Under the pieces are notes generated by a model that was not told the DNA's origin, made no database searches, and saw nothing but the letters and a program-made list of their open reading frames with translations. A program made the translations under genes and the position numbers. Below, in pieces: positions 1-64,000 of a DNA stretch of 64,000 nt. Origin of the DNA: Prevotellaceae bacterium MN60. GTDB lineage: Bacteria; Bacteroidota; Bacteroidia; Bacteroidales; Bacteroidaceae. The stretch lies in contig FZQZ01000008.1 of NCBI GenBank assembly GCA_900199555.1, forward strand, positions 1-64,000, in the 5' to 3' direction. Each line of letters starts with the position of its first letter. Positions within the stretch are counted from its first letter, which is position 1.

Positions 1-451
1 CTACACCCAGCACCTTTGCCATTTCGTGCTGGTTGTCTATCAGGTTGCCCCATTCTTGGCGAGCCTTAAACACGATTTTCAGTCCCTCACCGCTTGGAGT
101 GATATAGACAAGTAAGATGCCTAACTTCTTCAAATCACCATGAACCTTTAACCATTCACCATGAACCTCATGTGGATTCTTCACGTGATCCACGTCCATC
201 ACTACCAGTCCCGTCAACCTTGTTGCAGCCTGCTTGCGCCATGCCCCAGTCTTACCCGACTTCGATGTCGTATCATCAAAAGTTGCTTGGAAGATAAATG
301 CTGGCAATTTACGCTTCAGTGCTGCATCATGCGTTTCACGATACCTGTCTATATTCTCGTTCCACTGTGTCGCCCTGACGAGCGCATAAAACTGCGCTTC
401 GTCAACGGGCAACGTGGGGTTTACAAAATTCTTCTGATAACAAAATCCCAT
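1..451 (-). CDS. BT4734/VirE-type primase-like protein, N-terminal part (runs off the window)
   Basis: The minus strand reads open from an ATG at 451 to the window edge, giving about 150 residues. It contains GLVVMDVDHV (around residues 80-89) and ITPSGEGLKIVFKA, the pattern of the BT4734-like N-terminal domain found in Bacteroidetes VirE/primase-helicase proteins of prophages and conjugative elements. The acidic DVDHV segment resembles a primase metal-binding site. It starts 3 bases after the stop of the upstream small gene, so both are probably one transcript. The C-terminal part (usually a helicase or DUF3987 region) lies outside the window. Family assignment is from motif recognition; the exact role is inferred. 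Confidence 0.7.
   Translation of the reverse strand, partial: MGFCYQKNFVNPTLPVDEAQFYALVRATQWNENIDRYRETHDAALKRKLPAFIFQATFDDTTSKSGKTGAWRKQAATRLTGLVVMDVDHVKNPHEVHGEWLKVHGDLKKLGILLVYITPSGEGLKIVFKARQEWGNLIDNQHEMAKVLGV
133..167. repeat. Five heptad repeats inside the primase-like reading frame
   Basis: Five consecutive 7-base units of consensus ATNAACC (plus strand) lie inside the primase-like gene and are read as VHGEW, LKVHGD and similar. The same style of heptad occurs at many other places in the window. Confidence 0.6.
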
Positions 452-454
452 GGC

Positions 455-790
455 CTAGCAAAATTCTATCAGTTCTCTATCAATCATTGTGTCCTTAGCC
501 TGCTTGTTTCCCAAGTCCATCTGTGCCATGATGCGTGCTGTGCCTATGCGCTTCTGAAAAGCCTCGCGACGTATAATCAGCGTCTTTGTCTCTTTCAGCC
601 ATCCGTTGTCCAGCTCTGCTAGGGTCTTGCACTCAGGCATATATCCTGGCATTCTCGATTTTCTTACATAGGCGTTAAACTGCTTCTCGCCTGTAAACTC
701 GTCATAATGTAGTGAGCCCTGTACATACTCACCCTTACGCATACGATTCAATACTGTGTCGTCAATCTTAACTTTGATAATTACTTCCAT
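455..790 (-). CDS. Hypothetical protein, 111 aa
   Basis: A small protein rich in charged residues, with no signal peptide or membrane segment. I do not recognise a family. It lies 3 bases upstream of the primase-like gene on the same strand, so it is probably part of the same mobile-element replication operon. Its N-terminus (MEVIIKVKIDD) looks like a beta strand. The plus-strand frame that overlaps it covers the primase start as well and looks like a shadow. Confidence 0.55.
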   Translation of the reverse strand: MEVIIKVKIDDTVLNRMRKGEYVQGSLHYDEFTGEKQFNAYVRKSRMPGYMPECKTLAELDNGWLKETKTLIIRREAFQKRIGTARIMAQMDLGNKQAKDTMIDRELIEFC

Positions 791-904
791 TTCTTTGAGT
801 TGTTTTTGCGAGAGAAGATTTTGAGATTGGCGCCTACACCAGTTTCCTGATGCTCAATTGATTCCCTCACTTCAACTCAAGGTTATTACATTATTTCTTT
901 AGTT

Positions 905-1483
905 TTATTTTATGATAAACATTTCTCTGTCTTTTTGGCTTACCATTGCCAGTAGTCTTTCATTCGTTTCCAACTTCTTTGAGGTTACAGAGATGCCTGC
1001 GTTTACCTCCAATGCCTCAAAATACTGTCGTACACAAGCCATCAGTTCGTCTATCGTAGAAAAGTTGTTGGCTTTAGCGAGAAATCTCGTTTCCGCACAA
1101 GAGATGAAGAATCGGTATCTTATTTCATTCTCCTTCGGATTAAAATGTTCCAGAAGTTGTACCTTCATTTCCAGTGAGTCGTGAAGCCATTCAACACCCC
1201 ATTTTGTAAGTTTTGCCAGCTGTTTTTTCAGCAAGCAGTTAACATCTCTGTCAGCCTGCACCCCACAACCTAACAACTTAGCAATGGTCAGCGACTCCAC
1301 CTTCTCACCTTCTAAACACAACAGATGGAACTCTTCTTCGGGTTCGTAGAAACTTGCAGGATGATTACAAAGTATCATCGGCTCCTGACCTTGTTCCACC
1401 GTCATCCACTTATCAGCATCTACTAACATACACCTGTGTAACACTCCCGAATATTTATCGTATAAAAAAGCCTTCTGTAACAT
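905..1483 (-). CDS. Hypothetical protein, 192 aa
   Basis: A soluble protein with no recognised domain. The C-terminal half is helical and charged. It follows the 92-aa OB-fold-like gene by 10 bases on the same strand and precedes the primase block, so it is probably an accessory replication or maintenance gene of the element. The short overlapping frame on the plus strand (912-1184) has low-complexity composition and is discarded. Confidence 0.55.
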   Translation of the reverse strand: MLQKAFLYDKYSGVLHRCMLVDADKWMTVEQGQEPMILCNHPASFYEPEEEFHLLCLEGEKVESLTIAKLLGCGVQADRDVNCLLKKQLAKLTKWGVEWLHDSLEMKVQLLEHFNPKENEIRYRFFISCAETRFLAKANNFSTIDELMACVRQYFEALEVNAGISVTSKKLETNERLLAMVSQKDREMFIIK

Positions 1484-1493
1484 ACCTGCATTA

Positions 1494-1772
1494 CTATTTA
1501 ATCTCTACAATCTCAGTTGCCACGATGTCCTGATAATAGGCACCATTTGCCTCATGGGTAGTAAAGCGCAGGCTTGCCACCACCACCTTACCTGTTTCAT
1601 ACTTCTTCAGGGCGATGTCACCCAGCAGGGCACACTGATACTCGTCTTCATAGTCACCACCCAACTCACGCAGTCGAATGTAGCACTTAGCCAACTGGCC
1701 ATTCTCTGATTTCTTACTTGTGACATAGACAGGTTCCGTCTGACTAATCACCTTACATATTTTTGTTTGCAT
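1494..1772 (-). CDS. Small OB-fold-like (DUF3127-like) protein, 92 aa
   Basis: The C-terminal segment (about residues 57-90: ETGKVVVASLRFTTHE, then YYQDIVATEIVEI) matches the shape of small single-strand-binding OB-fold proteins of the DUF3127 type seen in Bacteroidetes phages and elements. That suggests single-stranded DNA binding during element replication, which is inference. It begins the operon that continues through the 192-aa gene. A terminator for the gene upstream lies just before it, at 1849-1884, so it should have its own promoter in the 1773-1848 stretch. A TAATTTTG -7-like box is visible there, without a clear -33 box. Confidence 0.5.
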   Translation of the reverse strand: MQTKICKVISQTEPVYVTSKKSENGQLAKCYIRLRELGGDYEDEYQCALLGDIALKKYETGKVVVASLRFTTHEANGAYYQDIVATEIVEIK

Positions 1773-1848
1773 AATATTGTTATCAAACCGCTACCCGAAA
1801 CCTCACCGTGAGCGCCTCTTTGTCGGATTGACAATGCAAAATTAGGCA

Positions 1849-1884
1849 CAAAAAAACGGCGACGGAAGTAATTTTCCATCGCCG
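1849..1884 (-). terminator. Rho-independent terminator after the S24 protease gene
   Basis: On the minus strand an 11-base stem (CGGCGATGGAA with TTCCGTCGCCG, one G-U pair; plus-strand arms 1857-1867 and 1874-1884) is followed directly by a run of T. It should end the transcript of the S24 gene before the next operon. Confidence 0.8.
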
Positions 1885-1988
1885 TAGAGTTTCTGGGAGT
1901 TTTATGTAGAGTTTTAGGCTTTTCTGGGAGTTTTTGCTAAAAAGAGGCAAAAATCACGTAGAGTTTCGGGAGTTTTTCTGGGAGTTTT
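1884..1988. repeat. Interspersed short repeats GTAGAGTTT and TCTGGGAGTTTT
   Basis: GTAGAGTTT occurs at 1884, 1906 and 1958. TCTGGGAGTTTT occurs at 1892, 1923 and 1977, with a near copy at 1966. The set lies between the stop of the S24 gene and its terminator, in a noncoding stretch. Function unknown. Confidence 0.6.
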
Positions 1989-2837
1989 TTATGCTATCAA
2001 AAGCCTTTTCATTTCCTGCGCTAAACAAAGGTAGTCATTAAAACGCTTACCCTGCACTGGCGCATTATCCTCTCTCCACAAGTTTACAGGCTTAGCAAAA
2101 CTCAGCATTGCCAGGCGCTGTATCTCGTCGCGTACTGGTAGATGCTCATGCTCTGGCACCTCATCTTTTACCATCGTGCAAAACTGCTCATAGTCATTTT
2201 CCGTCACCACTTTTAGGTCTGCCATTGCCCTATACACTGCATACCATTGTCTGCCTATTACCACGTTAGGAGCTATCTCTCTGATGGCAAACCTTATGCG
2301 CCTCTTACTTATCTGCTGAGCCTTTACAGTTGCAGTGCGCTCTTTACGTATAGCCCTTATACATTGTTTATAAGCCACCCTTGGAGCCTTTTTCACAATC
2401 TCCCTTACTGTACCGAATATCCTTGCATTCATCTTTTCATCCAGCATTATCGGATGATATGCCTCATTCTGAGGTATCAGCCATTTCTGCCCCTCTTCAT
2501 CCTCACAGTAAGTTTTTAGCGTACATTCTCCGTCGATATATGCCAGCACAATGTCGCCATCATACGGCGTGGCATCCGACAACACTTTTACCACATCGCC
2601 TGTTGTAATGCCCACATCCTTCATGGAGTCACCTTTCACCGACACCATAAATTCAGGCTGTAAAGACAACAACTCTTTAGGAAAAGATGTCATTTCCACA
2701 TTATCACCACTACACATGGTAGGGTTGCCACAGGGTACCGATGCATCGTACATAGGAATTTCCGTATCGCACAGCATCGGGTTTAGGCCTTGCTTCTCCA
2801 GTTCTTGAAACAATGCCTTTAGTTCGTCAATTGTCAT
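1989..2837 (-). CDS. UmuD-like S24 autoprotease with a C-terminal extension, 282 aa
   Basis: Residues 30-150 form an S24/LexA-type protease: a Cys36-Gly37 cleavage site in VPCGNPT (compare VQCGFPS in UmuD), nucleophile Ser71 in VKGDSM, and general-base Lys108 in CTLKTY. The cleavage site to serine spacing of 35 matches UmuD. There is no N-terminal HTH, so it is not a classic phage repressor. Residues 155-282 are an extra basic, helical region I cannot name, so the protein is about twice the length of UmuD. It is monocistronic, with its own terminator. Likely roles are an SOS-responsive regulator or polymerase accessory of the element; no umuC is adjacent. Confidence 0.75.
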   Translation of the reverse strand: MTIDELKALFQELEKQGLNPMLCDTEIPMYDASVPCGNPTMCSGDNVEMTSFPKELLSLQPEFMVSVKGDSMKDVGITTGDVVKVLSDATPYDGDIVLAYIDGECTLKTYCEDEEGQKWLIPQNEAYHPIMLDEKMNARIFGTVREIVKKAPRVAYKQCIRAIRKERTATVKAQQISKRRIRFAIREIAPNVVIGRQWYAVYRAMADLKVVTENDYEQFCTMVKDEVPEHEHLPVRDEIQRLAMLSFAKPVNLWREDNAPVQGKRFNDYLCLAQEMKRLLIA

Positions 2838-2858
2838 AGTATTCTTTTTACCTTTTGT

Positions 2859-2881
2859 GTGTTTATAATTAGTGTTTATAA
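2859..2881. promoter_or_regulatory. Direct repeat upstream of the S24 gene, possible operator
   Basis: GTGTTTATAA is present twice (2859-2868 and 2872-2881), 13 bases apart, about 20-45 bases upstream of the S24 start. The position fits an operator, but no binding protein is shown by the sequence. Confidence 0.3.
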
Positions 2882-2892
2882 CACGTGGGGAC

Positions 2893-2920
2893 TAACACGC
2901 GGGGACAGTCCCCCTGTGCG
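2893..2920. repeat. 28-base REP-like repeat, left of the R-M cassette
   Basis: Identical over 28 bases to 5156-5183. It contains the dyad GGGGAC-A-GTCCCC and is preceded by a partial copy (ACACGTGGGGACT). Short GGGGACAGTCCCC palindromes are typical of REP elements mobilised by Y1 transposases. Confidence 0.75.
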
Positions 2921-2981
2921 ACTAATAATAGCAATATAGGATAATGGAATAGTGTAGATGAAGGAAAACATATAGCAATAC

Positions 2982-3743
2982 TTATTTTTTAGCCTTTACT
3001 AATGCTTTTAATTCTGCCTTAGTTAATTTCTTTGGATATTTAGATTTCACATCCATCCATCTAGGTAACAATAAATCCCTACCATAGTATTTTTTATAAT
3101 TAGCACATAGATTTTTACCCCATTCTTCTGCAATGGTTGAGCGGGTATCGTGATAAACATAAATAGTCTGCTCTAGGGCAGCTAAGAAATCTTCTAGGCT
3201 TTCAAATGTAGGATAATCCGTATTTCCAGAATACCAGGTAGCAGGGCGAATGTTATTTATAACCTTATTACGGTATTGTACTTTAATTGGCCAAACACTA
3301 CTAGAGCAACTGATTTCCCATACATTTTTTAACCAACAATCTTCAATAACGACTAAGCCACCATCTTCCATCCTATATTTGATAAGAAGATATTTCGCGT
3401 GTAGTTTCCACGGATTTTCTATCACTTCATTTATATAGCCACGAAATGCACCTATATCAAAATTGGGGCTACCAGTGAAAGACTTAACTTCTAACCATCC
3501 TTCATTTCGATTATCGAGATCTAACCAAAAATCTGGGGAAGATTGACCAGGATTATGTATGTTATCGAAGCCTTTATTATCCATCCACTTAGCAAGCCAT
3601 TCTTCTAAGATATTGCCTACTACGTTGTTTTGCTCGACAACAATATCAAAATCCCTCAGGTTGAATTTTATAAACCCATCAGCACCAACAAGCTTAAATT
3701 CGTCTTTAAGTGCAGAATAAATCTGTTCGGCAGTTACTTTCAT
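2982..3743 (-). CDS. Type II restriction endonuclease, NgoBV/NlaIV-like
   Basis: The protein (253 aa) has a PD-(D/E)xK nuclease core: Pro70-Asp71 in SSPDFWLD and Glu85-Val86-Lys87 in GWLEVKSF. The N-terminal part (TAEQIY, GFIKFNL, NNVVGNILEEWL) resembles the NgoBV/NlaIV family, which cuts GGNNCC. The specificity is an inference from remembered family features. The gene follows its cytosine methyltransferase by 26 bases on the same strand, so methylase is made first. Both genes are visibly AT-richer than the neighbouring chromosome, which fits recent transfer. Confidence 0.7.
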   Translation of the reverse strand: MKVTAEQIYSALKDEFKLVGADGFIKFNLRDFDIVVEQNNVVGNILEEWLAKWMDNKGFDNIHNPGQSSPDFWLDLDNRNEGWLEVKSFTGSPNFDIGAFRGYINEVIENPWKLHAKYLLIKYRMEDGGLVVIEDCWLKNVWEISCSSSVWPIKVQYRNKVINNIRPATWYSGNTDYPTFESLEDFLAALEQTIYVYHDTRSTIAEEWGKNLCANYKKYYGRDLLLPRWMDVKSKYPKKLTKAELKALVKAKK

Positions 3744-3769
3744 ATTTATATTGTTTTTAATTATTTCTA

Positions 3770-5077
3770 TTATAGTTTCTCTACTAATCTAGTGGCTACT
3801 GCTTTGATTACTGGTACTACTACGGTATTCCCTAGAAGGTCAAAACCATTAGCTTCATCTATATCAAACTTAAAAGATTCTGGATAGCCAAATAGTCTTA
3901 ATCCTTCCCTTAATGTTAGGGTACGCAAACCGCCATTATCAATTACATATAGGTGTTGCATATCTGTAGCTACTAAAGTAGGTGCTACTTCTTTGGGGGA
4001 TAGTATCTTACCCACTTCATAACTGAGCTTACCAGCTACAATATTATACCCTTTGGGCTTAGTTGTATCACTAATTCTTCTGGATGTAGTTACTACTTTC
4101 CCATTTGGTGCTATATGTTTTTCCGTTATTTGTTTTTTAGGATGTTCGTACCTAACATATCCTTTAGCGGTCAAATCATCTAGCATTTCTTGCAGATTAT
4201 CATTCTGGTAGAAATCTTCTATTTGTGATTTTGTAAGCGGCATACCATCCATCCATTTTATACCAATAATATCAGCCCATTTCTTCTTTCTTCTTTCAGT
4301 TAAAAGAAGATTTAAGAAACGCTTTTCTTCGTCTGTTACAGGGCCTTTTAATTCTAAATCCCAACTATGTATATTAGATGTGCCACCCCTTTTGTCTTTA
4401 ATAGCCTTTCCAGATAATTCTTCTACCGTGAATTTTTCTAGTAGTAACTTAACAAATGGGGAATCAGATGTAGGCTTACCCGATTCTAGTATTTTCCCCA
4501 GCTTCTTTTGTGTCTGTGGGAATTTCTCTAGTGATATAGGGCTATCACATAGATCTTTTCTAATACCTATAATATATATACGCTTTCTTTCTTGTGGTAC
4601 ACCAAAATCTATAGAATTAAGTACTTTGTAAGATACCCAGTAATCGGCAGCATCTAGGTTACTTAAAATAACTTCTAAAGTATTTCCGCCATCATGATTA
4701 ACTAAGCCTTCTACATTTTCTAATATGAATCCTTTGGGCTTTTTCTCTAAGATGATTCTTTCTACATCAAAGAATAATGTACCCCTAGTGTCTGCAAAAC
4801 CATCCCTATTACCAGCAGCACTAAAGGCTTGACAGGGAAAACCACCACATAGTATATCAAAATCTGGGATAGTACTAGCTTCCACTTTAGTAATATCCCC
4901 AGTTATTTTGTCTTTAGGGTGATTCTGCTTTAATACTTTTATAGCGTGTTCTTTGATTTCGGATGTAAATACGCATTTAGGAGTATAGCCAGCCTTTCTT
5001 AAAGCCAGTTCTAATCCTAATCTTATACCACCTATTCCTGCAAACAGGTCGATAAACTTAATTACTTCTTTTGCCAT
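3770..5077 (-). CDS. DNA (cytosine-5-)-methyltransferase
   Basis: A complete C5-methyltransferase of 435 aa. Motif I is FIDLFAGIGGIRLG (residues 8-21), motif IV is GGFPCQAFS with catalytic Cys82, motif VI is ENV (120-122), motif VIII is QERKRIYIIG, and motifs IX-X are LREGLRLFGYP and LLGNTVVVPV near the C-terminus. The region of about residues 200-345 between motifs VIII and IX is the target-recognition domain. It protects host DNA against the adjacent endonuclease. M.NgoBV/NlaIV-type specificity (GGNNCC) is inferred from the partner. Confidence 0.92.
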   Translation of the reverse strand: MAKEVIKFIDLFAGIGGIRLGLELALRKAGYTPKCVFTSEIKEHAIKVLKQNHPKDKITGDITKVEASTIPDFDILCGGFPCQAFSAAGNRDGFADTRGTLFFDVERIILEKKPKGFILENVEGLVNHDGGNTLEVILSNLDAADYWVSYKVLNSIDFGVPQERKRIYIIGIRKDLCDSPISLEKFPQTQKKLGKILESGKPTSDSPFVKLLLEKFTVEELSGKAIKDKRGGTSNIHSWDLELKGPVTDEEKRFLNLLLTERRKKKWADIIGIKWMDGMPLTKSQIEDFYQNDNLQEMLDDLTAKGYVRYEHPKKQITEKHIAPNGKVVTTSRRISDTTKPKGYNIVAGKLSYEVGKILSPKEVAPTLVATDMQHLYVIDNGGLRTLTLREGLRLFGYPESFKFDIDEANGFDLLGNTVVVPVIKAVATRLVEKL

Positions 5078-5155
5078 TCCATTACTATTAGTAATACTTC
5101 AAACTGCAAAGGTACTCAATTTTCAGCAGATTTTAACGATTAAAACACAATTTAA

Positions 5156-5183
5156 TAACACGCGGGGACAGTCCCCCTGTGCG
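5156..5183. repeat. 28-base REP-like repeat, right of the R-M cassette
   Basis: Exact second copy of 2893-2920, in the same orientation, 79 bases upstream of the methyltransferase start. Confidence 0.75.
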
Positions 5184-5238
5184 TATGTAAGATATATCTT
5201 ATCCATAAACAATATATTATGTGTTGTTTTACTATGAT

Positions 5239-5577
5239 TTAATTCAGGTAGAAATTTTCTAGCGTACCATTCTCAAATTCAAACTTATAAATTTGAGTGT
5301 CGTCGCTATAATAGTATTTTAATGTTTCGTTAATTGTATTCCCGTAAGAACTAGCTCTCTTGTCGTTTGGTTCGCCAAGAAGCAGGATAACAGAATCTTT
5401 AGGCATACCGAGGTGTAGCGTTACTATTCCTTCATCTGTCTGCACTTCAAACGGTCGATTCTTCTCACTATCCGACGCCATCATAAAAAATGAGGTGGCG
5501 AAGTAGATGAGAGCCAATACACCATATACTAAAAGGCAGCCCAAGCATCCGTATTTAATTACTTTTTTTGTTTCCAT
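5239..5577 (-). CDS. Membrane-anchored protein with BamE/SmpA-like domain, 112 aa
   Basis: An N-terminal hydrophobic segment (about residues 8-33) anchors the protein. The exported part (about residues 44-112) has the LHLGMPKDSVILLLGEPNDK ... LKYYY ... YKFEFENGTLENF pattern of the SmpA/OmlA/BamE fold (small beta-sheet domain in outer-membrane assembly lipoproteins). No lipobox is seen. It is 16 bases downstream of a lipoprotein gene on the same strand. Role unknown; a structural domain rather than an enzyme. Confidence 0.55.
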   Translation of the reverse strand: METKKVIKYGCLGCLLVYGVLALIYFATSFFMMASDSEKNRPFEVQTDEGIVTLHLGMPKDSVILLLGEPNDKRASSYGNTINETLKYYYSDDTQIYKFEFENGTLENFYLN

Positions 5578-5593
5578 ATATTACTCCTTCCTC

Positions 5594-5932
5594 TTAAAAC
5601 TCGATATGATATTCTTCTTTCCATTCATCGTTGATGAAAATATGAATGCCACCCAGTGCTATATAAATGTTTTGAATGATGTCGGGATATAATGAGTCTT
5701 CCTTCGCTGCTGGATACTGCACGACAAAATGGTCCACTTTCTGGGTAAAGCGGGCTATGCTATCGGCAGTAACAGAAGGAAGATTCTTGGATTCGGCATA
5801 ATAAGCCACCATCTCCGGATAGTGCTCAATATCCTTTTCGCAAGAGCAAAAACAAAGGGGGAGCAATAATAGGAGTAGGGGAAATATTCCTCTCTTTATC
5901 AGCGTTTTATATGTGTTGTTGTATGCGTTCAT
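5594..5932 (-). CDS. Small lipoprotein, 112 aa
   Basis: Residues 12-31 form a signal peptide (IKRGIFPLLLLLLPL) ending in the lipobox CFCSC, so the mature protein starts at Cys31. The rest is acidic and unrecognised. It has a Bacteroidetes-type promoter just upstream (5958-5989). It is followed by the BamE-like gene, and the two may act together in the envelope. Confidence 0.6.
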   Translation of the reverse strand: MNAYNNTYKTLIKRGIFPLLLLLLPLCFCSCEKDIEHYPEMVAYYAESKNLPSVTADSIARFTQKVDHFVVQYPAAKEDSLYPDIIQNIYIALGGIHIFINDEWKEEYHIEF

Positions 5933-5957
5933 GATGAATGGTTAGTGAATGTGCCTA

Positions 5958-5989
5958 CAAAGGTAATTAAAATATGACGATATGCCAAG
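5958..5989 (-). promoter_or_regulatory. Probable promoter of the small lipoprotein gene
   Basis: On the minus strand CTTG (5986-5989), a 20-base gap and TACCTTTG (5958-5965) match the Bacteroidetes -33/-7 consensus, with one mismatch in the -33 box. It lies 26 bases before the lipoprotein ATG. Confidence 0.45.
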
Positions 5990-6198
5990 AAAAACACAAA
6001 AAATAATCGCCCCACATTCACATGCAGAGCGATGAAAAACAAAAAATTTCTAAACGGGTTTTCCTTCTGTTCTCACGAACAAAACGGAAAAGAAAAAACA
6101 CACACCAAAATACAATGTCCATAAGAACACTGTACCTATGAAAAACGCTGCAAAGGTAATGCAAAACGAACAATACACCAAATTTTGGAGCAGCAAAA

Positions 6199-6267
6199 GT
6201 CAACGAATATAGGAAATGTCAACCTTTTCAGGAATAGCGTCAACTAATATAGGATTCAGAAGTCAAC
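6199..6267. repeat. Four GTCAAC sites spaced 19-23 bases
   Basis: GTCAAC starts at 6199, 6218, 6239 and 6262. Two of them extend to GTCAACKAATATAGGA. The spacing is about two helical turns, as in operator or iteron arrays. Confidence 0.55.
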
Positions 6268-6307
6268 TTTTTCCGTATGAATGCACCACACCGCGTCACC
6301 GCGTCAC

Positions 6308-6470
6308 CGCGTCGCGCGTCATTTGTATGTAACTAATGTTAGGTAATGGCGCAGCAAAATATATAATATTATAGTTTATATATTATATATATTATAATAT
6401 ATATAATATATAAAAGTAATACTCACTGTGTTGTGATGCAAAATCGAAATGACGCATGACGCGCGACGCG
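6308..6470. repeat. 15-base inverted repeat flanking an AT-only palindromic core
   Basis: CGCGTCGCGCGTCAT (6308-6322) is the exact reverse complement of 6456-6470. Between the arms, about 6357-6416, the sequence is almost only A and T in alternating ATAT palindromes. The left arm ends a run of ACCGCGTC units. Confidence 0.75.
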
Positions 6471-6630
6471 CCCAGTACGATTATTGTCTGCATCCCTATT
6501 TTGCTCCTTCGCATCCAACCATATTTTGCTCGTAAATTACGTAAGGCGCGAAATCGTGCAAACCGTGCTGAAAATCGGCCCTTATCGATAGCCAAAATTT
6601 GGCGTTGCGCGCGAAAGGCAGTACTTTTGC

Positions 6631-6764
6631 ATTGTGTCGTCAAACTCCGAGAATTATGCTGTCAAACTCATCGAATTATGCCGTCAAACGAGTACAAAAG
6701 TAATGCTTGCATTAATTTTGTCGAGTGCAGGCATTATCGACGACAGTCAATTATGCCGTCAAAC
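6631..6764 (+). repeat. Iteron-like array, four copies of ATTATGCCGTCAAAC
   Basis: Copies start at 6631 (diverged), 6653, 6675 and 6750. The first three are spaced exactly 22 bases apart. They lie 40-175 bases upstream of the small HTH gene, so they could be its operators or origin-like iterons. Confidence 0.7.
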
Positions 6765-6804
6765 TATTCGCAATACAGAAACAAGAAAAATAGAGCCAAA
6801 AACA

Positions 6805-6987
6805 ATGAAACATTCCTACAGTAAATCAGAGCTAGCAACAATGGCTGGTGTCTCCTACAGCACCTTTTATCGCTACCTGAAAACCCGAAGAAGTCGCTTC
6901 GATCAGATGGGACTTAGCATCTATGCCAAGAAGCTACCTCTCAGCGTTGTCAAAGACATCTGTGATGATTACTGCTTCGATTTGTAA
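6805..6987 (+). CDS. Small HTH DNA-binding protein, 60 aa
   Basis: The start is the ATG at 6805; longer forms would read through the iteron array. Residues 5-35 (YSKSELATMAGVSYSTFYRYL) look like a helix-turn-helix, and the rest (YAKKLPLSVVKDICDDY) a short C-terminal helix. Related short proteins are often found next to HU-like genes in Bacteroidales. It may bind the GTCAA(A)C arrays upstream and thereby regulate itself and the HU-like gene. That link is inferred from position only. Confidence 0.6.
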   Translation: MKHSYSKSELATMAGVSYSTFYRYLKTRRSRFDQMGLSIYAKKLPLSVVKDICDDYCFDL

Positions 6988-7369
6988 GGTCACACCGAGA
7001 GATTAATTGTCACACAGAAATATCAGAAATAACAGAAATTTATCCCTGCTTTATAGCCGCCCCTTATCAAGGGGCTCAAAATCTGTGGTTTCTGTGATTT
7101 CTGTGTGACATAAAAAATATTTTTCTTTCAGTGTGCGGAAGTCGTCAAATCTCGTCAACGCCCTTCTCAAATGTAGTAACTTTGCACTGTCAATCGGAGG
7201 TACGGGGGTACGAAGGTACGGAGGTACGAGAATACCTCAAGCCGAGAAAAGCCCTAAGCGCGCAAGAGCTACAAAGCGGAGAAACATTTCTCGTACCCTC
7301 GGCCTCGCAAGAGGCTGACCCCCGCACCCCCGAACCCTCGAAACATTAACCATTAAAAATTTAAGTATT
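6988..7369. other. Noncoding stretch between HTH and HU-like genes
   Basis: Contains a long imperfect inverted repeat (7009-7109), a further pair of GTCAAA/GTCAAC sites at 7144 and 7154, a TAACTTTG -7-like box (7177-7184) that may start the HU-like transcript, and a run of GGTACG-type short repeats (about 7198-7230). No gene is supported. Confidence 0.5.
7009..7109. repeat. Inverted repeat with nested hairpin
   Basis: GTCACACAGAAAT (7009-7021) pairs exactly with 7097-7109, and the pairing continues imperfectly inward. A second stem CCCCTT/AAGGGG sits in the centre (7060-7074). It could be a bidirectional terminator or a mobile palindrome. Confidence 0.6.
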
Positions 7370-7936
7370 ATGCCAGTATTAGTAAAAGTAAAACAAAACA
7401 AGATTCCTAAGTCTGCTGCCAACGGCAAGTGGTATGGACATGTAGTCACCACCAAGACGATGACGTATCAGGAGCTCTGCAAGCACATGAGTGAGCACAA
7501 CAGCATCTATGGTGAGGATGTATGTCTGGGTATCGCCAACAAGTTGCAGAACTGTATCCTCGAACAGCTGCTGGAGGGCAAGAAGGTACAGTTTGGTGAG
7601 CTCGGCACCTTCTACCTGTCTGTCAAGAGCGCTGGCGCAGAGAAGGAGAAGGACTTCAACCTCGGTACCAACATCCATGGTCTCTACCTCAGCTTCTCTC
7701 CCAGCCGTACCGATGTCAACAACCTCTCATCAAAGATGCTCAAGAAAAGAGCCTCGTTCATGAATGTGAAGGATTTGGGGGGAAGCCTCACCCCTAACCC
7801 CTCTCAAAGCCTCACCCCTAACCCCTCTCCTGCAGGAGAGGGGGACCAGGGAGGCGGAAACAACCAAAGCCCTAATCCAAGCCCTGCACCAAGCACAGGA
7901 GGTAACGGAGGCGATGACCAGCCGGATATGGACTAG
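7370..7936 (+). CDS. HU-like DNA-binding protein with disordered tail
   Basis: Residues 1-130 match the Bacteroidetes HU-like family: an HU-type fold with N-terminal VKVKQNKIPKSAANGKWYGHVV, an alpha-helical dimer part, and VQFGELGTFYLSV. These small nucleoid-type proteins bind DNA without strong sequence preference. Residues 140-188 are a Gly/Pro/Ser-rich tail that includes two in-frame repeat units (SLTPNPS). The tail DNA contains a 22-base perfect palindrome (7822-7843). A smalltalk peptide follows, as is common for this family. Confidence 0.85.
   Translation: MPVLVKVKQNKIPKSAANGKWYGHVVTTKTMTYQELCKHMSEHNSIYGEDVCLGIANKLQNCILEQLLEGKKVQFGELGTFYLSVKSAGAEKEKDFNLGTNIHGLYLSFSPSRTDVNNLSSKMLKKRASFMNVKDLGGSLTPNPSQSLTPNPSPAGEGDQGGGNNQSPNPSPAPSTGGNGGDDQPDMD
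7783..7843. repeat. Tandem repeat plus 22-base palindrome inside the HU-like gene
   Basis: Two copies of a segment of about 24 bases (AGCCTCACCCCTAACC..., 7784 and 7808) are followed by a perfect palindrome centred on TGCA at 7831-7834 (arms CCCCTCTCC and GGAGAGGGG). It reads in frame as LTPNPSPAGEG, a peptide produced by dispersed palindromic repeats in several bacterial groups. Confidence 0.75.
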
Positions 7937-8009
7937 TACGTTGAACGTTGAACGATGAACATTGAACATTCGAAAACCATTGACCATTAAGCATTAAGAA
8001 TTAAGCATT
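7937..8009. repeat. Heptad repeats between HU-like and smalltalk genes
   Basis: The spacer is largely GTTGAAC, ATTGAAC and ACCATTG heptads and related hexamers (GCATTAA). It resembles the arrays found inside men genes. Confidence 0.55.
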
Positions 8010-8111
8010 ATGAAGAAGAATTCGATTTGGGAAACAATCCTACGTATCGTCATCGCAGCAGCTACAGCAGCAGTAACAGCACTAACAACGACAAGCTGCA
8101 TGGGACGTTGA
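8010..8111 (+). CDS. Smalltalk protein, 33 aa
   Basis: A short frame MKKNSIWETILRIVIAAA... ending TTTSCMGR. One transmembrane helix (about residues 9-28) follows a basic N-terminus, and the composition matches the smalltalk family found beside HU-like and amidase/lysozyme genes in Bacteroidales. Function is unknown. Its stop codon TGA lies in the first unit of a heptad array (8105-8145), so slippage there would change the C-terminus. Confidence 0.75.
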   Translation: MKKNSIWETILRIVIAAATAAVTALTTTSCMGR

Positions 8112-8145
8112 ACATTGACCATTGACCATTGAACATTGAACATTG
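8105..8145. repeat. Heptad repeats at the smalltalk stop codon
   Basis: GTTGAAC, ATTGACC, ATTGACC, ATTGAAC, ATTGAAC units in tandem, starting at the smalltalk stop. Confidence 0.65.
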
Positions 8146-8223
8146 GCTGCGCGAGCAGAGCCATGCTTGCATGAGCTATGCCGAGCGTGAGCGGTGTCGC
8201 TGAAAGCAACATTGAAAAGAAGA

Positions 8224-8261
8224 AGAAAGAGCCCTGAACATTTGTTCGGGGCTCTCTTTGT
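8224..8261 (+). terminator. Rho-independent terminator of the HU-smalltalk transcript
   Basis: A 12-base stem AGAGCCCTGAAC / GTTCGGGGCTCT (arms 8228-8239 and 8244-8255, one G-U pair) is followed by CTTTG. It may also serve the convergent protease gene. Confidence 0.7.
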
Positions 8262-8343
8262 GGGGCAGACTCTCAGCGAGCCCGCTCCACTTGCAAATTA
8301 ATAATTTATAGAGAGAGAGAGTATAATAAATACTCGGAAGGAG

Positions 8344-11190
8344 TTATCGGGCAACTCCCTTCATGATGATTTCGGAGTAGTTGTTCTGCTTGAGCAACTG
8401 GGTGAGTATGTTGCGAACATCGTCGCGAGTGATACTCTGGAGAACTTGTTCGTAGTTGAGCGTCATGTCAACCTTTGCATCAAGCATGGTCTCCATGGCT
8501 TCTGCCCAATAGGTATTTTCGCGCAGACCTTCCTTATACTCCTTCAGGAAGAACTCCTTACCCTTGGCAAGATTCTCGTCAGAGGGTCCTTCGGCAGCAA
8601 ACTTTGCCACGATGTCGCGGACGCGCTGGTTGAGATACTCGTAGCGATCGGGGGCAGCCTGATAGAGTATCTGCATAAATGCCAGGTCGCGTGGTGCGGG
8701 ATCGGGAGCGAGCATACCATAGGCACCGATACCATAGGTGCCACCTTCCTTCTCACGAATCTCTTCAAGCAGTTCGACGGTAAGGGCATTGAGGGCGAGG
8801 TCGAAGGAGAGCTTGTTCTTCAGCGAGAACTTGATGTCGGCATAATTGAAGAAGAGGTTGCTGACCATAGGCACATCCATCTTGCGCTCAAAGGTTTTGT
8901 TATAGGTGCCCTTGCGGAATTCCATCACCTCTGCCTTGGCAGTCTCACGCTGTTTGGTGGCAGGGAGTGAGGCGATGTAACGCTCAATCATGGGCAACAG
9001 CGTCTGCTCGTCGATGGCACCAGTGATGATGAAAACGAAGTCGCCTGCATTGGCAAAGCGCTCACGGGCGATGCGCATGGCATTGTCGTAATTGATATGG
9101 TCGAGCTCTTCTTCAGTCATAGACTCTACACGGGCGCTGCTGACATAGAGGTGCTTGTTGATGGTGTCCTGGAAGGCTGTAGAGGGGTCGCTGGCACGAT
9201 TGGCAATGGCGGCACGTTCACGATTCTTCCATGACTCGAAGGCATCACGGTCGGTGCGCATAGAGGTGAAGGTGAGGTAGTTGAGCTGCATCATCAGTTC
9301 CAAATCCTTGGGGGTGGTCTTAGAAGAGACATACTCCTTATAGAAATTCATACCTGCATTGACGCTTACCTTGTGGCCAGCCAGGGCCTTGCGCAGGTCG
9401 TTCATGCTGAACTTGCCCAGACCGCCTACATTCATCACGCGACCAACGGCCTTGAGGTCGGGAAGCATAGACTCGTCATAGAGTGAGGTACCACCCATGC
9501 TGTAGGCTGTCATCACGATTTCGTTAGGATTGAAATCAGTCTGACGGAAATAAACGGTAGCGCCATTAGAGAGGGTGTACTGCTTGTAGCCAAGGACACC
9601 AGCCTTGGTGCTAACCACGCGACCAGCTTTGGGCAGCTCTGACATGAGGGGCTCATTGCTGACAGCATCGACATAAGGTTTGAGTTCCTCGGCAGCAACA
9701 GCAGCGAGCTGCTTAGCCATCTCTTCCTTAGTGGGATAAGTAACGCCTTCCTTCTCAGGCAGCATGCTCATGAGCGTCATATTGTTGGGGTTAGAGACTA
9801 TCTGAGCGAGCATCTGGCTCACCATCTGTGCATTGACGGCATTGGCAATCTGCTGAATCATCGTGAACTCAGTATCGATGGCAGGGATGGGCTCGTTGGT
9901 GAGGAAGTGGTTGACATACTCCTGACAGTAATCGTAGCTCTTCTTCTTGTCACGACTGTTATAGGCTGCCTCTACATCGGCAAGAACCTGTGCCTTGGCT
10001 CGCTCGTACTCGGAATCGGTGAAGCCACAGCGGATGGCACGCAGCATCTCACGATAGACAGTGGTGACAGCCTTACTGAAATCCTCGGCAGAAGAATATA
10101 CCTCGCCAATAAAGCTTTGCTTGGTGCAAGACCAGTAGTAGTCACCATCGCCAGCCATTGCACTGATGAACGGAGGATTGGCACTCTGGCGCATCTCGTC
10201 GAGACGGGCACTGAGCATGCGACCTGCGATATTCATGACGTACTTATAAACCATATAGTTGACGTCACCACGCATCTCCTTGGGGAAGGGGTCGAACTTG
10301 AAGAAGAAGGCATTGGTAGCCTGATTCTGCTCCTTGTCGGTAACCATACAGATGAGGGGCTCATTGCTGTCGGGCACCTGAACATAGTAGCGCTCAGCAG
10401 GATTGACGGGTGCAGGGATAGTGCCAAAGATATTGCGAATCTTTGCCTCTACCTGATCTACATCGATGTCGCCCACCACAATGATGCCTTGCAGGTCGGG
10501 ACGATACCACTTGTGGTAGTAGTCGCGCAGTGCTTTATAGGGGAAATTATCGACTACCGACATCAGACCGATGGGCATGCGATGACCGTAACGATTGGTA
10601 CCGTCGGCAGTGGGATGGGCATCGCCCACAGGATACATCATAGGCAAGAGCTTCTCCAGCATGCGGATGGTGGCATTGGCACGAACACGCCATTCCTCAT
10701 GGATGACGCCACGCTCGTGGTCAATATCCTCATCGGTGAGCAACAGGTCGCTAGCCCAGTCGTGGAGAATCAGCAGACAAGAATCTACGGAGGTAGGAAT
10801 GGCTCCTACAGGTACATTGTCTATATTATATACGGTCTTGTCGATGCTGGTATAGGCATTGAGATTCTCACCAAACTTCACACCGATACTCTCACAATAC
10901 TTGATGACGCCATTGCCGGGGAAGTGCTTGGTACCATTGAAGCACATGTGCTCCAGAAAATGTGCCAGTCCGCGCTGGTTCTCCTCTTCAAGGATAGAGC
11001 CTACCTTCTGAGCAATGTAGAAGTTGGCCTGACCTTGGGGCTCAGCATTGTGACGGATATAATACGTCATTCCATTCTCAAGTTTGCCCATTCTTACGGC
11101 AGGGTCAACAGGAATAGGCTGACTCTGTTGGGCATAAGTGGTGCTGGCAAGCAACAATGTTGCTGCCAAAAAACTAAATAATTTTTTCAT
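8344..11190 (-). CDS. M16 family zinc metallopeptidase, two-domain
   Basis: A signal peptide (residues 1-20, ending TTYAQQ) is followed by an M16 domain with the inverted zinc site H77-F-L-E80-H81 and the third ligand Glu159 in DHERGVIHEE. A second, inactive M16-like half occupies about residues 520-945. At 948 aa it is the usual length for periplasmic pitrilysin-type proteases of Bacteroidetes. It lies 21 bases after a membrane-protein gene and so belongs to an ECF sigma operon; envelope-stress proteolysis or peptide degradation is a reasonable inference. Confidence 0.92.
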   Translation of the reverse strand: MKKLFSFLAATLLLASTTYAQQSQPIPVDPAVRMGKLENGMTYYIRHNAEPQGQANFYIAQKVGSILEEENQRGLAHFLEHMCFNGTKHFPGNGVIKYCESIGVKFGENLNAYTSIDKTVYNIDNVPVGAIPTSVDSCLLILHDWASDLLLTDEDIDHERGVIHEEWRVRANATIRMLEKLLPMMYPVGDAHPTADGTNRYGHRMPIGLMSVVDNFPYKALRDYYHKWYRPDLQGIIVVGDIDVDQVEAKIRNIFGTIPAPVNPAERYYVQVPDSNEPLICMVTDKEQNQATNAFFFKFDPFPKEMRGDVNYMVYKYVMNIAGRMLSARLDEMRQSANPPFISAMAGDGDYYWSCTKQSFIGEVYSSAEDFSKAVTTVYREMLRAIRCGFTDSEYERAKAQVLADVEAAYNSRDKKKSYDYCQEYVNHFLTNEPIPAIDTEFTMIQQIANAVNAQMVSQMLAQIVSNPNNMTLMSMLPEKEGVTYPTKEEMAKQLAAVAAEELKPYVDAVSNEPLMSELPKAGRVVSTKAGVLGYKQYTLSNGATVYFRQTDFNPNEIVMTAYSMGGTSLYDESMLPDLKAVGRVMNVGGLGKFSMNDLRKALAGHKVSVNAGMNFYKEYVSSKTTPKDLELMMQLNYLTFTSMRTDRDAFESWKNRERAAIANRASDPSTAFQDTINKHLYVSSARVESMTEEELDHINYDNAMRIARERFANAGDFVFIITGAIDEQTLLPMIERYIASLPATKQRETAKAEVMEFRKGTYNKTFERKMDVPMVSNLFFNYADIKFSLKNKLSFDLALNALTVELLEEIREKEGGTYGIGAYGMLAPDPAPRDLAFMQILYQAAPDRYEYLNQRVRDIVAKFAAEGPSDENLAKGKEFFLKEYKEGLRENTYWAEAMETMLDAKVDMTLNYEQVLQSITRDDVRNILTQLLKQNNYSEIIMKGVAR

Positions 11191-11211
11191 TTTTTTGTGT
11201 TGTTAAAAATA

Positions 11212-11793
11212 TTATTCCATATTTTCCATGTCGTCAATAATATCCTGTGCTGCATTTACGGCCTTAAAATGATAGTAGAGGCCTATGGCGAAACCAATGC
11301 CGCCACCAACAAAGATTGGAATACACATCAACCAAGGATTCACACCTTCTGGGGCGCGTCGCCAAGCGAAGTCGTAGCAAGCCCATGCTATCCAAGGAGT
11401 AAGAAGAACTGGGGTGACATAGTAGAGCCAACAATCATACTGCTTCTTGAACTTTGCCATTACACGGGCTACCGTAGCGAAGTCGTCCTTGAGGAAGTTG
11501 AGACTATCTACAGGCTTGTGGATAAAGTGGGTGGCAACAGCACAGACTATCAGCAACAGAGCCGTAGCAATGGTAAACGGCAGGCTCCACGTGCGGGTGT
11601 ACCAATTCAAGGGCAGGATAAAGAGGCAGAACAGCACACATCCGTACTCCAGATTCTTGGTGCTGTTAATATCCTTCTTCTTGGCTTTCATTGTTTCACG
11701 CAACAGGCGGTCATTGACGATCTCCTGTTTATTGAGTTGTTCTTTAAGGATGGCAAACTGATTGCGCAGTTCCTCGAAATTCTTTTCTTCCAT
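11212..11793 (-). CDS. Membrane protein linked to ECF sigma factor, 193 aa
   Basis: An N-terminal coiled-coil-like cytoplasmic segment (residues 1-45) is followed by four predicted membrane helices (about 50-66, 70-90, 122-140 and 150-175) and a cytoplasmic tail. It is 6 bases downstream of the sigma factor and 21 bases upstream of the M16 protease. By position it could act as the anti-sigma factor or sensor, but I see no zinc-binding anti-sigma motif. Confidence 0.6.
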   Translation of the reverse strand: MEEKNFEELRNQFAILKEQLNKQEIVNDRLLRETMKAKKKDINSTKNLEYGCVLFCLFILPLNWYTRTWSLPFTIATALLLIVCAVATHFIHKPVDSLNFLKDDFATVARVMAKFKKQYDCWLYYVTPVLLTPWIAWACYDFAWRRAPEGVNPWLMCIPIFVGGGIGFAIGLYYHFKAVNAAQDIIDDMENME

Positions 11794-11799
11794 AGCTTC

Positions 11800-12267
11800 T
11801 TACTTTTTAAGTTGTTCTTTGATTCGATAGAGTTTTACACCCACGTTTTGTGCAGAGATTCCCATGACGGTACCAATCTCATCGTAGCTCATACCTTCGA
11901 GCCACATCATGACCAAAGCTCGATCGACCAAGCCCAGCTTTCCGATGCGCTGATGTAGCATACGCACCTGTGCAGCATTGGCATCCTCGTCTTGGAAGAA
12001 GTTGACATCCATGGTTAGAGGCACCTTCTTCACCTCTTTCTTTTTCTTACGCTCCTGCAGAAGACATGTGTTGAGGGCTACGCGATAGATCCACGTGCTA
12101 ATCTTACTTTCTTCGCGAAAGCTATCGATGCCTTTCCACATGTTGATCAGCGTCTCTTGGAAGAGGTCGTTAACTTCCTCTTCATCTTGGGAGAACATGT
12201 AGCACACGGTATAGATGGTGCTCTTGTTTTCCCGTACCAACTGGGTAAAATACTCTTCTCTCTTCAT
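11800..12267 (-). CDS. ECF-type sigma-70 factor, 155 aa
   Basis: Region 2 (about residues 8-75: YTVCYMFSQDEEEVNDLFQETLINMWKGIDSF, then STWIYRVALNT) and region 4 (about 100-150: GLVDRALVMMWLEGMSYDEIGTVMGISAQNVGVKLYRIKEQL) are both present. It is the first gene of an operon with the membrane protein and M16 protease, and has a good Bacteroidetes promoter (12361-12392). It is divergent from a second ECF operon. Confidence 0.9.
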   Translation of the reverse strand: MKREEYFTQLVRENKSTIYTVCYMFSQDEEEVNDLFQETLINMWKGIDSFREESKISTWIYRVALNTCLLQERKKKKEVKKVPLTMDVNFFQDEDANAAQVRMLHQRIGKLGLVDRALVMMWLEGMSYDEIGTVMGISAQNVGVKLYRIKEQLKK

Positions 12268-12360
12268 CGTTTTTTGTTTAACGTTTTACCTTTAGATGCA
12301 AGAAGCTGTCTAAAAATTACAGAAAAAACAATTTTTTTTTCATTTTTATGTTTGACACTG

Positions 12361-12392
12361 CAAATATATATCATATTGCGAATACTGCCAAA
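12361..12392 (-). promoter_or_regulatory. Promoter of the sigma/M16 operon
   Basis: On the minus strand TTTG (12389-12392), a 20-base gap and TATATTTG (12361-12368) match the Bacteroidetes consensus exactly. Confidence 0.65.
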
Positions 12393-12449
12393 TTTCTGGG
12401 AGATTCTGTAGCATTTTGGGATAAAATGCATTTTTTTGATATTTTTTTC

Positions 12450-12457
12450 TACCTTTG
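12450..12457 (+). promoter_or_regulatory. -7-like box of the second ECF operon
   Basis: TACCTTTG at 12450-12457 fits the -7 consensus. The T-rich stretch upstream offers no -33 box at the usual spacing. It lies 51 bases before the start at 12509. Confidence 0.35.
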
Positions 12458-12508
12458 TGCAATGTTTCGGCAATGACTTGCGTATATATAACCAGAAGAC
12501 TATAAAAA

Positions 12509-13069
12509 ATGACTACAGAAACGGATATAAACCTCTTGCAGGGACTGAGGCAACAAAGTCCCAAGGCCCAGCAACAGCTGCTCGAGCGCTATGGCAACGA
12601 CGTGTATGCACAGGTGGCACGTCTCGTACCAGGCACCGAGAATGCTGAGGAGGTGTATCAGGATGTATTCATCAAGGTCTTTAATAATATAAAGAGGTAT
12701 GATGCAGAGAAATCGGCGCTGAAGACTTGGATATCGCGCATAGCCTACAACGAGGCCATCAGCTACCTCAGACACAAGAAGCTGCCAACAATATACTACG
12801 AAGACCACGAGGGGGGAGCGGAAAAGATATCGGAGGCAGAGGTGGAGACGACATTCGGAAGGCCTAACCCGGAAACAGTACAACTGATAAGGGCAGCACT
12901 GAAACATCTGCCACCCGACGAGAGAGCCATCATCACCATGTTCTACTATGAGGAGATGAGCCTGAAAGAAATAGCATACGTGACGGAGTCGATACCTACA
13001 ACGGTGGCTTCGAAACTGAGCAGAACGAGAAAGAAACTTTGTAAAATCATCAAAATGTTACAGTCATGA
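12509..13069 (+). CDS. ECF-type sigma-70 factor, 186 aa
   Basis: Region 2 is at about residues 20-90 (LLERYGNDVYAQVARLV..., AEEVYQDVFIKVFNNIKRY, LKTWISRIAYNEAISYLR) and region 4 at about 130-182 (HLPPDERAIITMFYYEEMSLKEIAYVTESIPTTVASKLSRTRKKL). It overlaps the next gene by 4 bases (ATGA), the usual sigma/anti-sigma coupling. Confidence 0.9.
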   Translation: MTTETDINLLQGLRQQSPKAQQQLLERYGNDVYAQVARLVPGTENAEEVYQDVFIKVFNNIKRYDAEKSALKTWISRIAYNEAISYLRHKKLPTIYYEDHEGGAEKISEAEVETTFGRPNPETVQLIRAALKHLPPDERAIITMFYYEEMSLKEIAYVTESIPTTVASKLSRTRKKLCKIIKMLQS

Positions 13070-13734
13070 ACGAGGACATACAGAATACTTTAAGACAGCA
13101 GGACACGAATCTTCGTGAGGCCATACGCATGGAGGAGACGGAGCGTCCGCAGATGGCTGCCGACCTCAATGCACGACTGATGCAGCGCATGGAGCAGGCT
13201 AACGCCAAGAGCGCCAAACGCACACGACTGGTATGGCCATGGATAGCTGCAGCCTGCGTGGCTGGATTCATAGCGGTGTACCTGACACCACCGAAGGAGA
13301 TAGCGTCGCCCTCTACCCCACTCCAGACGGAGAGAGAGATAGCGGCACAAATCATAGAAAAGCCGAGCGAGGAGGAGGAAGTGAAAAAGGAAGCGGAAAC
13401 GCCCGTCATAGCTCCCACCAACATACAGCGCACCGTGGCAAAGGCACAGCCTAAGAAGGTAGAGCCCGCCTGCACAAAAGCAGAAGAGCCTACTGCCAAC
13501 ACGGAGAAGCTGATGGCACAGGAGGTGGCGCCCACAGAGGCAAAGAAAGCCAAAAAGGAGGCTACCATCAACCTGACGGAGAGCGACATCCCCATCACTC
13601 GACCAGAGAACTATAAGTACACACCTGAGGAACTGGCCCTGCTGAAACAACAAGCGCACGAGGCCTACGTCAAATGGGTGGAACTGGAACTGGAAATAGC
13701 AAAAAACAATTTAGAACAAACAGCTCAAAAATAA
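13066..13734 (+). CDS. Anti-sigma-factor-like membrane protein, 222 aa
   Basis: A cytoplasmic N-terminal part (residues 1-50), one membrane helix (about 55-73: LVWPWIAAACVAGFIAVYL) and a charged Glu/Lys/Pro/Ala-rich periplasmic part. This layout, the ATGA overlap with the sigma factor and the size fit a single-pass anti-sigma factor. No conserved anti-sigma domain is recognisable. It is followed 6 bases later by a secreted protein in the same operon. Confidence 0.6.
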   Translation: MNEDIQNTLRQQDTNLREAIRMEETERPQMAADLNARLMQRMEQANAKSAKRTRLVWPWIAAACVAGFIAVYLTPPKEIASPSTPLQTEREIAAQIIEKPSEEEEVKKEAETPVIAPTNIQRTVAKAQPKKVEPACTKAEEPTANTEKLMAQEVAPTEAKKAKKEATINLTESDIPITRPENYKYTPEELALLKQQAHEAYVKWVELELEIAKNNLEQTAQK

Positions 13735-13740
13735 TACAAT

Positions 13741-15165
13741 ATGAAACGTCTATTTATCATGCTGCTCATTGCTTGCAGCGCCATCACAACCATCAGTGCC
13801 CAGCAGAAGGGCAAACAGGACAACGTGCCTTATAACGTAAAGGCGCTGTTCCATAGCATTATCACTGCTTGGGGAGAACCTAATGATGTATATTCGGTGA
13901 ACAAGAATCCTGAAACGAACCAGATAGAGTCGAGCGTTAGGATTACTACCTTTAGTGCTGACAACGACAAGTTTCCTCACATGGCAGGTAAAGTATATCT
14001 GAATACCAGTGCCATCAGCGATGCCTTTAAGAAGGATGAGCCTAAGTCATACCAGATACTGCATATCACACCTGGCGACTTTAAGAAGTTCTCTCTAAAG
14101 GCCGTTAATGAGGACGGACAGAGCGAGACCTATCAAATCCGCGACAACGACAATGAGGAGATGTGGCTGATGTGCTGCAAGAATCCTCAGAATCCCAAAC
14201 TGCGCGATGCCTACGCCATCAAATGGGTAATCACCAAGGAAGGTACAAAGGTGAACGGAGTGATTTATCAGATTACCTCTCTGCGCCCCGACAGATATGA
14301 AAAGCCTTTGGACTACTCTAAGAAGATGTTTAAGATTGTAGGTCGTGTGGGCGATGAGATTAAGGACTCACTCTACAATATTTATATTGCTGACTCACGC
14401 GAGGCGCTCTATAATCTCAAAGATAACGACTATGTAGCTTGCGTGCCTGTAGTGAACAAGCGATTTGAGTGGCAGACCGAGCTTGACAAGCCTTGTGTCG
14501 GTCGACTGCGCTGCATCTTCCCAGATGGAAAGCTCTGCTCTGCATGGATTGACCTCGACTTTGTGCCTGGCGAAACCTACAACATCACCGTACACAATGG
14601 ATATTACGACGAGGATAAGGACTACGAGCGTCGTGTAGGTAAGAACTCTGGTAAGAGCTTGCTTAAAAAGACGATTAAAAAAGTAGAGGTGGTGGATGAT
14701 GAAGATTGGGTAAAAGCCAATCTTTTCGACCAAAAGCGTCAAAGTCAAATGGAGCAATGGAGAAAAACTGAAGGAGCCAAACTTGAGGGAAAGGTAATGA
14801 GTATCAAGATGAGCAAAGAACTGATTGAGGCCAACTATCGACTTATCGGCGACGAGATGAGAGGTATGCGCGATTCCTACAAAATCAGCACCATCTTCGA
14901 AACGATACTGAAGCAGAACAAGGAACTCGACAAGAAATACCAAAACTTCATCAAGGCTGCCATGGAACTCGACATGCCAGAAGAAGAATATCCAAATATG
15001 TACAAGGAGATTCTACAATTCATTACCGAGCAGAATGGAGGAATTAGCGAGTTCTTCAAGAACTTCGGCTATGGCGAACATTCTAAGCCTGTACGCAAAC
15101 TGCAGGAGTATCTGACCAAGACGACGGAGAAGTATCTGAGCGAGATGACGAAGGCCATGGAATAA
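13741..15165 (+). CDS. Secreted protein of unknown function, 474 aa
   Basis: The signal peptide is residues 1-20 (MKRLFIMLLIACSAITTISA). The segment around residues 198-300 (FKIVGRVGDEIKDSLYNIYIAD...) resembles the DUF4369-like beta-rich domain seen in Bacteroidetes exported proteins, with low certainty. The C-terminal third is charged and helical. It is the third gene of the ECF operon, and so probably an envelope protein controlled by that sigma factor. Confidence 0.55.
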   Translation: MKRLFIMLLIACSAITTISAQQKGKQDNVPYNVKALFHSIITAWGEPNDVYSVNKNPETNQIESSVRITTFSADNDKFPHMAGKVYLNTSAISDAFKKDEPKSYQILHITPGDFKKFSLKAVNEDGQSETYQIRDNDNEEMWLMCCKNPQNPKLRDAYAIKWVITKEGTKVNGVIYQITSLRPDRYEKPLDYSKKMFKIVGRVGDEIKDSLYNIYIADSREALYNLKDNDYVACVPVVNKRFEWQTELDKPCVGRLRCIFPDGKLCSAWIDLDFVPGETYNITVHNGYYDEDKDYERRVGKNSGKSLLKKTIKKVEVVDDEDWVKANLFDQKRQSQMEQWRKTEGAKLEGKVMSIKMSKELIEANYRLIGDEMRGMRDSYKISTIFETILKQNKELDKKYQNFIKAAMELDMPEEEYPNMYKEILQFITEQNGGISEFFKNFGYGEHSKPVRKLQEYLTKTTEKYLSEMTKAME

Positions 15166-15199
15166 CGGTAATACCTATCAGAATAAATCATACGAAAAA

Positions 15200-15241
15200 G
15201 AAAACAGCTCTTACGATGATGGTAAGGGCTGTTTCTTTTTG
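15200..15241. terminator. Bidirectional terminator between convergent genes
   Basis: A 13-base stem AAACAGCTCTTAC / GTAAGGGCTGTTT (15202-15214 and 15222-15234) with T-rich flanks on both strands separates the ECF operon and the receptor gene. Confidence 0.8.
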
Positions 15242-15260
15242 TCTAGTATAGTCTGTATAA

Positions 15261-17450
15261 TTACATGCGGGCTTTCTGCTTTTCACCAGCACCAGAACCA
15301 CGATACTTAGAACGGGCCTCATTGAACTTCCAAGTGAGGTTGAGGGAGAAGGTGCGACGAGCAGGATTGAAGGCTGTCAACTCACGAGCACCATAAATCA
15401 GGACGTCGGTCTTGTCAGTATTAAAGACATCGCTGCAACGCAGGTCGGCAGTAAAGGTGCCTAAGGTGCGCAGGTTGAAGTCGCGCTGCACGCCCAGAGA
15501 GGTATTAAAGCGCTGGGCAAGGACACGATAGTTGTTGTAGTCGCCCTTGCAAGCCCACTGCATATTGGCATTGACACGGAAGCCCTTGGGCAATACGAGC
15601 GTATTCTGCCATACCAGTGTAAGATAGGGTCTGTTAAGAGTAGTTATTGAACCATCAGCACAAAGCGACTTATAATTCTGGAACACGGCATAGGCATACC
15701 ACGCAGGATGCCAAGATGCCTTATTGATATTGATAGTAGGAGCGGCAGAGAGGCTCAGGCTCAACTGGTTGTAGTCTTCACGACTATTGATGGGGCGCAC
15801 AAGACATACCAAAGGATCGGCAGAACCAGGATAGGGCTCACTGGACATCGTCTCAGAGTCCTTCACACGAGCATAGTTCACAGTGAAGGTCATCCACTGA
15901 TAGGCAGCATTCAACACCAGACTATGCGTATAGGTAGGGCGCAGATAGGGGTTACCACTCTGATAGGCATAGCGATTGAGATAGATGGTAGAGCTGGTGA
16001 GATTGCTATAGTTGGGGCGCTGGATGTCACGACGATAAGACAGCGAGAGTTGCACCTTGCCTACAGGAGCAGAGATAACAGCTGTGGGGAACCAGTCGCC
16101 ATAGTTGCGACATACCTCATCCTCACGAATACCGAAATTGAAGTAATCGTTCTTCAAGTGTTCATAGCGAAGTCCAATCTGGGCGAACACTCTGCCAAAG
16201 GCGCGACCATACTCAGCAAAGGCAGCAGCAGAGGTCTCGTTAATCTCGGTATCGGTAGCCTTGACAGGTACTTCATCGGTAGCCATAAAGGAGTAAGCAT
16301 CCGTTCGATGGTTGTGAGAATACTCACCACCCACAGAGAAATTACCGTTCCAGATAGGATAGCTCAATATCAGCTTAGAGGCCCAAAAATTGTTGGAACT
16401 ATTAGTGTTGCTCTCGATAGTACGAACAGCGCCAACGGTAGTGCCATTCATAGGCGTCATTGTCTCCTTGGTGTTGCCGGGGGTCTTGGTATTATCGAAG
16501 AGACCATCCACATTGAAATCGACATTGATATGGCCTACCTTACCATTATAATAGGCATTGAAGATGTGCTTGTGGAAGCTGTCTTTCTGCCAGATACGGC
16601 TCTCTGAGCGCTCGGTATAGGTGCCATTCTCGAAGATGTCGGTATCGAAGCAACTGTTCATCTCACCACTGGGGTGACGATCGTACTTATAGAAAGCACC
16701 AAAGCTATGGTTATCGTCGAGCATATAGTTAATCTGCAACTGGGGTGACAGGCCTTTCCATACTTGCTTGGTATCCTGCTTAGTCCATCCCTCACACAGG
16801 TCGGGACCTACATAATAAAGCATGTGGTCTTCTTGCAACGACTTGCTATGACCATAGCGACCAGCCCAGAAAGAGGCGGTAACATCAAGACCACCTGTAC
16901 GATAGTTGACATCGAGGTTGTTGGTGAGTGTATGACCGTATTGATAAAGTGCATCGGCACTTTCTTGAAAGCTGAAGCCCTCACCTTGTGTCTTCTTCAA
17001 CTTGATACGTACTACGGCCTTCGTAGAAGCTGCATAGCGGGCACCGGGATTCTGCACGACATCGACATACTGAATCTGGTCGGAGCGCAAGCGTGAGAGC
17101 TCGCTGGCATCTAACATCTTGCGACCATTGATATACACCTCAGCAGCGCCACGACCTAATACCTCTACGCCACCATCACGCTCAGCCTTCAGAGAGGGGA
17201 TACGTGAGAGGGCGTCATTGGCAGAGCCTGACTTCTCGAGAATAGAACCAGCCACCGTGGTACGCATAGCGTCACCCTTGGCACGTGTCTTAGGCATTGA
17301 ACTCTTCACAACAACCTCGTCGAGCTGCTGTGTCTGATTATACCACTTGGTAGAGTCTGTGGAAAGACTGTCGGTTGATTCGGCATGCATTGCCGTTGTC
17401 ATCATCATGGCTACTGTTAGGGTTGCCATCCGAGAATACATCTTTTTCAT
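15261..17450 (-). CDS. TonB-dependent receptor-type outer-membrane beta-barrel, 729 aa
   Basis: A signal peptide (residues 1-23) is followed by a plug domain (about 35-150: QLDEVVVKSSMPKTRAKGDAMRTTV..., EVLGRGAAEVYINGRKM) and a long C-terminal barrel of the outer-membrane beta-barrel type. No N-terminal carboxypeptidase-like domain is present. It is monocistronic with a good promoter at 17531-17562. The ligand is unknown; the family includes receptors for peptides, metals and polysaccharide-derived compounds. Confidence 0.85.
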   Translation of the reverse strand: MKKMYSRMATLTVAMMMTTAMHAESTDSLSTDSTKWYNQTQQLDEVVVKSSMPKTRAKGDAMRTTVAGSILEKSGSANDALSRIPSLKAERDGGVEVLGRGAAEVYINGRKMLDASELSRLRSDQIQYVDVVQNPGARYAASTKAVVRIKLKKTQGEGFSFQESADALYQYGHTLTNNLDVNYRTGGLDVTASFWAGRYGHSKSLQEDHMLYYVGPDLCEGWTKQDTKQVWKGLSPQLQINYMLDDNHSFGAFYKYDRHPSGEMNSCFDTDIFENGTYTERSESRIWQKDSFHKHIFNAYYNGKVGHINVDFNVDGLFDNTKTPGNTKETMTPMNGTTVGAVRTIESNTNSSNNFWASKLILSYPIWNGNFSVGGEYSHNHRTDAYSFMATDEVPVKATDTEINETSAAAFAEYGRAFGRVFAQIGLRYEHLKNDYFNFGIREDEVCRNYGDWFPTAVISAPVGKVQLSLSYRRDIQRPNYSNLTSSTIYLNRYAYQSGNPYLRPTYTHSLVLNAAYQWMTFTVNYARVKDSETMSSEPYPGSADPLVCLVRPINSREDYNQLSLSLSAAPTININKASWHPAWYAYAVFQNYKSLCADGSITTLNRPYLTLVWQNTLVLPKGFRVNANMQWACKGDYNNYRVLAQRFNTSLGVQRDFNLRTLGTFTADLRCSDVFNTDKTDVLIYGARELTAFNPARRTFSLNLTWKFNEARSKYRGSGAGEKQKARM

Positions 17451-17530
17451 GTTTTGTCTATTTGTTTGTTTTTGAATGTGATTTGCTCGTTAGATGCAAT
17501 CTTTTGCGATTTATTACACATTTGACGGCG

Positions 17531-17562
17531 CAAAATTACATTTAGTTGCAAAAACCTACAAA
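17531..17562 (-). promoter_or_regulatory. Promoter of the receptor gene
   Basis: On the minus strand TTTG (17559-17562), a 20-base gap and TAATTTTG (17531-17538) match the Bacteroidetes consensus, about 80 bases upstream of the receptor start. Confidence 0.65.
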
Positions 17563-17633
17563 AATCTGGGATATTCTGCTCGATTCTGTGACGAACGGAA
17601 ATAAAAAAAGGAGTGTGTAACTCCTTTATATAC

Positions 17634-19439
17634 TTAGTCTTGGCTCATGTCGTGTACCATCTTACGGTACATATCATACATACGCTTGCGAGAGATATAG
17701 CCCTTGAGATGATATTCTGCATCAAGCACAGGCAACCAGTCGGCCTGCGTACGCTCAAAGGTCTTCATCACCTCAGTCATCGGGGTGCCATCGTTGAGTA
17801 CAGCAGCTGGTTCTGCCATCAACTGGCGGGCCTTGAAATGATGATATAGTTCGGTGCGGAACATCACATGGCGAATCTTCATCAGATTGATTTCACCCAA
17901 CAGGGCTCCTGCGGCATCGGTCACGGGGAGTACACTGCTATGCGAACGACTGATGCGGTGAACCATCTGGCCTAACTCCATATCAGGATCAACAGACTGG
18001 TAGTCGCGGTCAACGACTGAGTCGAGGCTCATCAGCGTCAATACTGCATGGTCGGTATGATGGGTAACAAGACGGCCTTGACGAGCCAAACGCATACCAT
18101 AGATACTATGAGGCTCGAAGATGATAATGGTGAGATAGGCTGACACAGAGACAATCATCAGGGGCATAAACAGGTTATAGCCACTGGTAATCTCGGCAAT
18201 CAGGAAGATACCCGTTAGCGGAGCATGCATCACACCCGACATGACACCAGCCATGCCCAGCAGGGCAAAGTTCTTCTCAGGTACATAGACACCTATCTGA
18301 TGGATATTCCACAAGCGAGAGAAGAGGAAGCCCGTGAAGCAGCCGATAAACAGAGAGGGGGCGAAGGTACCACCACAACCACCACCGCCATTGGTAGCAG
18401 AGGTAGCAAAGACCTTAGTCAATAGTACCAAGGCGAGATAAAGGATGATATACTCGCTATGCCCATAGAAGAGAGAACCACCTAATATCTGATTCCAATC
18501 GGCCTCGGTCTTACCATTGAGCAAGAGGTTGATGCTGCCATAGCCCTCACCATAGAGGGAGGGAAAGAGGAAGATGAGGGTGCTCAGTATCAGGCCACCA
18601 ATGAGGAGTTTGACATAGGGTTTATCCTTGAAACGGGCAAAGAGATTCTCACAGGCAGTCATCGTGCGGATGAAATAGAGACTAACCAAGCCACAGGTGA
18701 TACCCAACAGAATGGATGCGGGCACACGCTCTATCGTCCAGTCACTATCAAGATGGAAAGAGAAAAGCACGGCATTACCACTAAAGAGATAGGTAAAGCA
18801 CGTGGCTGTTACGCACGACACCAAGATGGGCAATAGCGACGACATGGTCATATCAATCATCAGCACCTCCAAGGTAAACACAAGTCCGGCAATAGGTGCC
18901 TTAAAGATACCGGCAATAGCACCGGCAGCACCACAGCCTACAAGCGTCATCAGCGTCTTATTGTCTAACTTGAACAGTTGTCCGAGGTTAGAACCAATGG
19001 CAGAGCCGGTCAATACGATAGGAGCCTCAGCACCCACCGAACCACCAAAGCCAATGGTGATGGCAGAGGCAATGACACTAGACCATGTGTTATGCGCCTT
19101 TAGGCGAGAACGATTAGACGAGATAGCATAAAGGATGCGCGTAATACCATGCGAGATATTGTCTCTGACAACATAACGAACGAAGAGAGAGGTGAGATAG
19201 ATACCAACAACGGGATATACCAAGTAAAGCCAGTTGTAGGTGTCGGCATGGAAACGACCAGTAAGCAGGGCTACCACAGTATTGATAAGACTATGCAACA
19301 CGAAGGCAGCTACTGCCGACAACAAGCCCACAAGGAACGCCAAGATGAGTAAAAACATCTTGTCGCTGACATTCTGGACGCGCCACTCATGCAGTCGCTG
19401 CAACCAGGTAGGTCTTGCCATCGTCTCCGTATTTTCCAT
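17634..19439 (-). CDS. ClC-family chloride channel/transporter with CBS domains
   Basis: The 601-aa protein has about ten membrane helices in residues 25-450. GGSVGAEAPIV keeps the gating glutamate of the GxEGP motif, and GGGCGGTFAPSLFIGC matches the later conserved ClC motif. A tandem CBS pair lies in about residues 470-595. It moves Cl- (with or without H+) across the inner membrane; CBS domains usually sense nucleotides. It is the last gene of a minus-strand block starting with the LysE-type gene, separated from tsaC by a short palindromic repeat. Confidence 0.92.
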   Translation of the reverse strand: MENTETMARPTWLQRLHEWRVQNVSDKMFLLILAFLVGLLSAVAAFVLHSLINTVVALLTGRFHADTYNWLYLVYPVVGIYLTSLFVRYVVRDNISHGITRILYAISSNRSRLKAHNTWSSVIASAITIGFGGSVGAEAPIVLTGSAIGSNLGQLFKLDNKTLMTLVGCGAAGAIAGIFKAPIAGLVFTLEVLMIDMTMSSLLPILVSCVTATCFTYLFSGNAVLFSFHLDSDWTIERVPASILLGITCGLVSLYFIRTMTACENLFARFKDKPYVKLLIGGLILSTLIFLFPSLYGEGYGSINLLLNGKTEADWNQILGGSLFYGHSEYIILYLALVLLTKVFATSATNGGGGCGGTFAPSLFIGCFTGFLFSRLWNIHQIGVYVPEKNFALLGMAGVMSGVMHAPLTGIFLIAEITSGYNLFMPLMIVSVSAYLTIIIFEPHSIYGMRLARQGRLVTHHTDHAVLTLMSLDSVVDRDYQSVDPDMELGQMVHRISRSHSSVLPVTDAAGALLGEINLMKIRHVMFRTELYHHFKARQLMAEPAAVLNDGTPMTEVMKTFERTQADWLPVLDAEYHLKGYISRKRMYDMYRKMVHDMSQD

Positions 19440-19468
19440 TTTACTTTTCTCTCGTTTTTCTTGTTAGC

Positions 19469-19515
19469 ACCCGTTCCCGACGGTGTCCTCGTTCCCGCTG
19501 TTTCTACAGCGGGTC
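19469..19515. repeat. Intergenic palindromic element (same family as the trp inserts)
   Basis: Two CGTTCCCG units and the hairpin CCCGCTG-TTTCTA-CAGCGGG (19494-19513) lie between tsaC and the ClC gene. The same hairpin sequence is found in trpE at 28324-28343. Confidence 0.8.
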
Positions 19516-19516
19516 T

Positions 19517-20113
19517 TTAGCTTCTGATAATGGTTACCTCGCCATCTTCACGCAGGCGGATGATGCAGCTGGGCTGATGAGGTTGATGCTCCTGACGACG
19601 CGACCAGCATACATAATCTACTGCCTCTAACAGCTCTGGAGCAATATCGCAATAGTTCTGAGCAGCAGGCTGACCACTGATATTAGCAGAGGTAGAGACT
19701 AAGGCCTTCTGAAAGCGATAGCACAACTCCTTAGAGAATGGCTCCTGAGTGATACGCAGAGCGATAGAACCATCTTCGGCGATGAGGTTGGGTGCCAGGT
19801 TGATGGCGCCATCGAGAATCAGGGTGGTAGGCTTTGTTCTCGATGGTTCTCCATCGGGTCCCTGTAGGCTATCAATCAACTGCCAAGCCACATCGGGCAC
19901 ATTGCGCACATAGCGCTGCATACGAGCATCGCTATCTACCAAACAAATCAGCGCCTTAGAATCGTCGCGCTGCTTAATCTCATATACTCTCTTTACAGCC
20001 TCAGCATTGGTAGCATCACAACCGATGCCCCAAACGGTATCTGTAGGATAGAGTATCACTCCACCCTTGCGCAGTACTTCTACTGCATTCTTAATATCTT
20101 GCTCTCTAGTCAT
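19517..20113 (-). CDS. tsaC: L-threonylcarbamoyladenylate synthase
   Basis: The 198-aa YrdC/Sua5 domain carries GGVILYPTDTVWGIGCDATN (residues 15-35), KALICLV, TTLILDG and SIALRITQEP, with SANISGQPA near residue 145. It makes threonylcarbamoyl-AMP, used for the t6A37 modification of tRNA. It overlaps the prfC stop codon by one base (TAATG), so translation is coupled. Confidence 0.92.
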   Translation of the reverse strand: MTREQDIKNAVEVLRKGGVILYPTDTVWGIGCDATNAEAVKRVYEIKQRDDSKALICLVDSDARMQRYVRNVPDVAWQLIDSLQGPDGEPSRTKPTTLILDGAINLAPNLIAEDGSIALRITQEPFSKELCYRFQKALVSTSANISGQPAAQNYCDIAPELLEAVDYVCWSRRQEHQPHQPSCIIRLREDGEVTIIRS

Positions 20114-21702
20114 TAGAACTCACTGGTGAAATGGAACTTAATATGCTTGAAATCTTCTTGTGCCATACTCAACACATAGCCTGAGTCGGCAAGGAACACA
20201 TCGCGGCCTTCCTTGTCCTTAGCCATATACTGGTATTTGCGCTTCTTGAAGTTATCTAACTCGGCAGCATCGTCGCTCTCTATCCAACAAGCCTTATAGA
20301 GGTGGACAGGTTCCCAACGACACTTGGCATTATACTCGTTCTCCAGACGATACTGGATAACCTCAAACTGCAACTGACCTACAGTTCCGATAATCTTACG
20401 ACCATTGAACTGGTTGACAAAGAGCTGTGCCACACCTTCGTCCATCAACTGGTCGATACCCTTCTGCAACTGCTTAGCCTTCATGGGGTCATCGTTCTCG
20501 ATATACTTAAACAGCTCAGGAGAGAAAGAAGGCAGTCCACGGAAATGCAACTGCTCGCCCTCGGTGAGCGTATCGCCAATCTTAAAAATACCATTATCGG
20601 GCAGACCTACGATATCGCCTGGCCAAGCCTCATCGATGGTTGACTTACGCTGTGCCATGAACTGGGTAGGACTAGAGAAGCGCAACGACTTGCCCTGACG
20701 TACATGCAGATAGGGCTGATTGCGCTGGAACTTACCACTACATACCTTGCAGAAGGCGATACATGAGCGGTGGTTGGGGTCGATATTGGCAGTAATCTTA
20801 AAGATAAAGCCTGTAAACTTAGGCTCCTCGGGCTGTACCATACGCTCCTCGGCCTTGGTAGGTCTGGGAGAGGGAGCTATCTCTACGAAACAGTTGAGCA
20901 ACTCCTGAACACCAAAGTTATTCAAGGCAGAACCAAAGAATACGGGAGCGACCTCGGCAGAGCGATAGGTCTCTACATCAAACTCAGGATATACGCCATC
21001 TACCAGCTCCAAGTCTTCGCGGAGCTTAGCAGCATCGGTTTCGCCTACACGAGCATCGAGCTCGGGAGAATCGAGCTCCACTTCGACCTTCTCGGTGACG
21101 CGCTGCTTGTCTGGTGTAAAGAGGTCGAGCTTATTCTCATAGATATTATATACGCCCTTGAACTTAGCACCCTGATTGATAGGCCAGCTCAGCGGACGAA
21201 CCTTAATCTCTAACTCCTGTTCGAGTTCATCCAACAAGTCGAATGGATCGCGACCTTCACGGTCCATCTTATTGATAAAGATGATAACAGGGGTATTGCG
21301 CATACGGCAAACAGACATCAGCTTACGAGTCTGTGCCTCCACACCCTTGGCACCGTCAACCACGATAATGGCAGAGTCGACAGCAGTCAGCGTGCGATAG
21401 GTATCCTCAGCAAAGTCTTGGTGACCTGGGGTATCAAGGATATTCACCTTGTACTCTGTGTCAGAGCCATCGGGGGTGTAGTCAAACTCCATCACGGAGG
21501 TTGACACCGAAATACCACGCTGTTTCTCAATATCCATCCAGTCGGAAGTGGCTGTCTTCTTAATCTTATTATTCTTCACGGCACCAGCCACCTGTATCTG
21601 TCCACCAAACAACAGAAACTTCTCTGTCAGTGTGGTCTTACCGGCATCTGGGTGCGAAATAATCGCAAATGTTCTTCTACGTTCTATCTCCTGATTCATC
21701 AA
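20113..21702 (-). CDS. prfC: Peptide chain release factor 3
   Basis: A GTPase of 529 aa with the G1 motif [12 protein letters not shown] (residues 17-28), G3 [14 protein letters not shown] and G4 [10 protein letters not shown], followed by the RF3-specific central and C-terminal domains. It recycles RF1/RF2 from the ribosome after termination. It is 3 bases downstream of rfbD and overlaps tsaC by one base. Confidence 0.97.
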
Positions 21703-21705
21703 TCT

Positions 21706-22566
21706 TTATTTTTCATTCATTAATTTCTCAATACACTCACGCAACGACTCCTCCCAATAGGGCACCTCCATCTGATAGGTCTGCTTGATTTTTGTCTTAT
21801 CGAGCACACTATAATGCGGACGATTGGCAGGAGTGGGATATTCTGCTGTATGCAACGGACGTACATGACAGGTGGTAATGCCTGCCAAGCGATGGATAGC
21901 CTTGGTAAAGTCGTACCAAGAGATAACACCCTCGTTGGAGAAATGATATACACCAGGCACTACACCCTTGTTGATAGCAGTAAAGATGGCTGCTGCCAAA
22001 TCACGCGCATAGGTAGGTGTACCAATCTGGTCGAAGATAACACCCAGCTCGGGCTTCTCTTGTCCCAGACGAATCATCGTCTTCACAAAGTTGTTGCCAA
22101 AGGTAGAGTACAGCCATGCCGTACGGATAATCATCGACTGCTTGCAGAGCTTCTGCACGTTCAACTCGCCCACAAGCTTGGTCTTGCCATAGACACTATT
22201 AGGACACGTATCGTCATCCTCTACATAGGGCGTATGCTGCGTACCATCAAACACGTAGTCGGTAGAAATCTGTATCATCCATCCGCCACGCTTCTCGATA
22301 GCAGCAGCGAGATAAGCAGGAGCAATAGAATTGAGGACAGAACAAAACTCCTCGTTGTCTTCTGCCTTATCCACTGCGGTATAAGCAGCACAGTTCACGA
22401 TGCCATCAATCTCATGGCTAGCCACAAACTGCTCTATCGCTTCCTGATTGGTGATGTCAAGTTCGGCAACATCGGTATTAAAATAGGTATGCTGGGAATT
22501 CTCCTTCTCCAGCAATTGCATCTCATTACCCAACTGGCCATTACAGCCCGTTACTAATATATTCAT
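21706..22566 (-). CDS. rfbD: dTDP-4-dehydrorhamnose reductase
   Basis: An SDR-family enzyme of 286 aa with the NAD(P)-binding TGCNGQLG at residues 7-14, the STDYVFDG motif, and catalytic Tyr-Lys in SVYGKTKLVGE. It performs the last step of dTDP-L-rhamnose synthesis for surface polysaccharides. Its start overlaps the stop of the DUF4924 gene by 4 bases. rfbA, rfbB and rfbC are not nearby. Confidence 0.93.
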   Translation of the reverse strand: MNILVTGCNGQLGNEMQLLEKENSQHTYFNTDVAELDITNQEAIEQFVASHEIDGIVNCAAYTAVDKAEDNEEFCSVLNSIAPAYLAAAIEKRGGWMIQISTDYVFDGTQHTPYVEDDDTCPNSVYGKTKLVGELNVQKLCKQSMIIRTAWLYSTFGNNFVKTMIRLGQEKPELGVIFDQIGTPTYARDLAAAIFTAINKGVVPGVYHFSNEGVISWYDFTKAIHRLAGITTCHVRPLHTAEYPTPANRPHYSVLDKTKIKQTYQMEVPYWEESLRECIEKLMNEK

Positions 22567-23114
22567 TCTTCGTCGAATTTTAATCCTTCTTCCTTGTCTT
22601 TCTTATAGTAATCAGACAGCATACCCAAGAAAGTGGTCATCTCCTTTACAGCATGTTGCGTATTAGGAGTCACCTCCTTTTTCTGCAAACGCAGCAACAT
22701 GGTGCCATAGAGCGCGTTAAAGCAGGTCTCCACCTCATTCTCCTCTTTGTTGGCGCCATGATTGCGCAACTCTACGATATAGGGCAGCACCTTATAATAT
22801 TCTGCATTATAGAAGGGGAACTTAGTAGATGAGAGCAACTGAGCATGAAGCTCTATCAGCTGTTGCATCACCACCTTGTTGATTTGAAGATGTCCCTGCT
22901 CGCGGCATCCCTCCGAATTCATCATACGAATAAGGTTGCCAAACCAGTCGGCCTCCTCCTCTTTCTGTTCGTCACTATAATCAAAACGGTCAATATATTC
23001 CCTACGGATGCGACTGATAGAACAGTCGAAAGCACGTATGGTATCCTCCACCTGCCACATATACAACAGGTATTCGGCAATATTGGTCTTACGTAATTCT
23101 TGAGCTATAAACAC
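22563..23114 (-). CDS. DUF4924 family protein, 183 aa
   Basis: A soluble, alpha-helical protein with the DUF4924 pattern (FIAQELRKTNIAEYLLYMWQVEDTIRA at the N-terminus, a conserved EADWF segment). The family is found in Bacteroidetes and has no known function. It is translationally coupled to rfbD and 42 bases after the LysE-type gene. Confidence 0.8.
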   Translation of the reverse strand: MFIAQELRKTNIAEYLLYMWQVEDTIRAFDCSISRIRREYIDRFDYSDEQKEEEADWFGNLIRMMNSEGCREQGHLQINKVVMQQLIELHAQLLSSTKFPFYNAEYYKVLPYIVELRNHGANKEENEVETCFNALYGTMLLRLQKKEVTPNTQHAVKEMTTFLGMLSDYYKKDKEEGLKFDEE

Positions 23115-23156
23115 CTTATTAACTTACTATTTAACGATTTACAATTCTACAACCTA

Positions 23157-23822
23157 TCAAAAGAAGCGATACAAATTTGTAACGGTGCCAAAGAGATAGA
23201 TGCCCGAGAAGATAATCACCACGGCACCTATAATCTGGTTGATAAGACGAATGCCATTATCATTGAAGATGGTTCTTACCTTATCTACCAGCCATGTCAG
23301 TCCATACCACCATATCAGTGCACCACCCACAATACTGGCAAAGCCAATAATCATCTCAAAAGGACGATCGGGGATGACAAAGGCGAACTGAGCAAAAAGA
23401 CCCATAAACAGGAAAACAATCAGCGGATTAGAGAAGGTAACAAGGAACGCTGTCCACATGTTATACCAATAAGTACCACGCTGCTGTCCTGACTTATGCA
23501 TATTCCTCGTGGGGTCGCATCGCCATGTATACACGCCGAATATCAGCAACATCACGCTACCGATAATCTGCAAATAGAACTTATTCTGGTCGTTGTTGAT
23601 AAAGTCCATCACAAAGGCCATACCAAAGCCAGTAATACCAGCATAGATAATGTCACTAAGGGCTGCACCCATGCCAGTTACCAAGCCAAACAAGCGCCCT
23701 TTGTTCAGCGTACGCTGTACACAGAGCACTCCCACAGGCCCCATTGGTGCAGAGGCTACCATGCCTATCAGCATGCCCTTAAACACCAAATCTACTATAT
23801 TAATATGTATAGGAAACACCAT
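23157..23822 (-). CDS. LysE/RhtB-type amino-acid exporter
   Basis: Six predicted membrane helices over 221 aa, and the family motif GMVASAPMGPVGVLCVQRTLNKGR near the N-terminus. It exports amino acids or related compounds; the substrate cannot be told. The start at 23822 is chosen because a TACCTTTG -7-like box (23831-23838, minus) lies inside the longer reading frame. Confidence 0.85.
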   Translation of the reverse strand: MVFPIHINIVDLVFKGMLIGMVASAPMGPVGVLCVQRTLNKGRLFGLVTGMGAALSDIIYAGITGFGMAFVMDFINNDQNKFYLQIIGSVMLLIFGVYTWRCDPTRNMHKSGQQRGTYWYNMWTAFLVTFSNPLIVFLFMGLFAQFAFVIPDRPFEMIIGFASIVGGALIWWYGLTWLVDKVRTIFNDNGIRLINQIIGAVVIIFSGIYLFGTVTNLYRFF

Positions 23823-23963
23823 ATCGCCGACAAAGGTACAACTTTTTAAGCAGTTAAGAAACATAAAGATGTTAAAGGGAGTTAAAATGAAGAGGTTGTG
23901 TTCAGAAATGAGTAACTTTGCACCGTATTCAAGAGAAACAATAAAAAATCACATTATAGCACT

Positions 23964-24947
23964 ATGACTGAGCAGCAAGGAATTAAGCCATATGTTATTG
24001 GCTTAGACTTAGGTGGCACCAATGCCGTATTCGGCATTGTAGACCAGCGTGGAGACATCAAAGCAACCACAGCCATCAAAACACAACAATACGATACAGC
24101 CGAAGCATTTATTGAAGCATCTGTCTGCGCACTTCAGCCTATCATCGAACAGGTGGGAGGCATGGAGAAGATTAAGGCGATGGGTATCGGTGCGCCCAAT
24201 GGCAACTACTATAAAGGTACCATTGAGATTGCTCCTAACATCAAGTGGGCTCACAATTGCGTAGTGCCTATCGCACAGATGTTTAGCGAGAAGCTGGAAG
24301 GTATTCCTGTTGCTGTTACCAACGATGCTAACGCTGCTGCCATTGGCGAAATGGTATATGGTGTAGCTCGTGGCATGAAAAACTTTATTGTGATTACTCT
24401 TGGTACTGGTGTAGGTTCTGGTATAGTAGCCAATGGTCAGCTCATCTATGGCTGCGACGGTTTTGCTGGAGAATTAGGTCATATCACCATGGTACGTGGT
24501 GAGGAAGGTCGCCTCTGTGGTTGTGGTCGCAAGGGCTGTCTGGAGACTTACTGCTCTGCCACAGGTGTTGCCCGTACAGCACGCGAGATGTTGGCCAAGA
24601 GCAATCGCCCCTCACTGCTTCGCGAAATCAATCCCGAAGATATCACATCGCTGGACGTATCTATCGCTGCTGGCAAGGGTGACGAACTCGCCAAGGAAAT
24701 CTACGAATTCACGGGTCACATGCTGGGTGAGGCTTGTGCCGACTTTGCTACCTTCTGCTCTCCTGAAGCATTCATCTTCTTCGGTGGTATGGCAAAAGCT
24801 GGTGAACTGATATTTGACCCCATCAGAAAAGCATACGACGAACACGTAATGCCCGTATATAAGGGTAAAGCACAGTTCCTGGTAAGTGGACTGGATGGCG
24901 CTTCGGCAGCAGTTCTTGGTGCCTCTGCCATCGGTTGGGAAGTATAA
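23964..24947 (+). CDS. ROK-family glucokinase
   Basis: All ROK kinase features are intact in 327 aa: the phosphate motif DLGGTNAVFGIVD (residues 15-27), catalytic Asp in TNDANAAA, the adenosine motif TLGTGVGSG, GELGH, and the zinc motif CGCGRKGCLE. It phosphorylates glucose and related hexoses with ATP and resembles RokA of Bacteroides. A TAACTTTG box (23913-23920) lies upstream. Two related but degenerate ROK genes occur at 58-60 kb. Confidence 0.93.
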   Translation: MTEQQGIKPYVIGLDLGGTNAVFGIVDQRGDIKATTAIKTQQYDTAEAFIEASVCALQPIIEQVGGMEKIKAMGIGAPNGNYYKGTIEIAPNIKWAHNCVVPIAQMFSEKLEGIPVAVTNDANAAAIGEMVYGVARGMKNFIVITLGTGVGSGIVANGQLIYGCDGFAGELGHITMVRGEEGRLCGCGRKGCLETYCSATGVARTAREMLAKSNRPSLLREINPEDITSLDVSIAAGKGDELAKEIYEFTGHMLGEACADFATFCSPEAFIFFGGMAKAGELIFDPIRKAYDEHVMPVYKGKAQFLVSGLDGASAAVLGASAIGWEV

Positions 24948-24962
24948 CATAGGTATCAAAAA

Positions 24963-24990
24963 GAGGTTGGTGCAGGACGCTACCAACCTC
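24963..24990. terminator. Hairpin after the glucokinase gene
   Basis: Perfect 9-base stem GAGGTTGGT / ACCAACCTC with a 10-base loop. There is no T-run on the plus side (five T follow on the minus strand), so termination is only possible. Confidence 0.35.
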
Positions 24991-25072
24991 AACCTATGAA
25001 GTATGATAAGTGACGTCGACAATAGCCAACGTAAGGCTTATCGGGGGCAAATTTAGAAATTATTCAGATAAA

Positions 25073-25981
25073 ATGCAAATTTTTCGGCTCTTTTTTTCGT
25101 TTTTTCTTCTTTTAGTCTTCACCAGTTGTGAGAAAGAAATAACCAGCGAAAAGGGCGAGAAAGGGCTTTCTACAGAGCTTACCGACGATATCAAGCGGCA
25201 AGCTATCACCGTAGAACAAGCCATCGACATAGACCAAGGTTACACAGTCATCGTAAAGGGATATATCGTTGCTGCAGCAGAAAGTAGCATTAAGAATGCA
25301 GATTTTCGCAAGCCCTTTGCAGGAAAGACCGCTATCCTCATATCCGACGATAAATCCGAGGCCAGTAACGATCAGTATTTCTATAATCTGATGCCTATCT
25401 CATTGTCTGGCACCTTAAAAGACCGTTTCAATCTTCAGGAGAATCCTGACATGTGGAATGCTTTTGTCTATATTCAGGGCCTTCGTACAAACTATATGAA
25501 TACTGCTGGCATCAAAGAGGTCAAGAACATCTGGGTAGATGCCAACCACGATCCCAATGATGACAACATAGAGCCCAATCCTAATCCTGACGACGATGAC
25601 GATCCCACCATTGATGATGGAGGAAACAATGGCGATTGGCTAACAGTGGCGCAAGCTATTGCAGCGCCAACAGAACAAGTTATCAAGGTGGCAGGATATG
25701 TTGTGGCTACTACCTCAAAAAGCATGAACAACATCAAGTTTGAGGATATCCACGAGAACTATACCGCCCTCGTATTGGCAGACGATGTCAACACCACAGA
25801 GAGGGAGAAATTATTCCCTGTAGGTGTAAGCAAAGAGATACGCGATGAAATCGCTGCCTATGGTGCGGGACTCAAGAATCTGCGTGTGGTGGTATTGGGT
25901 AATAAGGATACCTATCTCGGACAACCAGGAATCAAAAAGGCAGTGTCCGTCGTTATCGTTCCGACAGCAAATCAGCAATAA
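25073..25981 (+). CDS. DUF6359-type lipoprotein, two repeated domains
   Basis: The start at 25073 gives a signal peptide with lipobox FTSC. The mature protein has two copies of a beta-rich domain (about residues 42-150: ITVEQAI..., VIVKGYIVAA; and about 195-300: LTVAQAIAAPTEQVIKVAGYVVATTSKS), joined by a linker very rich in Asp, Asn and Pro. This matches the DUF6359 family of Bacteroidetes surface lipoproteins. Function unknown. It ends just upstream of the trp promoter. Confidence 0.75.
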   Translation: MQIFRLFFSFFLLLVFTSCEKEITSEKGEKGLSTELTDDIKRQAITVEQAIDIDQGYTVIVKGYIVAAAESSIKNADFRKPFAGKTAILISDDKSEASNDQYFYNLMPISLSGTLKDRFNLQENPDMWNAFVYIQGLRTNYMNTAGIKEVKNIWVDANHDPNDDNIEPNPNPDDDDDPTIDDGGNNGDWLTVAQAIAAPTEQVIKVAGYVVATTSKSMNNIKFEDIHENYTALVLADDVNTTEREKLFPVGVSKEIRDEIAAYGAGLKNLRVVVLGNKDTYLGQPGIKKAVSVVIVPTANQQ

Positions 25982-26014
25982 TTCTATCAAAATATTAAAA
26001 TAATTGCAGAAAAA

Positions 26015-26046
26015 TTTGCAGAATAGAAGAATTATGCTTACTTTTG
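26015..26046 (+). promoter_or_regulatory. trp operon promoter
   Basis: TTTG (26015-26018), a 20-base gap and TACTTTTG (26039-26046) match the Bacteroidetes consensus. Transcription should start near 26053, about 20 bases before the leader peptide. Confidence 0.8.
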
Positions 26047-26071
26047 CCGACGAAAATAAAAACAAAGCTAG

Positions 26072-26125
26072 ATGAAGCATTCAATGAACAATACTTGGTG
26101 GTGGCGTAACTCGAGATTAATTTAG
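26072..26125 (+). CDS. trpL: trp leader peptide, 17 aa with three consecutive Trp codons
   Basis: An ATG-initiated frame reading MKHSMNNTWWWRNSRLI ends in TAG at 26123-26125. Codons 9-11 (26096-26104) are TGG-TGG-TGG. Trp is the rarest residue, so three in a row in a 17-residue peptide between the trp promoter and trpB is the hallmark of ribosome-mediated attenuation. When charged tRNA-Trp is scarce the ribosome stalls here and favours the antiterminator described in the next entry. Confidence 0.9.
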   Translation: MKHSMNNTWWWRNSRLI

Positions 26126-26210
26126 TCGCGAGGTACGAAGCCGTATAGTATCATTTGATTGAATGAAAGAGGCTCGTCGTTAACGCGACGGGCCTCTTTT
26201 CTTTTTCCAC
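26110..26210 (+). promoter_or_regulatory. trp attenuator (antiterminator and terminator)
   Basis: The terminator stem is GAGGCTCGTCG / CGACGGGCCTC (26169-26179 and 26186-26196), followed by TTTTCTTTTT. Competing pairs are GTCGCG (26125-26130) with CGCGAC (26184-26189), and AGCC (26139-26142) with GGCT (26171-26174). These nest and use both terminator arms. A third pairing, CTCG (26110-26113) with CGAG (26129-26132), would block the antiterminator and is just beyond the Trp codons, so a stalled ribosome would release it. The pairings are read from the sequence; function is inferred. Confidence 0.85.
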
Positions 26211-26237
26211 AGAACAGAAAACAAAAACAACAAAGAT

Positions 26238-27440
26238 ATGAGTTATTTAGTAGACGAAAAAGGATTTTACGGAGAATTTGGTGGAGCATACGTTCCAGAG
26301 ATTCTCTATGCCACAGTAAAAAACCTGCAAGAGCAGTATCTTCCCATCATTGAGTCGGACGAGTTTCAGCGTGAATACATGCAACTGCTGCGCGACTATG
26401 TTGGTCGCCCCTCTCCCCTCTATTATGCCAAGCGCATGAGCGAGAAGTACGGTTGCCAGTTGTACTTGAAGCGTGAAGACCTGAATCATACGGGTGCACA
26501 CAAAATCAACAACACCATCGGTCAGATTCTCTTAGCCAAGAAGATGGGCAAGAAGCGCATCATTGCTGAGACGGGTGCAGGACAGCATGGTGTAGCCACT
26601 GCTACTGTGTGTGCATTGATGGATATGCCTTGTGTGGTTTATCAGGGAGCGCTCGACGTAGAGCGACAGCATGTCAATGTAGAACGCATGAAGATGCTGG
26701 GGGCAGAGGTTCGCCCTGTTAAGACGGGCAATTGGACACTGAAAGATGCCACCAACGAGGCCATCCGCGACTGGTGTTGTCATCCCAGCGACACGTTCTA
26801 TATCATCGGCAGCACCGTAGGTCCTCACCCCTACCCCGACATGGTGGCTCGCCTGCAGAGTATCATCTCTAAGGAAATCAAAGAACAGCTGCAAGAGAAG
26901 ATTGGTCGCGACTATCCCGACGTATTGATGGCATGCGTAGGTGGAGGCAGCAATGCCGCTGGCACCATCTATCACTATATCGACGATGAGCGCGTAAAGA
27001 TTATCTTGGCTGAAGCTGGCGGACAGGGTGCCGACACCGGACATACGGCTGCTACCATCCATGCTGGCAGACTGGGTATTCTGCATGGTGCCAAGACACT
27101 GGTGATGCAGACTCCCGATGGACAGATTATTGAGGCAGAAAGCATCTCAGCAGGTCTCGACTACCCTGGCATCGGTCCTATGCACGCCAATCTGGCCAGT
27201 CAGCATCGCGCCACGGTTTATAGCATCAACGACGACGAGGCTGTACGCGCTGCCTACGAGCTGACACGCATGGAGGGTATCATTCCCGCTTTGGAGTCGG
27301 CCCACGCTATTGCCGCCTTATCTAAGGTACAGTTCAAGCCCGACGATGTCGTAGTACTGACGGTTAGTGGTCGTGGCGACAAGGATGTAGAGACCTATCT
27401 TAACAACAAACACATGGCAGGAGAATATGGAAACTTTTAA
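26238..27440 (+). CDS. trpB: Tryptophan synthase beta subunit
   Basis: A 400-aa PLP enzyme with the PLP lysine Lys89 in HTGAHKINN, the catalytic Glu in AETGAGQHG (residues 110-118) and the phosphate-binding GGGSN (235-239). It condenses indole with serine to give tryptophan. It is the first structural gene of trpBEGDCFA, the order usual for Bacteroidetes, and overlaps trpE by 14 bases. Confidence 0.98.
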   Translation: MSYLVDEKGFYGEFGGAYVPEILYATVKNLQEQYLPIIESDEFQREYMQLLRDYVGRPSPLYYAKRMSEKYGCQLYLKREDLNHTGAHKINNTIGQILLAKKMGKKRIIAETGAGQHGVATATVCALMDMPCVVYQGALDVERQHVNVERMKMLGAEVRPVKTGNWTLKDATNEAIRDWCCHPSDTFYIIGSTVGPHPYPDMVARLQSIISKEIKEQLQEKIGRDYPDVLMACVGGGSNAAGTIYHYIDDERVKIILAEAGGQGADTGHTAATIHAGRLGILHGAKTLVMQTPDGQIIEAESISAGLDYPGIGPMHANLASQHRATVYSINDDEAVRAAYELTRMEGIIPALESAHAIAALSKVQFKPDDVVVLTVSGRGDKDVETYLNNKHMAGEYGNF

Positions 27441-28920
27441 TTATACAACAACAAGCCAGACGATACTGGCCGACCTCTATACACCCGTGGGTGTCTATAT
27501 GCGACTGCGCGATCTCTATCCGCAGAGTGCACTGATGGAGAGTAGCGACTATCATGATGCTAGCAACTCTCGTTCGTTTATCGGCATCCACCCCATGGCT
27601 AGCGTAGCTATCAGCCACGGCATTGCCTCAATCACCTTCCCCGATGGCACTATCGAGCGCAAGCCCTTATCTGCTGATTTCGGTTCTGCCGAAGCCATCC
27701 ACACCCTCATCGACCGCCTCCATGTCACGGGCGACGATGCCAAGGCATGTGGTCTCTATGGCTATACCTCGTTCAATGCTGTGCGCTATTTCGAGAATAT
27801 TCCCGTCAAAGACGAGACACAAGCCAAGAACGATGCTCCCGATATCCTTTACATCATGTATCAGGTTGTTATCGTCTTCGACCATCACAACAATCAGCTC
27901 AAAGTGGTTAGTCTCTCTGGTGAGCAGGAGATTGCCGAGGTTCTCAAGGCGATGAACCGTGGCAATATCCAGCCATACGACTTCCACCCTGTGGGTGAGG
28001 TAACCTCTCCACTGACCGACGAAGAGCATAAGGCGAATATCCGTCGAGGCATCCAACACTGTCTGCGTGGCGATGTCTTCCAGATTGTGCTCTCACGAAG
28101 ATTTATCCAGAAGTATGAGGGCGACGACTTCAAGCTCTATCGTGCCCTGCGCAGCATCAATCCTTCGCCCTATCTGTTCTACTTCGACTTCGGTGGCTTC
28201 CGCATCTTCGGCTCTTCTCCCGAGACCCACTGCCGCATCGAAGCTGCCACCGTTCCCGATGCTTTCACATCGGGTTCGCCTGTGGCGAAGGCCGCTGCCC
28301 CCGTTCCCGATGCTGCCACCGTTCCCGCTGTTTCTACAGCGGGCTCCTTCCGCGCCTATATCGACCCCATCGCTGGTACTACCAAGCGCACGGGTGATGC
28401 CGAGGCCGACCGCAAGGGTGCAGAGTATCTGCGTAACGATCCCAAAGAGAATGCGGAGCATGTGATGCTGGTAGATTTGGCACGCAACGACCTCAGCCGC
28501 AACTGTCATGGCGTAAAGGTGGACTTCTACAAGGACCTGCAGTATTATTCTCACGTTATCCACCTCGTATCTCGCGTTAGTGGAGAGTTGGATAAGGGTG
28601 CCGACCCTATCAAGGCCTTTATCGACACCTTCCCTGCTGGCACACTGAGTGGTGCGCCCAAGGTACGTGCCATGCAACTCATCTCTGAATACGAGCCACA
28701 CAACCGTGGCGCCTATGGTGGTTGTATCGGTGTCATCGGACTTGATGGCAGTCTGAATCAGGCCATCACCATCCGCACCTTTGTCTCTCGCAATGGCGAG
28801 CTGTGGTTCCAGGCGGGTGGCGGCATCGTAGCCAAGAGTGATGAAGACTACGAGTTGCAAGAGGTAAACAACAAACTGGGTGCTCTCCGCAAGGCCATCC
28901 AATTAGCAGAAACGTATTAA
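27427..28920 (+). CDS. trpE: Anthranilate synthase component I, with in-frame repeat insert
   Basis: A chorismate-utilising enzyme. GDVFQIVLSRRF, YLFYFDFGGFRIFGSSPETH, PIAGTTKRTGD, HVMLVDLARNDLSR and GTLSGAPKVRAM are present. With TrpG it converts chorismate and glutamine to anthranilate. At 497 aa it is longer than its relatives because of an insert of about 36 residues (about 272-307) between SPETHCRIE and the PIAGT motif, encoded by palindromic repeats. The frame is open and the catalytic motifs are intact, so the enzyme is probably active. Feedback by tryptophan is usual for the family. Confidence 0.97.
   Translation: METFNYTTTSQTILADLYTPVGVYMRLRDLYPQSALMESSDYHDASNSRSFIGIHPMASVAISHGIASITFPDGTIERKPLSADFGSAEAIHTLIDRLHVTGDDAKACGLYGYTSFNAVRYFENIPVKDETQAKNDAPDILYIMYQVVIVFDHHNNQLKVVSLSGEQEIAEVLKAMNRGNIQPYDFHPVGEVTSPLTDEEHKANIRRGIQHCLRGDVFQIVLSRRFIQKYEGDDFKLYRALRSINPSPYLFYFDFGGFRIFGSSPETHCRIEAATVPDAFTSGSPVAKAAAPVPDAATVPAVSTAGSFRAYIDPIAGTTKRTGDAEADRKGAEYLRNDPKENAEHVMLVDLARNDLSRNCHGVKVDFYKDLQYYSHVIHLVSRVSGELDKGADPIKAFIDTFPAGTLSGAPKVRAMQLISEYEPHNRGAYGGCIGVIGLDGSLNQAITIRTFVSRNGELWFQAGGGIVAKSDEDYELQEVNNKLGALRKAIQLAETY
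28241..28350 (+). repeat. Palindromic elements inserted in trpE
   Basis: Contains hairpin CCCGATG-CTTTCA-CATCGGG (28255-28274), a second hairpin TTCGCC-TGT-GGCGAA just after it, a partial unit, and hairpin CCCGCTG-TTTCTA-CAGCGGG (28324-28343). All in frame, read as TVPDAFTSGSPVAKAA and TVPAVSTAGS. Confidence 0.9.
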
Positions 28921-28934
28921 GACCCTTTAGCCCT

Positions 28935-29498
28935 ATGAAAATAGTTATTATCGACAATTACGACTCATTCACTTATAACCTGAGTCATCTGGTCAAGGAG
29001 ATGGGTGCCGACGTCACGGTATTCCGCAACGACCAGTTTAGTCTCGATAGTCTCGAGGCTTTCGATAAAATCATCCTCTCCCCTGGTCCTGGCATCCCTT
29101 CCGAGGCTGGATTGCTATTGGATGTCATCCGTACCTATGCAGGCAAGAAGCCAATGCTCGGTGTTTGCTTAGGTCATCAGGCTATCGGCGAGGCTTTTGG
29201 TGGACGGTTAGAGAATCTCAGCGACGTCTTCCATGGCATTGCCACCCCCTGTCATATCACGGCAGATAGTCCACTCTTCCAAAGACTGTCTAAGAATATC
29301 ACCATCGGTCGCTACCACTCATGGGTAGTATCACGCGAGGCCTTCCCCGAATGTCTGGAGATCACCGCCGTATCTGACGAAGGACAGGTAATGGCCTTGC
29401 AACACCGCCAGTTGCCCATCTACGGCATCCAGTTCCACCCCGAGAGCGTACTAACACCTGAAGGTAAAAATATAATAAAAAACTATATCGACTTATGA
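28935..29498 (+). CDS. trpG: Anthranilate synthase glutamine amidotransferase
   Basis: A class I amidotransferase of 187 aa with the triad Cys78 (GVCLGHQ), His168 and Glu170 (FHPES) and an oxyanion-type SPGPGIP segment (49-55). It supplies ammonia to TrpE. It starts 14 bases after trpE and overlaps trpD by 4 bases. No palindromic insert is found in it. Confidence 0.97.
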   Translation: MKIVIIDNYDSFTYNLSHLVKEMGADVTVFRNDQFSLDSLEAFDKIILSPGPGIPSEAGLLLDVIRTYAGKKPMLGVCLGHQAIGEAFGGRLENLSDVFHGIATPCHITADSPLFQRLSKNITIGRYHSWVVSREAFPECLEITAVSDEGQVMALQHRQLPIYGIQFHPESVLTPEGKNIIKNYIDL

Positions 29499-30553
29499 AA
29501 GAGATTTTAGCAAAGCTTCTCAACCACGAGGAACTCTCTCGTGAAGAGATGAAAAACATTCTAGTGGGCATCACCCATAGCGAGTATCCCAACGAGCAGA
29601 TCACTGCCCTGCTCACAGCACTGCAGATGCGTGGCGTCAGTGTTGACGAACTATTAGGTTTCCGCGATGGCATTCTGGAGACGGGTGTTCCAGTACCTCT
29701 GGATTGCGATCGATATATCGACGTGGTGGGTACTGGTGGCGACCGTAAAAATACCTTTAACATCTCTACCACTTCCTGCTTTGTTATCGCTGGTGCAGGT
29801 TATAAGGTAGCCAAACATGGCAACTATGCAGCGACCTCCACAAGTGGTGCATCAAATGTGATTGCACAGCATGGTGTAAAGTTCACTGACGACCTCTGCC
29901 AGCTGAACCGCTGTCTGGACGAGTGCGGCATTGTTTATCTGCATGCCCAGCTCTTTGCCAAGGCCATGAAGTTTGTTGGTCCCATCCGCAAGGCACTGCC
30001 CTTTCCCACCATCTTCAATCTGCTCGGTCCGTTGGTCAATCCCAGCCAGCCCAGTTGTCAGCTCCTTGGTGTAGCCAATCTCGACCAGATGCGCCTCTAC
30101 CATCAGGTATATCAGCGCCTCGGCATCGACTACGGTATCGTCAACTCTATCGATGGTTACGACGAGATTTCGCTTACGGGTGATTTCAAGGTAACCGTCG
30201 GAATAGGCTCCACCACCGTTCCCGCTGGTGCCACCGTTCCCGCTGTTTTTACAGCGGGTTCCTCCTATGAGCGTATCTTCAAGCCCGGCGACCTAGGCTT
30301 TGCTGTTGCCAAACCTGAAGAGTTGGTTGCCGGTGCTACCGAGGCCGAGGCAAAGGAAATATTCGACAGTGTATTGGAAAATCGTGCTTTGCCTGCCCAG
30401 AAGAATATCGTCTTGGCCAATGCAGCCTTCGGCATTCAAGTATTAGAGAAGGGAGAGAAGAGCATCGAAGAGTGCATCGACATCGCTCGCCAGAGCATTG
30501 ATAGCGGTGCTGCCTTGCGCACATTCAAGAAATTCGTAGAGTTAAATTCGTAG
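29495..30553 (+). CDS. trpD: Anthranilate phosphoribosyltransferase, with in-frame repeat insert
   Basis: Has the GTGGDRKNTFNISTTS PRPP-binding segment, KHGNYAATSTSGASNV and the LGPLVNPSQPS motif. It transfers phosphoribose to anthranilate. About 20 residues (238-257, TTVPAGATVPAVFTAGSS) are extra compared with the family and are encoded by palindromic repeat units; they lie before the FKPGDLGF segment. The 3' end runs into a 14-base tandem repeat that supplies the last residues and the stop. Confidence 0.97.
   Translation: MKEILAKLLNHEELSREEMKNILVGITHSEYPNEQITALLTALQMRGVSVDELLGFRDGILETGVPVPLDCDRYIDVVGTGGDRKNTFNISTTSCFVIAGAGYKVAKHGNYAATSTSGASNVIAQHGVKFTDDLCQLNRCLDECGIVYLHAQLFAKAMKFVGPIRKALPFPTIFNLLGPLVNPSQPSCQLLGVANLDQMRLYHQVYQRLGIDYGIVNSIDGYDEISLTGDFKVTVGIGSTTVPAGATVPAVFTAGSSYERIFKPGDLGFAVAKPEELVAGATEAEAKEIFDSVLENRALPAQKNIVLANAAFGIQVLEKGEKSIEECIDIARQSIDSGAALRTFKKFVELNS
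30208..30266 (+). repeat. Palindromic element inserted in trpD
   Basis: Two CCGTTCCCGCTG units and the hairpin CCCGCTG-TTTTTA-CAGCGGG (30239-30258), read in frame. Confidence 0.88.
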
Positions 30554-30567
30554 AGTTAAATTCGTAG
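30533..30567. repeat. 14-base tandem repeat at the trpD stop
   Basis: The unit TTCGTAGAGTTAAA occurs twice and begins a third time. It encodes the end of TrpD (FVELNS and stop) and fills the spacer to trpC. Confidence 0.8.
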
Positions 30568-30578
30568 ATGATAAACTC

Positions 30579-31412
30579 ATGAGCGATATCCTACAAGAAA
30601 TAGTAGCCCACAAGCGCTTAGAGGTGGAACACTTCAAGCAGCAACTCAGCGAGCAGGAGATACACCGCCGTGTAGAGCCGTTGCTCGACTTCAGTGTGGC
30701 TTCCATGTCGCAGGCCCTGGCCACCTCACCCAGCGGTATCATTGCCGAGTTCAAGCGCAAGTCGCCCTCCAAGGGGTGGATCAAGGAAGAGGGGCGCCCC
30801 GACATTATCCCCCTCAGCTACCAGCAGCATGGTGCTGCAGCTCTGAGCATTCTCACCGACGAGAAGTACTTCGGTGGTCAGGATGCCTTCATCAGTATGG
30901 CACGCCATAGTGGTGTAAAGATTCCCATCCTCTACAAGAACTTCGTCATCGACGAATACCAACTATTCCAGGCAAGACTATGTGGAGCCTCGGCAGTACT
31001 ATTGATTGCTGCCGACCTTACTCTGTCTGCCTGCAAATCGCTGCTTCACACCGCCCACGAACTGGGCATGGAGGTACTCCTCGAGATGCATAGCGAAGCT
31101 GAACTCGACTATGCCGCCCTCGGCCCCGATATGTATGGTATCAACAACCGCAACCTCGGCTCATTCGTGACAGATGTAGAAAACAGCTTCCGCTTAGCCG
31201 AAGCTCTCCGCTCTGCCGCAGTCCCCGTTCCCGACGGTTTTCCGTCGGGTAGTTATCCCCTCCTTGTCAGCGAGAGCGGCATCAGCCATCCCGACACCGT
31301 GCATGCACTGCGCGAGGCAGGCTTCCGTGGTTTCCTTATCGGTGAGACCTTCATGAAGACGGCCCACCCAGGACAAGCGCTCAGCGATTTCATCACCCAG
31401 TTAGCCCATTAG
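30579..31412 (+). CDS. trpC: Indole-3-glycerol phosphate synthase, with in-frame repeat insert
   Basis: A TIM-barrel enzyme of 277 aa: IIAEFKRKSPSKGWI (catalytic Lys), LTDEKYFGG, PILYKNFVIDEYQ, MYGINNRNLGSF and VSESGIS. It closes the indole ring. A short insert (about residues 213-225, VPVPDGFPSGSYP) comes from a palindromic element placed before the LLVSESGIS strand. Confidence 0.96.
   Translation: MSDILQEIVAHKRLEVEHFKQQLSEQEIHRRVEPLLDFSVASMSQALATSPSGIIAEFKRKSPSKGWIKEEGRPDIIPLSYQQHGAAALSILTDEKYFGGQDAFISMARHSGVKIPILYKNFVIDEYQLFQARLCGASAVLLIAADLTLSACKSLLHTAHELGMEVLLEMHSEAELDYAALGPDMYGINNRNLGSFVTDVENSFRLAEALRSAAVPVPDGFPSGSYPLLVSESGISHPDTVHALREAGFRGFLIGETFMKTAHPGQALSDFITQLAH
31215..31255 (+). 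repeat. Palindromic element inserted in trpC
   Basis: Hairpin CCCGACGG-TTTT-CCGTCGGG (31230-31249), preceded by the CCCCGTT leader shared with other copies. Confidence 0.85.
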
Positions 31413-31416
31413 CCCT

Positions 31417-32253
31417 ATGAAACCCATCATCAAAGTATGTGGCATGCGCGACGCCGACAACATTCGTGCCGTAGAGGCCTTAGGAGCTGACTGGATGGGC
31501 TTTATCTTCTGGCCGGGTAGCAAGCGCTATGTAGCAGAGCCACCCACCTATCTGCCTCTCAAGGCTAAGCGTGTAGGTGTGTTTGTGGATGCCACCATCA
31601 ACGACATCCTTCAGCACGTGGCAGGCTATCGCCTCGATGCTATCCAACTCCACGGCAACGAGAGTCCCGACTTCCTGCGCGCCCTGCGCACAGCCCTGCA
31701 TGCGCCCCATGACTCATGCTCCTGTCCGGTATGCAGCGGGCGTACAGCCCTCGCCTCCCACCATGCTTCGCATGTGGCCGGCGGTTCTCCCGCCTACATC
31801 TGCCTCATCAAGGCCTTCTCCATCGCCACACCCCGCGACCTTGCTGCCACCGAAGCCTATGCCGGCCTTGCCGACTACTTCCTCTTCGATACCAAGGCAG
31901 CCCCCGTTCCCGATGCTTTTACATCGGGTTCGCCTATGGCGAAGGCTGCTCCCGTTCCCGACGGTTCTCCGTCGGGTTCCCCTGTGGCGAAGGTCGCTGC
32001 CCCCTCCCTCCCTGGCGGCACGGGCTGCCAGTTTGATTGGAGCATCCTTAGCGCCTATCATGGCAACACGCCCTTCCTGCTCAGCGGTGGCATAGGTGCC
32101 AACGATGCCCAGCGCCTTCGCGCCCTTCGTGCGCTCGACGGATTCCCCATCGAACAATGCGTCGGCATCGACCTCAACTCTCGCTTCGAGGTGGCGCCAG
32201 CCCTCAAAGACATCAACAAACTCAAAGAATTCATTAAAGAACTAAGCATATGA
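31417..32253 (+). CDS. trpF: Phosphoribosylanthranilate isomerase, with two large in-frame inserts
   Basis: The usual TrpF is about 205-215 aa; this one is 278. It keeps KVCGMRDADNI (catalytic Cys), GFIFWPGSKRYV, DAIQLHGNES, FDTK (catalytic Asp), PGGTG and LSGGIGANDA. Insert 1 (about residues 95-128, Cys/His/Ser-rich) lies before IKAFSI. Insert 2 (about 161-197, VPDAFTSGSP repeated) lies between DTKA and PGGTG, next to the active site. All reading is in frame. It starts 4 bases after trpC and overlaps trpA by 4. Confidence 0.95.
   Translation: MKPIIKVCGMRDADNIRAVEALGADWMGFIFWPGSKRYVAEPPTYLPLKAKRVGVFVDATINDILQHVAGYRLDAIQLHGNESPDFLRALRTALHAPHDSCSCPVCSGRTALASHHASHVAGGSPAYICLIKAFSIATPRDLAATEAYAGLADYFLFDTKAAPVPDAFTSGSPMAKAAPVPDGSPSGSPVAKVAAPSLPGGTGCQFDWSILSAYHGNTPFLLSGGIGANDAQRLRALRALDGFPIEQCVGIDLNSRFEVAPALKDINKLKEFIKELSI
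31699..31800 (+). repeat. First palindromic insert in trpF
   Basis: A run of small hairpins: GGGC-GTACA-GCCC, a CCACCATGC/GCATGTGG stem and GGCGG-TTCT-CCCGCC. It is related in style to the other inserts but not the same unit. Confidence 0.6.
31897..32007 (+). repeat. Second palindromic insert in trpF (tandem double unit)
   Basis: Two full units in tandem. The first has CCCGATG-CTTTTA-CATCGGG then TTCGCC-TAT-GGCGAA. The second has CCCGACGG-TTCT-CCGTCGGG then TTCCCC-TGT-GGCGAA. Confidence 0.92.
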
Positions 32254-33026
32254 ACAAGATTAATAGCCTTTTCGCAAACAATAAAGACCAAAAGCTCCTC
32301 AGCCTCTATTTCTGTGCAGGAGCCCCCACTCTTGATGGTACTGCCGATGTTATCCTCACCCTACAAGAGCGAGGCATCAACATGATTGAGGTCGGCATCC
32401 CCTTTAGCGACCCCATGGCCGATGGTCCCGTCATTCAGGACGCCGCCACCACCGCATTAAAGAATGGCATGACGCTGCGAACCCTCTTTGCCCAGCTGAA
32501 AGCCATCAAGGAGCAGGTACACATCCCCTTGGTACTGATGGGCTATCTCAATCCCATCATGCAGTATGGTGTAGAGGCTTTTTGTCAGAGCTGCGTAGAT
32601 AGCGGTGTCAGTGGTGTCATCATCCCCGACCTGCCCTTCGACGATTATCTAAATACCATCAAGCCTGCTGCCGACAAGTACGACCTGCGCATTATCATGC
32701 TCATCACCCCCGAGACGTCCGAGGAGCGTATCCGCTTTATCGACCAGCATACAGACGGCTTTATCTATATGGTTAGCTCTGCCGCCATTACTGGTGCTCA
32801 GAAGTCATTTGATGATGCCAAACAGGAATATTTCCGTCGCATCAACGCCATGAATCTGCGCAATCCTCGCATGATTGGTTTTGGCATCAGCAATCGTCAG
32901 ACACTCGAAGCCGCCCAGCAGAATGCCGCTGGTGCCATCATAGGTTCTAAGTTTGTCACCCTGCTCAGCGAGAGCAAAGATGCCAACGAGGCTCTTGACA
33001 AGCTCTTCCAGGCACTTGAGCAATAA
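32250..33026 (+). CDS. trpA: Tryptophan synthase alpha subunit
   Basis: A TIM-barrel protein of 258 aa with MIEVGIPFSDPMADGPVIQ (catalytic Glu and Asp region), LMGYLNPIMQYG, GVIIPDLPFDDY and the phosphate-binding GFGISNRQT. It releases indole from indole-3-glycerol phosphate for TrpB. It is the last gene of the operon and carries no repeat insert. Confidence 0.97.
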   Translation: MNKINSLFANNKDQKLLSLYFCAGAPTLDGTADVILTLQERGINMIEVGIPFSDPMADGPVIQDAATTALKNGMTLRTLFAQLKAIKEQVHIPLVLMGYLNPIMQYGVEAFCQSCVDSGVSGVIIPDLPFDDYLNTIKPAADKYDLRIIMLITPETSEERIRFIDQHTDGFIYMVSSAAITGAQKSFDDAKQEYFRRINAMNLRNPRMIGFGISNRQTLEAAQQNAAGAIIGSKFVTLLSESKDANEALDKLFQALEQ

Positions 33027-33056
33027 AGGTGCCTAATGTAATACTGTTAAATGAAA

Positions 33057-33082
33057 TCGAGGCGGGCCTAGGCTCGCCTCGA
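33057..33082. terminator. Hairpin after the trp operon
   Basis: A 10-base stem TCGAGGCGGG / CTCGCCTCGA with a CCTAGG loop, 30 bases after trpA. There is no clear T-run, so strength is uncertain. Confidence 0.45.
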
Positions 33083-33102
33083 ATACGTATTACCATTACC
33101 GA

Positions 33103-33267
33103 TTATCTAAACTCGTCTAAGTCGTCCAGACCATCGGCATCAATGTTTAACTTATCCTCATCGGCAAGTCCATTCAGCTCTCCTAACGACAACGTGCTGC
33201 CACATAGCATTTGCAGAATACCTATCTCTATCACCTCTAATGCTGGATTGATATATGTCTTTTTCAT
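33103..33267 (-). CDS. Short Y-x-x-P peptide, 54 aa
   Basis: The frame begins MKKTYINPALEVIEIG and continues QMLCGSTLSLGE to an acidic tail ending DDLDEF R. Similar short peptides, with Tyr-x-x-Pro, an Ile/Glu-rich stretch, Met/Leu-x-Gly-Ser and a Gly/Asp tail, are common in Prevotella and Bacteroides, often next to surface proteins. It lies 15 bases downstream of the adhesin gene on the same strand. The peptide at 39218-39406 has the same layout. Function unknown. Confidence 0.65.
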   Translation of the reverse strand: MKKTYINPALEVIEIGILQMLCGSTLSLGELNGLADEDKLNIDADGLDDLDEFR

Positions 33268-33282
33268 ATCGTTATCCTCCCT

Positions 33283-35958
33283 CTATTTTATCACGATCTT
33301 CTTTCCATTTACGATATATAATCCCTTAGTAGGATTAGCTACCTTACGGCCTTGCAAGTCATAGACGTTGAACGTTGAACGTTGAACATTGAACGTTGAA
33401 TGGTTAATGATTCCAATACCGGTTGTTTCATCGCCAAAGTCTATTACGAACTCACGAGCTGGCGTTGTTGCAGGCGTCTCGAAGTAGCCACGGAAGGCGC
33501 CAAGCGTGCGGTCTGTATTGGCATAGCCCAACTTATTGCTGCCACTCAACAATAACACTTCGTTGCGGTTACTGTCGTCGATAGTCAGTGGAGAGAATGT
33601 TCCTTTGAAGACACCACCACTGAAGTTGACATTATTTTCAGTGGCATCAATGGTAACATCGCAGAATACAGGATTCTTTATATTTGTATCTGCTGCCCAC
33701 TTCACTAGATAAGGCTTGCCTGCCTCAATGGCAGTAGCATTGTCGAAGGTTAAGGTCAGTACTCCGTTAGCAGTCAGATTAGATGCCGTTGCATCCAGCT
33801 CCTTCACTGTAGCGCCCTCCAGCGGTGTCCCCGCAAAGTTATTCACGCCAAACGGCAGGCATAGTGTATTCCACTTGCCATCCTTATAGAGTGTACGACC
33901 AGATAGGGTTACGTCATACGTCATTCCTGCGGCATTGTTGATGGCTGTACTATTGTCTGCATTATCTGCCAGTTCAAGAATTCTTGAAATTCTAAAATCA
34001 TCCAAGTACAGCATATTGCCTTCCTTGCGACAACAGATAATGAGATAATGCGCTGTAGCTGGGAGGGTTGTCTCATAGAGCGTCCATGCTCCGCCATTAG
34101 CATTCACAGCGTTGTCTATCCAAGTGATTGCATCAGTTTTAGTATTGGTGTAGCCCACTGCAAGGATGCCAGGATAGCTTTCATAATTCTGATAATAGAA
34201 CGACACCTTCTTGGGCATACCTCCAGCGAAGTGGGGTGAAATGAGATACTGGTGTTGGTCAGAACGACAGAATTCAAAGCAGCACAAACCACTATGTGAG
34301 CCCCCTCCCAATCCTGTTTTCAGAATTCTCGTCATTCCATCGCAGTCAGCCATGCGCCATCCCCCCATACCATTCTCGAATCCCTCACTATATGGAAGAT
34401 TATCCACACGAGCATCGGTTTGGAAACTATAAGTAGAATAATTGCTAGAATTACTGCCGTAGAGAGCCTTTACACGGAAGCAGTAGTATGTGTTGGGCGT
34501 TAGCTCGCTCAACGTGACGGTATTTGTGTTCAGCATGGTCTCGGCAGACCATGTATTGTCATTCGCCTTCTTATATTGATAGACAAATCCCGTAGCACCG
34601 CTAGGGATATTCCATGCCAATGTCGCCTCTGTTTCGGAAATCTCAGTATAACCTATTGTTGTAGGCTTTGCATAAGAGGAAGGCTTCTCAAAACAGAAAT
34701 CGTCAATGAACATTCTATATTCGTTGGAAGCATATTTGACGGCAAAATAGCGAGCCTCGGCAGGGAAGGTGTGCTCGTACTTTGCCCAGTTGCTAGAGTT
34801 AAATGTTATCGCATCGCCAAACGTAAAGGCATCCTTGTCGTTGGTCGTGGTAGAATAGCCCACATAGATAGTCTCGGCAATGTTGGTGGGAACTCTGTAG
34901 TAGAACGACAGCGTGATTGCTGCGTCGCCGTTAAAGCGAGGAGAAATCAGGTATTGGGGTGTTTCTCGCGAATCATAATTCAACGAGAACTGGAAACCGA
35001 TATTACCGTCATGTGCAGCTTGCATCCTTCTACCTGTACCCCAGATATCACTGACATTTTCAAACTGCTTAATATCGCAATCTACCATCGTCCAGCGCCC
35101 CATACCACTCTCAAAGTTCATATCATAAGGCACTTCCGTAGCAGTGACAAATCGGGTGGTTGTGTAGATACTAGCATCGCTTCCAACGATAGTTTTCAGG
35201 CGTACATCATAGTCTGTATCGGCAGTCAGGTTACTAATAGTCGCAGAAGTTACAGTCGTCATCACCTCGTCAGACCAAATGCTCTCGTTTGCCTTTTTAT
35301 ATTGGAACACATAACCCGTGGCTCCTTCAACAGCATCCCATGTAAGCGTTACGCTCTCTGAGGCAATCGAGCTTGCCGACAGTTGGGCAGGCGGCAATAC
35401 ACCATCCACAAAAATACTAAAGTCATCAATATACAAAAACCTATAGCTGTTAGAGGTATATTTCACTGCAACATACGTAGTGCCCGCAGGGAAAGTATGC
35501 TCATACTTCTTGTAGTCAAATACGGTAGCGGTGACCTCGTCATCCCACGTAAAAGCCGAGGGGTCATTGGTCGATGTAGAATATCCCACCTGAAAAGACT
35601 TTGGATAATCTTTATTATTAATTGCATAATAAAGTGTCACCTTAATCTCCGCAGGGCAGTCAATTCTTGGAGTGATGAGATATTGTGGCCCATTCCCCCA
35701 GAAAGCGAAAGCTTTTGTCTGTTTATAAACATCCCATATTCCAGTATAAGTTTCATCACCACTGAGCACTTGCCAGAATCCTATACCGTTTTCAAAATCC
35801 TCGGTGAATGGCAGCGTCACTGTATGGTCGGTGACATCGTTCGCCGTCAGATTCTCTAGTGGCAGACAGTCAGCCCACGCTACCGTCGGCATTATTAATG
35901 CCATAACTAGCACCATATCAACGCGTAATAAGTTTCGCACAGTAAGTCTTTTTTTCAT
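33283..35958 (-). CDS. Secreted multidomain adhesin-like protein with T9SS-type tail
   Basis: An 891-aa protein with a signal peptide (residues 1-29). Three copies of a beta-sandwich domain of the cleaved-adhesin/choice-of-anchor type (FTEDFENGIGFW, MNFESGMGRW, YSEGFENGMGGW) are linked by fibronectin type III domains (PPAQLSASSIASESVTLTWD, AKPTTIGYTEISETEATLAW). A further C-terminal beta domain precedes the tail VYDLQGRKV...GLYIVNGKKIVIK, typical of T9SS-type sorting domains in Prevotella. It should be cell-surface or secreted. Six heptads are inserted just before the tail. Confidence 0.85.
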   Translation of the reverse strand: MKKRLTVRNLLRVDMVLVMALIMPTVAWADCLPLENLTANDVTDHTVTLPFTEDFENGIGFWQVLSGDETYTGIWDVYKQTKAFAFWGNGPQYLITPRIDCPAEIKVTLYYAINNKDYPKSFQVGYSTSTNDPSAFTWDDEVTATVFDYKKYEHTFPAGTTYVAVKYTSNSYRFLYIDDFSIFVDGVLPPAQLSASSIASESVTLTWDAVEGATGYVFQYKKANESIWSDEVMTTVTSATISNLTADTDYDVRLKTIVGSDASIYTTTRFVTATEVPYDMNFESGMGRWTMVDCDIKQFENVSDIWGTGRRMQAAHDGNIGFQFSLNYDSRETPQYLISPRFNGDAAITLSFYYRVPTNIAETIYVGYSTTTNDKDAFTFGDAITFNSSNWAKYEHTFPAEARYFAVKYASNEYRMFIDDFCFEKPSSYAKPTTIGYTEISETEATLAWNIPSGATGFVYQYKKANDNTWSAETMLNTNTVTLSELTPNTYYCFRVKALYGSNSSNYSTYSFQTDARVDNLPYSEGFENGMGGWRMADCDGMTRILKTGLGGGSHSGLCCFEFCRSDQHQYLISPHFAGGMPKKVSFYYQNYESYPGILAVGYTNTKTDAITWIDNAVNANGGAWTLYETTLPATAHYLIICCRKEGNMLYLDDFRISRILELADNADNSTAINNAAGMTYDVTLSGRTLYKDGKWNTLCLPFGVNNFAGTPLEGATVKELDATASNLTANGVLTLTFDNATAIEAGKPYLVKWAADTNIKNPVFCDVTIDATENNVNFSGGVFKGTFSPLTIDDSNRNEVLLLSGSNKLGYANTDRTLGAFRGYFETPATTPAREFVIDFGDETTGIGIINHSTFNVQRSTFNVYDLQGRKVANPTKGLYIVNGKKIVIK
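33367..33408. repeat. Six heptads inside the adhesin gene
   Basis: Units GTTGAAC (three times), ATTGAAC, GTTGAAT and GGTTAAT, read on the minus strand as NHSTFNVQRSTFNV, exactly between the last beta domain and the sorting tail. 42 bases keep the frame. Confidence 0.85.
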
Positions 35959-36051
35959 AGATACGTATTTTTAACGATATAGTTTATCGGCTGCAAAGAT
36001 AAGCATTTTTTTCTTAAGACACGTAGATAAGATACATTTTTTGTTGAAAAG

Positions 36052-36231
36052 ATGAGTGCAAACGAAGTCAATCAACTAGAACTCTTCATGACCTTCTTAA
36101 AGTCCAACGGTTGGGATAAGTATCTCCGCACACTAGACTGGGCAGAATTTGCTCGACATTACAATGGTCCTCAGTATGTGCAGAACAAATATGATAAAAA
36201 GCTACAAGATGCTTATTCAAAATACAAATGA
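36052..36231 (+). pseudogene. Remnant of an N-acetylmuramidase C-terminus, 59 aa
   Basis: The frame LFMTFLKSNGW...DWAEFARHYNGPQYVQNKYDKKLQDAY matches the C-terminal end of phage-type N-acetylmuramidases (FARGYNGPGY...NKYD). The N-terminal catalytic part is missing and no matching frame lies upstream, so it is most likely a fragment left by rearrangement, although an ATG allows a short protein. Confidence 0.65.
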
Positions 36232-36307
36232 AATAGCTAGCATTTTTATAACAAAGGGCGGTTCCTGAAAAGCCTAAGATAGAGTAAGGATTAAAATAAT
36301 AATTAGT

Positions 36308-37141
36308 ATGAAGTATCTTATTGATTTGGGGATGAAAGATGTTCCTTTATTTTTCGAAATGAAAAGAAAGTATTACAAAGACTTTAAGCCTTTAAAAGTC
36401 GGTGATTACATTGAAAGCATTGAAAGAGCCGATCCACCTGAGCAAAGTCAATTAAAAGTTGGAGCAATAGAAAAATTAGTCACAAAGATTGCCTTGGAAA
36501 AGAACGAAAACCACATCTTTCTTATTAACAACAATTTATGTCACGAAGTATCTGCTTTAACTTCTGCACTTAGTTTTATAGCTAATGGGGAAGAAAATCG
36601 TCAAAAGGTAATTTTGAACTACGATTTTCATTTAGATAGTGGCGATGCAACCGCTCCAACAACAGTAAAATTCTGCAATTGGGGTATGTGTGTAGATTTG
36701 GAATCATATAAAAAAAACATACAAAGTAGTAAAAAGGGTCAGTATATAACCACGGGTAAAATAGAGAAAAAAGAAGCTCTTGAAGCAATCACCAACCAAT
36801 TCGCAAAATGCGAAGAACCGATAGACCTCTATGTTACAATTGATACGGATGTTTATAAAAAAAGTTATACTTCATATGGTGATGGCAACTTTGAACATTC
36901 TGACATCCTGATGCAACTAGAAAAGCTCAAAAAACATATTGAAAATAGTAAAGGAAATATCAATTTCTGTGGAGGTGATGTGACAGGCTGCATCGATTAT
37001 AATAAAAGTTACAATATTAAGGACGGAAAAAGAGAATATCTTTCTAAAGAACCAAAAGAAACAAGGGATGCCATGTCAGACGATGCAAACAATAAGATTC
37101 TAAAATTATTGGATTGTTTGTATAGCATGAGAACTGTGTAA
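36308..37141 (+). CDS. Arginase/ureohydrolase-fold-like protein, 277 aa
   Basis: Three segments recall the metal-binding motifs of the arginase family: NLCHE (residues 78-82), NYDFHLDSG (DxHxD, about residues 101-109) and VTIDTDVY (DxD, about residues 178-185), then CGGDVTGC near 220. The overall sequence is far from known arginases, so the substrate cannot be assigned. The gene is much AT-richer than its neighbours and has Lys/Asn-rich composition, suggesting transfer. It converges on a terminator at 37209-37245. No partner gene is evident. Confidence 0.5.
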   Translation: MKYLIDLGMKDVPLFFEMKRKYYKDFKPLKVGDYIESIERADPPEQSQLKVGAIEKLVTKIALEKNENHIFLINNNLCHEVSALTSALSFIANGEENRQKVILNYDFHLDSGDATAPTTVKFCNWGMCVDLESYKKNIQSSKKGQYITTGKIEKKEALEAITNQFAKCEEPIDLYVTIDTDVYKKSYTSYGDGNFEHSDILMQLEKLKKHIENSKGNINFCGGDVTGCIDYNKSYNIKDGKREYLSKEPKETRDAMSDDANNKILKLLDCLYSMRTV

Positions 37142-37208
37142 ACAACAGCGTAAATCATTCATTTATGTACTATATAGAGATTCTCCTGTGAGAGATTTAA
37201 ACATTTAT

Positions 37209-37245
37209 ATTATCGCCCAGCGAAACTACTCCGCTGGGCGATAAT
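37209..37245. terminator. Bidirectional terminator
   Basis: A perfect 14-base stem ATTATCGCCCAGCG / CGCTGGGCGATAAT with a 9-base loop between convergent genes. Confidence 0.85.
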
Positions 37246-37259
37246 TAATTACTATCTAT

Positions 37260-39197
37260 TTACTTATGCTGGAGCACCCAGCGCATGTAGTTGTCGCTGC
37301 CAATGATAACACCGCCAGCACTGAAACTGAGGTGCTCAGTCTCGCCGCCCGTCCAGTTGGCAACACCATCCACGGTCACAGTGCCGCTAACTGTATCGCC
37401 ATTGCCCTTGCCAATCGGTTGGTAGCCGTAAAATGGTTCGAATCCAGTGGCAGTCACGCGACTGATGCCATCGGTGATGGTTATACTGGAAAATTTTCCT
37501 TCTTCTGCACTGCCAATACCCGCACTTAATTTATCTCCAGCGGTTGCGATGACCGTGCCACCACTGATAGTGATGGCACCACAAGTTCCCATATTCCCTG
37601 TGCCGATACCAGCAGAAATACCGCTGCCAGTGGCGGTCACGCTGCCGCCGCTGATGGTGATGGCGCCGCAAGTATCATTATGGCCTGTGCCTATGCCCGC
37701 ACCTTCGTTGCCACCCGTAGCGATTACGCTGCCGCCGCTGATGGTGATGGTGCCACAATTGTGAGCACCACTCGCGCCGATACCCGCACTATTGTTTCCG
37801 CCCAAGGCGGTTACATTGCCGCCGCTGATAGTGATGTCACCGCAGTTTTTAGTATAACATGCGCCGATTCCCGCACTATAATATCCTCCCGTGGCGTTTA
37901 TGTTACCGCCGGTAATATAGATTGCACCGCAGTCTATTCCGTAGTAACAGCTGCCGATGCCCGCACCGTTGCCCATGCCCGTGGCTGTGAGGCTTCCGTC
38001 ACCGCCAATGGTAAGTGTAGTTTCACTACCTCCCGCCTGGATGCCGCACCGGTCCGTGTTTTTTGTGGCGACACTATTCTCGCCCACAAGGGTAATGGTG
38101 GCATCGCCCTCACAAATGATGCCAGAATAAAGATGGTCGGCAATGATGACACCATTTAATGTCACACTGGCACCGCTGGCGATGCTGAGGTGCTTAAGTT
38201 TGGCTATCGTGCCGCGCAGTTCGTCGCCGTCCTGCGCCGTATAATCGGCGGTCAATTTCGACAGGTCTTTAAAGCGCTTCATCTTCACAGATATTTCGTA
38301 ATACTGGCCCTTGGCGAACGCCGTCACGTTGTCTTTCTCATAGTAGTAGGTATAGCCATCAGTGCCGTCGGCGGTTAAGCGGATGGGGAAGGTGGCGGTG
38401 CCGCTACTAATGGGCGGAATGGCGATGGTAAAGGTGTTGGCGGCTGAGGTGGGCGTCACGGTGATAGTGCTAGCCGTGGCAGGCACGCCATTGGTGCCGT
38501 TACCCGACATGGAGAAGCTGTAGCCTCCTGTGGCTTCGACCTTCAAGTTGCTCACGCTGACAGTGCTGCCGCTTGCATTCTTCAGTTTAAAGGTTACAAT
38601 GGCTTGTTGGTTGGTGAAGCTAAGTGTATTGTTCGTCGTAATCCTATTGCCATCGATTTCATATTTGCTTGCAGAGAGTGCAGTCATGGCACGATCGAAG
38701 CGTGTGGCCACGTCGTCGAGCGTACCAGTCTGGCTGCTGTAGTCGTAGGTGGTGCTGGCCACGGAACCTGTTGCCGTGCCGTCGTTATACTGACCCACGT
38801 AGAAGAACGAGAGTCTGACTTTACTGTCGAGCGCCACCGTACCCGTGAGCGTGGCACTAAGTCCGTCCGCGCTGATATTCGTTGCCTTGAGTGTACCCAC
38901 TTCGACATAGGTCTCGGGGTCTGTAACATTTGCTCCTGACACCGTCTTGTAAACCTTCACTGCATCACCCGCCGCCCATGTGGCATTAAGCTTTTTTCCG
39001 TCTACCGAGAGTGCGCGTGTAGCATCGTCGGCAGGCATCGCAGCGGAGACAGTCATGGTGTAGGTCTTAGATGCTTTCGTTGTAGCGGGTGTTGGCTCGT
39101 CGGCAAAGTAATCCTCGTTGCTGCAAGCCGTTGTGGTTATGATGAGGGCTGCGGCCATGACCAGCCAACCCGTAAGAGTCAAAATTATATTCTTCAT
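37260..39197 (-). CDS. Fimbrillin-like lipoprotein with beta-helix repeats, 645 aa
   Basis: The start at 39197 is preceded by GGAGGACACGAAG and gives a signal peptide with lipobox TTTAC. Residues 30-310 match the fimbrillin-type N-terminal domain (AAMPADDATRALSVDGKKLNATWAAGD..., AFAKGQYYEISVKM). Residues 330-620 consist of about seven copies of a repeat of about 28 residues with consensus GGSVTATGG..GAGIGTG....CGAITIS, which should fold as a right-handed beta-helix. It is probably surface-exposed and adhesive. A short Y-x-x-P-type peptide gene ends 20 bases upstream. Confidence 0.75.
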   Translation of the reverse strand: MKNIILTLTGWLVMAAALIITTTACSNEDYFADEPTPATTKASKTYTMTVSAAMPADDATRALSVDGKKLNATWAAGDAVKVYKTVSGANVTDPETYVEVGTLKATNISADGLSATLTGTVALDSKVRLSFFYVGQYNDGTATGSVASTTYDYSSQTGTLDDVATRFDRAMTALSASKYEIDGNRITTNNTLSFTNQQAIVTFKLKNASGSTVSVSNLKVEATGGYSFSMSGNGTNGVPATASTITVTPTSAANTFTIAIPPISSGTATFPIRLTADGTDGYTYYYEKDNVTAFAKGQYYEISVKMKRFKDLSKLTADYTAQDGDELRGTIAKLKHLSIASGASVTLNGVIIADHLYSGIICEGDATITLVGENSVATKNTDRCGIQAGGSETTLTIGGDGSLTATGMGNGAGIGSCYYGIDCGAIYITGGNINATGGYYSAGIGACYTKNCGDITISGGNVTALGGNNSAGIGASGAHNCGTITISGGSVIATGGNEGAGIGTGHNDTCGAITISGGSVTATGSGISAGIGTGNMGTCGAITISGGTVIATAGDKLSAGIGSAEEGKFSSITITDGISRVTATGFEPFYGYQPIGKGNGDTVSGTVTVDGVANWTGGETEHLSFSAGGVIIGSDNYMRWVLQHK

Positions 39198-39217
39198 CTT
39201 CGTGTCCTCCGTCGTTT

Positions 39218-39406
39218 TTATGGCCACTCCTCTTCTATAGCATCACCATAGCCATTACGTGAGCCATCAAGTCCGTCGCTTCCGGCGAGAATCGTCGTGC
39301 AGCTATGAAGTTCTATCGTTCTAATGGTTGGTTGCATATAGGTCAAGAGATGGTTCTCTGGCCTATCTGTGTTTAGTACATCACTCTTCGTTTTACTCTT
39401 TGTCAT
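39218..39406 (-). CDS. Short peptide, 62 aa, upstream of the fimbrillin-like lipoprotein
   Basis: The core YMQPTIRTIEL, then TTILAGSDGLDG and the acidic end GYGDAIEEEWP has the layout of the 33103-33267 peptide (Y-x-x-P, Ile/Glu stretch, Leu-x-Gly-Ser, Gly/Asp/Glu tail). It has no signal peptide. It is in one transcript with the lipoprotein downstream. Function unknown. Confidence 0.6.
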   Translation of the reverse strand: MTKSKTKSDVLNTDRPENHLLTYMQPTIRTIELHSCTTILAGSDGLDGSRNGYGDAIEEEWP

Positions 39407-39463
39407 GATTATGAATATGTCTTTTTAAGTTAGTTATTTTATTTATAGCGTTAAGTAGTGACG

Positions 39464-39580
39464 TGTGACACTATGACATTAGTTTTTCTAAAGTCTACGC
39501 GTACCGCCTGTACTTATTATACGTGTGTACGTGTGCACGGTACGCGTAGGGTTTGAGATTTCTACCGTCATAGTGTCACA
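39464..39580. repeat. Nested inverted repeats (cruciform)
   Basis: Outer arms TGTGACACTATGAC (39464-39477) and 39567-39580 are exact complements. Inner arms CTACGCGTACCG (39495-39506) and 39538-39549 are exact complements too. Confidence 0.85.
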
Positions 39581-39644
39581 ACGTCACACATATTTTTATC
39601 GTGTTAGGTGTAGTGGTGTAGTAGGTGTAGTAGTTCTTATAAAC

Positions 39645-39699
39645 TCTACGCGTACCGCCTGTACTTATTATACGGGCGCGCGGGCGCGCGGTACGCGAG
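39645..39699. repeat. Second copy of the inner palindrome
   Basis: A 30-base direct copy of 39494-39523 (39645-39674), followed by a GC-rich loop variant and the arm CGGTACGCG (39689-39697). Confidence 0.8.
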
Positions 39700-39942
39700 G
39701 GGTTTTATGTTTTTATCTCCACCTCCCCACCTTTTCACCACTTTTTGTATTCTGTTCCATTAGAGCGCAAAGTTACAACATTTTTCCGTTTAATCCAAAT
39801 TTTTCGCCTACAACATGCGCTCCGAAGAGCGAAAGGAACGAATAGGGCCAACGTTGATTTCTAATGCAAAGGTACAAAAATTTTAAGCGGAATCCAAGTA
39901 TTTCCCTTACCACGTGCTATACTAAATTGAGGGGCTCTGAAT

Positions 39943-40056
39943 TAGCTACATTCAGCGCCGAATCAGTTACACTCAGCGCTGAATCAGTTACTTTTGCACC
40001 TCAATAGTTATTGTATTGCACCTCGAAACAGCTGTATTCAGAGCTGAATGTAGCTA
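39943..40056. repeat. Inverted repeat with CAGTTAC units
   Basis: TAGCTACATTCAGC (39943-39956) and its exact complement at 40043-40056 enclose two GAATCAGTTAC units and related CAGCGC motifs. Confidence 0.7.
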
Positions 40057-40119
40057 TTTGAAAGATTCCGTATACGCCACATACAGATTCGTACACAGCC
40101 TTTGGGGGGAATTAAGAAA

Positions 40120-41055
40120 TTACAGGTTGAATATCAGCCAGGCGAGGTAAGCCAGATAGCCTGCCAATAGAAGGAAGCCCTCCCAGCGCTCCACCTTGAA
40201 ACGGGTGAAGGAGAAAAGCCATACCAAGGATACGGATAGCAGCATCACGGTCATGTCGAGCGTGGTGATGCCTTCTATCTGTAGGGGTTGGATGGTTGCC
40301 GTAAGGCCTAATATCAACAGGATATTGAATACGTTGGAACCGATGACATTGCCAATGGCCAATGCCGACTGCCCCTTACGCGCTGCCACCACCGTAGTAG
40401 CCAACTCGGGTAGCGAGGTACCACCAGCCACCACCGTCAGACCCACAACGCCCTCGCTAAGTCCTAACGTCAGGGCAAGGTCGGAAGCCTCGTGGACAAA
40501 GATATTGGAACCTATCAGCAAAAAGGAAAGGCCTCCGATAACCTCCGCAATACTCTTATACACCGACTGCGGCTTTACTTCTTGCGCCTCAGTAGGCTGA
40601 TGCTTGGCAACCCTCAGCGTATAGGTCATGAAGGCAGCAAAGACAAGAAGCAAGATAAGTGCATCCCAACGACTTAAAGAGCCATCATAAGCGATAGCGA
40701 TAAGTAACAGAGAGGATAGCACAGAGAAAGGGATATCTTTTTTTACCGTAGCTTTGCTGACGGCTATAGGGGCGACCATGGCTGCCACGCCCACGATAAG
40801 CATAGAATTCATGGTATTGGAGCCAACCACATTGCCCACTGCCATATCGGGGGTACCTTCTATGGCTGATGCCAGGCTGACAAAGAGTTCGGGGGCAGAG
40901 GTTCCTACGGCCACAATAGTCAGACCAATAATAATCTCAGGAACCTTCATACGGCGTGCTAAGGCAGAAGCACCTGTGGTCAGGATGTCGGCACCATAAA
41001 GTACCATTGCCACGCCCAAAATAATAATTGCGATATTCTCAATCATCGATAACAT
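40120..41055 (-). CDS. Calcium/sodium antiporter, CaCA family (YrbG-like)
   Basis: 311 aa, about ten membrane helices, with two inverted alpha-repeats: VAVGTSAPELFVSLASAIEG with AVGNVVGSN (about residues 50-80), and VAGGTSLPELATTVVAARKG with AIGNVIGSN (about 205-240). It exchanges Ca2+ for Na+ or H+ across the inner membrane. It lies 5 bases after hslR on the same strand. Confidence 0.92.
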   Translation of the reverse strand: MLSMIENIAIIILGVAMVLYGADILTTGASALARRMKVPEIIIGLTIVAVGTSAPELFVSLASAIEGTPDMAVGNVVGSNTMNSMLIVGVAAMVAPIAVSKATVKKDIPFSVLSSLLLIAIAYDGSLSRWDALILLLVFAAFMTYTLRVAKHQPTEAQEVKPQSVYKSIAEVIGGLSFLLIGSNIFVHEASDLALTLGLSEGVVGLTVVAGGTSLPELATTVVAARKGQSALAIGNVIGSNVFNILLILGLTATIQPLQIEGITTLDMTVMLLSVSLVWLFSFTRFKVERWEGFLLLAGYLAYLAWLIFNL

Positions 41056-41060
41056 ACGCT

Positions 41061-41483
41061 CTATTCGTCATCATCGTCGTCCCAATCAAAATCATCAAAG
41101 CCTTCCATGGCTGGAGCTACAAACTCGTCGAGTGCACGACGATCTTTCTTTGTAGGACGACCGGTACCGCGCTGGCGATTGATAAATCCACTGATGCGAT
41201 TCATCTCCAGCAGTTCGTACTGGTCGGGGGTAGTGACATTCTCATAAACTTCGGGAATGAGCTTGGCTCCTACGCGCTGCTCGATAGTCTTGAGTATCTT
41301 GAAGGAGTAGGTAACTGGTGGTTTGCGCACACTAACCACCTCGCCCACCTTTACCATGCGCGAGGGCTTGACATTGACACCCTGAATGGTGACACGACCA
41401 TTCTTAATAGCATCTGCGGCAATGCTACGCGTCTTGAAAATGCGTGCGGCCCATAACCACTTATCAACTCTTGCTTCGTTCAT
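41061..41483 (-). CDS. hslR: S4-domain RNA-binding protein, Hsp15-like
   Basis: The S4 domain (residues 1-60: ARVDKWLWAARIFKTRSIAADAIKNGRVTIQG) matches Hsp15, which rescues nascent-chain-blocked 50S subunits. The C-terminal tail is acidic (DDFDWDDDDDE). The ATG at 41483 is preferred; the longer frame starts at a GTG within a heptad array shared with the 3' end of pth. Confidence 0.85.
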   Translation of the reverse strand: MNEARVDKWLWAARIFKTRSIAADAIKNGRVTIQGVNVKPSRMVKVGEVVSVRKPPVTYSFKILKTIEQRVGAKLIPEVYENVTTPDQYELLEMNRISGFINRQRGTGRPTKKDRRALDEFVAPAMEGFDDFDWDDDDDE

Positions 41484-41518
41484 ACTCTTCACTCCTCACT
41501 TGTCACTCTTCACTCCTT
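41484..41518. repeat. Five heptads at the pth/hslR junction
   Basis: Units ACTCTTC, ACTCCTC, ACTTGTC, ACTCTTC, ACTCCTT in tandem. They encode the end of Pth (GVKSDK) and its stop on the minus strand. Confidence 0.7.
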
Positions 41519-42083
41519 TTCCCAGTTTATTATACTGGTTCATCGTGATATCGACACCTGCCAAGACAAAGCTCTTGATGATATCTACACCAAGATTGAT
41601 AGCAGGGTCCAACTTGGCTTGCTCCTCGGTTGAGAAATGTCCCAACACATGGTCTATCTGCATACCAATGGGATAGTCGTTACCGATACCCATGCGCAGG
41701 CGAGCATACTGCTGGCCGATAAGTTGCTGGATATGGCCCAGACCATTATGGCCACCATTAGAACCGCTAGCCTTCAGGCGGAACTGGCCCAAGGGGAGTG
41801 CGACATCATCACTGATAACCAACAGACGGCTCTGATCGATATTCTCTTGATTCAACCAGTAGCGCACTGCATTACCACTTAGATTCATATAGGTGGTGGG
41901 TTTCAGCAGGAACACTTTACGTCCTTTCAGACTTGTTTCTGCGATAAAGCCATAGCGCTTATCGGCAAAAACGATATTGGACGCCTTAGCAAAAGCGTCC
42001 AATACCATAAATCCAGTGTTGTGGCGGGTTCCGGCATATTCGTCGCCAGGATTACCCAAACCAACAATTAAGTACTTGTCCAA
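41496..42083 (-). CDS. pth: Aminoacyl-tRNA (peptidyl-tRNA) hydrolase
   Basis: 195 aa. KYLIVGLGNPGDEYAGTRHNTGFMVLD with catalytic His near residue 21, KPTTYMNLSG, VISDDVALPLGQ and SGSNGGHNGL are all present. It frees tRNA from peptidyl-tRNA. It begins at a TTG codon (42083); no ATG lies nearby. The C-terminus lies in a heptad array. Confidence 0.95.
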   Translation of the reverse strand: MDKYLIVGLGNPGDEYAGTRHNTGFMVLDAFAKASNIVFADKRYGFIAETSLKGRKVFLLKPTTYMNLSGNAVRYWLNQENIDQSRLLVISDDVALPLGQFRLKASGSNGGHNGLGHIQQLIGQQYARLRMGIGNDYPIGMQIDHVLGHFSTEEQAKLDPAINLGVDIIKSFVLAGVDITMNQYNKLGKGVKSDK

Positions 42084-42119
42084 GGTTTTACCTTTTTTAC
42101 TTGTTCACCTTTTCAGTTC

Positions 42120-42719
42120 TTACTCAGCCTCAGCAGCGGCAGCAGCTGAACGAGAAGCACGTGTAGCCTTAACAGAGCATACGATAACCTCCTTAGGAGT
42201 AGCGATCTCAAGACCCTCGAAGCTCAGTGAACCAACCTTGATAGCCTTACCCAGCTGCAGCTCGGTAACGTCAACATCCAACTTCTCAGGAATCTGCTTG
42301 TAGGGAGCAGTAACATTGATCTTACGGATAGAGAGGTTCAGACGACCACCATCACGTACACCCTGAGCGTGACCTACGATGTTTACAGGAATACCAACGG
42401 TGATAGCCTTAGTCTCGTTGATCTCGAAGAAGTCAGCGTGAAGCAGAGCGTCGGTTGTAGGATGGAACTGGAGTTCCTTCATGATAGCCTTGTGCTCTGT
42501 GCCATCGATGTTCAGATTAACTACATATACGTGAGGTGTGTAAACAGCCTTACGGAGCTCAGCCATAGGAGCCATGAAAGCAAATGCCTCAGGCTGACCG
42601 TTCTCACCCTTCTTTTCACCATACAGATTGCAGGGAATCATACCCTCCTTGCGAAGCAACTTAGAGGCCTTCTTGCCTGTGTCGGTGCGCTTCTTACCGC
42701 TTACGTTAATCTCTTTCAT
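42120..42719 (-). CDS. rplY: 50S ribosomal protein L25 (CTC family)
   Basis: 199 aa, the long form with an L25 domain (residues 1-90: KRTDTGKKASKLLRKEGMIPCNLYGEK) and a C-terminal TL5/CTC beta domain (about 95-180). It binds 5S rRNA. It lies upstream of pth on the same strand, a common order in Bacteroidetes. Confidence 0.95.
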   Translation of the reverse strand: MKEINVSGKKRTDTGKKASKLLRKEGMIPCNLYGEKKGENGQPEAFAFMAPMAELRKAVYTPHVYVVNLNIDGTEHKAIMKELQFHPTTDALLHADFFEINETKAITVGIPVNIVGHAQGVRDGGRLNLSIRKINVTAPYKQIPEKLDVDVTELQLGKAIKVGSLSFEGLEIATPKEVIVCSVKATRASRSAAAAAEAE

Positions 42720-42927
42720 AATTAAATTGTGTTACTCTAAAATTAAGTTATTTGCTTAATCCACCATCACACGATGCGAAGGTTTAGCCCCGGCATCCCA
42801 CGGGGGAAAGCCAAAAAGCGGCTGCAAAATTACAAAAAAAACTTCAACCACACAAGAAAATTACTAATTTTATAGGTACAGGAGTATTTTTTTCGCCCAT
42901 AAGCATCATTTTTTGCTTATTTTTTTG

Positions 42928-42935
42928 TACCTTTG
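42928..42935 (+). promoter_or_regulatory. -7-like box upstream of nusB
   Basis: TACCTTTG, 43 bases before the nusB ATG at 42978. It falls inside the longer frame and so rules out the earlier start. Confidence 0.4.
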
Positions 42936-42977
42936 CACCTGATAAGAGTATCAAATAGCTATTTTATTAAAAGAATT

Positions 42978-43925
42978 ATGATTAACAGAGAACTAATCAG
43001 GATTAAGGTCGTTCAGTTAACCTATGCGTATTATCAAAATGGGAGCAAGAACATTGACTCAGCGGAGAAAGAACTGACGTTCAGCCTTTCGAAAGCCTAT
43101 GACCTTTACAATTATTTATTGGCCCTCATCGTGGGCATTACCCAAGAGGCACGACGCCACTTGGAAGTTGCACAGTCACGCGCCACTCGTGAAGGCACAC
43201 CTATGCCCTCACAGAAGTTTGTCTACAACCGCTTTGCCATGCAGTTGGAAGGCAACAAGATGCTTAATGACTTTATGGAAACTCAGAAGAAGAACTGGAA
43301 CGACGAACCAGAATTTCTTAAGAAGATTTACACACAGATTACGGAAAGCCAAATCTACAAGGACTACATGGCTTCTCCCGAAGACAGTTACGATGCCGAC
43401 CGCGAATTGTGGCGCAAGCTGTATCGCACACTGATAGAGAACAATGCCGATCTGGACTCTCTATTGGAGGAACAGAGCATCTACTGGAACGACGACAAAG
43501 AGATTGTCGATACCTTCGTATTGAAGACTATCAAGCGCTTTGAAGAGAAGAATCAGGCACATCAGGAGCTGTTGCCCGAATACGACAGTGAAGAGGATAA
43601 GGAGTATGCCCGCAAGCTATTCCGTGCCGCAGTGATGAATGCCGACGAGTATCAGCACTACATGAGCGAGGCTTCACGCAACTGGGACTTCTCACGCTTG
43701 GCATATATGGATATCGTAATTATGCAGATTGCCATCGCTGAGATGATGACATTCCCCAGCATTCCCATCAACGTATCTATCAACGAGTATGTAGATATCT
43801 CTAAGCTCTACTCTACTCCACGCAGTGCCGGATACATCAATGGTATGCTGGATGCTATAGCACGCCATCTGGTTCAGACAGGTCACCTGCTGAAGCACAT
43901 GGAACCAAGAAATAACAAACAATAA
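42978..43925 (+). CDS. nusB: Transcription antitermination factor NusB
   Basis: 315 aa, with start at MINRELIRIKVVQLTYAYYQ. The Bacteroidetes form is longer than in Proteobacteria, with an N-terminal helical extension. The NusB fold is in about residues 190-310 (YARKLFRAAVMN, WDFSRLAYMDIVIMQIAIAEM, IPINVSINEYVDISKLYSTPRSAGYINGMLDAIA). It binds boxA RNA with S10 in rRNA transcription. It heads an operon with yajC, ybbR-like and coaE. Confidence 0.92.
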   Translation: MINRELIRIKVVQLTYAYYQNGSKNIDSAEKELTFSLSKAYDLYNYLLALIVGITQEARRHLEVAQSRATREGTPMPSQKFVYNRFAMQLEGNKMLNDFMETQKKNWNDEPEFLKKIYTQITESQIYKDYMASPEDSYDADRELWRKLYRTLIENNADLDSLLEEQSIYWNDDKEIVDTFVLKTIKRFEEKNQAHQELLPEYDSEEDKEYARKLFRAAVMNADEYQHYMSEASRNWDFSRLAYMDIVIMQIAIAEMMTFPSIPINVSINEYVDISKLYSTPRSAGYINGMLDAIARHLVQTGHLLKHMEPRNNKQ

Positions 43926-43942
43926 ATAACATCTAAACTAAA

Positions 43943-44263
43943 ATGACACAGATTATCCTCGCTGCAGAGGCCGCACAGGGCGGTGGCAGCATGAGTTTCT
44001 TGATTATGATGGTAGCCATCTTCGCTATCATGTGGTTTTTTATGATTCGTCCTCAGCAGAAGCGTCAGAAGGAAATACAGAATTTCCAGAATTCGCTGCA
44101 GGAGGGTGCACAGGTAGTCACTGGTGGTGGTATCTATGGCACCGTTAAGAAGATTGACCTGGCCAGCGGCATTATTGAAGTAAAGATTGCCGATGGTGTA
44201 GTCATCAAGGTTGACAAGGGCTACGTCTATAAGGACACTGCCAGCACACCCGTGCAGAAATAA
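43943..44263 (+). CDS. yajC: Preprotein translocase subunit YajC
   Basis: 106 aa with one membrane helix (about residues 17-36: SFLIMMVAIFAIMWFFMIRPQQKRQKE) and the usual cytoplasmic beta part (GAQVVTGGGIYGTV). It works with SecDF in protein export. It is 17 bases after nusB. Confidence 0.95.
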   Translation: MTQIILAAEAAQGGGSMSFLIMMVAIFAIMWFFMIRPQQKRQKEIQNFQNSLQEGAQVVTGGGIYGTVKKIDLASGIIEVKIADGVVIKVDKGYVYKDTASTPVQK

Positions 44264-44275
44264 AGAGAAGATACG

Positions 44276-45256
44276 TTGAGTATTAAGAGCATATATAAAA
44301 CATTTAGGAATTTCTTGTTCAGTAACGTGAACAAGCAATTCCTTGTTTTTATATTCTTTCTCTTTCTATCAGGCATCTTCTGGTTAGTTATCACACTCAA
44401 CGAGACCTACGAGAAGGATATCAAGATACCGGCTCAGGTAGTGGGCATCCCCAAGAATGTGGTGCTGACATCAGTACCCACAGATACCATCCGAGTTACT
44501 ATCCGAGAAAAGGGATGGGTGATGCTGGGATATCTATACACCGACCAGCTGGGAACGATTCAGATACCTTTCAAGAGCTACGACCGTGGACGCGGCACAG
44601 GCGTGGTGGGCATCAACGAGCTCAAGCGTATGATAGAGCAGCGCTTAGAGGTTTCTTCTAAGATTATTGCTGTCAAGCCTGAGCGTATGGAATTCTCATA
44701 CAACAATGGTGAGTGCCGACGTGTGCCTATCCGTTGGGCTGGTAGAGTAATCCCTGACCAGCTATACTTCATCTCTCACGTAGAATATCTTCCCGATAGC
44801 GTAGATATCTATGCTTCCAGAGAGAAGTTAGACAGCATCCGCGTGGTCTATACAGAAGCACTGAACTATGTCAACTTCCGCGACACACTGACCGTAGAGT
44901 GCCAACTGGCTCACCTCAACGATGTCAAGATAGTGCCCGAGCGCGTACAGATACGCTTCCACACCGATGTGCTCACGGAAGAGACGATGAGCAATATTCC
45001 CATCCAATGTGTCAATCTGCCTGCAGGCAAGGTATTGCGTACCTTCCCCCGATATGCAAAAGTACATTTTGTAGCGGGAGCCAGCCAGATTCGCAACCTG
45101 AGAGCAGAAGACTTTAAGGTGGTAGCCGACTATCACGAGATAGAGCTAAGCCATAAGGAGAAGTGCAACCTGTATCTTCGCGAAGTACCACAAGGCGTGA
45201 GCAGGGCTACACTGAATACGAAACAGGTGGACTACCTGATTGAGGAAGAAGAATGA
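44276..45256 (+). CDS. YbbR-domain protein
   Basis: 326 aa with an N-terminal membrane helix (residues 20-40) and repeated YbbR-like beta domains outside (FVIT..., ITVEC..., VQIRFHTDV). It starts at TTG (44276); no ATG lies near enough to replace it. The family is often next to cdaA; here it sits between yajC and coaE. Its stop overlaps the coaE start (ATGA). Envelope role unknown. Confidence 0.85.
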   Translation: MSIKSIYKTFRNFLFSNVNKQFLVFIFFLFLSGIFWLVITLNETYEKDIKIPAQVVGIPKNVVLTSVPTDTIRVTIREKGWVMLGYLYTDQLGTIQIPFKSYDRGRGTGVVGINELKRMIEQRLEVSSKIIAVKPERMEFSYNNGECRRVPIRWAGRVIPDQLYFISHVEYLPDSVDIYASREKLDSIRVVYTEALNYVNFRDTLTVECQLAHLNDVKIVPERVQIRFHTDVLTEETMSNIPIQCVNLPAGKVLRTFPRYAKVHFVAGASQIRNLRAEDFKVVADYHEIELSHKEKCNLYLREVPQGVSRATLNTKQVDYLIEEEE

Positions 45257-45810
45257 AGATAGGTATCACGGGAGGCATCGGCTCAGGAAAGAGCTACGTA
45301 TGTCAGCGCCTTAAAGCGCATGGCATTGATGTGTACGACTGCGATGCTGCAGCCAAACGACTAATCCGCACCTCTACTACTATCCGCCAACAACTGACAG
45401 CACTGATAGGCCCCGAGGTATATATCGGCGACCAACTGGACAAGGCGGTCGTGGCACACTTCCTCCTAGAGAGCGAAGCTAATGCCAAGGCAATAGACCA
45501 GATAGTACATCCTGCCGTATTTCGCGACTTTGAAGAGAGCGGCATGGAATGGATGGAGAGCGCCATACTCTATGAGTCGGGCATCAATCAACTTGTGGAC
45601 AGAGTGATTGTGGTGACAGCGCCCGAAGAGATACGCATCCAGCGCGTGATGCAGCGCGACGCCATATCGCGCGAGAAGACGCTGCAATGGATACAGCGCC
45701 AATGGCCACAAGAAGAGGTGCGCCAACGTGCCGACTACGAAATCATCAACGACGGTAAGGCAGACATCGACGAGCAGATAGCTCGCCTGCTACCCATCCT
45801 ACAGAAGTAA
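45253..45810 (+). CDS. coaE: Dephospho-CoA kinase
   Basis: 185 aa with the P-loop GITGGIGSGKS (residues 3-13), DCDAAAKRL and the lid motif with VMQRD. It performs the last step of CoA synthesis. Overlaps the YbbR gene by 4 bases. Confidence 0.95.
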   Translation: MKIGITGGIGSGKSYVCQRLKAHGIDVYDCDAAAKRLIRTSTTIRQQLTALIGPEVYIGDQLDKAVVAHFLLESEANAKAIDQIVHPAVFRDFEESGMEWMESAILYESGINQLVDRVIVVTAPEEIRIQRVMQRDAISREKTLQWIQRQWPQEEVRQRADYEIINDGKADIDEQIARLLPILQK

Positions 45811-45850
45811 TAGAAAACAATAGCAAATATCATTAATAAAGAAGAATAAT

Positions 45851-46288
45851 ATGAAACAGACTATTTTAGCTATCTCGGGCAAACCGGGACTCTACAAATT
45901 AGTAACAAGCGCCAAGAACAGTCTCATCGTAGAGGCTCTTGACGAGACTCACAAGCGTATGCCCGCTTTTGGCACAGACCGTATCACCTCACTGGCTGAT
46001 ATCGCCATGTTTACTGAGACCGAGGATGTACCCTTGATGACCGTACTCGCTAACATGCGCAACCTGGAAGAGGGTAAGACCGCAAGCATCAACTATAAGA
46101 AGGCTACTCCCGACGAGCTGCATGAGTACTTCTCAAAGGTGCTGCCCGAGTGGGATCAGGACCGTGTACAGAACTCACACATCAAGAAGCTCATCCAGTG
46201 GTACGACATCCTTATCAAGGCTGGCATCACAGACTTTGAAGAGGAGATGGCACCAACAGAGGGTGACAACATCGCTGATAGAAAATAA
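45851..46288 (+). CDS. DUF5606 family protein, 145 aa
   Basis: A soluble protein starting MKQTILAISGKPGLYKLVTSAKNSLIVE, the signature of the Bacteroidetes DUF5606 family (beta-barrel-like N-terminal half, helical C-terminal half). Function unknown. It closes the nusB-yajC-ybbR-coaE block. Confidence 0.85.
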   Translation: MKQTILAISGKPGLYKLVTSAKNSLIVEALDETHKRMPAFGTDRITSLADIAMFTETEDVPLMTVLANMRNLEEGKTASINYKKATPDELHEYFSKVLPEWDQDRVQNSHIKKLIQWYDILIKAGITDFEEEMAPTEGDNIADRK

Positions 46289-46290
46289 TA

Positions 46291-46345
46291 AGTAGTTAAG
46301 GGAGTGTCCTTAACTACTTTAACTCCTTTAACTTCTTTAACTCCA
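46291..46345 (+). repeat. Hairpin followed by four nonamers
   Basis: AGTAGTTAAGG / CCTTAACTACT (46291-46301 and 46308-46318) form a perfect 11-base stem. It is followed by TTAACTNCT-type 9-base units (about 46310-46345). It may end the coaE transcript. Confidence 0.6.
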
Positions 46346-46361
46346 CAAGAGTAATATACAA

Positions 46362-46400
46362 AAAAGAAATCCCGCTAGCGCTAGCAGGATTTTCTTTTTC
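46362..46400. terminator. Bidirectional terminator
   Basis: AATCC-GCTAGC arms around a central GCTAGC palindrome, flanked by A-rich and T-rich runs, between convergent transcripts. Confidence 0.7.
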
Positions 46401-46443
46401 ACATTTATCAGTCTCCAATATTATTATTAACCTAAATACATTC

Positions 46444-49389
46444 TTACATCATTCTTGGACCTCCGAAGCCGCCAGGACGACCACCGCCGAAGCCACCGCC
46501 CATGGGGCCACCCATACCGCCACGGCCACCGCGACCACCACGGCCGCCACCGAAGCCACCCATTGGGCCACCCATGCCACCACGGCCACCACGGCCACCA
46601 AAGATGTTGGTGCGATAAATCACGTGCAGCATAGCATAGTTGGTAATAGCATTGTACTCCGTATCACTGCGCTGATAAGCAGAGAGCATACTGCTGATAG
46701 TAGACTGCTGGTGCAGGATATCGTAGAACTGCAGTGAAATGGTCAGTGCGTTGCCTCTCAAGAAACTCTGTGAGAGCTGAGCATTCCAAATCAACTCGTT
46801 AGTATTCATTGATGCATCAACATAACCACGACGGCTATTCATATTGATGTTCGTTGACAGGGCTGTACCCCAAGGTGCATTGATACCAATCATACCACCG
46901 TATGAGAAGTCCCATGTATCAAGATTGTTGTTAGTCTGCAACTCGCTACGACGCTTGGTAAAGTTTACAGAACCGTTCAACTCTGCCTCAAACCACTCAT
47001 TGCGGTAGCTAAGAGCCAGACGCTCGCCGATACCCAGTGAGTTAGTAGCACTCTCCTGAGACAATCCCTTCTCACCAACACTAACGAAACCAACATTGTG
47101 ATTATAACTCAGGTTGGTAGAGGTATTCAAGTTAAAGTAAGCAGCTGAGTCAAGTGCTGTGCTGAACATGACGAAAGCCATGCCATTCCAGTTACCATTG
47201 ATATTCTCAGGTCTTGTCAGGGTTTTACCAGTATTCTCATCCAACAAGGTAGTCTTACTGCTTACTGAGTTTTGTGTCATAGAGAAGTTCAAGAATGCAC
47301 CGATTGACTGCTGATGCTTCTGGAAATAGTCGTTATAGTTCAAACTTAAGTTGTGAGTAAATGAAGGCTTCAATCCAGGATTACCTCTACGGATGGCCAA
47401 TGGATTGCTATCATCTACGATATCCAACAGGTCGCTGATAGAAGGTTGACGAGTATTTGCACGATAATTAACTCTCAACTGGCTCACCTGTGACTTCTTC
47501 CAACGGAAGTCAACTGTAGGAGCAAAGTTCGTTACAGTACGAACGGTGTCGGCATGTACGCCACCAAAGTCTTGAACATAGTGTGACTTCTGAGGAATCA
47601 CCTGAACACCTACATTAAATGTATAAGAGTCGCGGATGACTCGCAGCATCACCTCTGCTGTATGTGTATAGTTCTTATATTCTGAGTAGCGGCTCTGGTT
47701 CTCATCAATATAAGTATCCAATGGATTCTCTAAACGTGACAGGTAACTATCCCATCCACGATACAAAGGCTCCAAACCGCTGAAGTCGGCATCACCCAGA
47801 TTGTAGGTCTGACGGTCGCTCTTTTGGTAGCTATAACCATAGGTATAACTGAACTGCAGATAAGTGCGGCGCATAATAGGCTCACTATAGCTGAAACGAG
47901 CACTATAGTTGTAGTTGTCTGTAGGTGTCACGCTCCAACGATTGGTCTGCATATTTTCACCAGCAGCCAGCATCTCAATAATATTATTGGTAAGCGACTT
48001 GCTCATGCCTTCGCTCCAGTTACCATTCAACTGGATGGTTATGTTACGACCAAAGTTGTTCAGCTTTCTGTTGAACTGCAACATACCACCTACATTCTTG
48101 CTATCGCTATAGCTGATACCATTCTGAATCTGGTAGTTCTTTACCAACAGAGGATCAATCTTTGCAATTTCAGCCAAGGGATCCTTTACAAACTGATAAG
48201 GATTCTCTGAGAAGGTAGCGCTCTCACCCGTCTGCTCACCATCGCTGCTGTTATAGCGGAAGTTAGGACGGAACATAATGTTAGTCATTGAGTCGGGTGT
48301 CCACTCCAAGCGAATCTGACCATTCCAAGCGTTAGAACGAGACATATTCTTGTTCCAGCTGTTACCAAACTGTGAAAGGGTCTGGCTAAAGAAGTTCTCA
48401 GAGTTAGTCTTTGAAAGAGCATCACCATCATTATGATTCCAACGTACACTTCCATCAAATACCAACTTGCCGGTATTCTCATAGTTGAAGTTCAGACCAA
48501 CCATCTTGGTAGCTGTCAAGCCCTGACGGCCCATACCAAAACGGCCACCGCCACCGCCGAATCCCATGTCATTAACGTTGTTGGCACTTGCCATCAGCAT
48601 CACGGTTGACTTCTCCTTCATCAATCCGTTGAAGGTACGACCAGAATATCTGTGTTCCGTACCTATTCCGAGGTCGTTATTGGTCATAAAACCTCTGTTC
48701 ATACCAGGTTTAATACCAAAGTCGAGCACAGTCTGCTCCTCACCATCTTCGATACCGCTGATACGAGACAAGTCGCTCTGCTGATCGTATGCCTTGATAC
48801 GGTCAATAATATTGGTAGGCAAGTTTTTCAGGGCAGTCTTTGTATCACCCGTCATAAACTCTTTACCATCCACCATAATCTTTTTTACTTCCTTACCATT
48901 AATCTTAATGGTTCCGTCATCACCAACCTCTGCACCGGGCAGACGCTTTACCAGTTCTTCTACTACAGAACCCTCCGGTGTACGGAATGCAGCGGCATTA
49001 TATACAAAGGTGTCCGCCTTCAAGGTTACTTTTGCGGCATGACCTGTAACGGTGGCACCCTTCAGCATGATAGCATCCGGAGACAACGCCAACGTACCCA
49101 TTGCCACTTCCTTATCCGCTACGTCGATACGCTTGGCATAAGGTTTAAAGCCTACACATGTTACCTGAAGAATGTATTGGCCGGCTGATGGAGCCTTTAC
49201 ACTAAATTTACCGTCAAGTCCTGTTAATCCGCCAGTTACGAGTGTAGAGTCGGTACGCAACAGACGCACGGTAGTTTGAGCAACGGGCTCTTCGGTGTCA
49301 CTCTCGACAACCAATCCTGTTACCTGACGTTGAGCCATTGTCGCAACGCTGCTCAGTAAGAAAAGAAATAGAAATAAATGCTTTCTCAT
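46444..49389 (-). CDS. TonB-dependent receptor-type protein with RGG-like Gly-rich C-terminus
   Basis: 981 aa from the ATG at 49389. A signal peptide (to about residue 19) is followed by a carboxypeptidase-regulatory-like domain (about 20-110: QVTGLVVESDTEEPVAQTTVRLL), a plug (about 110-240), and a large outer-membrane barrel. The last 50 residues are repeats of GGRGG, MGGPMGGG and FGG. A Gly/Arg-rich end is unusual for a barrel, whose C-terminus normally ends in an aromatic residue. Ligand unknown. Confidence 0.85.
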   Translation of the reverse strand: MRKHLFLFLFLLSSVATMAQRQVTGLVVESDTEEPVAQTTVRLLRTDSTLVTGGLTGLDGKFSVKAPSAGQYILQVTCVGFKPYAKRIDVADKEVAMGTLALSPDAIMLKGATVTGHAAKVTLKADTFVYNAAAFRTPEGSVVEELVKRLPGAEVGDDGTIKINGKEVKKIMVDGKEFMTGDTKTALKNLPTNIIDRIKAYDQQSDLSRISGIEDGEEQTVLDFGIKPGMNRGFMTNNDLGIGTEHRYSGRTFNGLMKEKSTVMLMASANNVNDMGFGGGGGRFGMGRQGLTATKMVGLNFNYENTGKLVFDGSVRWNHNDGDALSKTNSENFFSQTLSQFGNSWNKNMSRSNAWNGQIRLEWTPDSMTNIMFRPNFRYNSSDGEQTGESATFSENPYQFVKDPLAEIAKIDPLLVKNYQIQNGISYSDSKNVGGMLQFNRKLNNFGRNITIQLNGNWSEGMSKSLTNNIIEMLAAGENMQTNRWSVTPTDNYNYSARFSYSEPIMRRTYLQFSYTYGYSYQKSDRQTYNLGDADFSGLEPLYRGWDSYLSRLENPLDTYIDENQSRYSEYKNYTHTAEVMLRVIRDSYTFNVGVQVIPQKSHYVQDFGGVHADTVRTVTNFAPTVDFRWKKSQVSQLRVNYRANTRQPSISDLLDIVDDSNPLAIRRGNPGLKPSFTHNLSLNYNDYFQKHQQSIGAFLNFSMTQNSVSSKTTLLDENTGKTLTRPENINGNWNGMAFVMFSTALDSAAYFNLNTSTNLSYNHNVGFVSVGEKGLSQESATNSLGIGERLALSYRNEWFEAELNGSVNFTKRRSELQTNNNLDTWDFSYGGMIGINAPWGTALSTNINMNSRRGYVDASMNTNELIWNAQLSQSFLRGNALTISLQFYDILHQQSTISSMLSAYQRSDTEYNAITNYAMLHVIYRTNIFGGRGGRGGMGGPMGGFGGGRGGRGGRGGMGGPMGGGFGGGRPGGFGGPRMM

Positions 49390-49514
49390 ATTGTTCACTA
49401 ATTGTTTTTGCTATTTATGACGAAGAGGAAATAGAAAAGTTTAATAAAAACTCAAAAATTTAATGTTAAAGCAAGATTTATATATTTTTTGATACGTTTT
49501 TGCACTAATTGTAT

Positions 49515-49522
49515 TATATTTG
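49515..49522 (+). promoter_or_regulatory. -7-like box upstream of aroB
   Basis: TATATTTG, with T-rich DNA upstream, 14 bases before the ATG at 49536. It lies inside the longer reading frame and so decides the start. Confidence 0.45.
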
Positions 49523-49535
49523 CAGCCGAATTACA

Positions 49536-50612
49536 ATGATGGAACAACAAAAGGTCGTCATATCGCAAGATTTACGGCAGTCGCTCAGTCAGGCGATTGC
49601 CGAATGCAAGTACGACCACCTTTTTATTCTTGTTGACGAGACAACAGCTCACTGCTGTCTGCCCGTATTGGAATCTATTTTCTCACCACTCAACACTCCC
49701 CCTTCGCTCATCACCATTGGTGCTACCGACCAGCATAAAACACTCGATTCATTGAGCCATGTTTGGTCTGAGTTGCAGTGTATGGGAGCCACACGCCACT
49801 CGCTGATGATTAATCTGGGTGGTGGCATGGTAACAGACTTGGGTGGTTTTGCAGCCTCAACATTCAAGCGCGGTATACCTTATATTAATATACCTACCAC
49901 CCTACTCTCTATGGTAGATGCATCGGTAGGTGGAAAGACGGGTATCAACTTCGGAGGACTAAAAAACGAGATTGGTGTCTTCAACAATGCCAATTGCGTG
50001 ATACTGGATACCACCTTCTTACGCACCCTTGACAAGGCCAACATCCTGTCTGGCTATGCCGAGATGCTGAAGCACGGCCTCATCGACTGCGAAGCGCATT
50101 GGGCAGAGCTACTAGCTCATCTAGAAGATCTAGATAATCTAGAAAATATGGAGACTCTAGAGAAACTATCATCGCTGGTTGCTAAGAGCGTGGCTGTCAA
50201 GCAGCGCATCGTTACAGAAGACCCCACAGAGAAAGGACTGCGCAAGGCGCTCAACTTAGGACATACTGTTGGACATGCTTTCGAGTCGTTGGCTCTAGAG
50301 CGCAAGCCCATCCTTCATGGCTATGCCGTGGCCTATGGATTGGTGGCAGAGCTCTATCTATCCTGCATCAAGACAGGATTCCCCACCGACAAGATGCGTC
50401 AGACGGTCAGCTTCATCAAAGAGCATTACGGTAGGATGGCTATCACCTGCGACGACTACCCTCGCCTATTGGAGTTGATGCACCACGACAAGAAGAATAC
50501 TGGCAGCGCCATCAACTTCACGCTATTAGCTGGTATCGGCGACCTGCGTATCAATCAGACTGCCACAGAAGATGAAATCAAAGAAGCCCTCGATTTCTAC
50601 CGAGAGTTCTAA
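49536..50612 (+). CDS. aroB: 3-dehydroquinate synthase, with in-frame nonamer repeat
   Basis: 358 aa: GGGMVTDLGGFAASTFKRGI (NAD-binding), VDASVGGKTGINF, SGYAEMLKHG and LGHTVGHAFE (zinc-binding His). It makes dehydroquinate in the shikimate pathway that feeds the trp and men operons. A helix-like segment LEDLDNLENMETLEKL is encoded by six 9-base repeat units and looks like an expansion. The catalytic residues are intact. Confidence 0.95.
   Translation: MMEQQKVVISQDLRQSLSQAIAECKYDHLFILVDETTAHCCLPVLESIFSPLNTPPSLITIGATDQHKTLDSLSHVWSELQCMGATRHSLMINLGGGMVTDLGGFAASTFKRGIPYINIPTTLLSMVDASVGGKTGINFGGLKNEIGVFNNANCVILDTTFLRTLDKANILSGYAEMLKHGLIDCEAHWAELLAHLEDLDNLENMETLEKLSSLVAKSVAVKQRIVTEDPTEKGLRKALNLGHTVGHAFESLALERKPILHGYAVAYGLVAELYLSCIKTGFPTDKMRQTVSFIKEHYGRMAITCDDYPRLLELMHHDKKNTGSAINFTLLAGIGDLRINQTATEDEIKEALDFYREF
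50112..50165. repeat. Nonamer array CTAGANANN inside aroB
   Basis: Six 9-base units (50112-50165), e.g. CTAGAAGAT, CTAGATAAT, CTAGAAAAT, ATGGAGACT, CTAGAGAAA. The same unit makes up the array in menF. Confidence 0.85.
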
Positions 50613-50693
50613 GATAAAGATTGAACTACTACCTATTAAATTTACTAATTAACCGAAGATGGGGCCAATCCGTGAGGACAGGCCCCATCACTT

Positions 50694-51680
50694 TTATGGG
50701 CAATTAGTGCGAGCGATGCGCTCTGCTTCTGCACGAGCAGGCTTACCAGTGGGTGTCATCGGCAGTTGAGCAGCTGTGATGTAATAACGAGGACGCCAAT
50801 AAGGCGGCAATACCTGTTCGCATACAGCTCGCAACGGTTCCATATCAGTTACCGTTGTCAACAAGGCTACAGCCTCGCCCAAGCGAGTATCAGACACTTT
50901 CGTTATCATGAAAGGCGTTGATAAATGCGCATGCAACAACCTTTCCACTTCCTCAATCTGTATTTTGACACCGCCCGAACATATCACATTATCTTTGCGT
51001 CCAAGGATACGGAAGCGTTGACCGTCTAATTCTGCAATATCATTCGTTACCAGCACCCCCTCATGTACAGCAGGGGCATCAATACATAAACAGTTATCTT
51101 CGTTGAGCGACACTGTGACACCCTCAAAAGGCGCGTACCAGTCGCTACGTTCTGGTCCATTTAGTCGGCGAAGGGCAATATGCGACAGTGTCTCCGTCAT
51201 GCCATAGGTACTCCATACTGCATGGGGAAAGTCCTTCAATGCTTCCGCTAGTTCTTCGTTGATAGCACCGCCACCGATAATCAGGTGGCGTATCTGCATC
51301 AGGCGTTCTCGCTCCTCAGGTACCTGCAAAGAATTCCACACCTGCAGAGGCACCATAGCTGCGAAAGTACATTGACCATTGACCATTGACCATTGACCAT
51401 TAGCAAGTGGATGACTGGAGGGGGGAACGGAAATGAGATGGAGACCACACATCAATGCTCTTACCACCATCATCTTTCCTGCGATATAATCTAAGGGCAG
51501 ACACAACAGGGCTGTATCGCCTTCTTTCAGCCCTAAGAACTGACACGTAATCCTAGCCGATGCCTCCATGCGTCGCTTCTCTACGAGCATCGGCTTCGGA
51601 GCCCCCGTTGACCCACTGGTATGCACCAGCATCGTCGGGCTATCATGATGCCATTCGGCTAAAAATTCCTCAATGTTCAA
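50694..51680 (-). CDS. menE: o-Succinylbenzoate-CoA ligase, with in-frame heptad insert
   Basis: An ANL-family ligase of 328 aa with the ATP motif TSGSTGAPKPM (residues 21-31), the YGMTET motif and the late GRKDNVICSGGVKI and GKPARAE motifs. It activates OSB in menaquinone synthesis. It is shorter than Proteobacterial MenE, as usual in Bacteroidetes. The start is probably TTG inside heptads shared with the menC stop. Four and a half heptads are inserted around residues 93-103 (ANGQWSMVNGQ). Confidence 0.9.
   Translation of the reverse strand: MNIEEFLAEWHHDSPTMLVHTSGSTGAPKPMLVEKRRMEASARITCQFLGLKEGDTALLCLPLDYIAGKMMVVRALMCGLHLISVPPSSHPLANGQWSMVNGQCTFAAMVPLQVWNSLQVPEERERLMQIRHLIIGGGAINEELAEALKDFPHAVWSTYGMTETLSHIALRRLNGPERSDWYAPFEGVTVSLNEDNCLCIDAPAVHEGVLVTNDIAELDGQRFRILGRKDNVICSGGVKIQIEEVERLLHAHLSTPFMITKVSDTRLGEAVALLTTVTDMEPLRAVCEQVLPPYWRPRYYITAAQLPMTPTGKPARAEAERIARTNCP
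51371..51401. repeat. Heptad array in menE
   Basis: ATTGACC repeated four times, read in frame on the minus strand. Confidence 0.85.
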
Positions 51681-51697
51681 CGTTCAATGTTCAACGT
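51672..51697. repeat. Heptad array at the menC/menE junction
   Basis: GTTCAAT and GTTCAAC units in alternation contain the menC stop TGA and the menE start. Both genes are in the same frame here. Confidence 0.75.
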
Positions 51698-52724
51698 ACC
51701 AAATCTTTTCTCCCCTTATTTCCAATGGCATGGGGATATTATCTGTAAACAGCTGGCCTGTACCCAGTCCTTGTGGCATGGTAATAGAATCGCCATAGAC
51801 AGAACTACAGAACTGAGCTATCGCATTCAGTCCAATGTTGCTCTCCAAGGCACTCGTTATCCACGAGCCAATGCCCATATCTCTTGCTAGCTCTATCCAT
51901 TCGCGTGTCCCCATCATACCTCCATGCAGCGAAGGCTTCAGGATGATATATGCCGGACGGATAATGTTCAGCATCTGACGTTTCGTCTCGGGATCGTTTA
52001 CACCAATTAACTCTTCATCGAGAGCGATTGGCAATGGCGACTCTCGACATAGTTCTGCCATCCTTGCCCACTGTCCAGCCTTAATGGGTTGTTCGATGCT
52101 ATGCAGTGCATATTGTGACAATAGTTCCAACTTATACAACGCCTCATCGTAGGGAAAGGCACCATTGGCATCTACACGTAGCTCTACATCATGATAACTG
52201 AAACGACTACGTATCTGCTTGACGAGTTCCAGTTCGGCATCAAAGTCGATAGCACCAATCTTCAACTTTACACAGTGGAATCCCTTTTCCAGCTTTTCCT
52301 CAATGCGTTGCTGCATCTCCTCAAAGGTACCCATCCACACGAGTCCGTTGATGGGAATCCCCACCTCACCACGACTGAAAGCCGTATCAAATAGGCGTGA
52401 ATGGTGAGTGGTGAGCGGTGAGTGGAGTGCTAGCACGGCGGTCTCCAGTCCGAAGAGCATGGAGGGATAGTCGCGCATGGCTTCATAGTCTATCTCACCT
52501 TTCTCGCAGAACGATTGGCAGAAACCTTTTAGCACCTCGGCATAGTCTGGGCGCACATCACAACTCAGGTCAGGCAGTGGAGCACACTCGCCCACACCAC
52601 TACGCTCACCATCCGACAATGTCACCAACCAGATTTTTCTGGTGGTATATACGCCACGACTTGTTCCTGCAGGTTGTTTGAAATGGAGCACACGCTCCTC
52701 TACTTTCGCTTCATATTGTTTCAT
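51684..52724 (-). CDS. menC: o-Succinylbenzoate synthase, with in-frame heptad insert
   Basis: An enolase-superfamily enzyme of 346 aa: CVKLKIGAIDFDAELE (catalytic Lys), LRVDANGAF, SIEQPI, IALDEE and IILKPSLHGGM hold the acidic metal ligands. It dehydrates SHCHC to OSB in the menaquinone pathway. Residues 100-109 (HSPLTTHHSR) are encoded by a GGTGAGT heptad array and lie in a loop after the N-terminal domain. Confidence 0.93.
   Translation of the reverse strand: MKQYEAKVEERVLHFKQPAGTSRGVYTTRKIWLVTLSDGERSGVGECAPLPDLSCDVRPDYAEVLKGFCQSFCEKGEIDYEAMRDYPSMLFGLETAVLALHSPLTTHHSRLFDTAFSRGEVGIPINGLVWMGTFEEMQQRIEEKLEKGFHCVKLKIGAIDFDAELELVKQIRSRFSYHDVELRVDANGAFPYDEALYKLELLSQYALHSIEQPIKAGQWARMAELCRESPLPIALDEELIGVNDPETKRQMLNIIRPAYIILKPSLHGGMMGTREWIELARDMGIGSWITSALESNIGLNAIAQFCSSVYGDSITMPQGLGTGQLFTDNIPMPLEIRGEKIWYVEH
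52403..52425. repeat. Heptad array in menC
   Basis: GGTGAGT, GGTGAGC, GGTGAGT units. The same units occur in menD at 55741. Confidence 0.8.
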
Positions 52725-52742
52725 GATGCACTCAAATGTTGC

Positions 52743-53600
52743 TTAGGGTATCTTGGGATACTGATCGAAGTCAGGTTTACGCTTTTCGAGAAACGCCTTA
52801 CCACCCTCTTGTGCTTCGTCAAGGAAGTAGTAGAGCATGGTGGCATCACCTGCCAACTGCTGGATGCCTGCCTGACCGTCGAGCTCTGCATTAAGACCAG
52901 CCTTAATCATGCGCAGGGCAATGGGCGAACGCTCCATCATCTCTTCTGCCCAACGAACACACTCGTCTTCCAACTCAGCAATAGGCACAACTTTGTTGAC
53001 CATACCCATCTCCAAAGCCTCCTGGGCAGAGTACTGACGACACATAAACCATATCTCGCGAGCCTTCTTCTGACCCACGATACGTGCCAGATAGGAAGAA
53101 CCGAAACCAGCATCAAAGCTACCTACCTTAGGACCTGTTTGTCCGAAGATGGCATTCTCAGAAGCAATGGTCAGGTCGCAGACAAGATGGAGCACATGAC
53201 CACCACCAATGGCATAACCATTAACCATGGCAATGACGGGCTTAGGCAAGCGACGAATCTGCATCTGCACATCGAGCACACTCAGACGGGGAACACCCTC
53301 ATCATCAACATAGCCGCCACGACCTTTTACGTGCATATCGCCACCAGAGCAGAAGGCATGCTTCACATCAGCCAAGGTCTTACCCTCAGGTACTTCACTC
53401 ATTGCACCAGTAAGCAAAACCACACGGATGCGCTGCAACTCACGACAAAGGGCAAAAGCCTGACTCAGCTCCAGCGTAGTCTTCGGTGTAAAGGCATTGC
53501 GATAGTGTGGACGATTGATGGTAATCTTAGCGATACCATGATACTCTTCGAAGCATATCTCCTCGAATTTCTTAATCTCTTTCCATTGTCTTGCTTCCAT
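52743..53600 (-). CDS. menB: 1,4-Dihydroxy-2-naphthoyl-CoA synthase
   Basis: 285 aa from the ATG at 53600 (the longer frame runs through a heptad array and a promoter box). Crotonase-fold features: [29 protein letters not shown] and [15 protein letters not shown]. It closes the second ring of menaquinone. No repeat insert is seen inside it. Confidence 0.95.
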
Positions 53601-53620
53601 ATCTTTTATGCTTTTTCGTG

Positions 53621-53680
53621 CAAAGGTACGAAATAATTCGTAATTCGTAATTCGTAATTCGTAAATTCTTCGTAACTTTG
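53621..53680. promoter_or_regulatory. Divergent promoter region with TTCGTAA heptads
   Basis: A minus-strand -7 box TACCTTTG (53621-53628) for menB and a plus-strand -7 box TAACTTTG (53673-53680) for the nucleoside kinase flank four TTCGTAA heptads (53637-53664). No clear TTTG -33 box is found for either, and the heptads occupy that place. Confidence 0.55.
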
Positions 53681-53698
53681 CACACAAATTATTGTGCT

Positions 53699-55378
53699 AT
53701 GCTACAGATTCGCTGCAAGAACAACAACGTGACGAAGAGTTTCCCAGAGGGTACTTCCCTGCTGGACGTCTATCAAGAGTTTGCCGAGGAAATCAATTTG
53801 CCCTACCCCGTGGTATCGGCAAAAGTAAATAACGCCTCTCAAGGTCTGAAGTTCAGACTCTTCCAGAATCGTGACGTAGAATTCATGGATGCTCGTGAGG
53901 GCAGTGGTCATCGTGTCTATGTACGCTCCTTGTGCTTCTTGCTCTACAAGGCTTCACAAGACGTATTCCCTGGCTCTAAATTATTTATCGAGCACACCAT
54001 CTCACGTGGCTACTACTGTAACTTCAAGAAGAAGAACAACGAGCCGTTGGCCGATGGTGACGTGGAGCAAATCTGCGAGCGCATGAAAGAAATCGTAAAC
54101 ATGGATATGCCATTCCGCCGCACAGAGGCAACCAACGAGGAGGCTATCCGTGTATTTGCGGAACGCGGCTTTGCTGATAAGGTAAAATTGCTTGAAACCA
54201 GTGGACAGATCTATAGCGACTATTATACATTGGGCGATACGGCTGACTATTATTATGGTCCGTTGGTGCCTAGTGCCGGTTATCTGAAGGTTTTCGGACT
54301 AGAACCTTACCATGATGGTATGCTGCTACGTGTGCCCGATTGGAACAATCCTACCATCCTGGCAGAGAAGGTGGATATGCCGAAGACCTACGAGATGTTC
54401 CGCGAAAAGACAAAATGGGACATCATTATGCGCCTGTCGAATGCGGGCGATGTAAACAAAGCCATCTTGAAAGGTCATGCTTCTGAACTCATTCAGGTGA
54501 GCGAGGCGCTACAGGAGAAAAAGATTGTGCAGATAGCCGAAGAGATTGACCGTCGTTTCCACGACGAAGAGAACCCCATCAAACTGGTACTTATCACAGG
54601 TCCTTCTTCATCTGGTAAGACAACCTTCTGTAAGCGTCTGAGCATCCAACTCTTGGCTTGCGGTCTGCGTCCGTTATCATTCTCTACCGACGACTATTTT
54701 GTGAATCGTGTAGATACGCCTAAGTTACCAAATGGCGACTACGATTTCGACAATATCGAGGCAGTGGATTATGCACTACTGGAAGACCACCTGACTCGCC
54801 TGATGCAGGGTGAGCGCGTGGAAGTGCCCGAATACAACTTCTCCACAGGTAAGCGTGAATGGAACGGAAAGAAGCTGAAGTTGGCAGGTGACACGGTACT
54901 GATTATAGAAGGTATTCATGCCTTGAACCCACTGCTGACACAAAAGATAGAAGATTCGCTGAAATATAAAATCTATATCTCGGCATTGACCAGTATCTCA
55001 CTCGACGACCACAACTGGATACCGGTACGCGACAACCGCTTGTTGCGTCGCATCATTCGTGACTACAACAAGGGAGCATTTACCGCACAAGAGACTATAG
55101 CACAGTGGAAGAATGTATGTGAGGCTGAGGACAAATGGATATTCCCCTATCAGGAGACTGCCGACGCTATGTTCAACTCAGCACTAAACATCGAGTTTGC
55201 CGTATTGCGCACCCACGCCGAGATTATTCTCTCGTCAGTACCCAAGAACTGCGATGAATATTCTGAGGCACACCGTCTATTGAAGTTTATCCACTACTTC
55301 CTGCCCGTCAGCGACAAGGAGATACCACCCACGTCAATTATGCGTGAGTTTGTGGGCGGCTCCTCATTCAAATACTAA
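53699..55378 (+). CDS. Nucleoside (uridine-like) kinase with N-terminal TGS-type domain
   Basis: 559 aa. An N-terminal TGS/ThrRS-like region (residues 1-75 and the HxxxH-type segment after it, SHRVYV...SRGYYCNF) precedes a P-loop kinase domain. The P-loop is TGPSSSGKTTFCKR (about 300-313), with STDDYFV and EGIHALNP. Similar proteins phosphorylate uridine or related compounds. It converges on menD and their 3' ends overlap by 11 bases. Confidence 0.85.
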   Translation: MLQIRCKNNNVTKSFPEGTSLLDVYQEFAEEINLPYPVVSAKVNNASQGLKFRLFQNRDVEFMDAREGSGHRVYVRSLCFLLYKASQDVFPGSKLFIEHTISRGYYCNFKKKNNEPLADGDVEQICERMKEIVNMDMPFRRTEATNEEAIRVFAERGFADKVKLLETSGQIYSDYYTLGDTADYYYGPLVPSAGYLKVFGLEPYHDGMLLRVPDWNNPTILAEKVDMPKTYEMFREKTKWDIIMRLSNAGDVNKAILKGHASELIQVSEALQEKKIVQIAEEIDRRFHDEENPIKLVLITGPSSSGKTTFCKRLSIQLLACGLRPLSFSTDDYFVNRVDTPKLPNGDYDFDNIEAVDYALLEDHLTRLMQGERVEVPEYNFSTGKREWNGKKLKLAGDTVLIIEGIHALNPLLTQKIEDSLKYKIYISALTSISLDDHNWIPVRDNRLLRRIIRDYNKGAFTAQETIAQWKNVCEAEDKWIFPYQETADAMFNSALNIEFAVLRTHAEIILSSVPKNCDEYSEAHRLLKFIHYFLPVSDKEIPPTSIMREFVGGSSFKY

Positions 55379-56933
55379 GCGAACGGAAATATTCCTTATA
55401 TACACGCTCGTCCTCTGCAGCATCGGTAAAGACTTCCAGAAGTACAGGACGCTCACTTTCCATCTGCAATAAGGTATCAACGCCTTGCTGCATCTCTTCC
55501 ATATTGGTTGCCTTCAGATAGACCACATCGTTCTGCTTACAGATGCCCTCGGCAGAGGTGTCGTGTTGTGCAGAGACATAGGCATCACGTGCAGGGCTCT
55601 TTTCCAACCCTGGCAGCATATTAAAAATACCCCCCTTCCCATTGTTCAACAATAAGATACGGAAGTTTCCCTTCAGGTTTTGATTCCACAAAGCATTCTG
55701 ATCGTAGAAAAAACTAAGGTCACCTATGACGCAAAGAACTGGTGAGTGGTGAGTGGTGAGTGGTGAATATTGAGAGACCAAAGAGAAGCCTGCTGCCGTA
55801 CTTAGTGAACCTTCAATACCATTCACACCACGATTGCAATAAATGGGCGCCTTAGCATAGATATTGGCCAGCCGAATAGCGGTGGAGTTAGCGTAATGAG
55901 TTGAACCATTGACCATTGACCATTGACCATTGAAATACTTCACCGTTGCCATTTGAGAATAAGCGGGTTCATAGGCTTCTACCTGCTGACGGATATTAGC
56001 CAACAAAGTCTCCCACTTCTGTACAAAGGGATGAGGCATCTCCTCTAAGTTGAATCGAACCATATCGGCCACTACCTGCGGATCACCTTGAACGACATGG
56101 GTGAGATTCATAAATGTATCCGTCACCTCGCCTTCACGATTAACCACCCATGTTTCTTTAGCCTTTCGCAAGAAACGCTTTACTCGTTTGCTCACAATAG
56201 AGCCACCGGTATAAAGTACGAAATCAGGTACATATTCTTCATCATCCTGCACAAGCATGACAGCCTCATCCATCAAAGGATTCATCGGCTGACCAGCAAT
56301 AAGCATAGGGCGCTTAGCCTGCAGAAACATCCTACAGATATGCGTCAGTGTTATGTTCGTACAGTCGGCAGGAATCAGTTCTATCTTTCGTTCTTCAGGC
56401 AAGGATGCAACAGAGAAGTCGAACAAGGGTTCTGTGATAGGCACATTGATATGCACGGGCGCATGACGCTCTATCAGGGCCTCGTTTACTAGGCGATTGC
56501 AATACCATCGTTCCTCGTCGTCATGGGGTTCGGGCAGCGAGACGGCTTTCTTCACGAATCGTCCTAACGCATCAGGCTGAGGAAGGGTCTGACCATCGAG
56601 TTGGTCAATCCACTGAGGAGGACGATCGGCAGAGATTACTACCAAGGGAACATGCTGATAGTAAGCCTCAGCCACAGCAGGAACAACATTTAGCAAGGCC
56701 GTACCACTAGTAACACAAACGGCGACAGGCTCGCATAAGCACAACGCCATACCCAAAGCATAGAACCCTGCACTGCGTTCATCGGTAACAGGATAGCACT
56801 GGATATCAGGACACTCGTTGAAGTTATGTACGATAGCCGCATTGCGACTGCCAGGACAAACAACAGCATGCTTGATGCCATGAGCAACGAGCAAGGCCGT
56901 CAATATGTTTACATTCTCTTTATTGCTATACAT
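55368..56933 (-). CDS. menD: SEPHCHC synthase (MenD), with two in-frame heptad inserts
   Basis: A ThDP-dependent enzyme of 521 aa: ACPGSRNAAI-type N-terminus (VVCPGSRNA), TSGTALLNVVPAVAEA, DRPPQ, RGVNGIEGSLSTA and the ThDP-binding GDLSFFYDQN. It couples 2-oxoglutarate to isochorismate. Two inserts, NGQWSMVNGS (about 334-344) and SPLTTHHSP (about 389-398), come from heptad arrays. Active-site motifs are intact. Confidence 0.95.
   Translation of the reverse strand: MYSNKENVNILTALLVAHGIKHAVVCPGSRNAAIVHNFNECPDIQCYPVTDERSAGFYALGMALCLCEPVAVCVTSGTALLNVVPAVAEAYYQHVPLVVISADRPPQWIDQLDGQTLPQPDALGRFVKKAVSLPEPHDDEERWYCNRLVNEALIERHAPVHINVPITEPLFDFSVASLPEERKIELIPADCTNITLTHICRMFLQAKRPMLIAGQPMNPLMDEAVMLVQDDEEYVPDFVLYTGGSIVSKRVKRFLRKAKETWVVNREGEVTDTFMNLTHVVQGDPQVVADMVRFNLEEMPHPFVQKWETLLANIRQQVEAYEPAYSQMATVKYFNGQWSMVNGSTHYANSTAIRLANIYAKAPIYCNRGVNGIEGSLSTAAGFSLVSQYSPLTTHHSPVLCVIGDLSFFYDQNALWNQNLKGNFRILLLNNGKGGIFNMLPGLEKSPARDAYVSAQHDTSAEGICKQNDVVYLKATNMEEMQQGVDTLLQMESERPVLLEVFTDAAEDERVYKEYFRSLSI
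55741..55768. repeat. GGTGAGT heptad array in menD
   Basis: GGTGAGT three times, then GGTGAAT. Same unit as in menC. Confidence 0.85.
55905..55932. repeat. ACCATTG heptad array in menD
   Basis: ACCATTG four times; the same unit as in menE (ATTGACC, another phase). Confidence 0.85.
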
Positions 56934-56946
56934 GACACGAAAAAAA

Positions 56947-57975
56947 TTAAAGTAGAAGGCGACGCATTGTATCCAGTTTGGTTTCGGTTTCCTGCCACTC
57001 TTGTTCCTCTACACTATCTTTCAACAGTCCACCACCTGCATAAAGGCGATAGCCATTCTCAAACAGTTGCATACAACGCAACGTAACATACAAATTGGTT
57101 TGTCCATTCACAAACAAGGGACCCAAGAAACCACTATAGTAGCTGCGCTGGTGATGCTCATAATCAAGTATAAACTGGAATGCCTCTTGTTTAGGCAAAC
57201 CACAGACAGCGGGTGTGGGATGTAAAGCCTGCAGCAAATCGCCTAGATGCGATGCGTCAGGCAGAGAGAAACGGAAATCACTACGCAGATGAGCCAGATG
57301 GGCCGCACGCGTGGTGTAGGGTCCTTCCTCATGGATGTCATCCGTAAACTGTTCCAGTTGACGAGTGATATAGGTAGCTACATAGCGTTGCTCTTGTATA
57401 TTCTTATCGCTCCAACGAACCTGTTCTGCAAAAGGCATCGTACCAGCCAATGCCATCGTATGCCACTCCAGATTGGTTCCTGACAATAGAATCTCAGGTG
57501 TAGCAGTGAGCCATAACCCACTCTGTGGCGTATATGCCAGCGAAACCAACACACGTGGATAGCGCTCACAAGCCCGACGGAACAAATCAAGAGGCGATAC
57601 TTCCTCGCTTTTTTCTATCTCTATGCTACGCGAGAGCACCAGTTTCTGGAAATCGCCATTTGTCAGATGGGCATGGAAGTTATGAAAATCGATGTGGTAG
57701 TTTTCTTTGGGAGAGCTAGAGAAACTAGAGATTCTAGATAAACTAGAGATTCTAGATATTCTAGATAAACTAGAAAAACTAGAAAAGACCTCCACCTCTT
57801 CTGGTGCTATCAGCTGGATGGGCAGAGAGTCGGACGGGGCAAAAGGAGCAAAGACAAAGCCTTGCTTATCACTCAAGGCCGTACACGAAGATAGTTGCGT
57901 AACTCCACCCGCAATATATGTCATCTCCTGCGCATAAGGCAAGCGAAAAAGGGCAAATCCCTGCATATCCATCAC
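56947..57975 (-). CDS. menF: Isochorismate synthase, with in-frame nonamer repeat
   Basis: 342 aa of the chorismate-binding family: FQKLVLSRSIEIEK, ERYPRVLVSLAY, ALAGTMPF, HLRSDFRFSL, ALHPTPAVCGLPK and YSGFLGPLF. It converts chorismate to isochorismate, the first step. Residues 63-88 (Ser/Phe/Arg-rich, SSFSSLSRISRISS) come from eight 9-base units and do not look like family sequence. Starts 4 bases inside the menI 3' end. Confidence 0.93.
   Translation of the reverse strand: MMDMQGFALFRLPYAQEMTYIAGGVTQLSSCTALSDKQGFVFAPFAPSDSLPIQLIAPEEVEVFSSFSSLSRISRISSLSRISSFSSSPKENYHIDFHNFHAHLTNGDFQKLVLSRSIEIEKSEEVSPLDLFRRACERYPRVLVSLAYTPQSGLWLTATPEILLSGTNLEWHTMALAGTMPFAEQVRWSDKNIQEQRYVATYITRQLEQFTDDIHEEGPYTTRAAHLAHLRSDFRFSLPDASHLGDLLQALHPTPAVCGLPKQEAFQFILDYEHHQRSYYSGFLGPLFVNGQTNLYVTLRCMQLFENGYRLYAGGGLLKDSVEEQEWQETETKLDTMRRLLL
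57716..57787. repeat. Nonamer array CTAGANANN inside menF
   Basis: Eight perfect-register 9-base units (CTAGAGAAA, CTAGAGATT, CTAGATAAA and so on), the same family as in aroB but on the other strand relative to the gene. Confidence 0.9.
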
Positions 57976-58385
57976 TTCTTCTGTTTGATGATATAGTTAG
58001 TTACACGAACGGTAGAGATTAATTCACCTGCCGAATTGCTAATATCAACCTGCCAGACATGGAGCGTATTGCCTCGATGCTGCAGATGGGCACAAGCCAT
58101 AACGGTATCGCCCTCTACTACTGCCTGCACATGACTACCACTTACCTCAATACCCACACAGGCACAACCAGGACACAAAGCAGAAGAACCTACTCCCGCT
58201 ACATTCTCGGCTAAAGCCAAAGAGGCGCCACCACTCAAGAATCCGAAAGGTTGGCGATTGCGCTCGTCGACTTTCATACGTGCCATACAAATATCATCCT
58301 CGGGTGTGGATATAAACTCCATCCCGAGGGCGGTACTTAAATTGGGCTTTGCATTAATCAGCTCTTTTATTTTTTCTACGTTCAC
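57972..58385 (-). CDS. menI: Hotdog-fold thioesterase, probable DHNA-CoA hydrolase
   Basis: 137 aa, PaaI/MenI-type hotdog: MKVDERNRQPFGFLSGGASLALAENVAGVGS with the conserved Gly-Gly and Glu. Its place directly upstream of menF with a 4-base overlap supports hydrolysis of 1,4-dihydroxy-2-naphthoyl-CoA, though specificity is inferred from context. The start is GTG at 58385. Confidence 0.8.
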   Translation of the reverse strand: MNVEKIKELINAKPNLSTALGMEFISTPEDDICMARMKVDERNRQPFGFLSGGASLALAENVAGVGSSALCPGCACVGIEVSGSHVQAVVEGDTVMACAHLQHRGNTLHVWQVDISNSAGELISTVRVTNYIIKQKK

Positions 58386-58406
58386 TATCTTCTCTGAATT
58401 ATCTAT

Positions 58407-59390
58407 TTACTTAAACAATGAATACTCCTTCACCTTCCATGCCAGAGCACTGGCGCCAAGTACATTGCGCTCATGGTCATTAACGGCAGAGAGTACTATC
58501 TTCACTTTATCACGAATATTGCCAAAGACATGTTCCTTAAAGGTCTCTTCTACGACATCCCACATCTTCGGATAAACCATCTTGATGATTTCTCCCGTAA
58601 TGATGATGGCTTCTGGGTTTACAATACTTGCATAGTTGGCAATACCTATACCCAACAACACACCAGTATAGCGCCATACCTCTATAGCCAAAGCATCATT
58701 TTTATTGGCAGCATCCAAGATAGATTCCAGTGTCAGTTCTTTCGCATCACGCAGGATACTAGGCGTATCCGTTTTCTCCATCAATTCACGAGCGGTACGG
58801 ATAATACCACGATTAGAGACATACTCTTCCAAACAACCTCGACGACCGCAAGTACACTGACGACCACCATCCTCAATACAAGCATGACCTACCTCACCAG
58901 CAAAGCCATCGTATCCCAAATGGGCAACGCCATTGCTAAAGAAGCAACTACCTAGACCACTACGAACCATGGTGATGGTGATGAAGGTTTCCATGCCGTG
59001 AGCTACGCCATAGGCAGACTCACCCAGTGCAGAGCAATGAGCATCGTTACCCAGTGCAACAGCCAAGCCAATACTATCACGAAGCATGGCAGCCAATGGG
59101 ACGATACCTTTCCAAGGCATATTGGCTGCATTCTCAATACAACCCGTCAGGAAGTTGGCACTAGGTGCGCACATTCCCACTGAGCGGATATTCTCGTAGC
59201 CACCATTAGCCTCAGCCAATGCAATGACACGCTCTGACAATGCCTCAACAAAACTATTAATACTAGTGTATTGTTCTGTCTGTATACTATCTTGAGCGAT
59301 AATATTACCACGCAAATCAACCACCGCTATCGTAGTGGTGTTGACATCTATATCGATACCTATTACTCGGGATTTAACCTTATCGTTCAT
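58407..59390 (-). CDS. ROK-family protein with degenerate ATP-binding motifs (first)
   Basis: 327 aa. It keeps the ROK fold, the catalytic-type GNDAH, DGFAGEVGH and the zinc motif CTCGRRGCLE. The phosphate-binding DLGGT of the family is DIDVN, and the adenosine motif GTGVGSG reads VRSGLGS. It may be a non-catalytic paralogue or a regulator. No N-terminal HTH is present. It lies 21 bases after the second ROK gene and 21 bases before menI. Confidence 0.85.
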   Translation of the reverse strand: MNDKVKSRVIGIDIDVNTTTIAVVDLRGNIIAQDSIQTEQYTSINSFVEALSERVIALAEANGGYENIRSVGMCAPSANFLTGCIENAANMPWKGIVPLAAMLRDSIGLAVALGNDAHCSALGESAYGVAHGMETFITITMVRSGLGSCFFSNGVAHLGYDGFAGEVGHACIEDGGRQCTCGRRGCLEEYVSNRGIIRTARELMEKTDTPSILRDAKELTLESILDAANKNDALAIEVWRYTGVLLGIGIANYASIVNPEAIIITGEIIKMVYPKMWDVVEETFKEHVFGNIRDKVKIVLSAVNDHERNVLGASALAWKVKEYSLFK

Positions 59391-59411
59391 GATTATATCG
59401 TCCTCTTTTAA

Positions 59412-60392
59412 CTACTTAAACAACGAATATTCCTTCACATCCCATGCCAGCACACTAGCACCCAACATATTACGGGTACGATTCTCGAGGTTAGAAACCA
59501 CGAATTTCACTCTCCCCTGTATATTGTGGAAAATATGTTCCTCAAACGTTTGATTTGCGGGCTCTAATAGCCATTTACCAGCCTGAGCAATACCACCTGT
59601 AAAGACGATTGCTTCTGGATTCAAGATAGAGGCATAGCCAGCCAAGCCCAATCCAAGGTAATAGCCCGTACGGCGATAAGTCTCTATGGCTAACTCATCA
59701 CCCATCTCACAAAATTCGTGGATAATATGTGGTGTCAACACCTCCACCTCACGCATCTTTGATGGTTCTGAGCGCTCAGCCATAATATCCTTGGCATTCT
59801 GTATAATACCATTAGCGGCCACATAAGCCTCCAAGCATCCTTTCTTACCACAGCCGCACTGCCGACCATTAGGAACGAAACAGGTATGTCCCACCTCACC
59901 AGCAAAACCATCGTATCCCAAATGAGGAACACCATTGCTGAAGAAGCAACTACCCAAGCCATGGCCTATAGAAACGATAGCAAAATCGCGCATACCATGA
60001 GCTGCGCCAAAAGTCTGCTCGCCCAATGCCTTTGCATGAGCATCATTCGCTAGAGCCACAGCAAGTCCTAAACGATCACGCAACATGGCAGCCAAGGGTA
60101 TCACCCCTTTCCAAGGCAAGTTGGGAGGATTCTCAATACTACTCGTACGGAAGTTACCGCTAGGCACACAGATTCCCACGGAGCGGACACTCTCAAAGCC
60201 TCCGTTCTGTTCGACTAGTTGCTGAATATGCTCACAAAGCACAGCCAGATAGTCTCCAATGACAGGATGGTTTGCCGTTGTAAAATAGCACGTTGCAATA
60301 ATTTCGCCACGTATGTCGACAATACCTATCGACGTTCGTTCCAGACTAATGTCTACGCCAACGACCCGTGTCTTGATACCATTCTGAATCAT
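59412..60392 (-). CDS. ROK-family protein with degenerate ATP-binding motifs (second)
   Basis: 326 aa, clearly similar to its neighbour over the full length. The DLGGT position reads DISLER and the adenosine motif GHGLGS. It keeps ANDAHAKA, DGFAGEVGH and the zinc motif CGCGKKGCLE. It is the first gene of the minus-strand block running into menI-F-D and has the promoter at 60424-60454. Probably a tandem duplication of the same ancestor; role unknown. Confidence 0.85.
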   Translation of the reverse strand: MIQNGIKTRVVGVDISLERTSIGIVDIRGEIIATCYFTTANHPVIGDYLAVLCEHIQQLVEQNGGFESVRSVGICVPSGNFRTSSIENPPNLPWKGVIPLAAMLRDRLGLAVALANDAHAKALGEQTFGAAHGMRDFAIVSIGHGLGSCFFSNGVPHLGYDGFAGEVGHTCFVPNGRQCGCGKKGCLEAYVAANGIIQNAKDIMAERSEPSKMREVEVLTPHIIHEFCEMGDELAIETYRRTGYYLGLGLAGYASILNPEAIVFTGGIAQAGKWLLEPANQTFEEHIFHNIQGRVKFVVSNLENRTRNMLGASVLAWDVKEYSLFK

Positions 60393-60423
60393 AACAATTG
60401 TGTTTTACTCGAGTATTACGGGA

Positions 60424-60454
60424 CAAAAATAGTAAATAATTTTTTGTCCACAAA
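60424..60454 (-). promoter_or_regulatory. Promoter of the ROK-men block
   Basis: On the minus strand TTTG (60451-60454), a 19-base gap and TATTTTTG (60424-60431) match the consensus, 32 bases before the ROK start. Confidence 0.6.
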
Positions 60455-60496
60455 ACTTTATGCCAGTTTTTTTGCAAATATTTAAAGATTTCTTTG

Positions 60497-60504
60497 TACC
60501 TTTG
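60497..60504 (+). promoter_or_regulatory. -7-like box upstream of lysS
   Basis: TACCTTTG with a TTTG at 60471-60474 (22-base gap). It is inside the longer frame and supports the ATG at 60536. Confidence 0.5.
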
Positions 60505-60535
60505 CATCGTATTACGACATTTTTTGATATTAGAT

Positions 60536-62323
60536 ATGAACGTTTTAGAACTCAGTGAACAGGAAATTGGCAGACGTGAGAGTCTGCAAGAGTTGCGCAA
60601 GATGGGTATCAATCCCTACCCTGCAGCAGAGTATCCCGTAAATGCATGGAGCACAGATATTATTGAAGACTTCGAGGATCTGCCCGTCATTGGAAAAGAC
60701 GAGGAAGGCAATGATGTACGCGAGACTGCCACACCGGAGAATAGCCGTATGGTAAGCATCGCAGGACGAATCATGAGCAAGAGCATCATGGGTAAGGCTG
60801 CCTTTGCCAAACTGCAGGACTCTAAAGGCCGCATTCAGGTATATGTACAGCGTGATGCCATTTGTCCCGATGAGAACAAAGACCTCTATAATATTGTATT
60901 CAAGAAGCTCCTTGATTTGGGTGACTTCATCGGCGTGAAAGGTTACGTATTCCGCACTAAGACTGGCGAAATCAGCGTTCACGTTATGGAGATGACCGTA
61001 CTGAGCAAGAGCTTGAAGCCACTGCCCGTCGTAAAGACTGATGCTGACGGTAAGGTATATGACGCATTCGATGATCCCGAGTTGCGTTATCGTCAGCGCT
61101 ACGTTGACTTGATTGTAAACGCTGGCGTAAAAGACACGTTCCTGAAGCGTGCCACCATCATTCGCACTATGCGCCGCATCCTTGATGAGGCTGGCTATAC
61201 AGAGGTAGATACTCCTATCCTGCAGAATATTGCAGGTGGTGCTTCTGCCCGTCCATTCATCACTCACTTCAATGCCCTGAATCAGGACATGTATATGCGT
61301 ATTGCCACCGAGCTCTACCTGAAGCGCCTCATCGTAGGTGGTTTCGAAGGTGTTTATGAGATGGGCAAGAACTTCCGCAACGAGGGTATGGACAAGACTC
61401 ACAACCCAGAATTTACTTGCATGGAGCTCTACGTGAGCTATAAAGACCTGCTGTGGGGTATGACCTTCACAGAGAAGATGTTGGAAGAAATCTGTACAGC
61501 CGTAAATGGAAAGCCTGAAGTAGAGATTGACGGAAAGGTTATCTCATTCAAGGCTCCATTCCGCCGTCTGCCTATCCTTGATGCCATTAAGGAGAAGACA
61601 GGATTTGACTGTGACGGAAAGACAGAAGACGAGATTCGCGACTTCTGCAAGTCAAAGGGCATGGAGGTTGACGAGACCATGGGTAAGGGTAAGCTCATCG
61701 ACGAACTCTTCGGAGAGTTCTGTGAAGGCTCTTTCATCCAGCCTACCTTTATCACTGACTATCCCGTAGAAATGTCTCCTCTTACCAAGATGCACCGTTC
61801 TAAGCCCGGACTCACCGAGCGTTTCGAATTGATGGTAAATGGTAAGGAGTTGGCTAATGCCTATTCTGAGTTGAACGATCCTATCGATCAGGAGGAGCGT
61901 TTCATTGAACAAATGAAACTTGCCGACAAGGGCGATGACGAGGCGATGATCATTGACCACGACTTCCTGCGCGCATTACAATATGGTATGCCTCCCACAT
62001 TTGGTATCGGTATCGGTATCGACCGACTGGTAATGCTGCTCACTGGTAAGTTTGCTATTGGTGAGGTCATGCTGTTCCCCCAGATGAAGCCTGAGAAGAA
62101 AGCACCTCAGAGTACACCTGCAGAGTGGGCCGAGATTGGCGTAACAGAGGAATGGGTACCCGTTCTGCGCAAGGCAGGATTCAACCTCATTCAGAATATC
62201 ACCGGCGAGAAGGCACAAGGTCTTCAGCAGAAAATTGGCGACATCGTCAAGAAATATAAGCTCGATATGCAGAAGCCCTCTGTTGATGAGGTGCAGCAGT
62301 GGATTGAGAAGGCGCAAGCCTAA
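60536..62323 (+). CDS. lysS: Lysine--tRNA ligase (class II)
   Basis: 595 aa. OB-fold anticodon domain in about residues 65-165 (VSIAGRIMSKSIMGKAAFAKLQDSKGRIQVYV) and class II motifs: motif 2 FRNEGMDKTHNPEFTCMELY, motif 3 GIGIGIDRLVMLLT. It carries the C-terminal extension common in Bacteroidetes LysRS. Followed by gpsA and pgi on the same strand. Confidence 0.97.
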   Translation: MNVLELSEQEIGRRESLQELRKMGINPYPAAEYPVNAWSTDIIEDFEDLPVIGKDEEGNDVRETATPENSRMVSIAGRIMSKSIMGKAAFAKLQDSKGRIQVYVQRDAICPDENKDLYNIVFKKLLDLGDFIGVKGYVFRTKTGEISVHVMEMTVLSKSLKPLPVVKTDADGKVYDAFDDPELRYRQRYVDLIVNAGVKDTFLKRATIIRTMRRILDEAGYTEVDTPILQNIAGGASARPFITHFNALNQDMYMRIATELYLKRLIVGGFEGVYEMGKNFRNEGMDKTHNPEFTCMELYVSYKDLLWGMTFTEKMLEEICTAVNGKPEVEIDGKVISFKAPFRRLPILDAIKEKTGFDCDGKTEDEIRDFCKSKGMEVDETMGKGKLIDELFGEFCEGSFIQPTFITDYPVEMSPLTKMHRSKPGLTERFELMVNGKELANAYSELNDPIDQEERFIEQMKLADKGDDEAMIIDHDFLRALQYGMPPTFGIGIGIDRLVMLLTGKFAIGEVMLFPQMKPEKKAPQSTPAEWAEIGVTEEWVPVLRKAGFNLIQNITGEKAQGLQQKIGDIVKKYKLDMQKPSVDEVQQWIEKAQA

Positions 62324-62343
62324 TGTTCAATATTCAATGAACC

Positions 62344-63339
62344 ATGTACGATTGTGGTAGAATAGCAATCATCGGCGGCGGAAGTTGGGCGACAGCCATA
62401 GCCAAGATTGTGGTGGGACATACTCACCATATAGGTTGGTATATGCGTCGCGACGACCGTATAGAAGACTTCCGCAGGTTAGGGCATAACCCTGCCTATC
62501 TGATGAGTGTACACTTCAACATCGACGAGATATTCTTCTCTAGTGACCTCAACAAGATAGTTGAGCAGTACGACACTTTGATATTCGTTACTCCGTCACC
62601 TTATCTTAAGAGTCACCTAAAGAAGTTGAAGACTCGCATTCGCGACAAGTTCATCATCACAGCCATCAAGGGTATCGTACCTGACGAGAATCTGGTATGT
62701 TCAGAATACTTCCATCAGGTATATGATGTGCCCTACGAGAATTTGGCTTGTATTGGTGGACCTTCGCACGCAGAAGAGGTAGCTTTGGAACGCCTAAGTT
62801 ACCTCACTGTGGGATGTGCAGATATTGACAAGGCACAGTCGTTTGCTGATATCCTCTCTAGTGACTACATAAAAACGAAGACATCAACAGATGTTGTTGG
62901 TATAGAATACTCTTCTGTATTGAAGAATGTATATGCCATCGCAGCAGGTATCTGCAACGGATTGAAATTCGGTGATAACTTCCAGGCTGTATTAATGGCT
63001 AACGCTGTGCAGGAGATGTCACGTTTCCTTAAAGTGGTACATCCTATCGAGCGCAACATTGTGGATAGCTGCTATTTGGGCGACCTATTGGTAACAGGTT
63101 ATTCCAACTTCTCACGCAACCGTACTTTCGGTACCATGATTGGTAAAGGCTACAGCGTGAAGTCGGCACAAATCGAGATGGAAATGATTGCGGAAGGATA
63201 CTTTGGCACGAAGTGTATGAAGGAAATCAATCGCCACTGTCACGTCAACATGCCTATCCTTGATGCCGTATACAACATACTATATGAGCGAATCTCGCCT
63301 CAGATTGAGATCAAACTATTAACGGATTCATTTAGATAA
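62344..63339 (+). CDS. gpsA: NAD(P)H-dependent glycerol-3-phosphate dehydrogenase
   Basis: 331 aa. [14 protein letters not shown] (nucleotide binding, residues 9-22), [43 protein letters not shown] (catalytic Lys) and [18 protein letters not shown]. It makes sn-glycerol 3-phosphate for phospholipids. Lies 20 bases after lysS and 17 before pgi. Confidence 0.95.
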
Positions 63340-63356
63340 AAATAAAAAAAGCTATT

Positions 63357-64000
63357 ATGAGTAACATCAAACTTGACATTACAAAAGCTGCTAGCTTCTT
63401 GGAAGCTGGCGCAGTAAAGGCTTTCGAGCCAAAGATAAAGGCTGCACAAGAGGCCTTGGAAAATGGTACATGTCCTGGTAACGATTTCTTGGGTTGGTTG
63501 CATCTGCCCAGTAGTATTACCCCTGCATTCCTTGACGAGGTACAGGCTGTAGCCAATACCCTCCGCGAGAAGTGCGAAGTGGTAGTCGTTGCAGGTATCG
63601 GTGGATCTTATCTGGGTGCCCGTGCCGTTATCGAAGCTCTCGGCAACTCTTTTGCATGGCTTATTCAGGACAAGAAGAACCCCACTATCCTGTTTGCTGG
63701 TAATAACATCGGTGAGGACTACCTCGCAGAGATGACAGAATACCTGAAGGATAAGAAGTTTGGTGTTATCAATATCTCAAAGTCTGGTACAACTACTGAG
63801 ACTGCGCTGACTTTCCGTCTGCTGAAGAAGCAGTGCGAAGCCCAGATGGGTAAGGAAGTTGCCAAGCAGGTAATTGTTGCTGTAACAGACGCTAAGCGCG
63901 GTGCTGCTCGCACCTGTGCAGACAAAGAGGGCTACAAGAGTTTCATCATCCCCGACAATGTTGGTGGTCGTTTCTCTGTACTCACTCCAGTAGGTTTGCT
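63357..64000 (+). CDS. pgi: Glucose-6-phosphate isomerase, N-terminal part (runs off the window)
   Basis: The frame from the ATG at 63357 gives 214 residues to the edge. [19 protein letters not shown] is the glucose-6-phosphate isomerase signature and [18 protein letters not shown] the second sugar-phosphate-binding part. The active-site C-terminus lies outside the window. Confidence 0.95.

Follow-up and report, generated by a model that had tools for sequence, protein, structure and literature searches.

Hairpin copies in and around four trp genes

The stretch analysed here (the window, 64,000 nt) carries trpE, trpD, trpC and trpF (Table 1), each of which holds at least one copy of a short hairpin element inserted in frame. 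All four frames remain open, as the earlier note had said, and all four enzymes retain their Pfam family matches. R1, a covariance model of the hairpin, was run without filters over the window. It yields eight copies, all with E of 4.8e-7 or lower, and no further match better than E 0.7: six in the trp genes, confirming that these share one hairpin family, one intergenic and one antisense in gene 19517-20113(-), which we take to be sua5/yrdC-like. The intergenic copy had been placed at 19469-19515 and is indeed there, as a complete element; the antisense copy, at 19830, is not in the earlier list. The sequence CCGTTCCCG occurs nine times in the window, always on the + strand, against 0.16 expected, and none of 100 shuffles reaches nine.

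A second small hairpin (TTCGCC-NNN-GGCGAA), said to follow often, stands behind three of the six trp copies (two of these match exactly and the third differs by one base) and not behind the other three. As a correction, trp holds two solitary 18-nt left halves in addition to the complete copies, and R1 does not match the first TrpF insert (about 31714-31800). No Rfam match at E 0.1 or better was found in window positions 18000-34000.

Table 1. Genes and element copies in the window (bits are R1 scores)
Feature	Positions	Strand	Bits	Peptide	Remarks
Solitary left half before intergenic copy	19468..19485	+			From alignment with G055
Complete element, intergenic	19485..19514	+	46.2		Tag degenerate (GTCCTC); between ORFs 17634-19439 and 19517-20113
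Antisense element in presumed sua5/yrdC-like gene	19830..19859	+	38.6	QGPDGEPSRTKP	Gene 19517-20113(-); common to G055
trpE	27427..28920	+			497 aa; two elements; Pfam Chorismate_bind, Anth_synt_I_N
Complete element, trpE	28246..28275	+	45.6	ATVPDAFTSG	Stem CCCGATGC/ACATCGGG, one mismatch; site empty in G055
Second small hairpin behind element, trpE	28275..28289	+			TTCGCCTGTGGCGAA; exact match
Solitary 18-nt left half, trpE	28297..28314	+	8.1 only		GCCCCCGTTCCCGATGCT; tandem with following element; from sequence
Complete element, trpE	28315..28344	+	48.9	ATVPAVSTAG	Stem CCCGCTGT/ACAGCGGG
trpD	29495..30553	+			352 aa; one element; TIGR01245 over cut-off
Solitary 18-nt left half, trpD	30212..30229	+			ACCACCGTTCCCGCTGGT; from sequence
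Complete element, trpD	30230..30259	+	49.6	ATVPAVFTAG
trpC	30579..31412	+			277 aa; one element; PF00218; NF001377 over cut-off
Complete element, trpC	31221..31250	+	45.3	VPVPDGFPSG
trpF	31417..32253	+			278 aa; two elements and one other insert; PF00697
Complete element, trpF	31900..31929	+	49.2	APVPDAFTSG
Second small hairpin, trpF	31929..31943	+			TTCGCCTATGGCGAA; exact match
Complete element, trpF	31948..31977	+	50.4	APVPDGSPSG	Genome's best copy
Second small hairpin, trpF	31977..31991	+			TTCCCCTGTGGCGAA; imperfect

Each insertion adds a ten-residue loop that the host protein seemingly tolerates. The TrpF structure model and sequence comparison, together the whole basis for this placement, suggest that the inserts lie in surface loops: in the model (pLDDT 83.3) the trpF element at 31900..31929 falls in a low-confidence coil. 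The structural check proposed earlier thus covered TrpF. A TrpD model was dropped from use as poor (pLDDT 51.4).

Borders, reading frame and empty sites

The element consensus is a 30-mer with sharp ends, GCCACCGTTCCCG-NNNN-TTCT-NNNN'-CGGGY, in which an unpaired 9-nt tag (GCCACCGTT) precedes a hairpin of 8 bp closed by a T-rich loop of 4 nt. In the copy profile, information content shifts abruptly at positions 1 and 30, in sense and other copies alike. The stem covaries, both sides changing in seven of the eight pairs, and paired cells amount to 96.0% in the true register versus 27-50% when the register is slid. At least one stem mismatch is present in 45 of 130 copies. No target duplication was found for k = 2 to 8. 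The claim that stems vary between constant flanks was correct, with covariation now added to it. Of the two causes offered for it, compensatory change or subfamilies, we prefer subfamilies, because the shared copies at one site, in metY, lose pairing through single mismatches that differ between G007 and G040, and because one type accounts for 44 of the 85 perfect stems, next to a few smaller types.

Elements are present in 83 of 398 genomes of the genus. The window's own genome has 22 matches with E of at most 0.01, a small number by REP standards. The 138 distinct copies examined comprise 104 coding, nine perhaps intergenic and 25 of uncertain class. All 96 sense copies among the coding ones are read in a single frame (ATVPDGSPSG), and the eight antisense copies likewise share a single frame; the RAYT explanation set out below does not predict this orientation bias of 96 to 8. 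Host genes are functionally unrelated.

Because the element peptides are proline- and glycine-rich linkers, ordinary fast-evolving loops with codon bias and a palindromic look arising by chance might be suspected, and one hit (L005), in a protein that is presumably biotin-carrier-like, may be a linker of this sort. The idea, to which we give almost no credence, is already refuted for the whole family by the stem covariation, the exact borders and the antisense and intergenic copies. Hardly more credible is a selected RNA or regulatory element, an mRNA hairpin that modulates pausing, stability or translation in operons like trp. The sense bias (96/104), the GC-rich 8-bp hairpin and two matches in G037 that resemble intrinsic terminators would suit it, but R1 has no match in 77 of the 80 named trp loci (some of them truncated), stem mismatches are frequent and the hosts have no function in common. 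We do not favour a maintained RNA function, given the decay of the metY copies.

Relatives supply empty sites, and the 77 named trp loci without an R1 match agree with this. The nearest sister genome (G055) has no element at any of the four trp genes, nor at the site in a dpp4-like gene; the 20-residue TrpD insert is missing from all 30 aligned relatives, and TrpC has 13 extra columns compared with at least 70% of 30 relatives. The metY site is empty in G055, G050 and G037 and filled in G000, G007 and G040, while G362 has its own copy (L361) at apparently the same trpD site. The search proposed earlier for empty sites and target duplications thus succeeded for the former only. Since relatives have empty sites, the refutation foreseen earlier (no empty site in any relative, the extra segments being conserved across the genus as ordinary protein sequence) does not apply. 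In-frame insertion is supported further by the antisense and intergenic copies and by borders that are sharp, at 30 nt, in genes unrelated to one another.

The 18-nt left halves differ in number among close relatives (G055 carries one extra unit before the intergenic copy), and the same protein loops also house unrelated repeat peptides. Local slippage and fold-back copying (template switching) in tolerant low-complexity loops, with no mobility and with spread between species by homologous recombination of whole gene blocks, would account for these points and for the mosaic described next. No clean gain was found at a site with >99% identical flanks, so that it may hold for single sites. As an account of the whole we rate it improbable: local fold-back would not yield one 9-nt tag and exact 30-nt borders across unrelated genes, intergenic and antisense sites and 83 genomes.

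Compared with G055, the window is 60-93% identical over about 24.65-32.28 kb and 91-100% identical in the flanks, and the block 26159-32280 has 53% GC versus 46%. We do not favour reading the trp block as a foreign tract, since clpB-like, metY and dpp4-like genes also diverge from G055, by 16-21%, and the window TrpD is closest to that of G055 (94%). The two genomes form a mosaic of tracts of about 70-90% and of 95-100% identity, and it may be the similar flanks, not the trp block, that were recently exchanged.

RAYT genes and the proposed mover

The window's genome encodes a RAYT homologue with Y1_Tnp over cut-off and with PDHLH and YLDDNP in its translation; NF047646 (REP_Tyr_transpos) matches it at E 5.4e-10 and 39.3 bits, below the cut-off of 80. 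R1 finds no copy inside or beside this gene. Hairpins behind it share the tag (GCCACTGTT) and the layout, while the stem differs.

Across the genus, 18 of the 22 close RAYT loci have tag and hairpin at most 220 nt past the stop codon, against none of 28 other RAYT loci, 21 of 1521 control windows and one of the 22 upstream flanks; the tag pattern was relaxed, and the close loci were selected, once the flanks had been read. A plain 65% identity cut instead gives 18 of 23 loci. R1 itself matches behind the RAYT genes of G127, G163, G170 and G015. A RAYT homologue is found in 74 of 83 element genomes versus 133 of 315 others (counts uncorrected for phylogeny and due partly to elements inside RAYT genes), and in 37 of the 39 genomes with three or more hits. 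Nine element genomes have no RAYT match, including G367 with nine hits; several of the nine are incomplete. Copies also lie within the RAYT gene, in frame in the stretch from HUH to Y, at 13 of 18 loci (L406-L410 and L413-L425, chosen partly for carrying an insert), and at six of the 18 they form inverted pairs with tags facing inward.

We consider it probable, at about two chances in three, that the inserts derive from a 30-nt REP-like mobile element whose copies the RAYT of the genus moves in trans and protein-level selection keeps. The earlier note, which had not considered REP and RAYT, likened them to Rickettsia palindromic elements. As an analogy this stands, for those of Rickettsia and Wolbachia are palindromes too, inserted in frame into conserved proteins that presumably tolerate them; they belong to another phylum, and the parts of the sources available to us describe no RAYT link (PMC2229807, PMC10969869, PMC4224334). 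A selfish element of that kind, spread by an unknown route unrelated to RAYT, with shared lineage behind the association and RAYT genes as mere hosts, would fit the in-frame insertion into many unrelated genes, the copies held in a loop of distant RAYT genes (the 13 of 18 loci) and the different stems at the RAYT flank of the window's genome. We think it unlikely: tag-hairpins lie directly behind the close RAYT genes, outside the gene and far above the control frequency, making the REP/RAYT link the stronger, and the Rickettsia elements measure 105-146 bp in the available text of PMC2229807 (about 150 bp in a review), not 30 nt with an unpaired tag.

On the preferred reading, that of a RAYT-moved element, we infer the mover, a single-strand route and a selective filter. 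A Y1 (HUH tyrosine) transposase of RAYT type, encoded in the genus, would work in trans on the single-stranded form of the tagged hairpin and leave no target duplication. Mobile DNA inserting into a gene normally destroys that gene; here insertion would rarely do so, because the commonest subtype (ACGG) is 30 nt long and stop-free in all six frames. At the protein level, selection would then retain those copies that fall in surface loops and are read in either of the two frames coding for a turn-like peptide (ATVPDGSPSG or PDGEPSGTV). With age, copies decay, and duplication of the left half, 18 nt at a time, may occur as well.

One small element sits inside many unrelated genes, core enzymes included, of an abundant gut genus, under a strict frame rule and with a strong strand bias. 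It offers a natural insertion-tolerance experiment spanning many enzymes and a new candidate tag for a RAYT system whose mobility remains poorly shown, and it warns annotators that the element peptides are neither domains nor contaminants. More tentatively, and with the odds against it, this could be a REP lineage adapted to intragenic life, an open ten-codon element whose two frames give neutral turn peptides and which RAYT moves, with strand preference, into transcribed DNA. If so, protein loops and not intergenic space would be the habitat of this class of bacterial mobile DNA, which would steadily supply new loops to core enzymes of rumen Prevotella.

Relation to known elements

REP elements and RAYT transposases are the better home for these inserts, with the Rickettsia parallel kept as an analogy. 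We describe the element as a putatively mobile, REP-like variant that has an atypical tag and is tolerated within genes; we do not call it a REP because it lacks the canonical GT[AG]G tag and its mobility is only putative. That tetranucleotide stands 5' of the stem in canonical REPs; none was found 0-2 nt 5' of the stem here, where the flank is GCCACCGTT, and GTGG occurs on the opposite strand alone, 3' of the hairpin. REPs are typically mainly extragenic, whereas most callable copies here lie within genes (104/138). REPINs are inverted doublets, the form presumed to move; in trp, copies occur singly or as left halves in tandem, with no inverted doublets, and the genome holds only 24 matches (E up to 1).

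The likenesses to REP/REPIN with RAYT, as far as the accessible parts of the sources go, are the short tagged hairpin (here 30 nt, within the 20-40 bp usual for REPs, which carry an unpaired motif at one end and occur in many copies per genome), complementary alternative stems that mark subfamilies, copies adjoining the RAYT gene and in-frame copies in unrelated genes (PMC6006769, PMC3116915, PMC3733652). Closest in particular, judged by features, is RAYT group 4 (TnpAY1 subclass 2.4), for which the available text reports REP copies in frame between HUH and Y, as here (PMC6006769). CGTC REPs (including RPE-4, RPE-6 and dRS3) share the 8-bp stem, the 4-nt loop and in-frame intragenic copies, but the element profile has no CGTC outside the stem; they are reported, in the part of the source available, to be without a dedicated transposase (PMC3733652). 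In the open-access literature searched we found no description of elements of this kind in Prevotella ('RAYT' also matches unrelated words). Within the same phylum, TnpAY1 subclass 2.6 (RAYT group 5) of Bacteroidetes is similar by description alone: according to the accessible text, non-canonical hairpins flank its transposase and recur in the genome (PMC6006769).

Element copies and their structure

Nine copies of the sequence CCGTTCCCG lie in the window, where 0.16 would be expected, and perfect 8-bp hairpins with loops of 3-6 nt number 18 (2-5 in five first-order random sequences), five of them belonging to the element family. A covariance model of the hairpin, R1, was built from 14 copies and run over the window without filters; it returned eight copies, all with an E value of 4.8e-7 or lower, beyond which no window match was better than E 0.7. 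Palindromic elements lying in frame in four trp genes, with a further intergenic copy, had been reported in the earlier note, and both are recovered here (table): six of the eight copies fall in trpE, trpD, trpC and trpF, whose frames are all open and whose proteins each match their family.

Features by location (window positions unless a locus is named)
Feature	Position	Detail
Element, trpE		2 copies (R1)
Element, trpD		1 copy (R1)
Element, trpC		1 copy (R1)
Element, trpF		2 copies (R1)
Element, intergenic		1 copy (R1)
Element, antisense inside sua5/yrdC-like gene		1 copy (R1)
Further TrpF insert	31714-31800	no R1 match; small palindromes CATGCTTCGCATG, GGCGGTTCTCCCGCC
Recombination tract, either direction	24650-32280	identity to nearest sister genome G055 drops to 60-93% (flanks 91-100%); GC up to 53%
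Site of variable left halves	19468-19514	G055 has one extra 18-nt left half
Exact 28-nt repeat	2893-2920, 5156-5183	TAACACGCGGGGACAGTCCCCCTGTGCG, also a palindrome; possibly a further family of repeats
Adjacent repeats	7783-7845	AAGCCTCACCCCTAACCCCTCTC twice; second copy runs into CCCCTCTC/GAGAGGGG hairpin
Arrays of 7-nt units	7916-8144, 33343-33397, 51347-51416, 55904-55939	TTGAACA / ACCATTG type
Hairpin array	L170 (G033), 7858-8010	GTGCCCGAAGCATCAGCTTCGGG type, spacing 42 and 84 nt

When 91 sense and 39 other copies were aligned, conservation began at GCC and stopped one base past CGGG in both sets, giving an element of 30 nt. Among these 130 stems 85 are perfect, 35 have one mismatch and 10 have more; CCCGACGG is the commonest perfect stem (44/85) and TTCT the commonest loop (83/130). 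Over 136 distinct rows, in an alignment that was fitted to the structure, seven of the eight pairs are altered on both sides and the covariation score is 0.353, against 0.100 for shuffled and at most 0.105 for slid alignments. In the 14 initial copies, which were not fitted in this way, four of eight pairs are altered on both sides; their score is 0.350, and sliding gives no more than 0.170. Two R1 matches in genome G037 (loci L128 and L142) resemble intrinsic terminators, with a CCCGCTGG hairpin, then a T run, and similar downstream sequences.

Distribution and empty sites

The contig's relatives are rumen Prevotellaceae. The genome-wide search for a tag followed by an inverted repeat, proposed earlier, was performed with R1 and found 22 matches in the 2.74-Mb window genome at E 0.01 or better, and the element in at least 83 of 398 genus genomes at E 0.001 (window genome counted in), where scoring covered the 18 top candidates of each genome, which makes these counts minimum values and means that some genomes without a match may have been missed. 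Among 40 genomes of other families one had a match, a weak one (E 0.02).

Empty sites, sought by aligning the Trp proteins with relatives, were found. The 20-residue TrpD insert is absent from 30 of 30 aligned relatives, and the TrpE, TrpC and TrpF inserts from most of 29-30 rows, several relatives having other small peptide additions there. G055 lacks the element in all four genes. R1 finds nothing at E 0.1 in 77 of the 80 named trp loci; it matches L021 in antisense and L030 in sense in the trpE region, in which relatives carry PDGKPSG and TTPDGSPSG at the point where the window has its insert, and L092 has a weaker match elsewhere. In G362 an element (L361) sits at an apparently equivalent position in trpD. 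At metY, the element is carried by G000, G007 and G040 and lacking from G055, G050 and G037, and a dpp4-like gene has the element in G000 and none in G055; flanks more than 99% identical were found in none of these pairs. Insertion of DNA is well supported.

Association with a RAYT

A single Y1_Tnp match is present in the window genome; its best name is NF047646, REP-associated tyrosine transposase (RAYT), with a score below the cut-off. At E 1e-20, 207 of the 398 genomes have a RAYT homologue: 74 of 83 with the element versus 133 of 315 without, assuming that both surveys drew the same genomes, and 37 of 39 with at least three element matches. This co-occurrence comes partly from elements inside RAYT genes, and shared ancestry may also contribute.

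Flanks were tested for a tag (G[CT][CT]AC-N-GT) plus hairpin within 220 nt past the RAYT stop. Among the 22 close loci 18 had it, and one of those lacking it is cut off by the end of its contig; none of 28 other loci had it, nor did more than 21 of 1521 control windows. The tag pattern and close set were fixed after the flanks were read; when close loci are defined simply by 65% identity, the figure is 18 of 23. R1 itself matches 3′ of the RAYT in G127, G163, G170 and G015. The 3′ flank of the window genome's RAYT reads as two inverted hairpins with tags facing, of which the strict test accepts just the second.

Of 18 loci with more distant RAYT homologues, chosen partly for having an insert, 13 have R1 matches inside the gene between the HUH and Y motifs; in six the matches form inverted pairs. 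The same arrangement, copies within the transposase gene between HUH and Y, is described for TnpAY1 subclass 2.4 (PMC6006769). At locus L300 (G040, contig 33), the HUH-Y loop of the RAYT is expanded by a long Ala-Thr-Pro repeat.

The element is likely REP-like, and we infer that it is moved by the RAYT of the genus. It was tested for the canonical tag of the GTAG REPs, lacks it, and is therefore not filed with them.

Reading frame, host loops and decay

From 147 R1 matches in 100 loci, nine short or duplicate ones were removed; judged solely by how their flanks score for codon use, 104 of the remaining 138 copies were classed as coding, 25 as unclear (including the trpC copy) and nine as possibly intergenic. 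Every one of the 96 sense copies uses the ATVPDGSPSG frame, and every one of the eight antisense copies the PDGEPSGT frame; these are copies rather than independent events, several being orthologues that different species share at one site, in loci drawn from the better matches. Four of six frames are unused, though most would remain open: the ACGG and CTGG stem consensuses have zero stops in six frames, and in the CTGT and ATGC subtypes a single antisense frame is interrupted, by one stop. Our reading is that the unused frames, which would encode arginine-rich or hydrophobic peptides, are purged by protein-level selection. Such selection leaves the 96:8 bias unexplained, since the antisense frame also yields a turn-like peptide.

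A loop before YAIGDVNG, in what we take to be a dihydrolipoamide-dehydrogenase-like protein, holds elements with ACGG, CTGG and CTGC stems in G000, G123, G114, G289 and G367. In G055 a clpB-like gene has another palindrome at the same place. In G007 and G040 the shared metY copies no longer pair fully, each through a single mismatch of its own. Repeated landing together with neutral decay fits these observations.

Mapping of the inserts on structures, also proposed in the earlier note, was achieved in part, for TrpF: the predicted structure (pLDDT 83.3) retains eight barrel-like strands, and both inserted stretches are low-confidence coil. Left halves of 18 nt also vary in number, G000 having about two more than G055 in a presumably thiL-like gene. 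Protein loops of relatives hold peptides resembling the 7-nt arrays (LSPLTSHLSPLTSQ, CSIFNVQCSMLNVQ).
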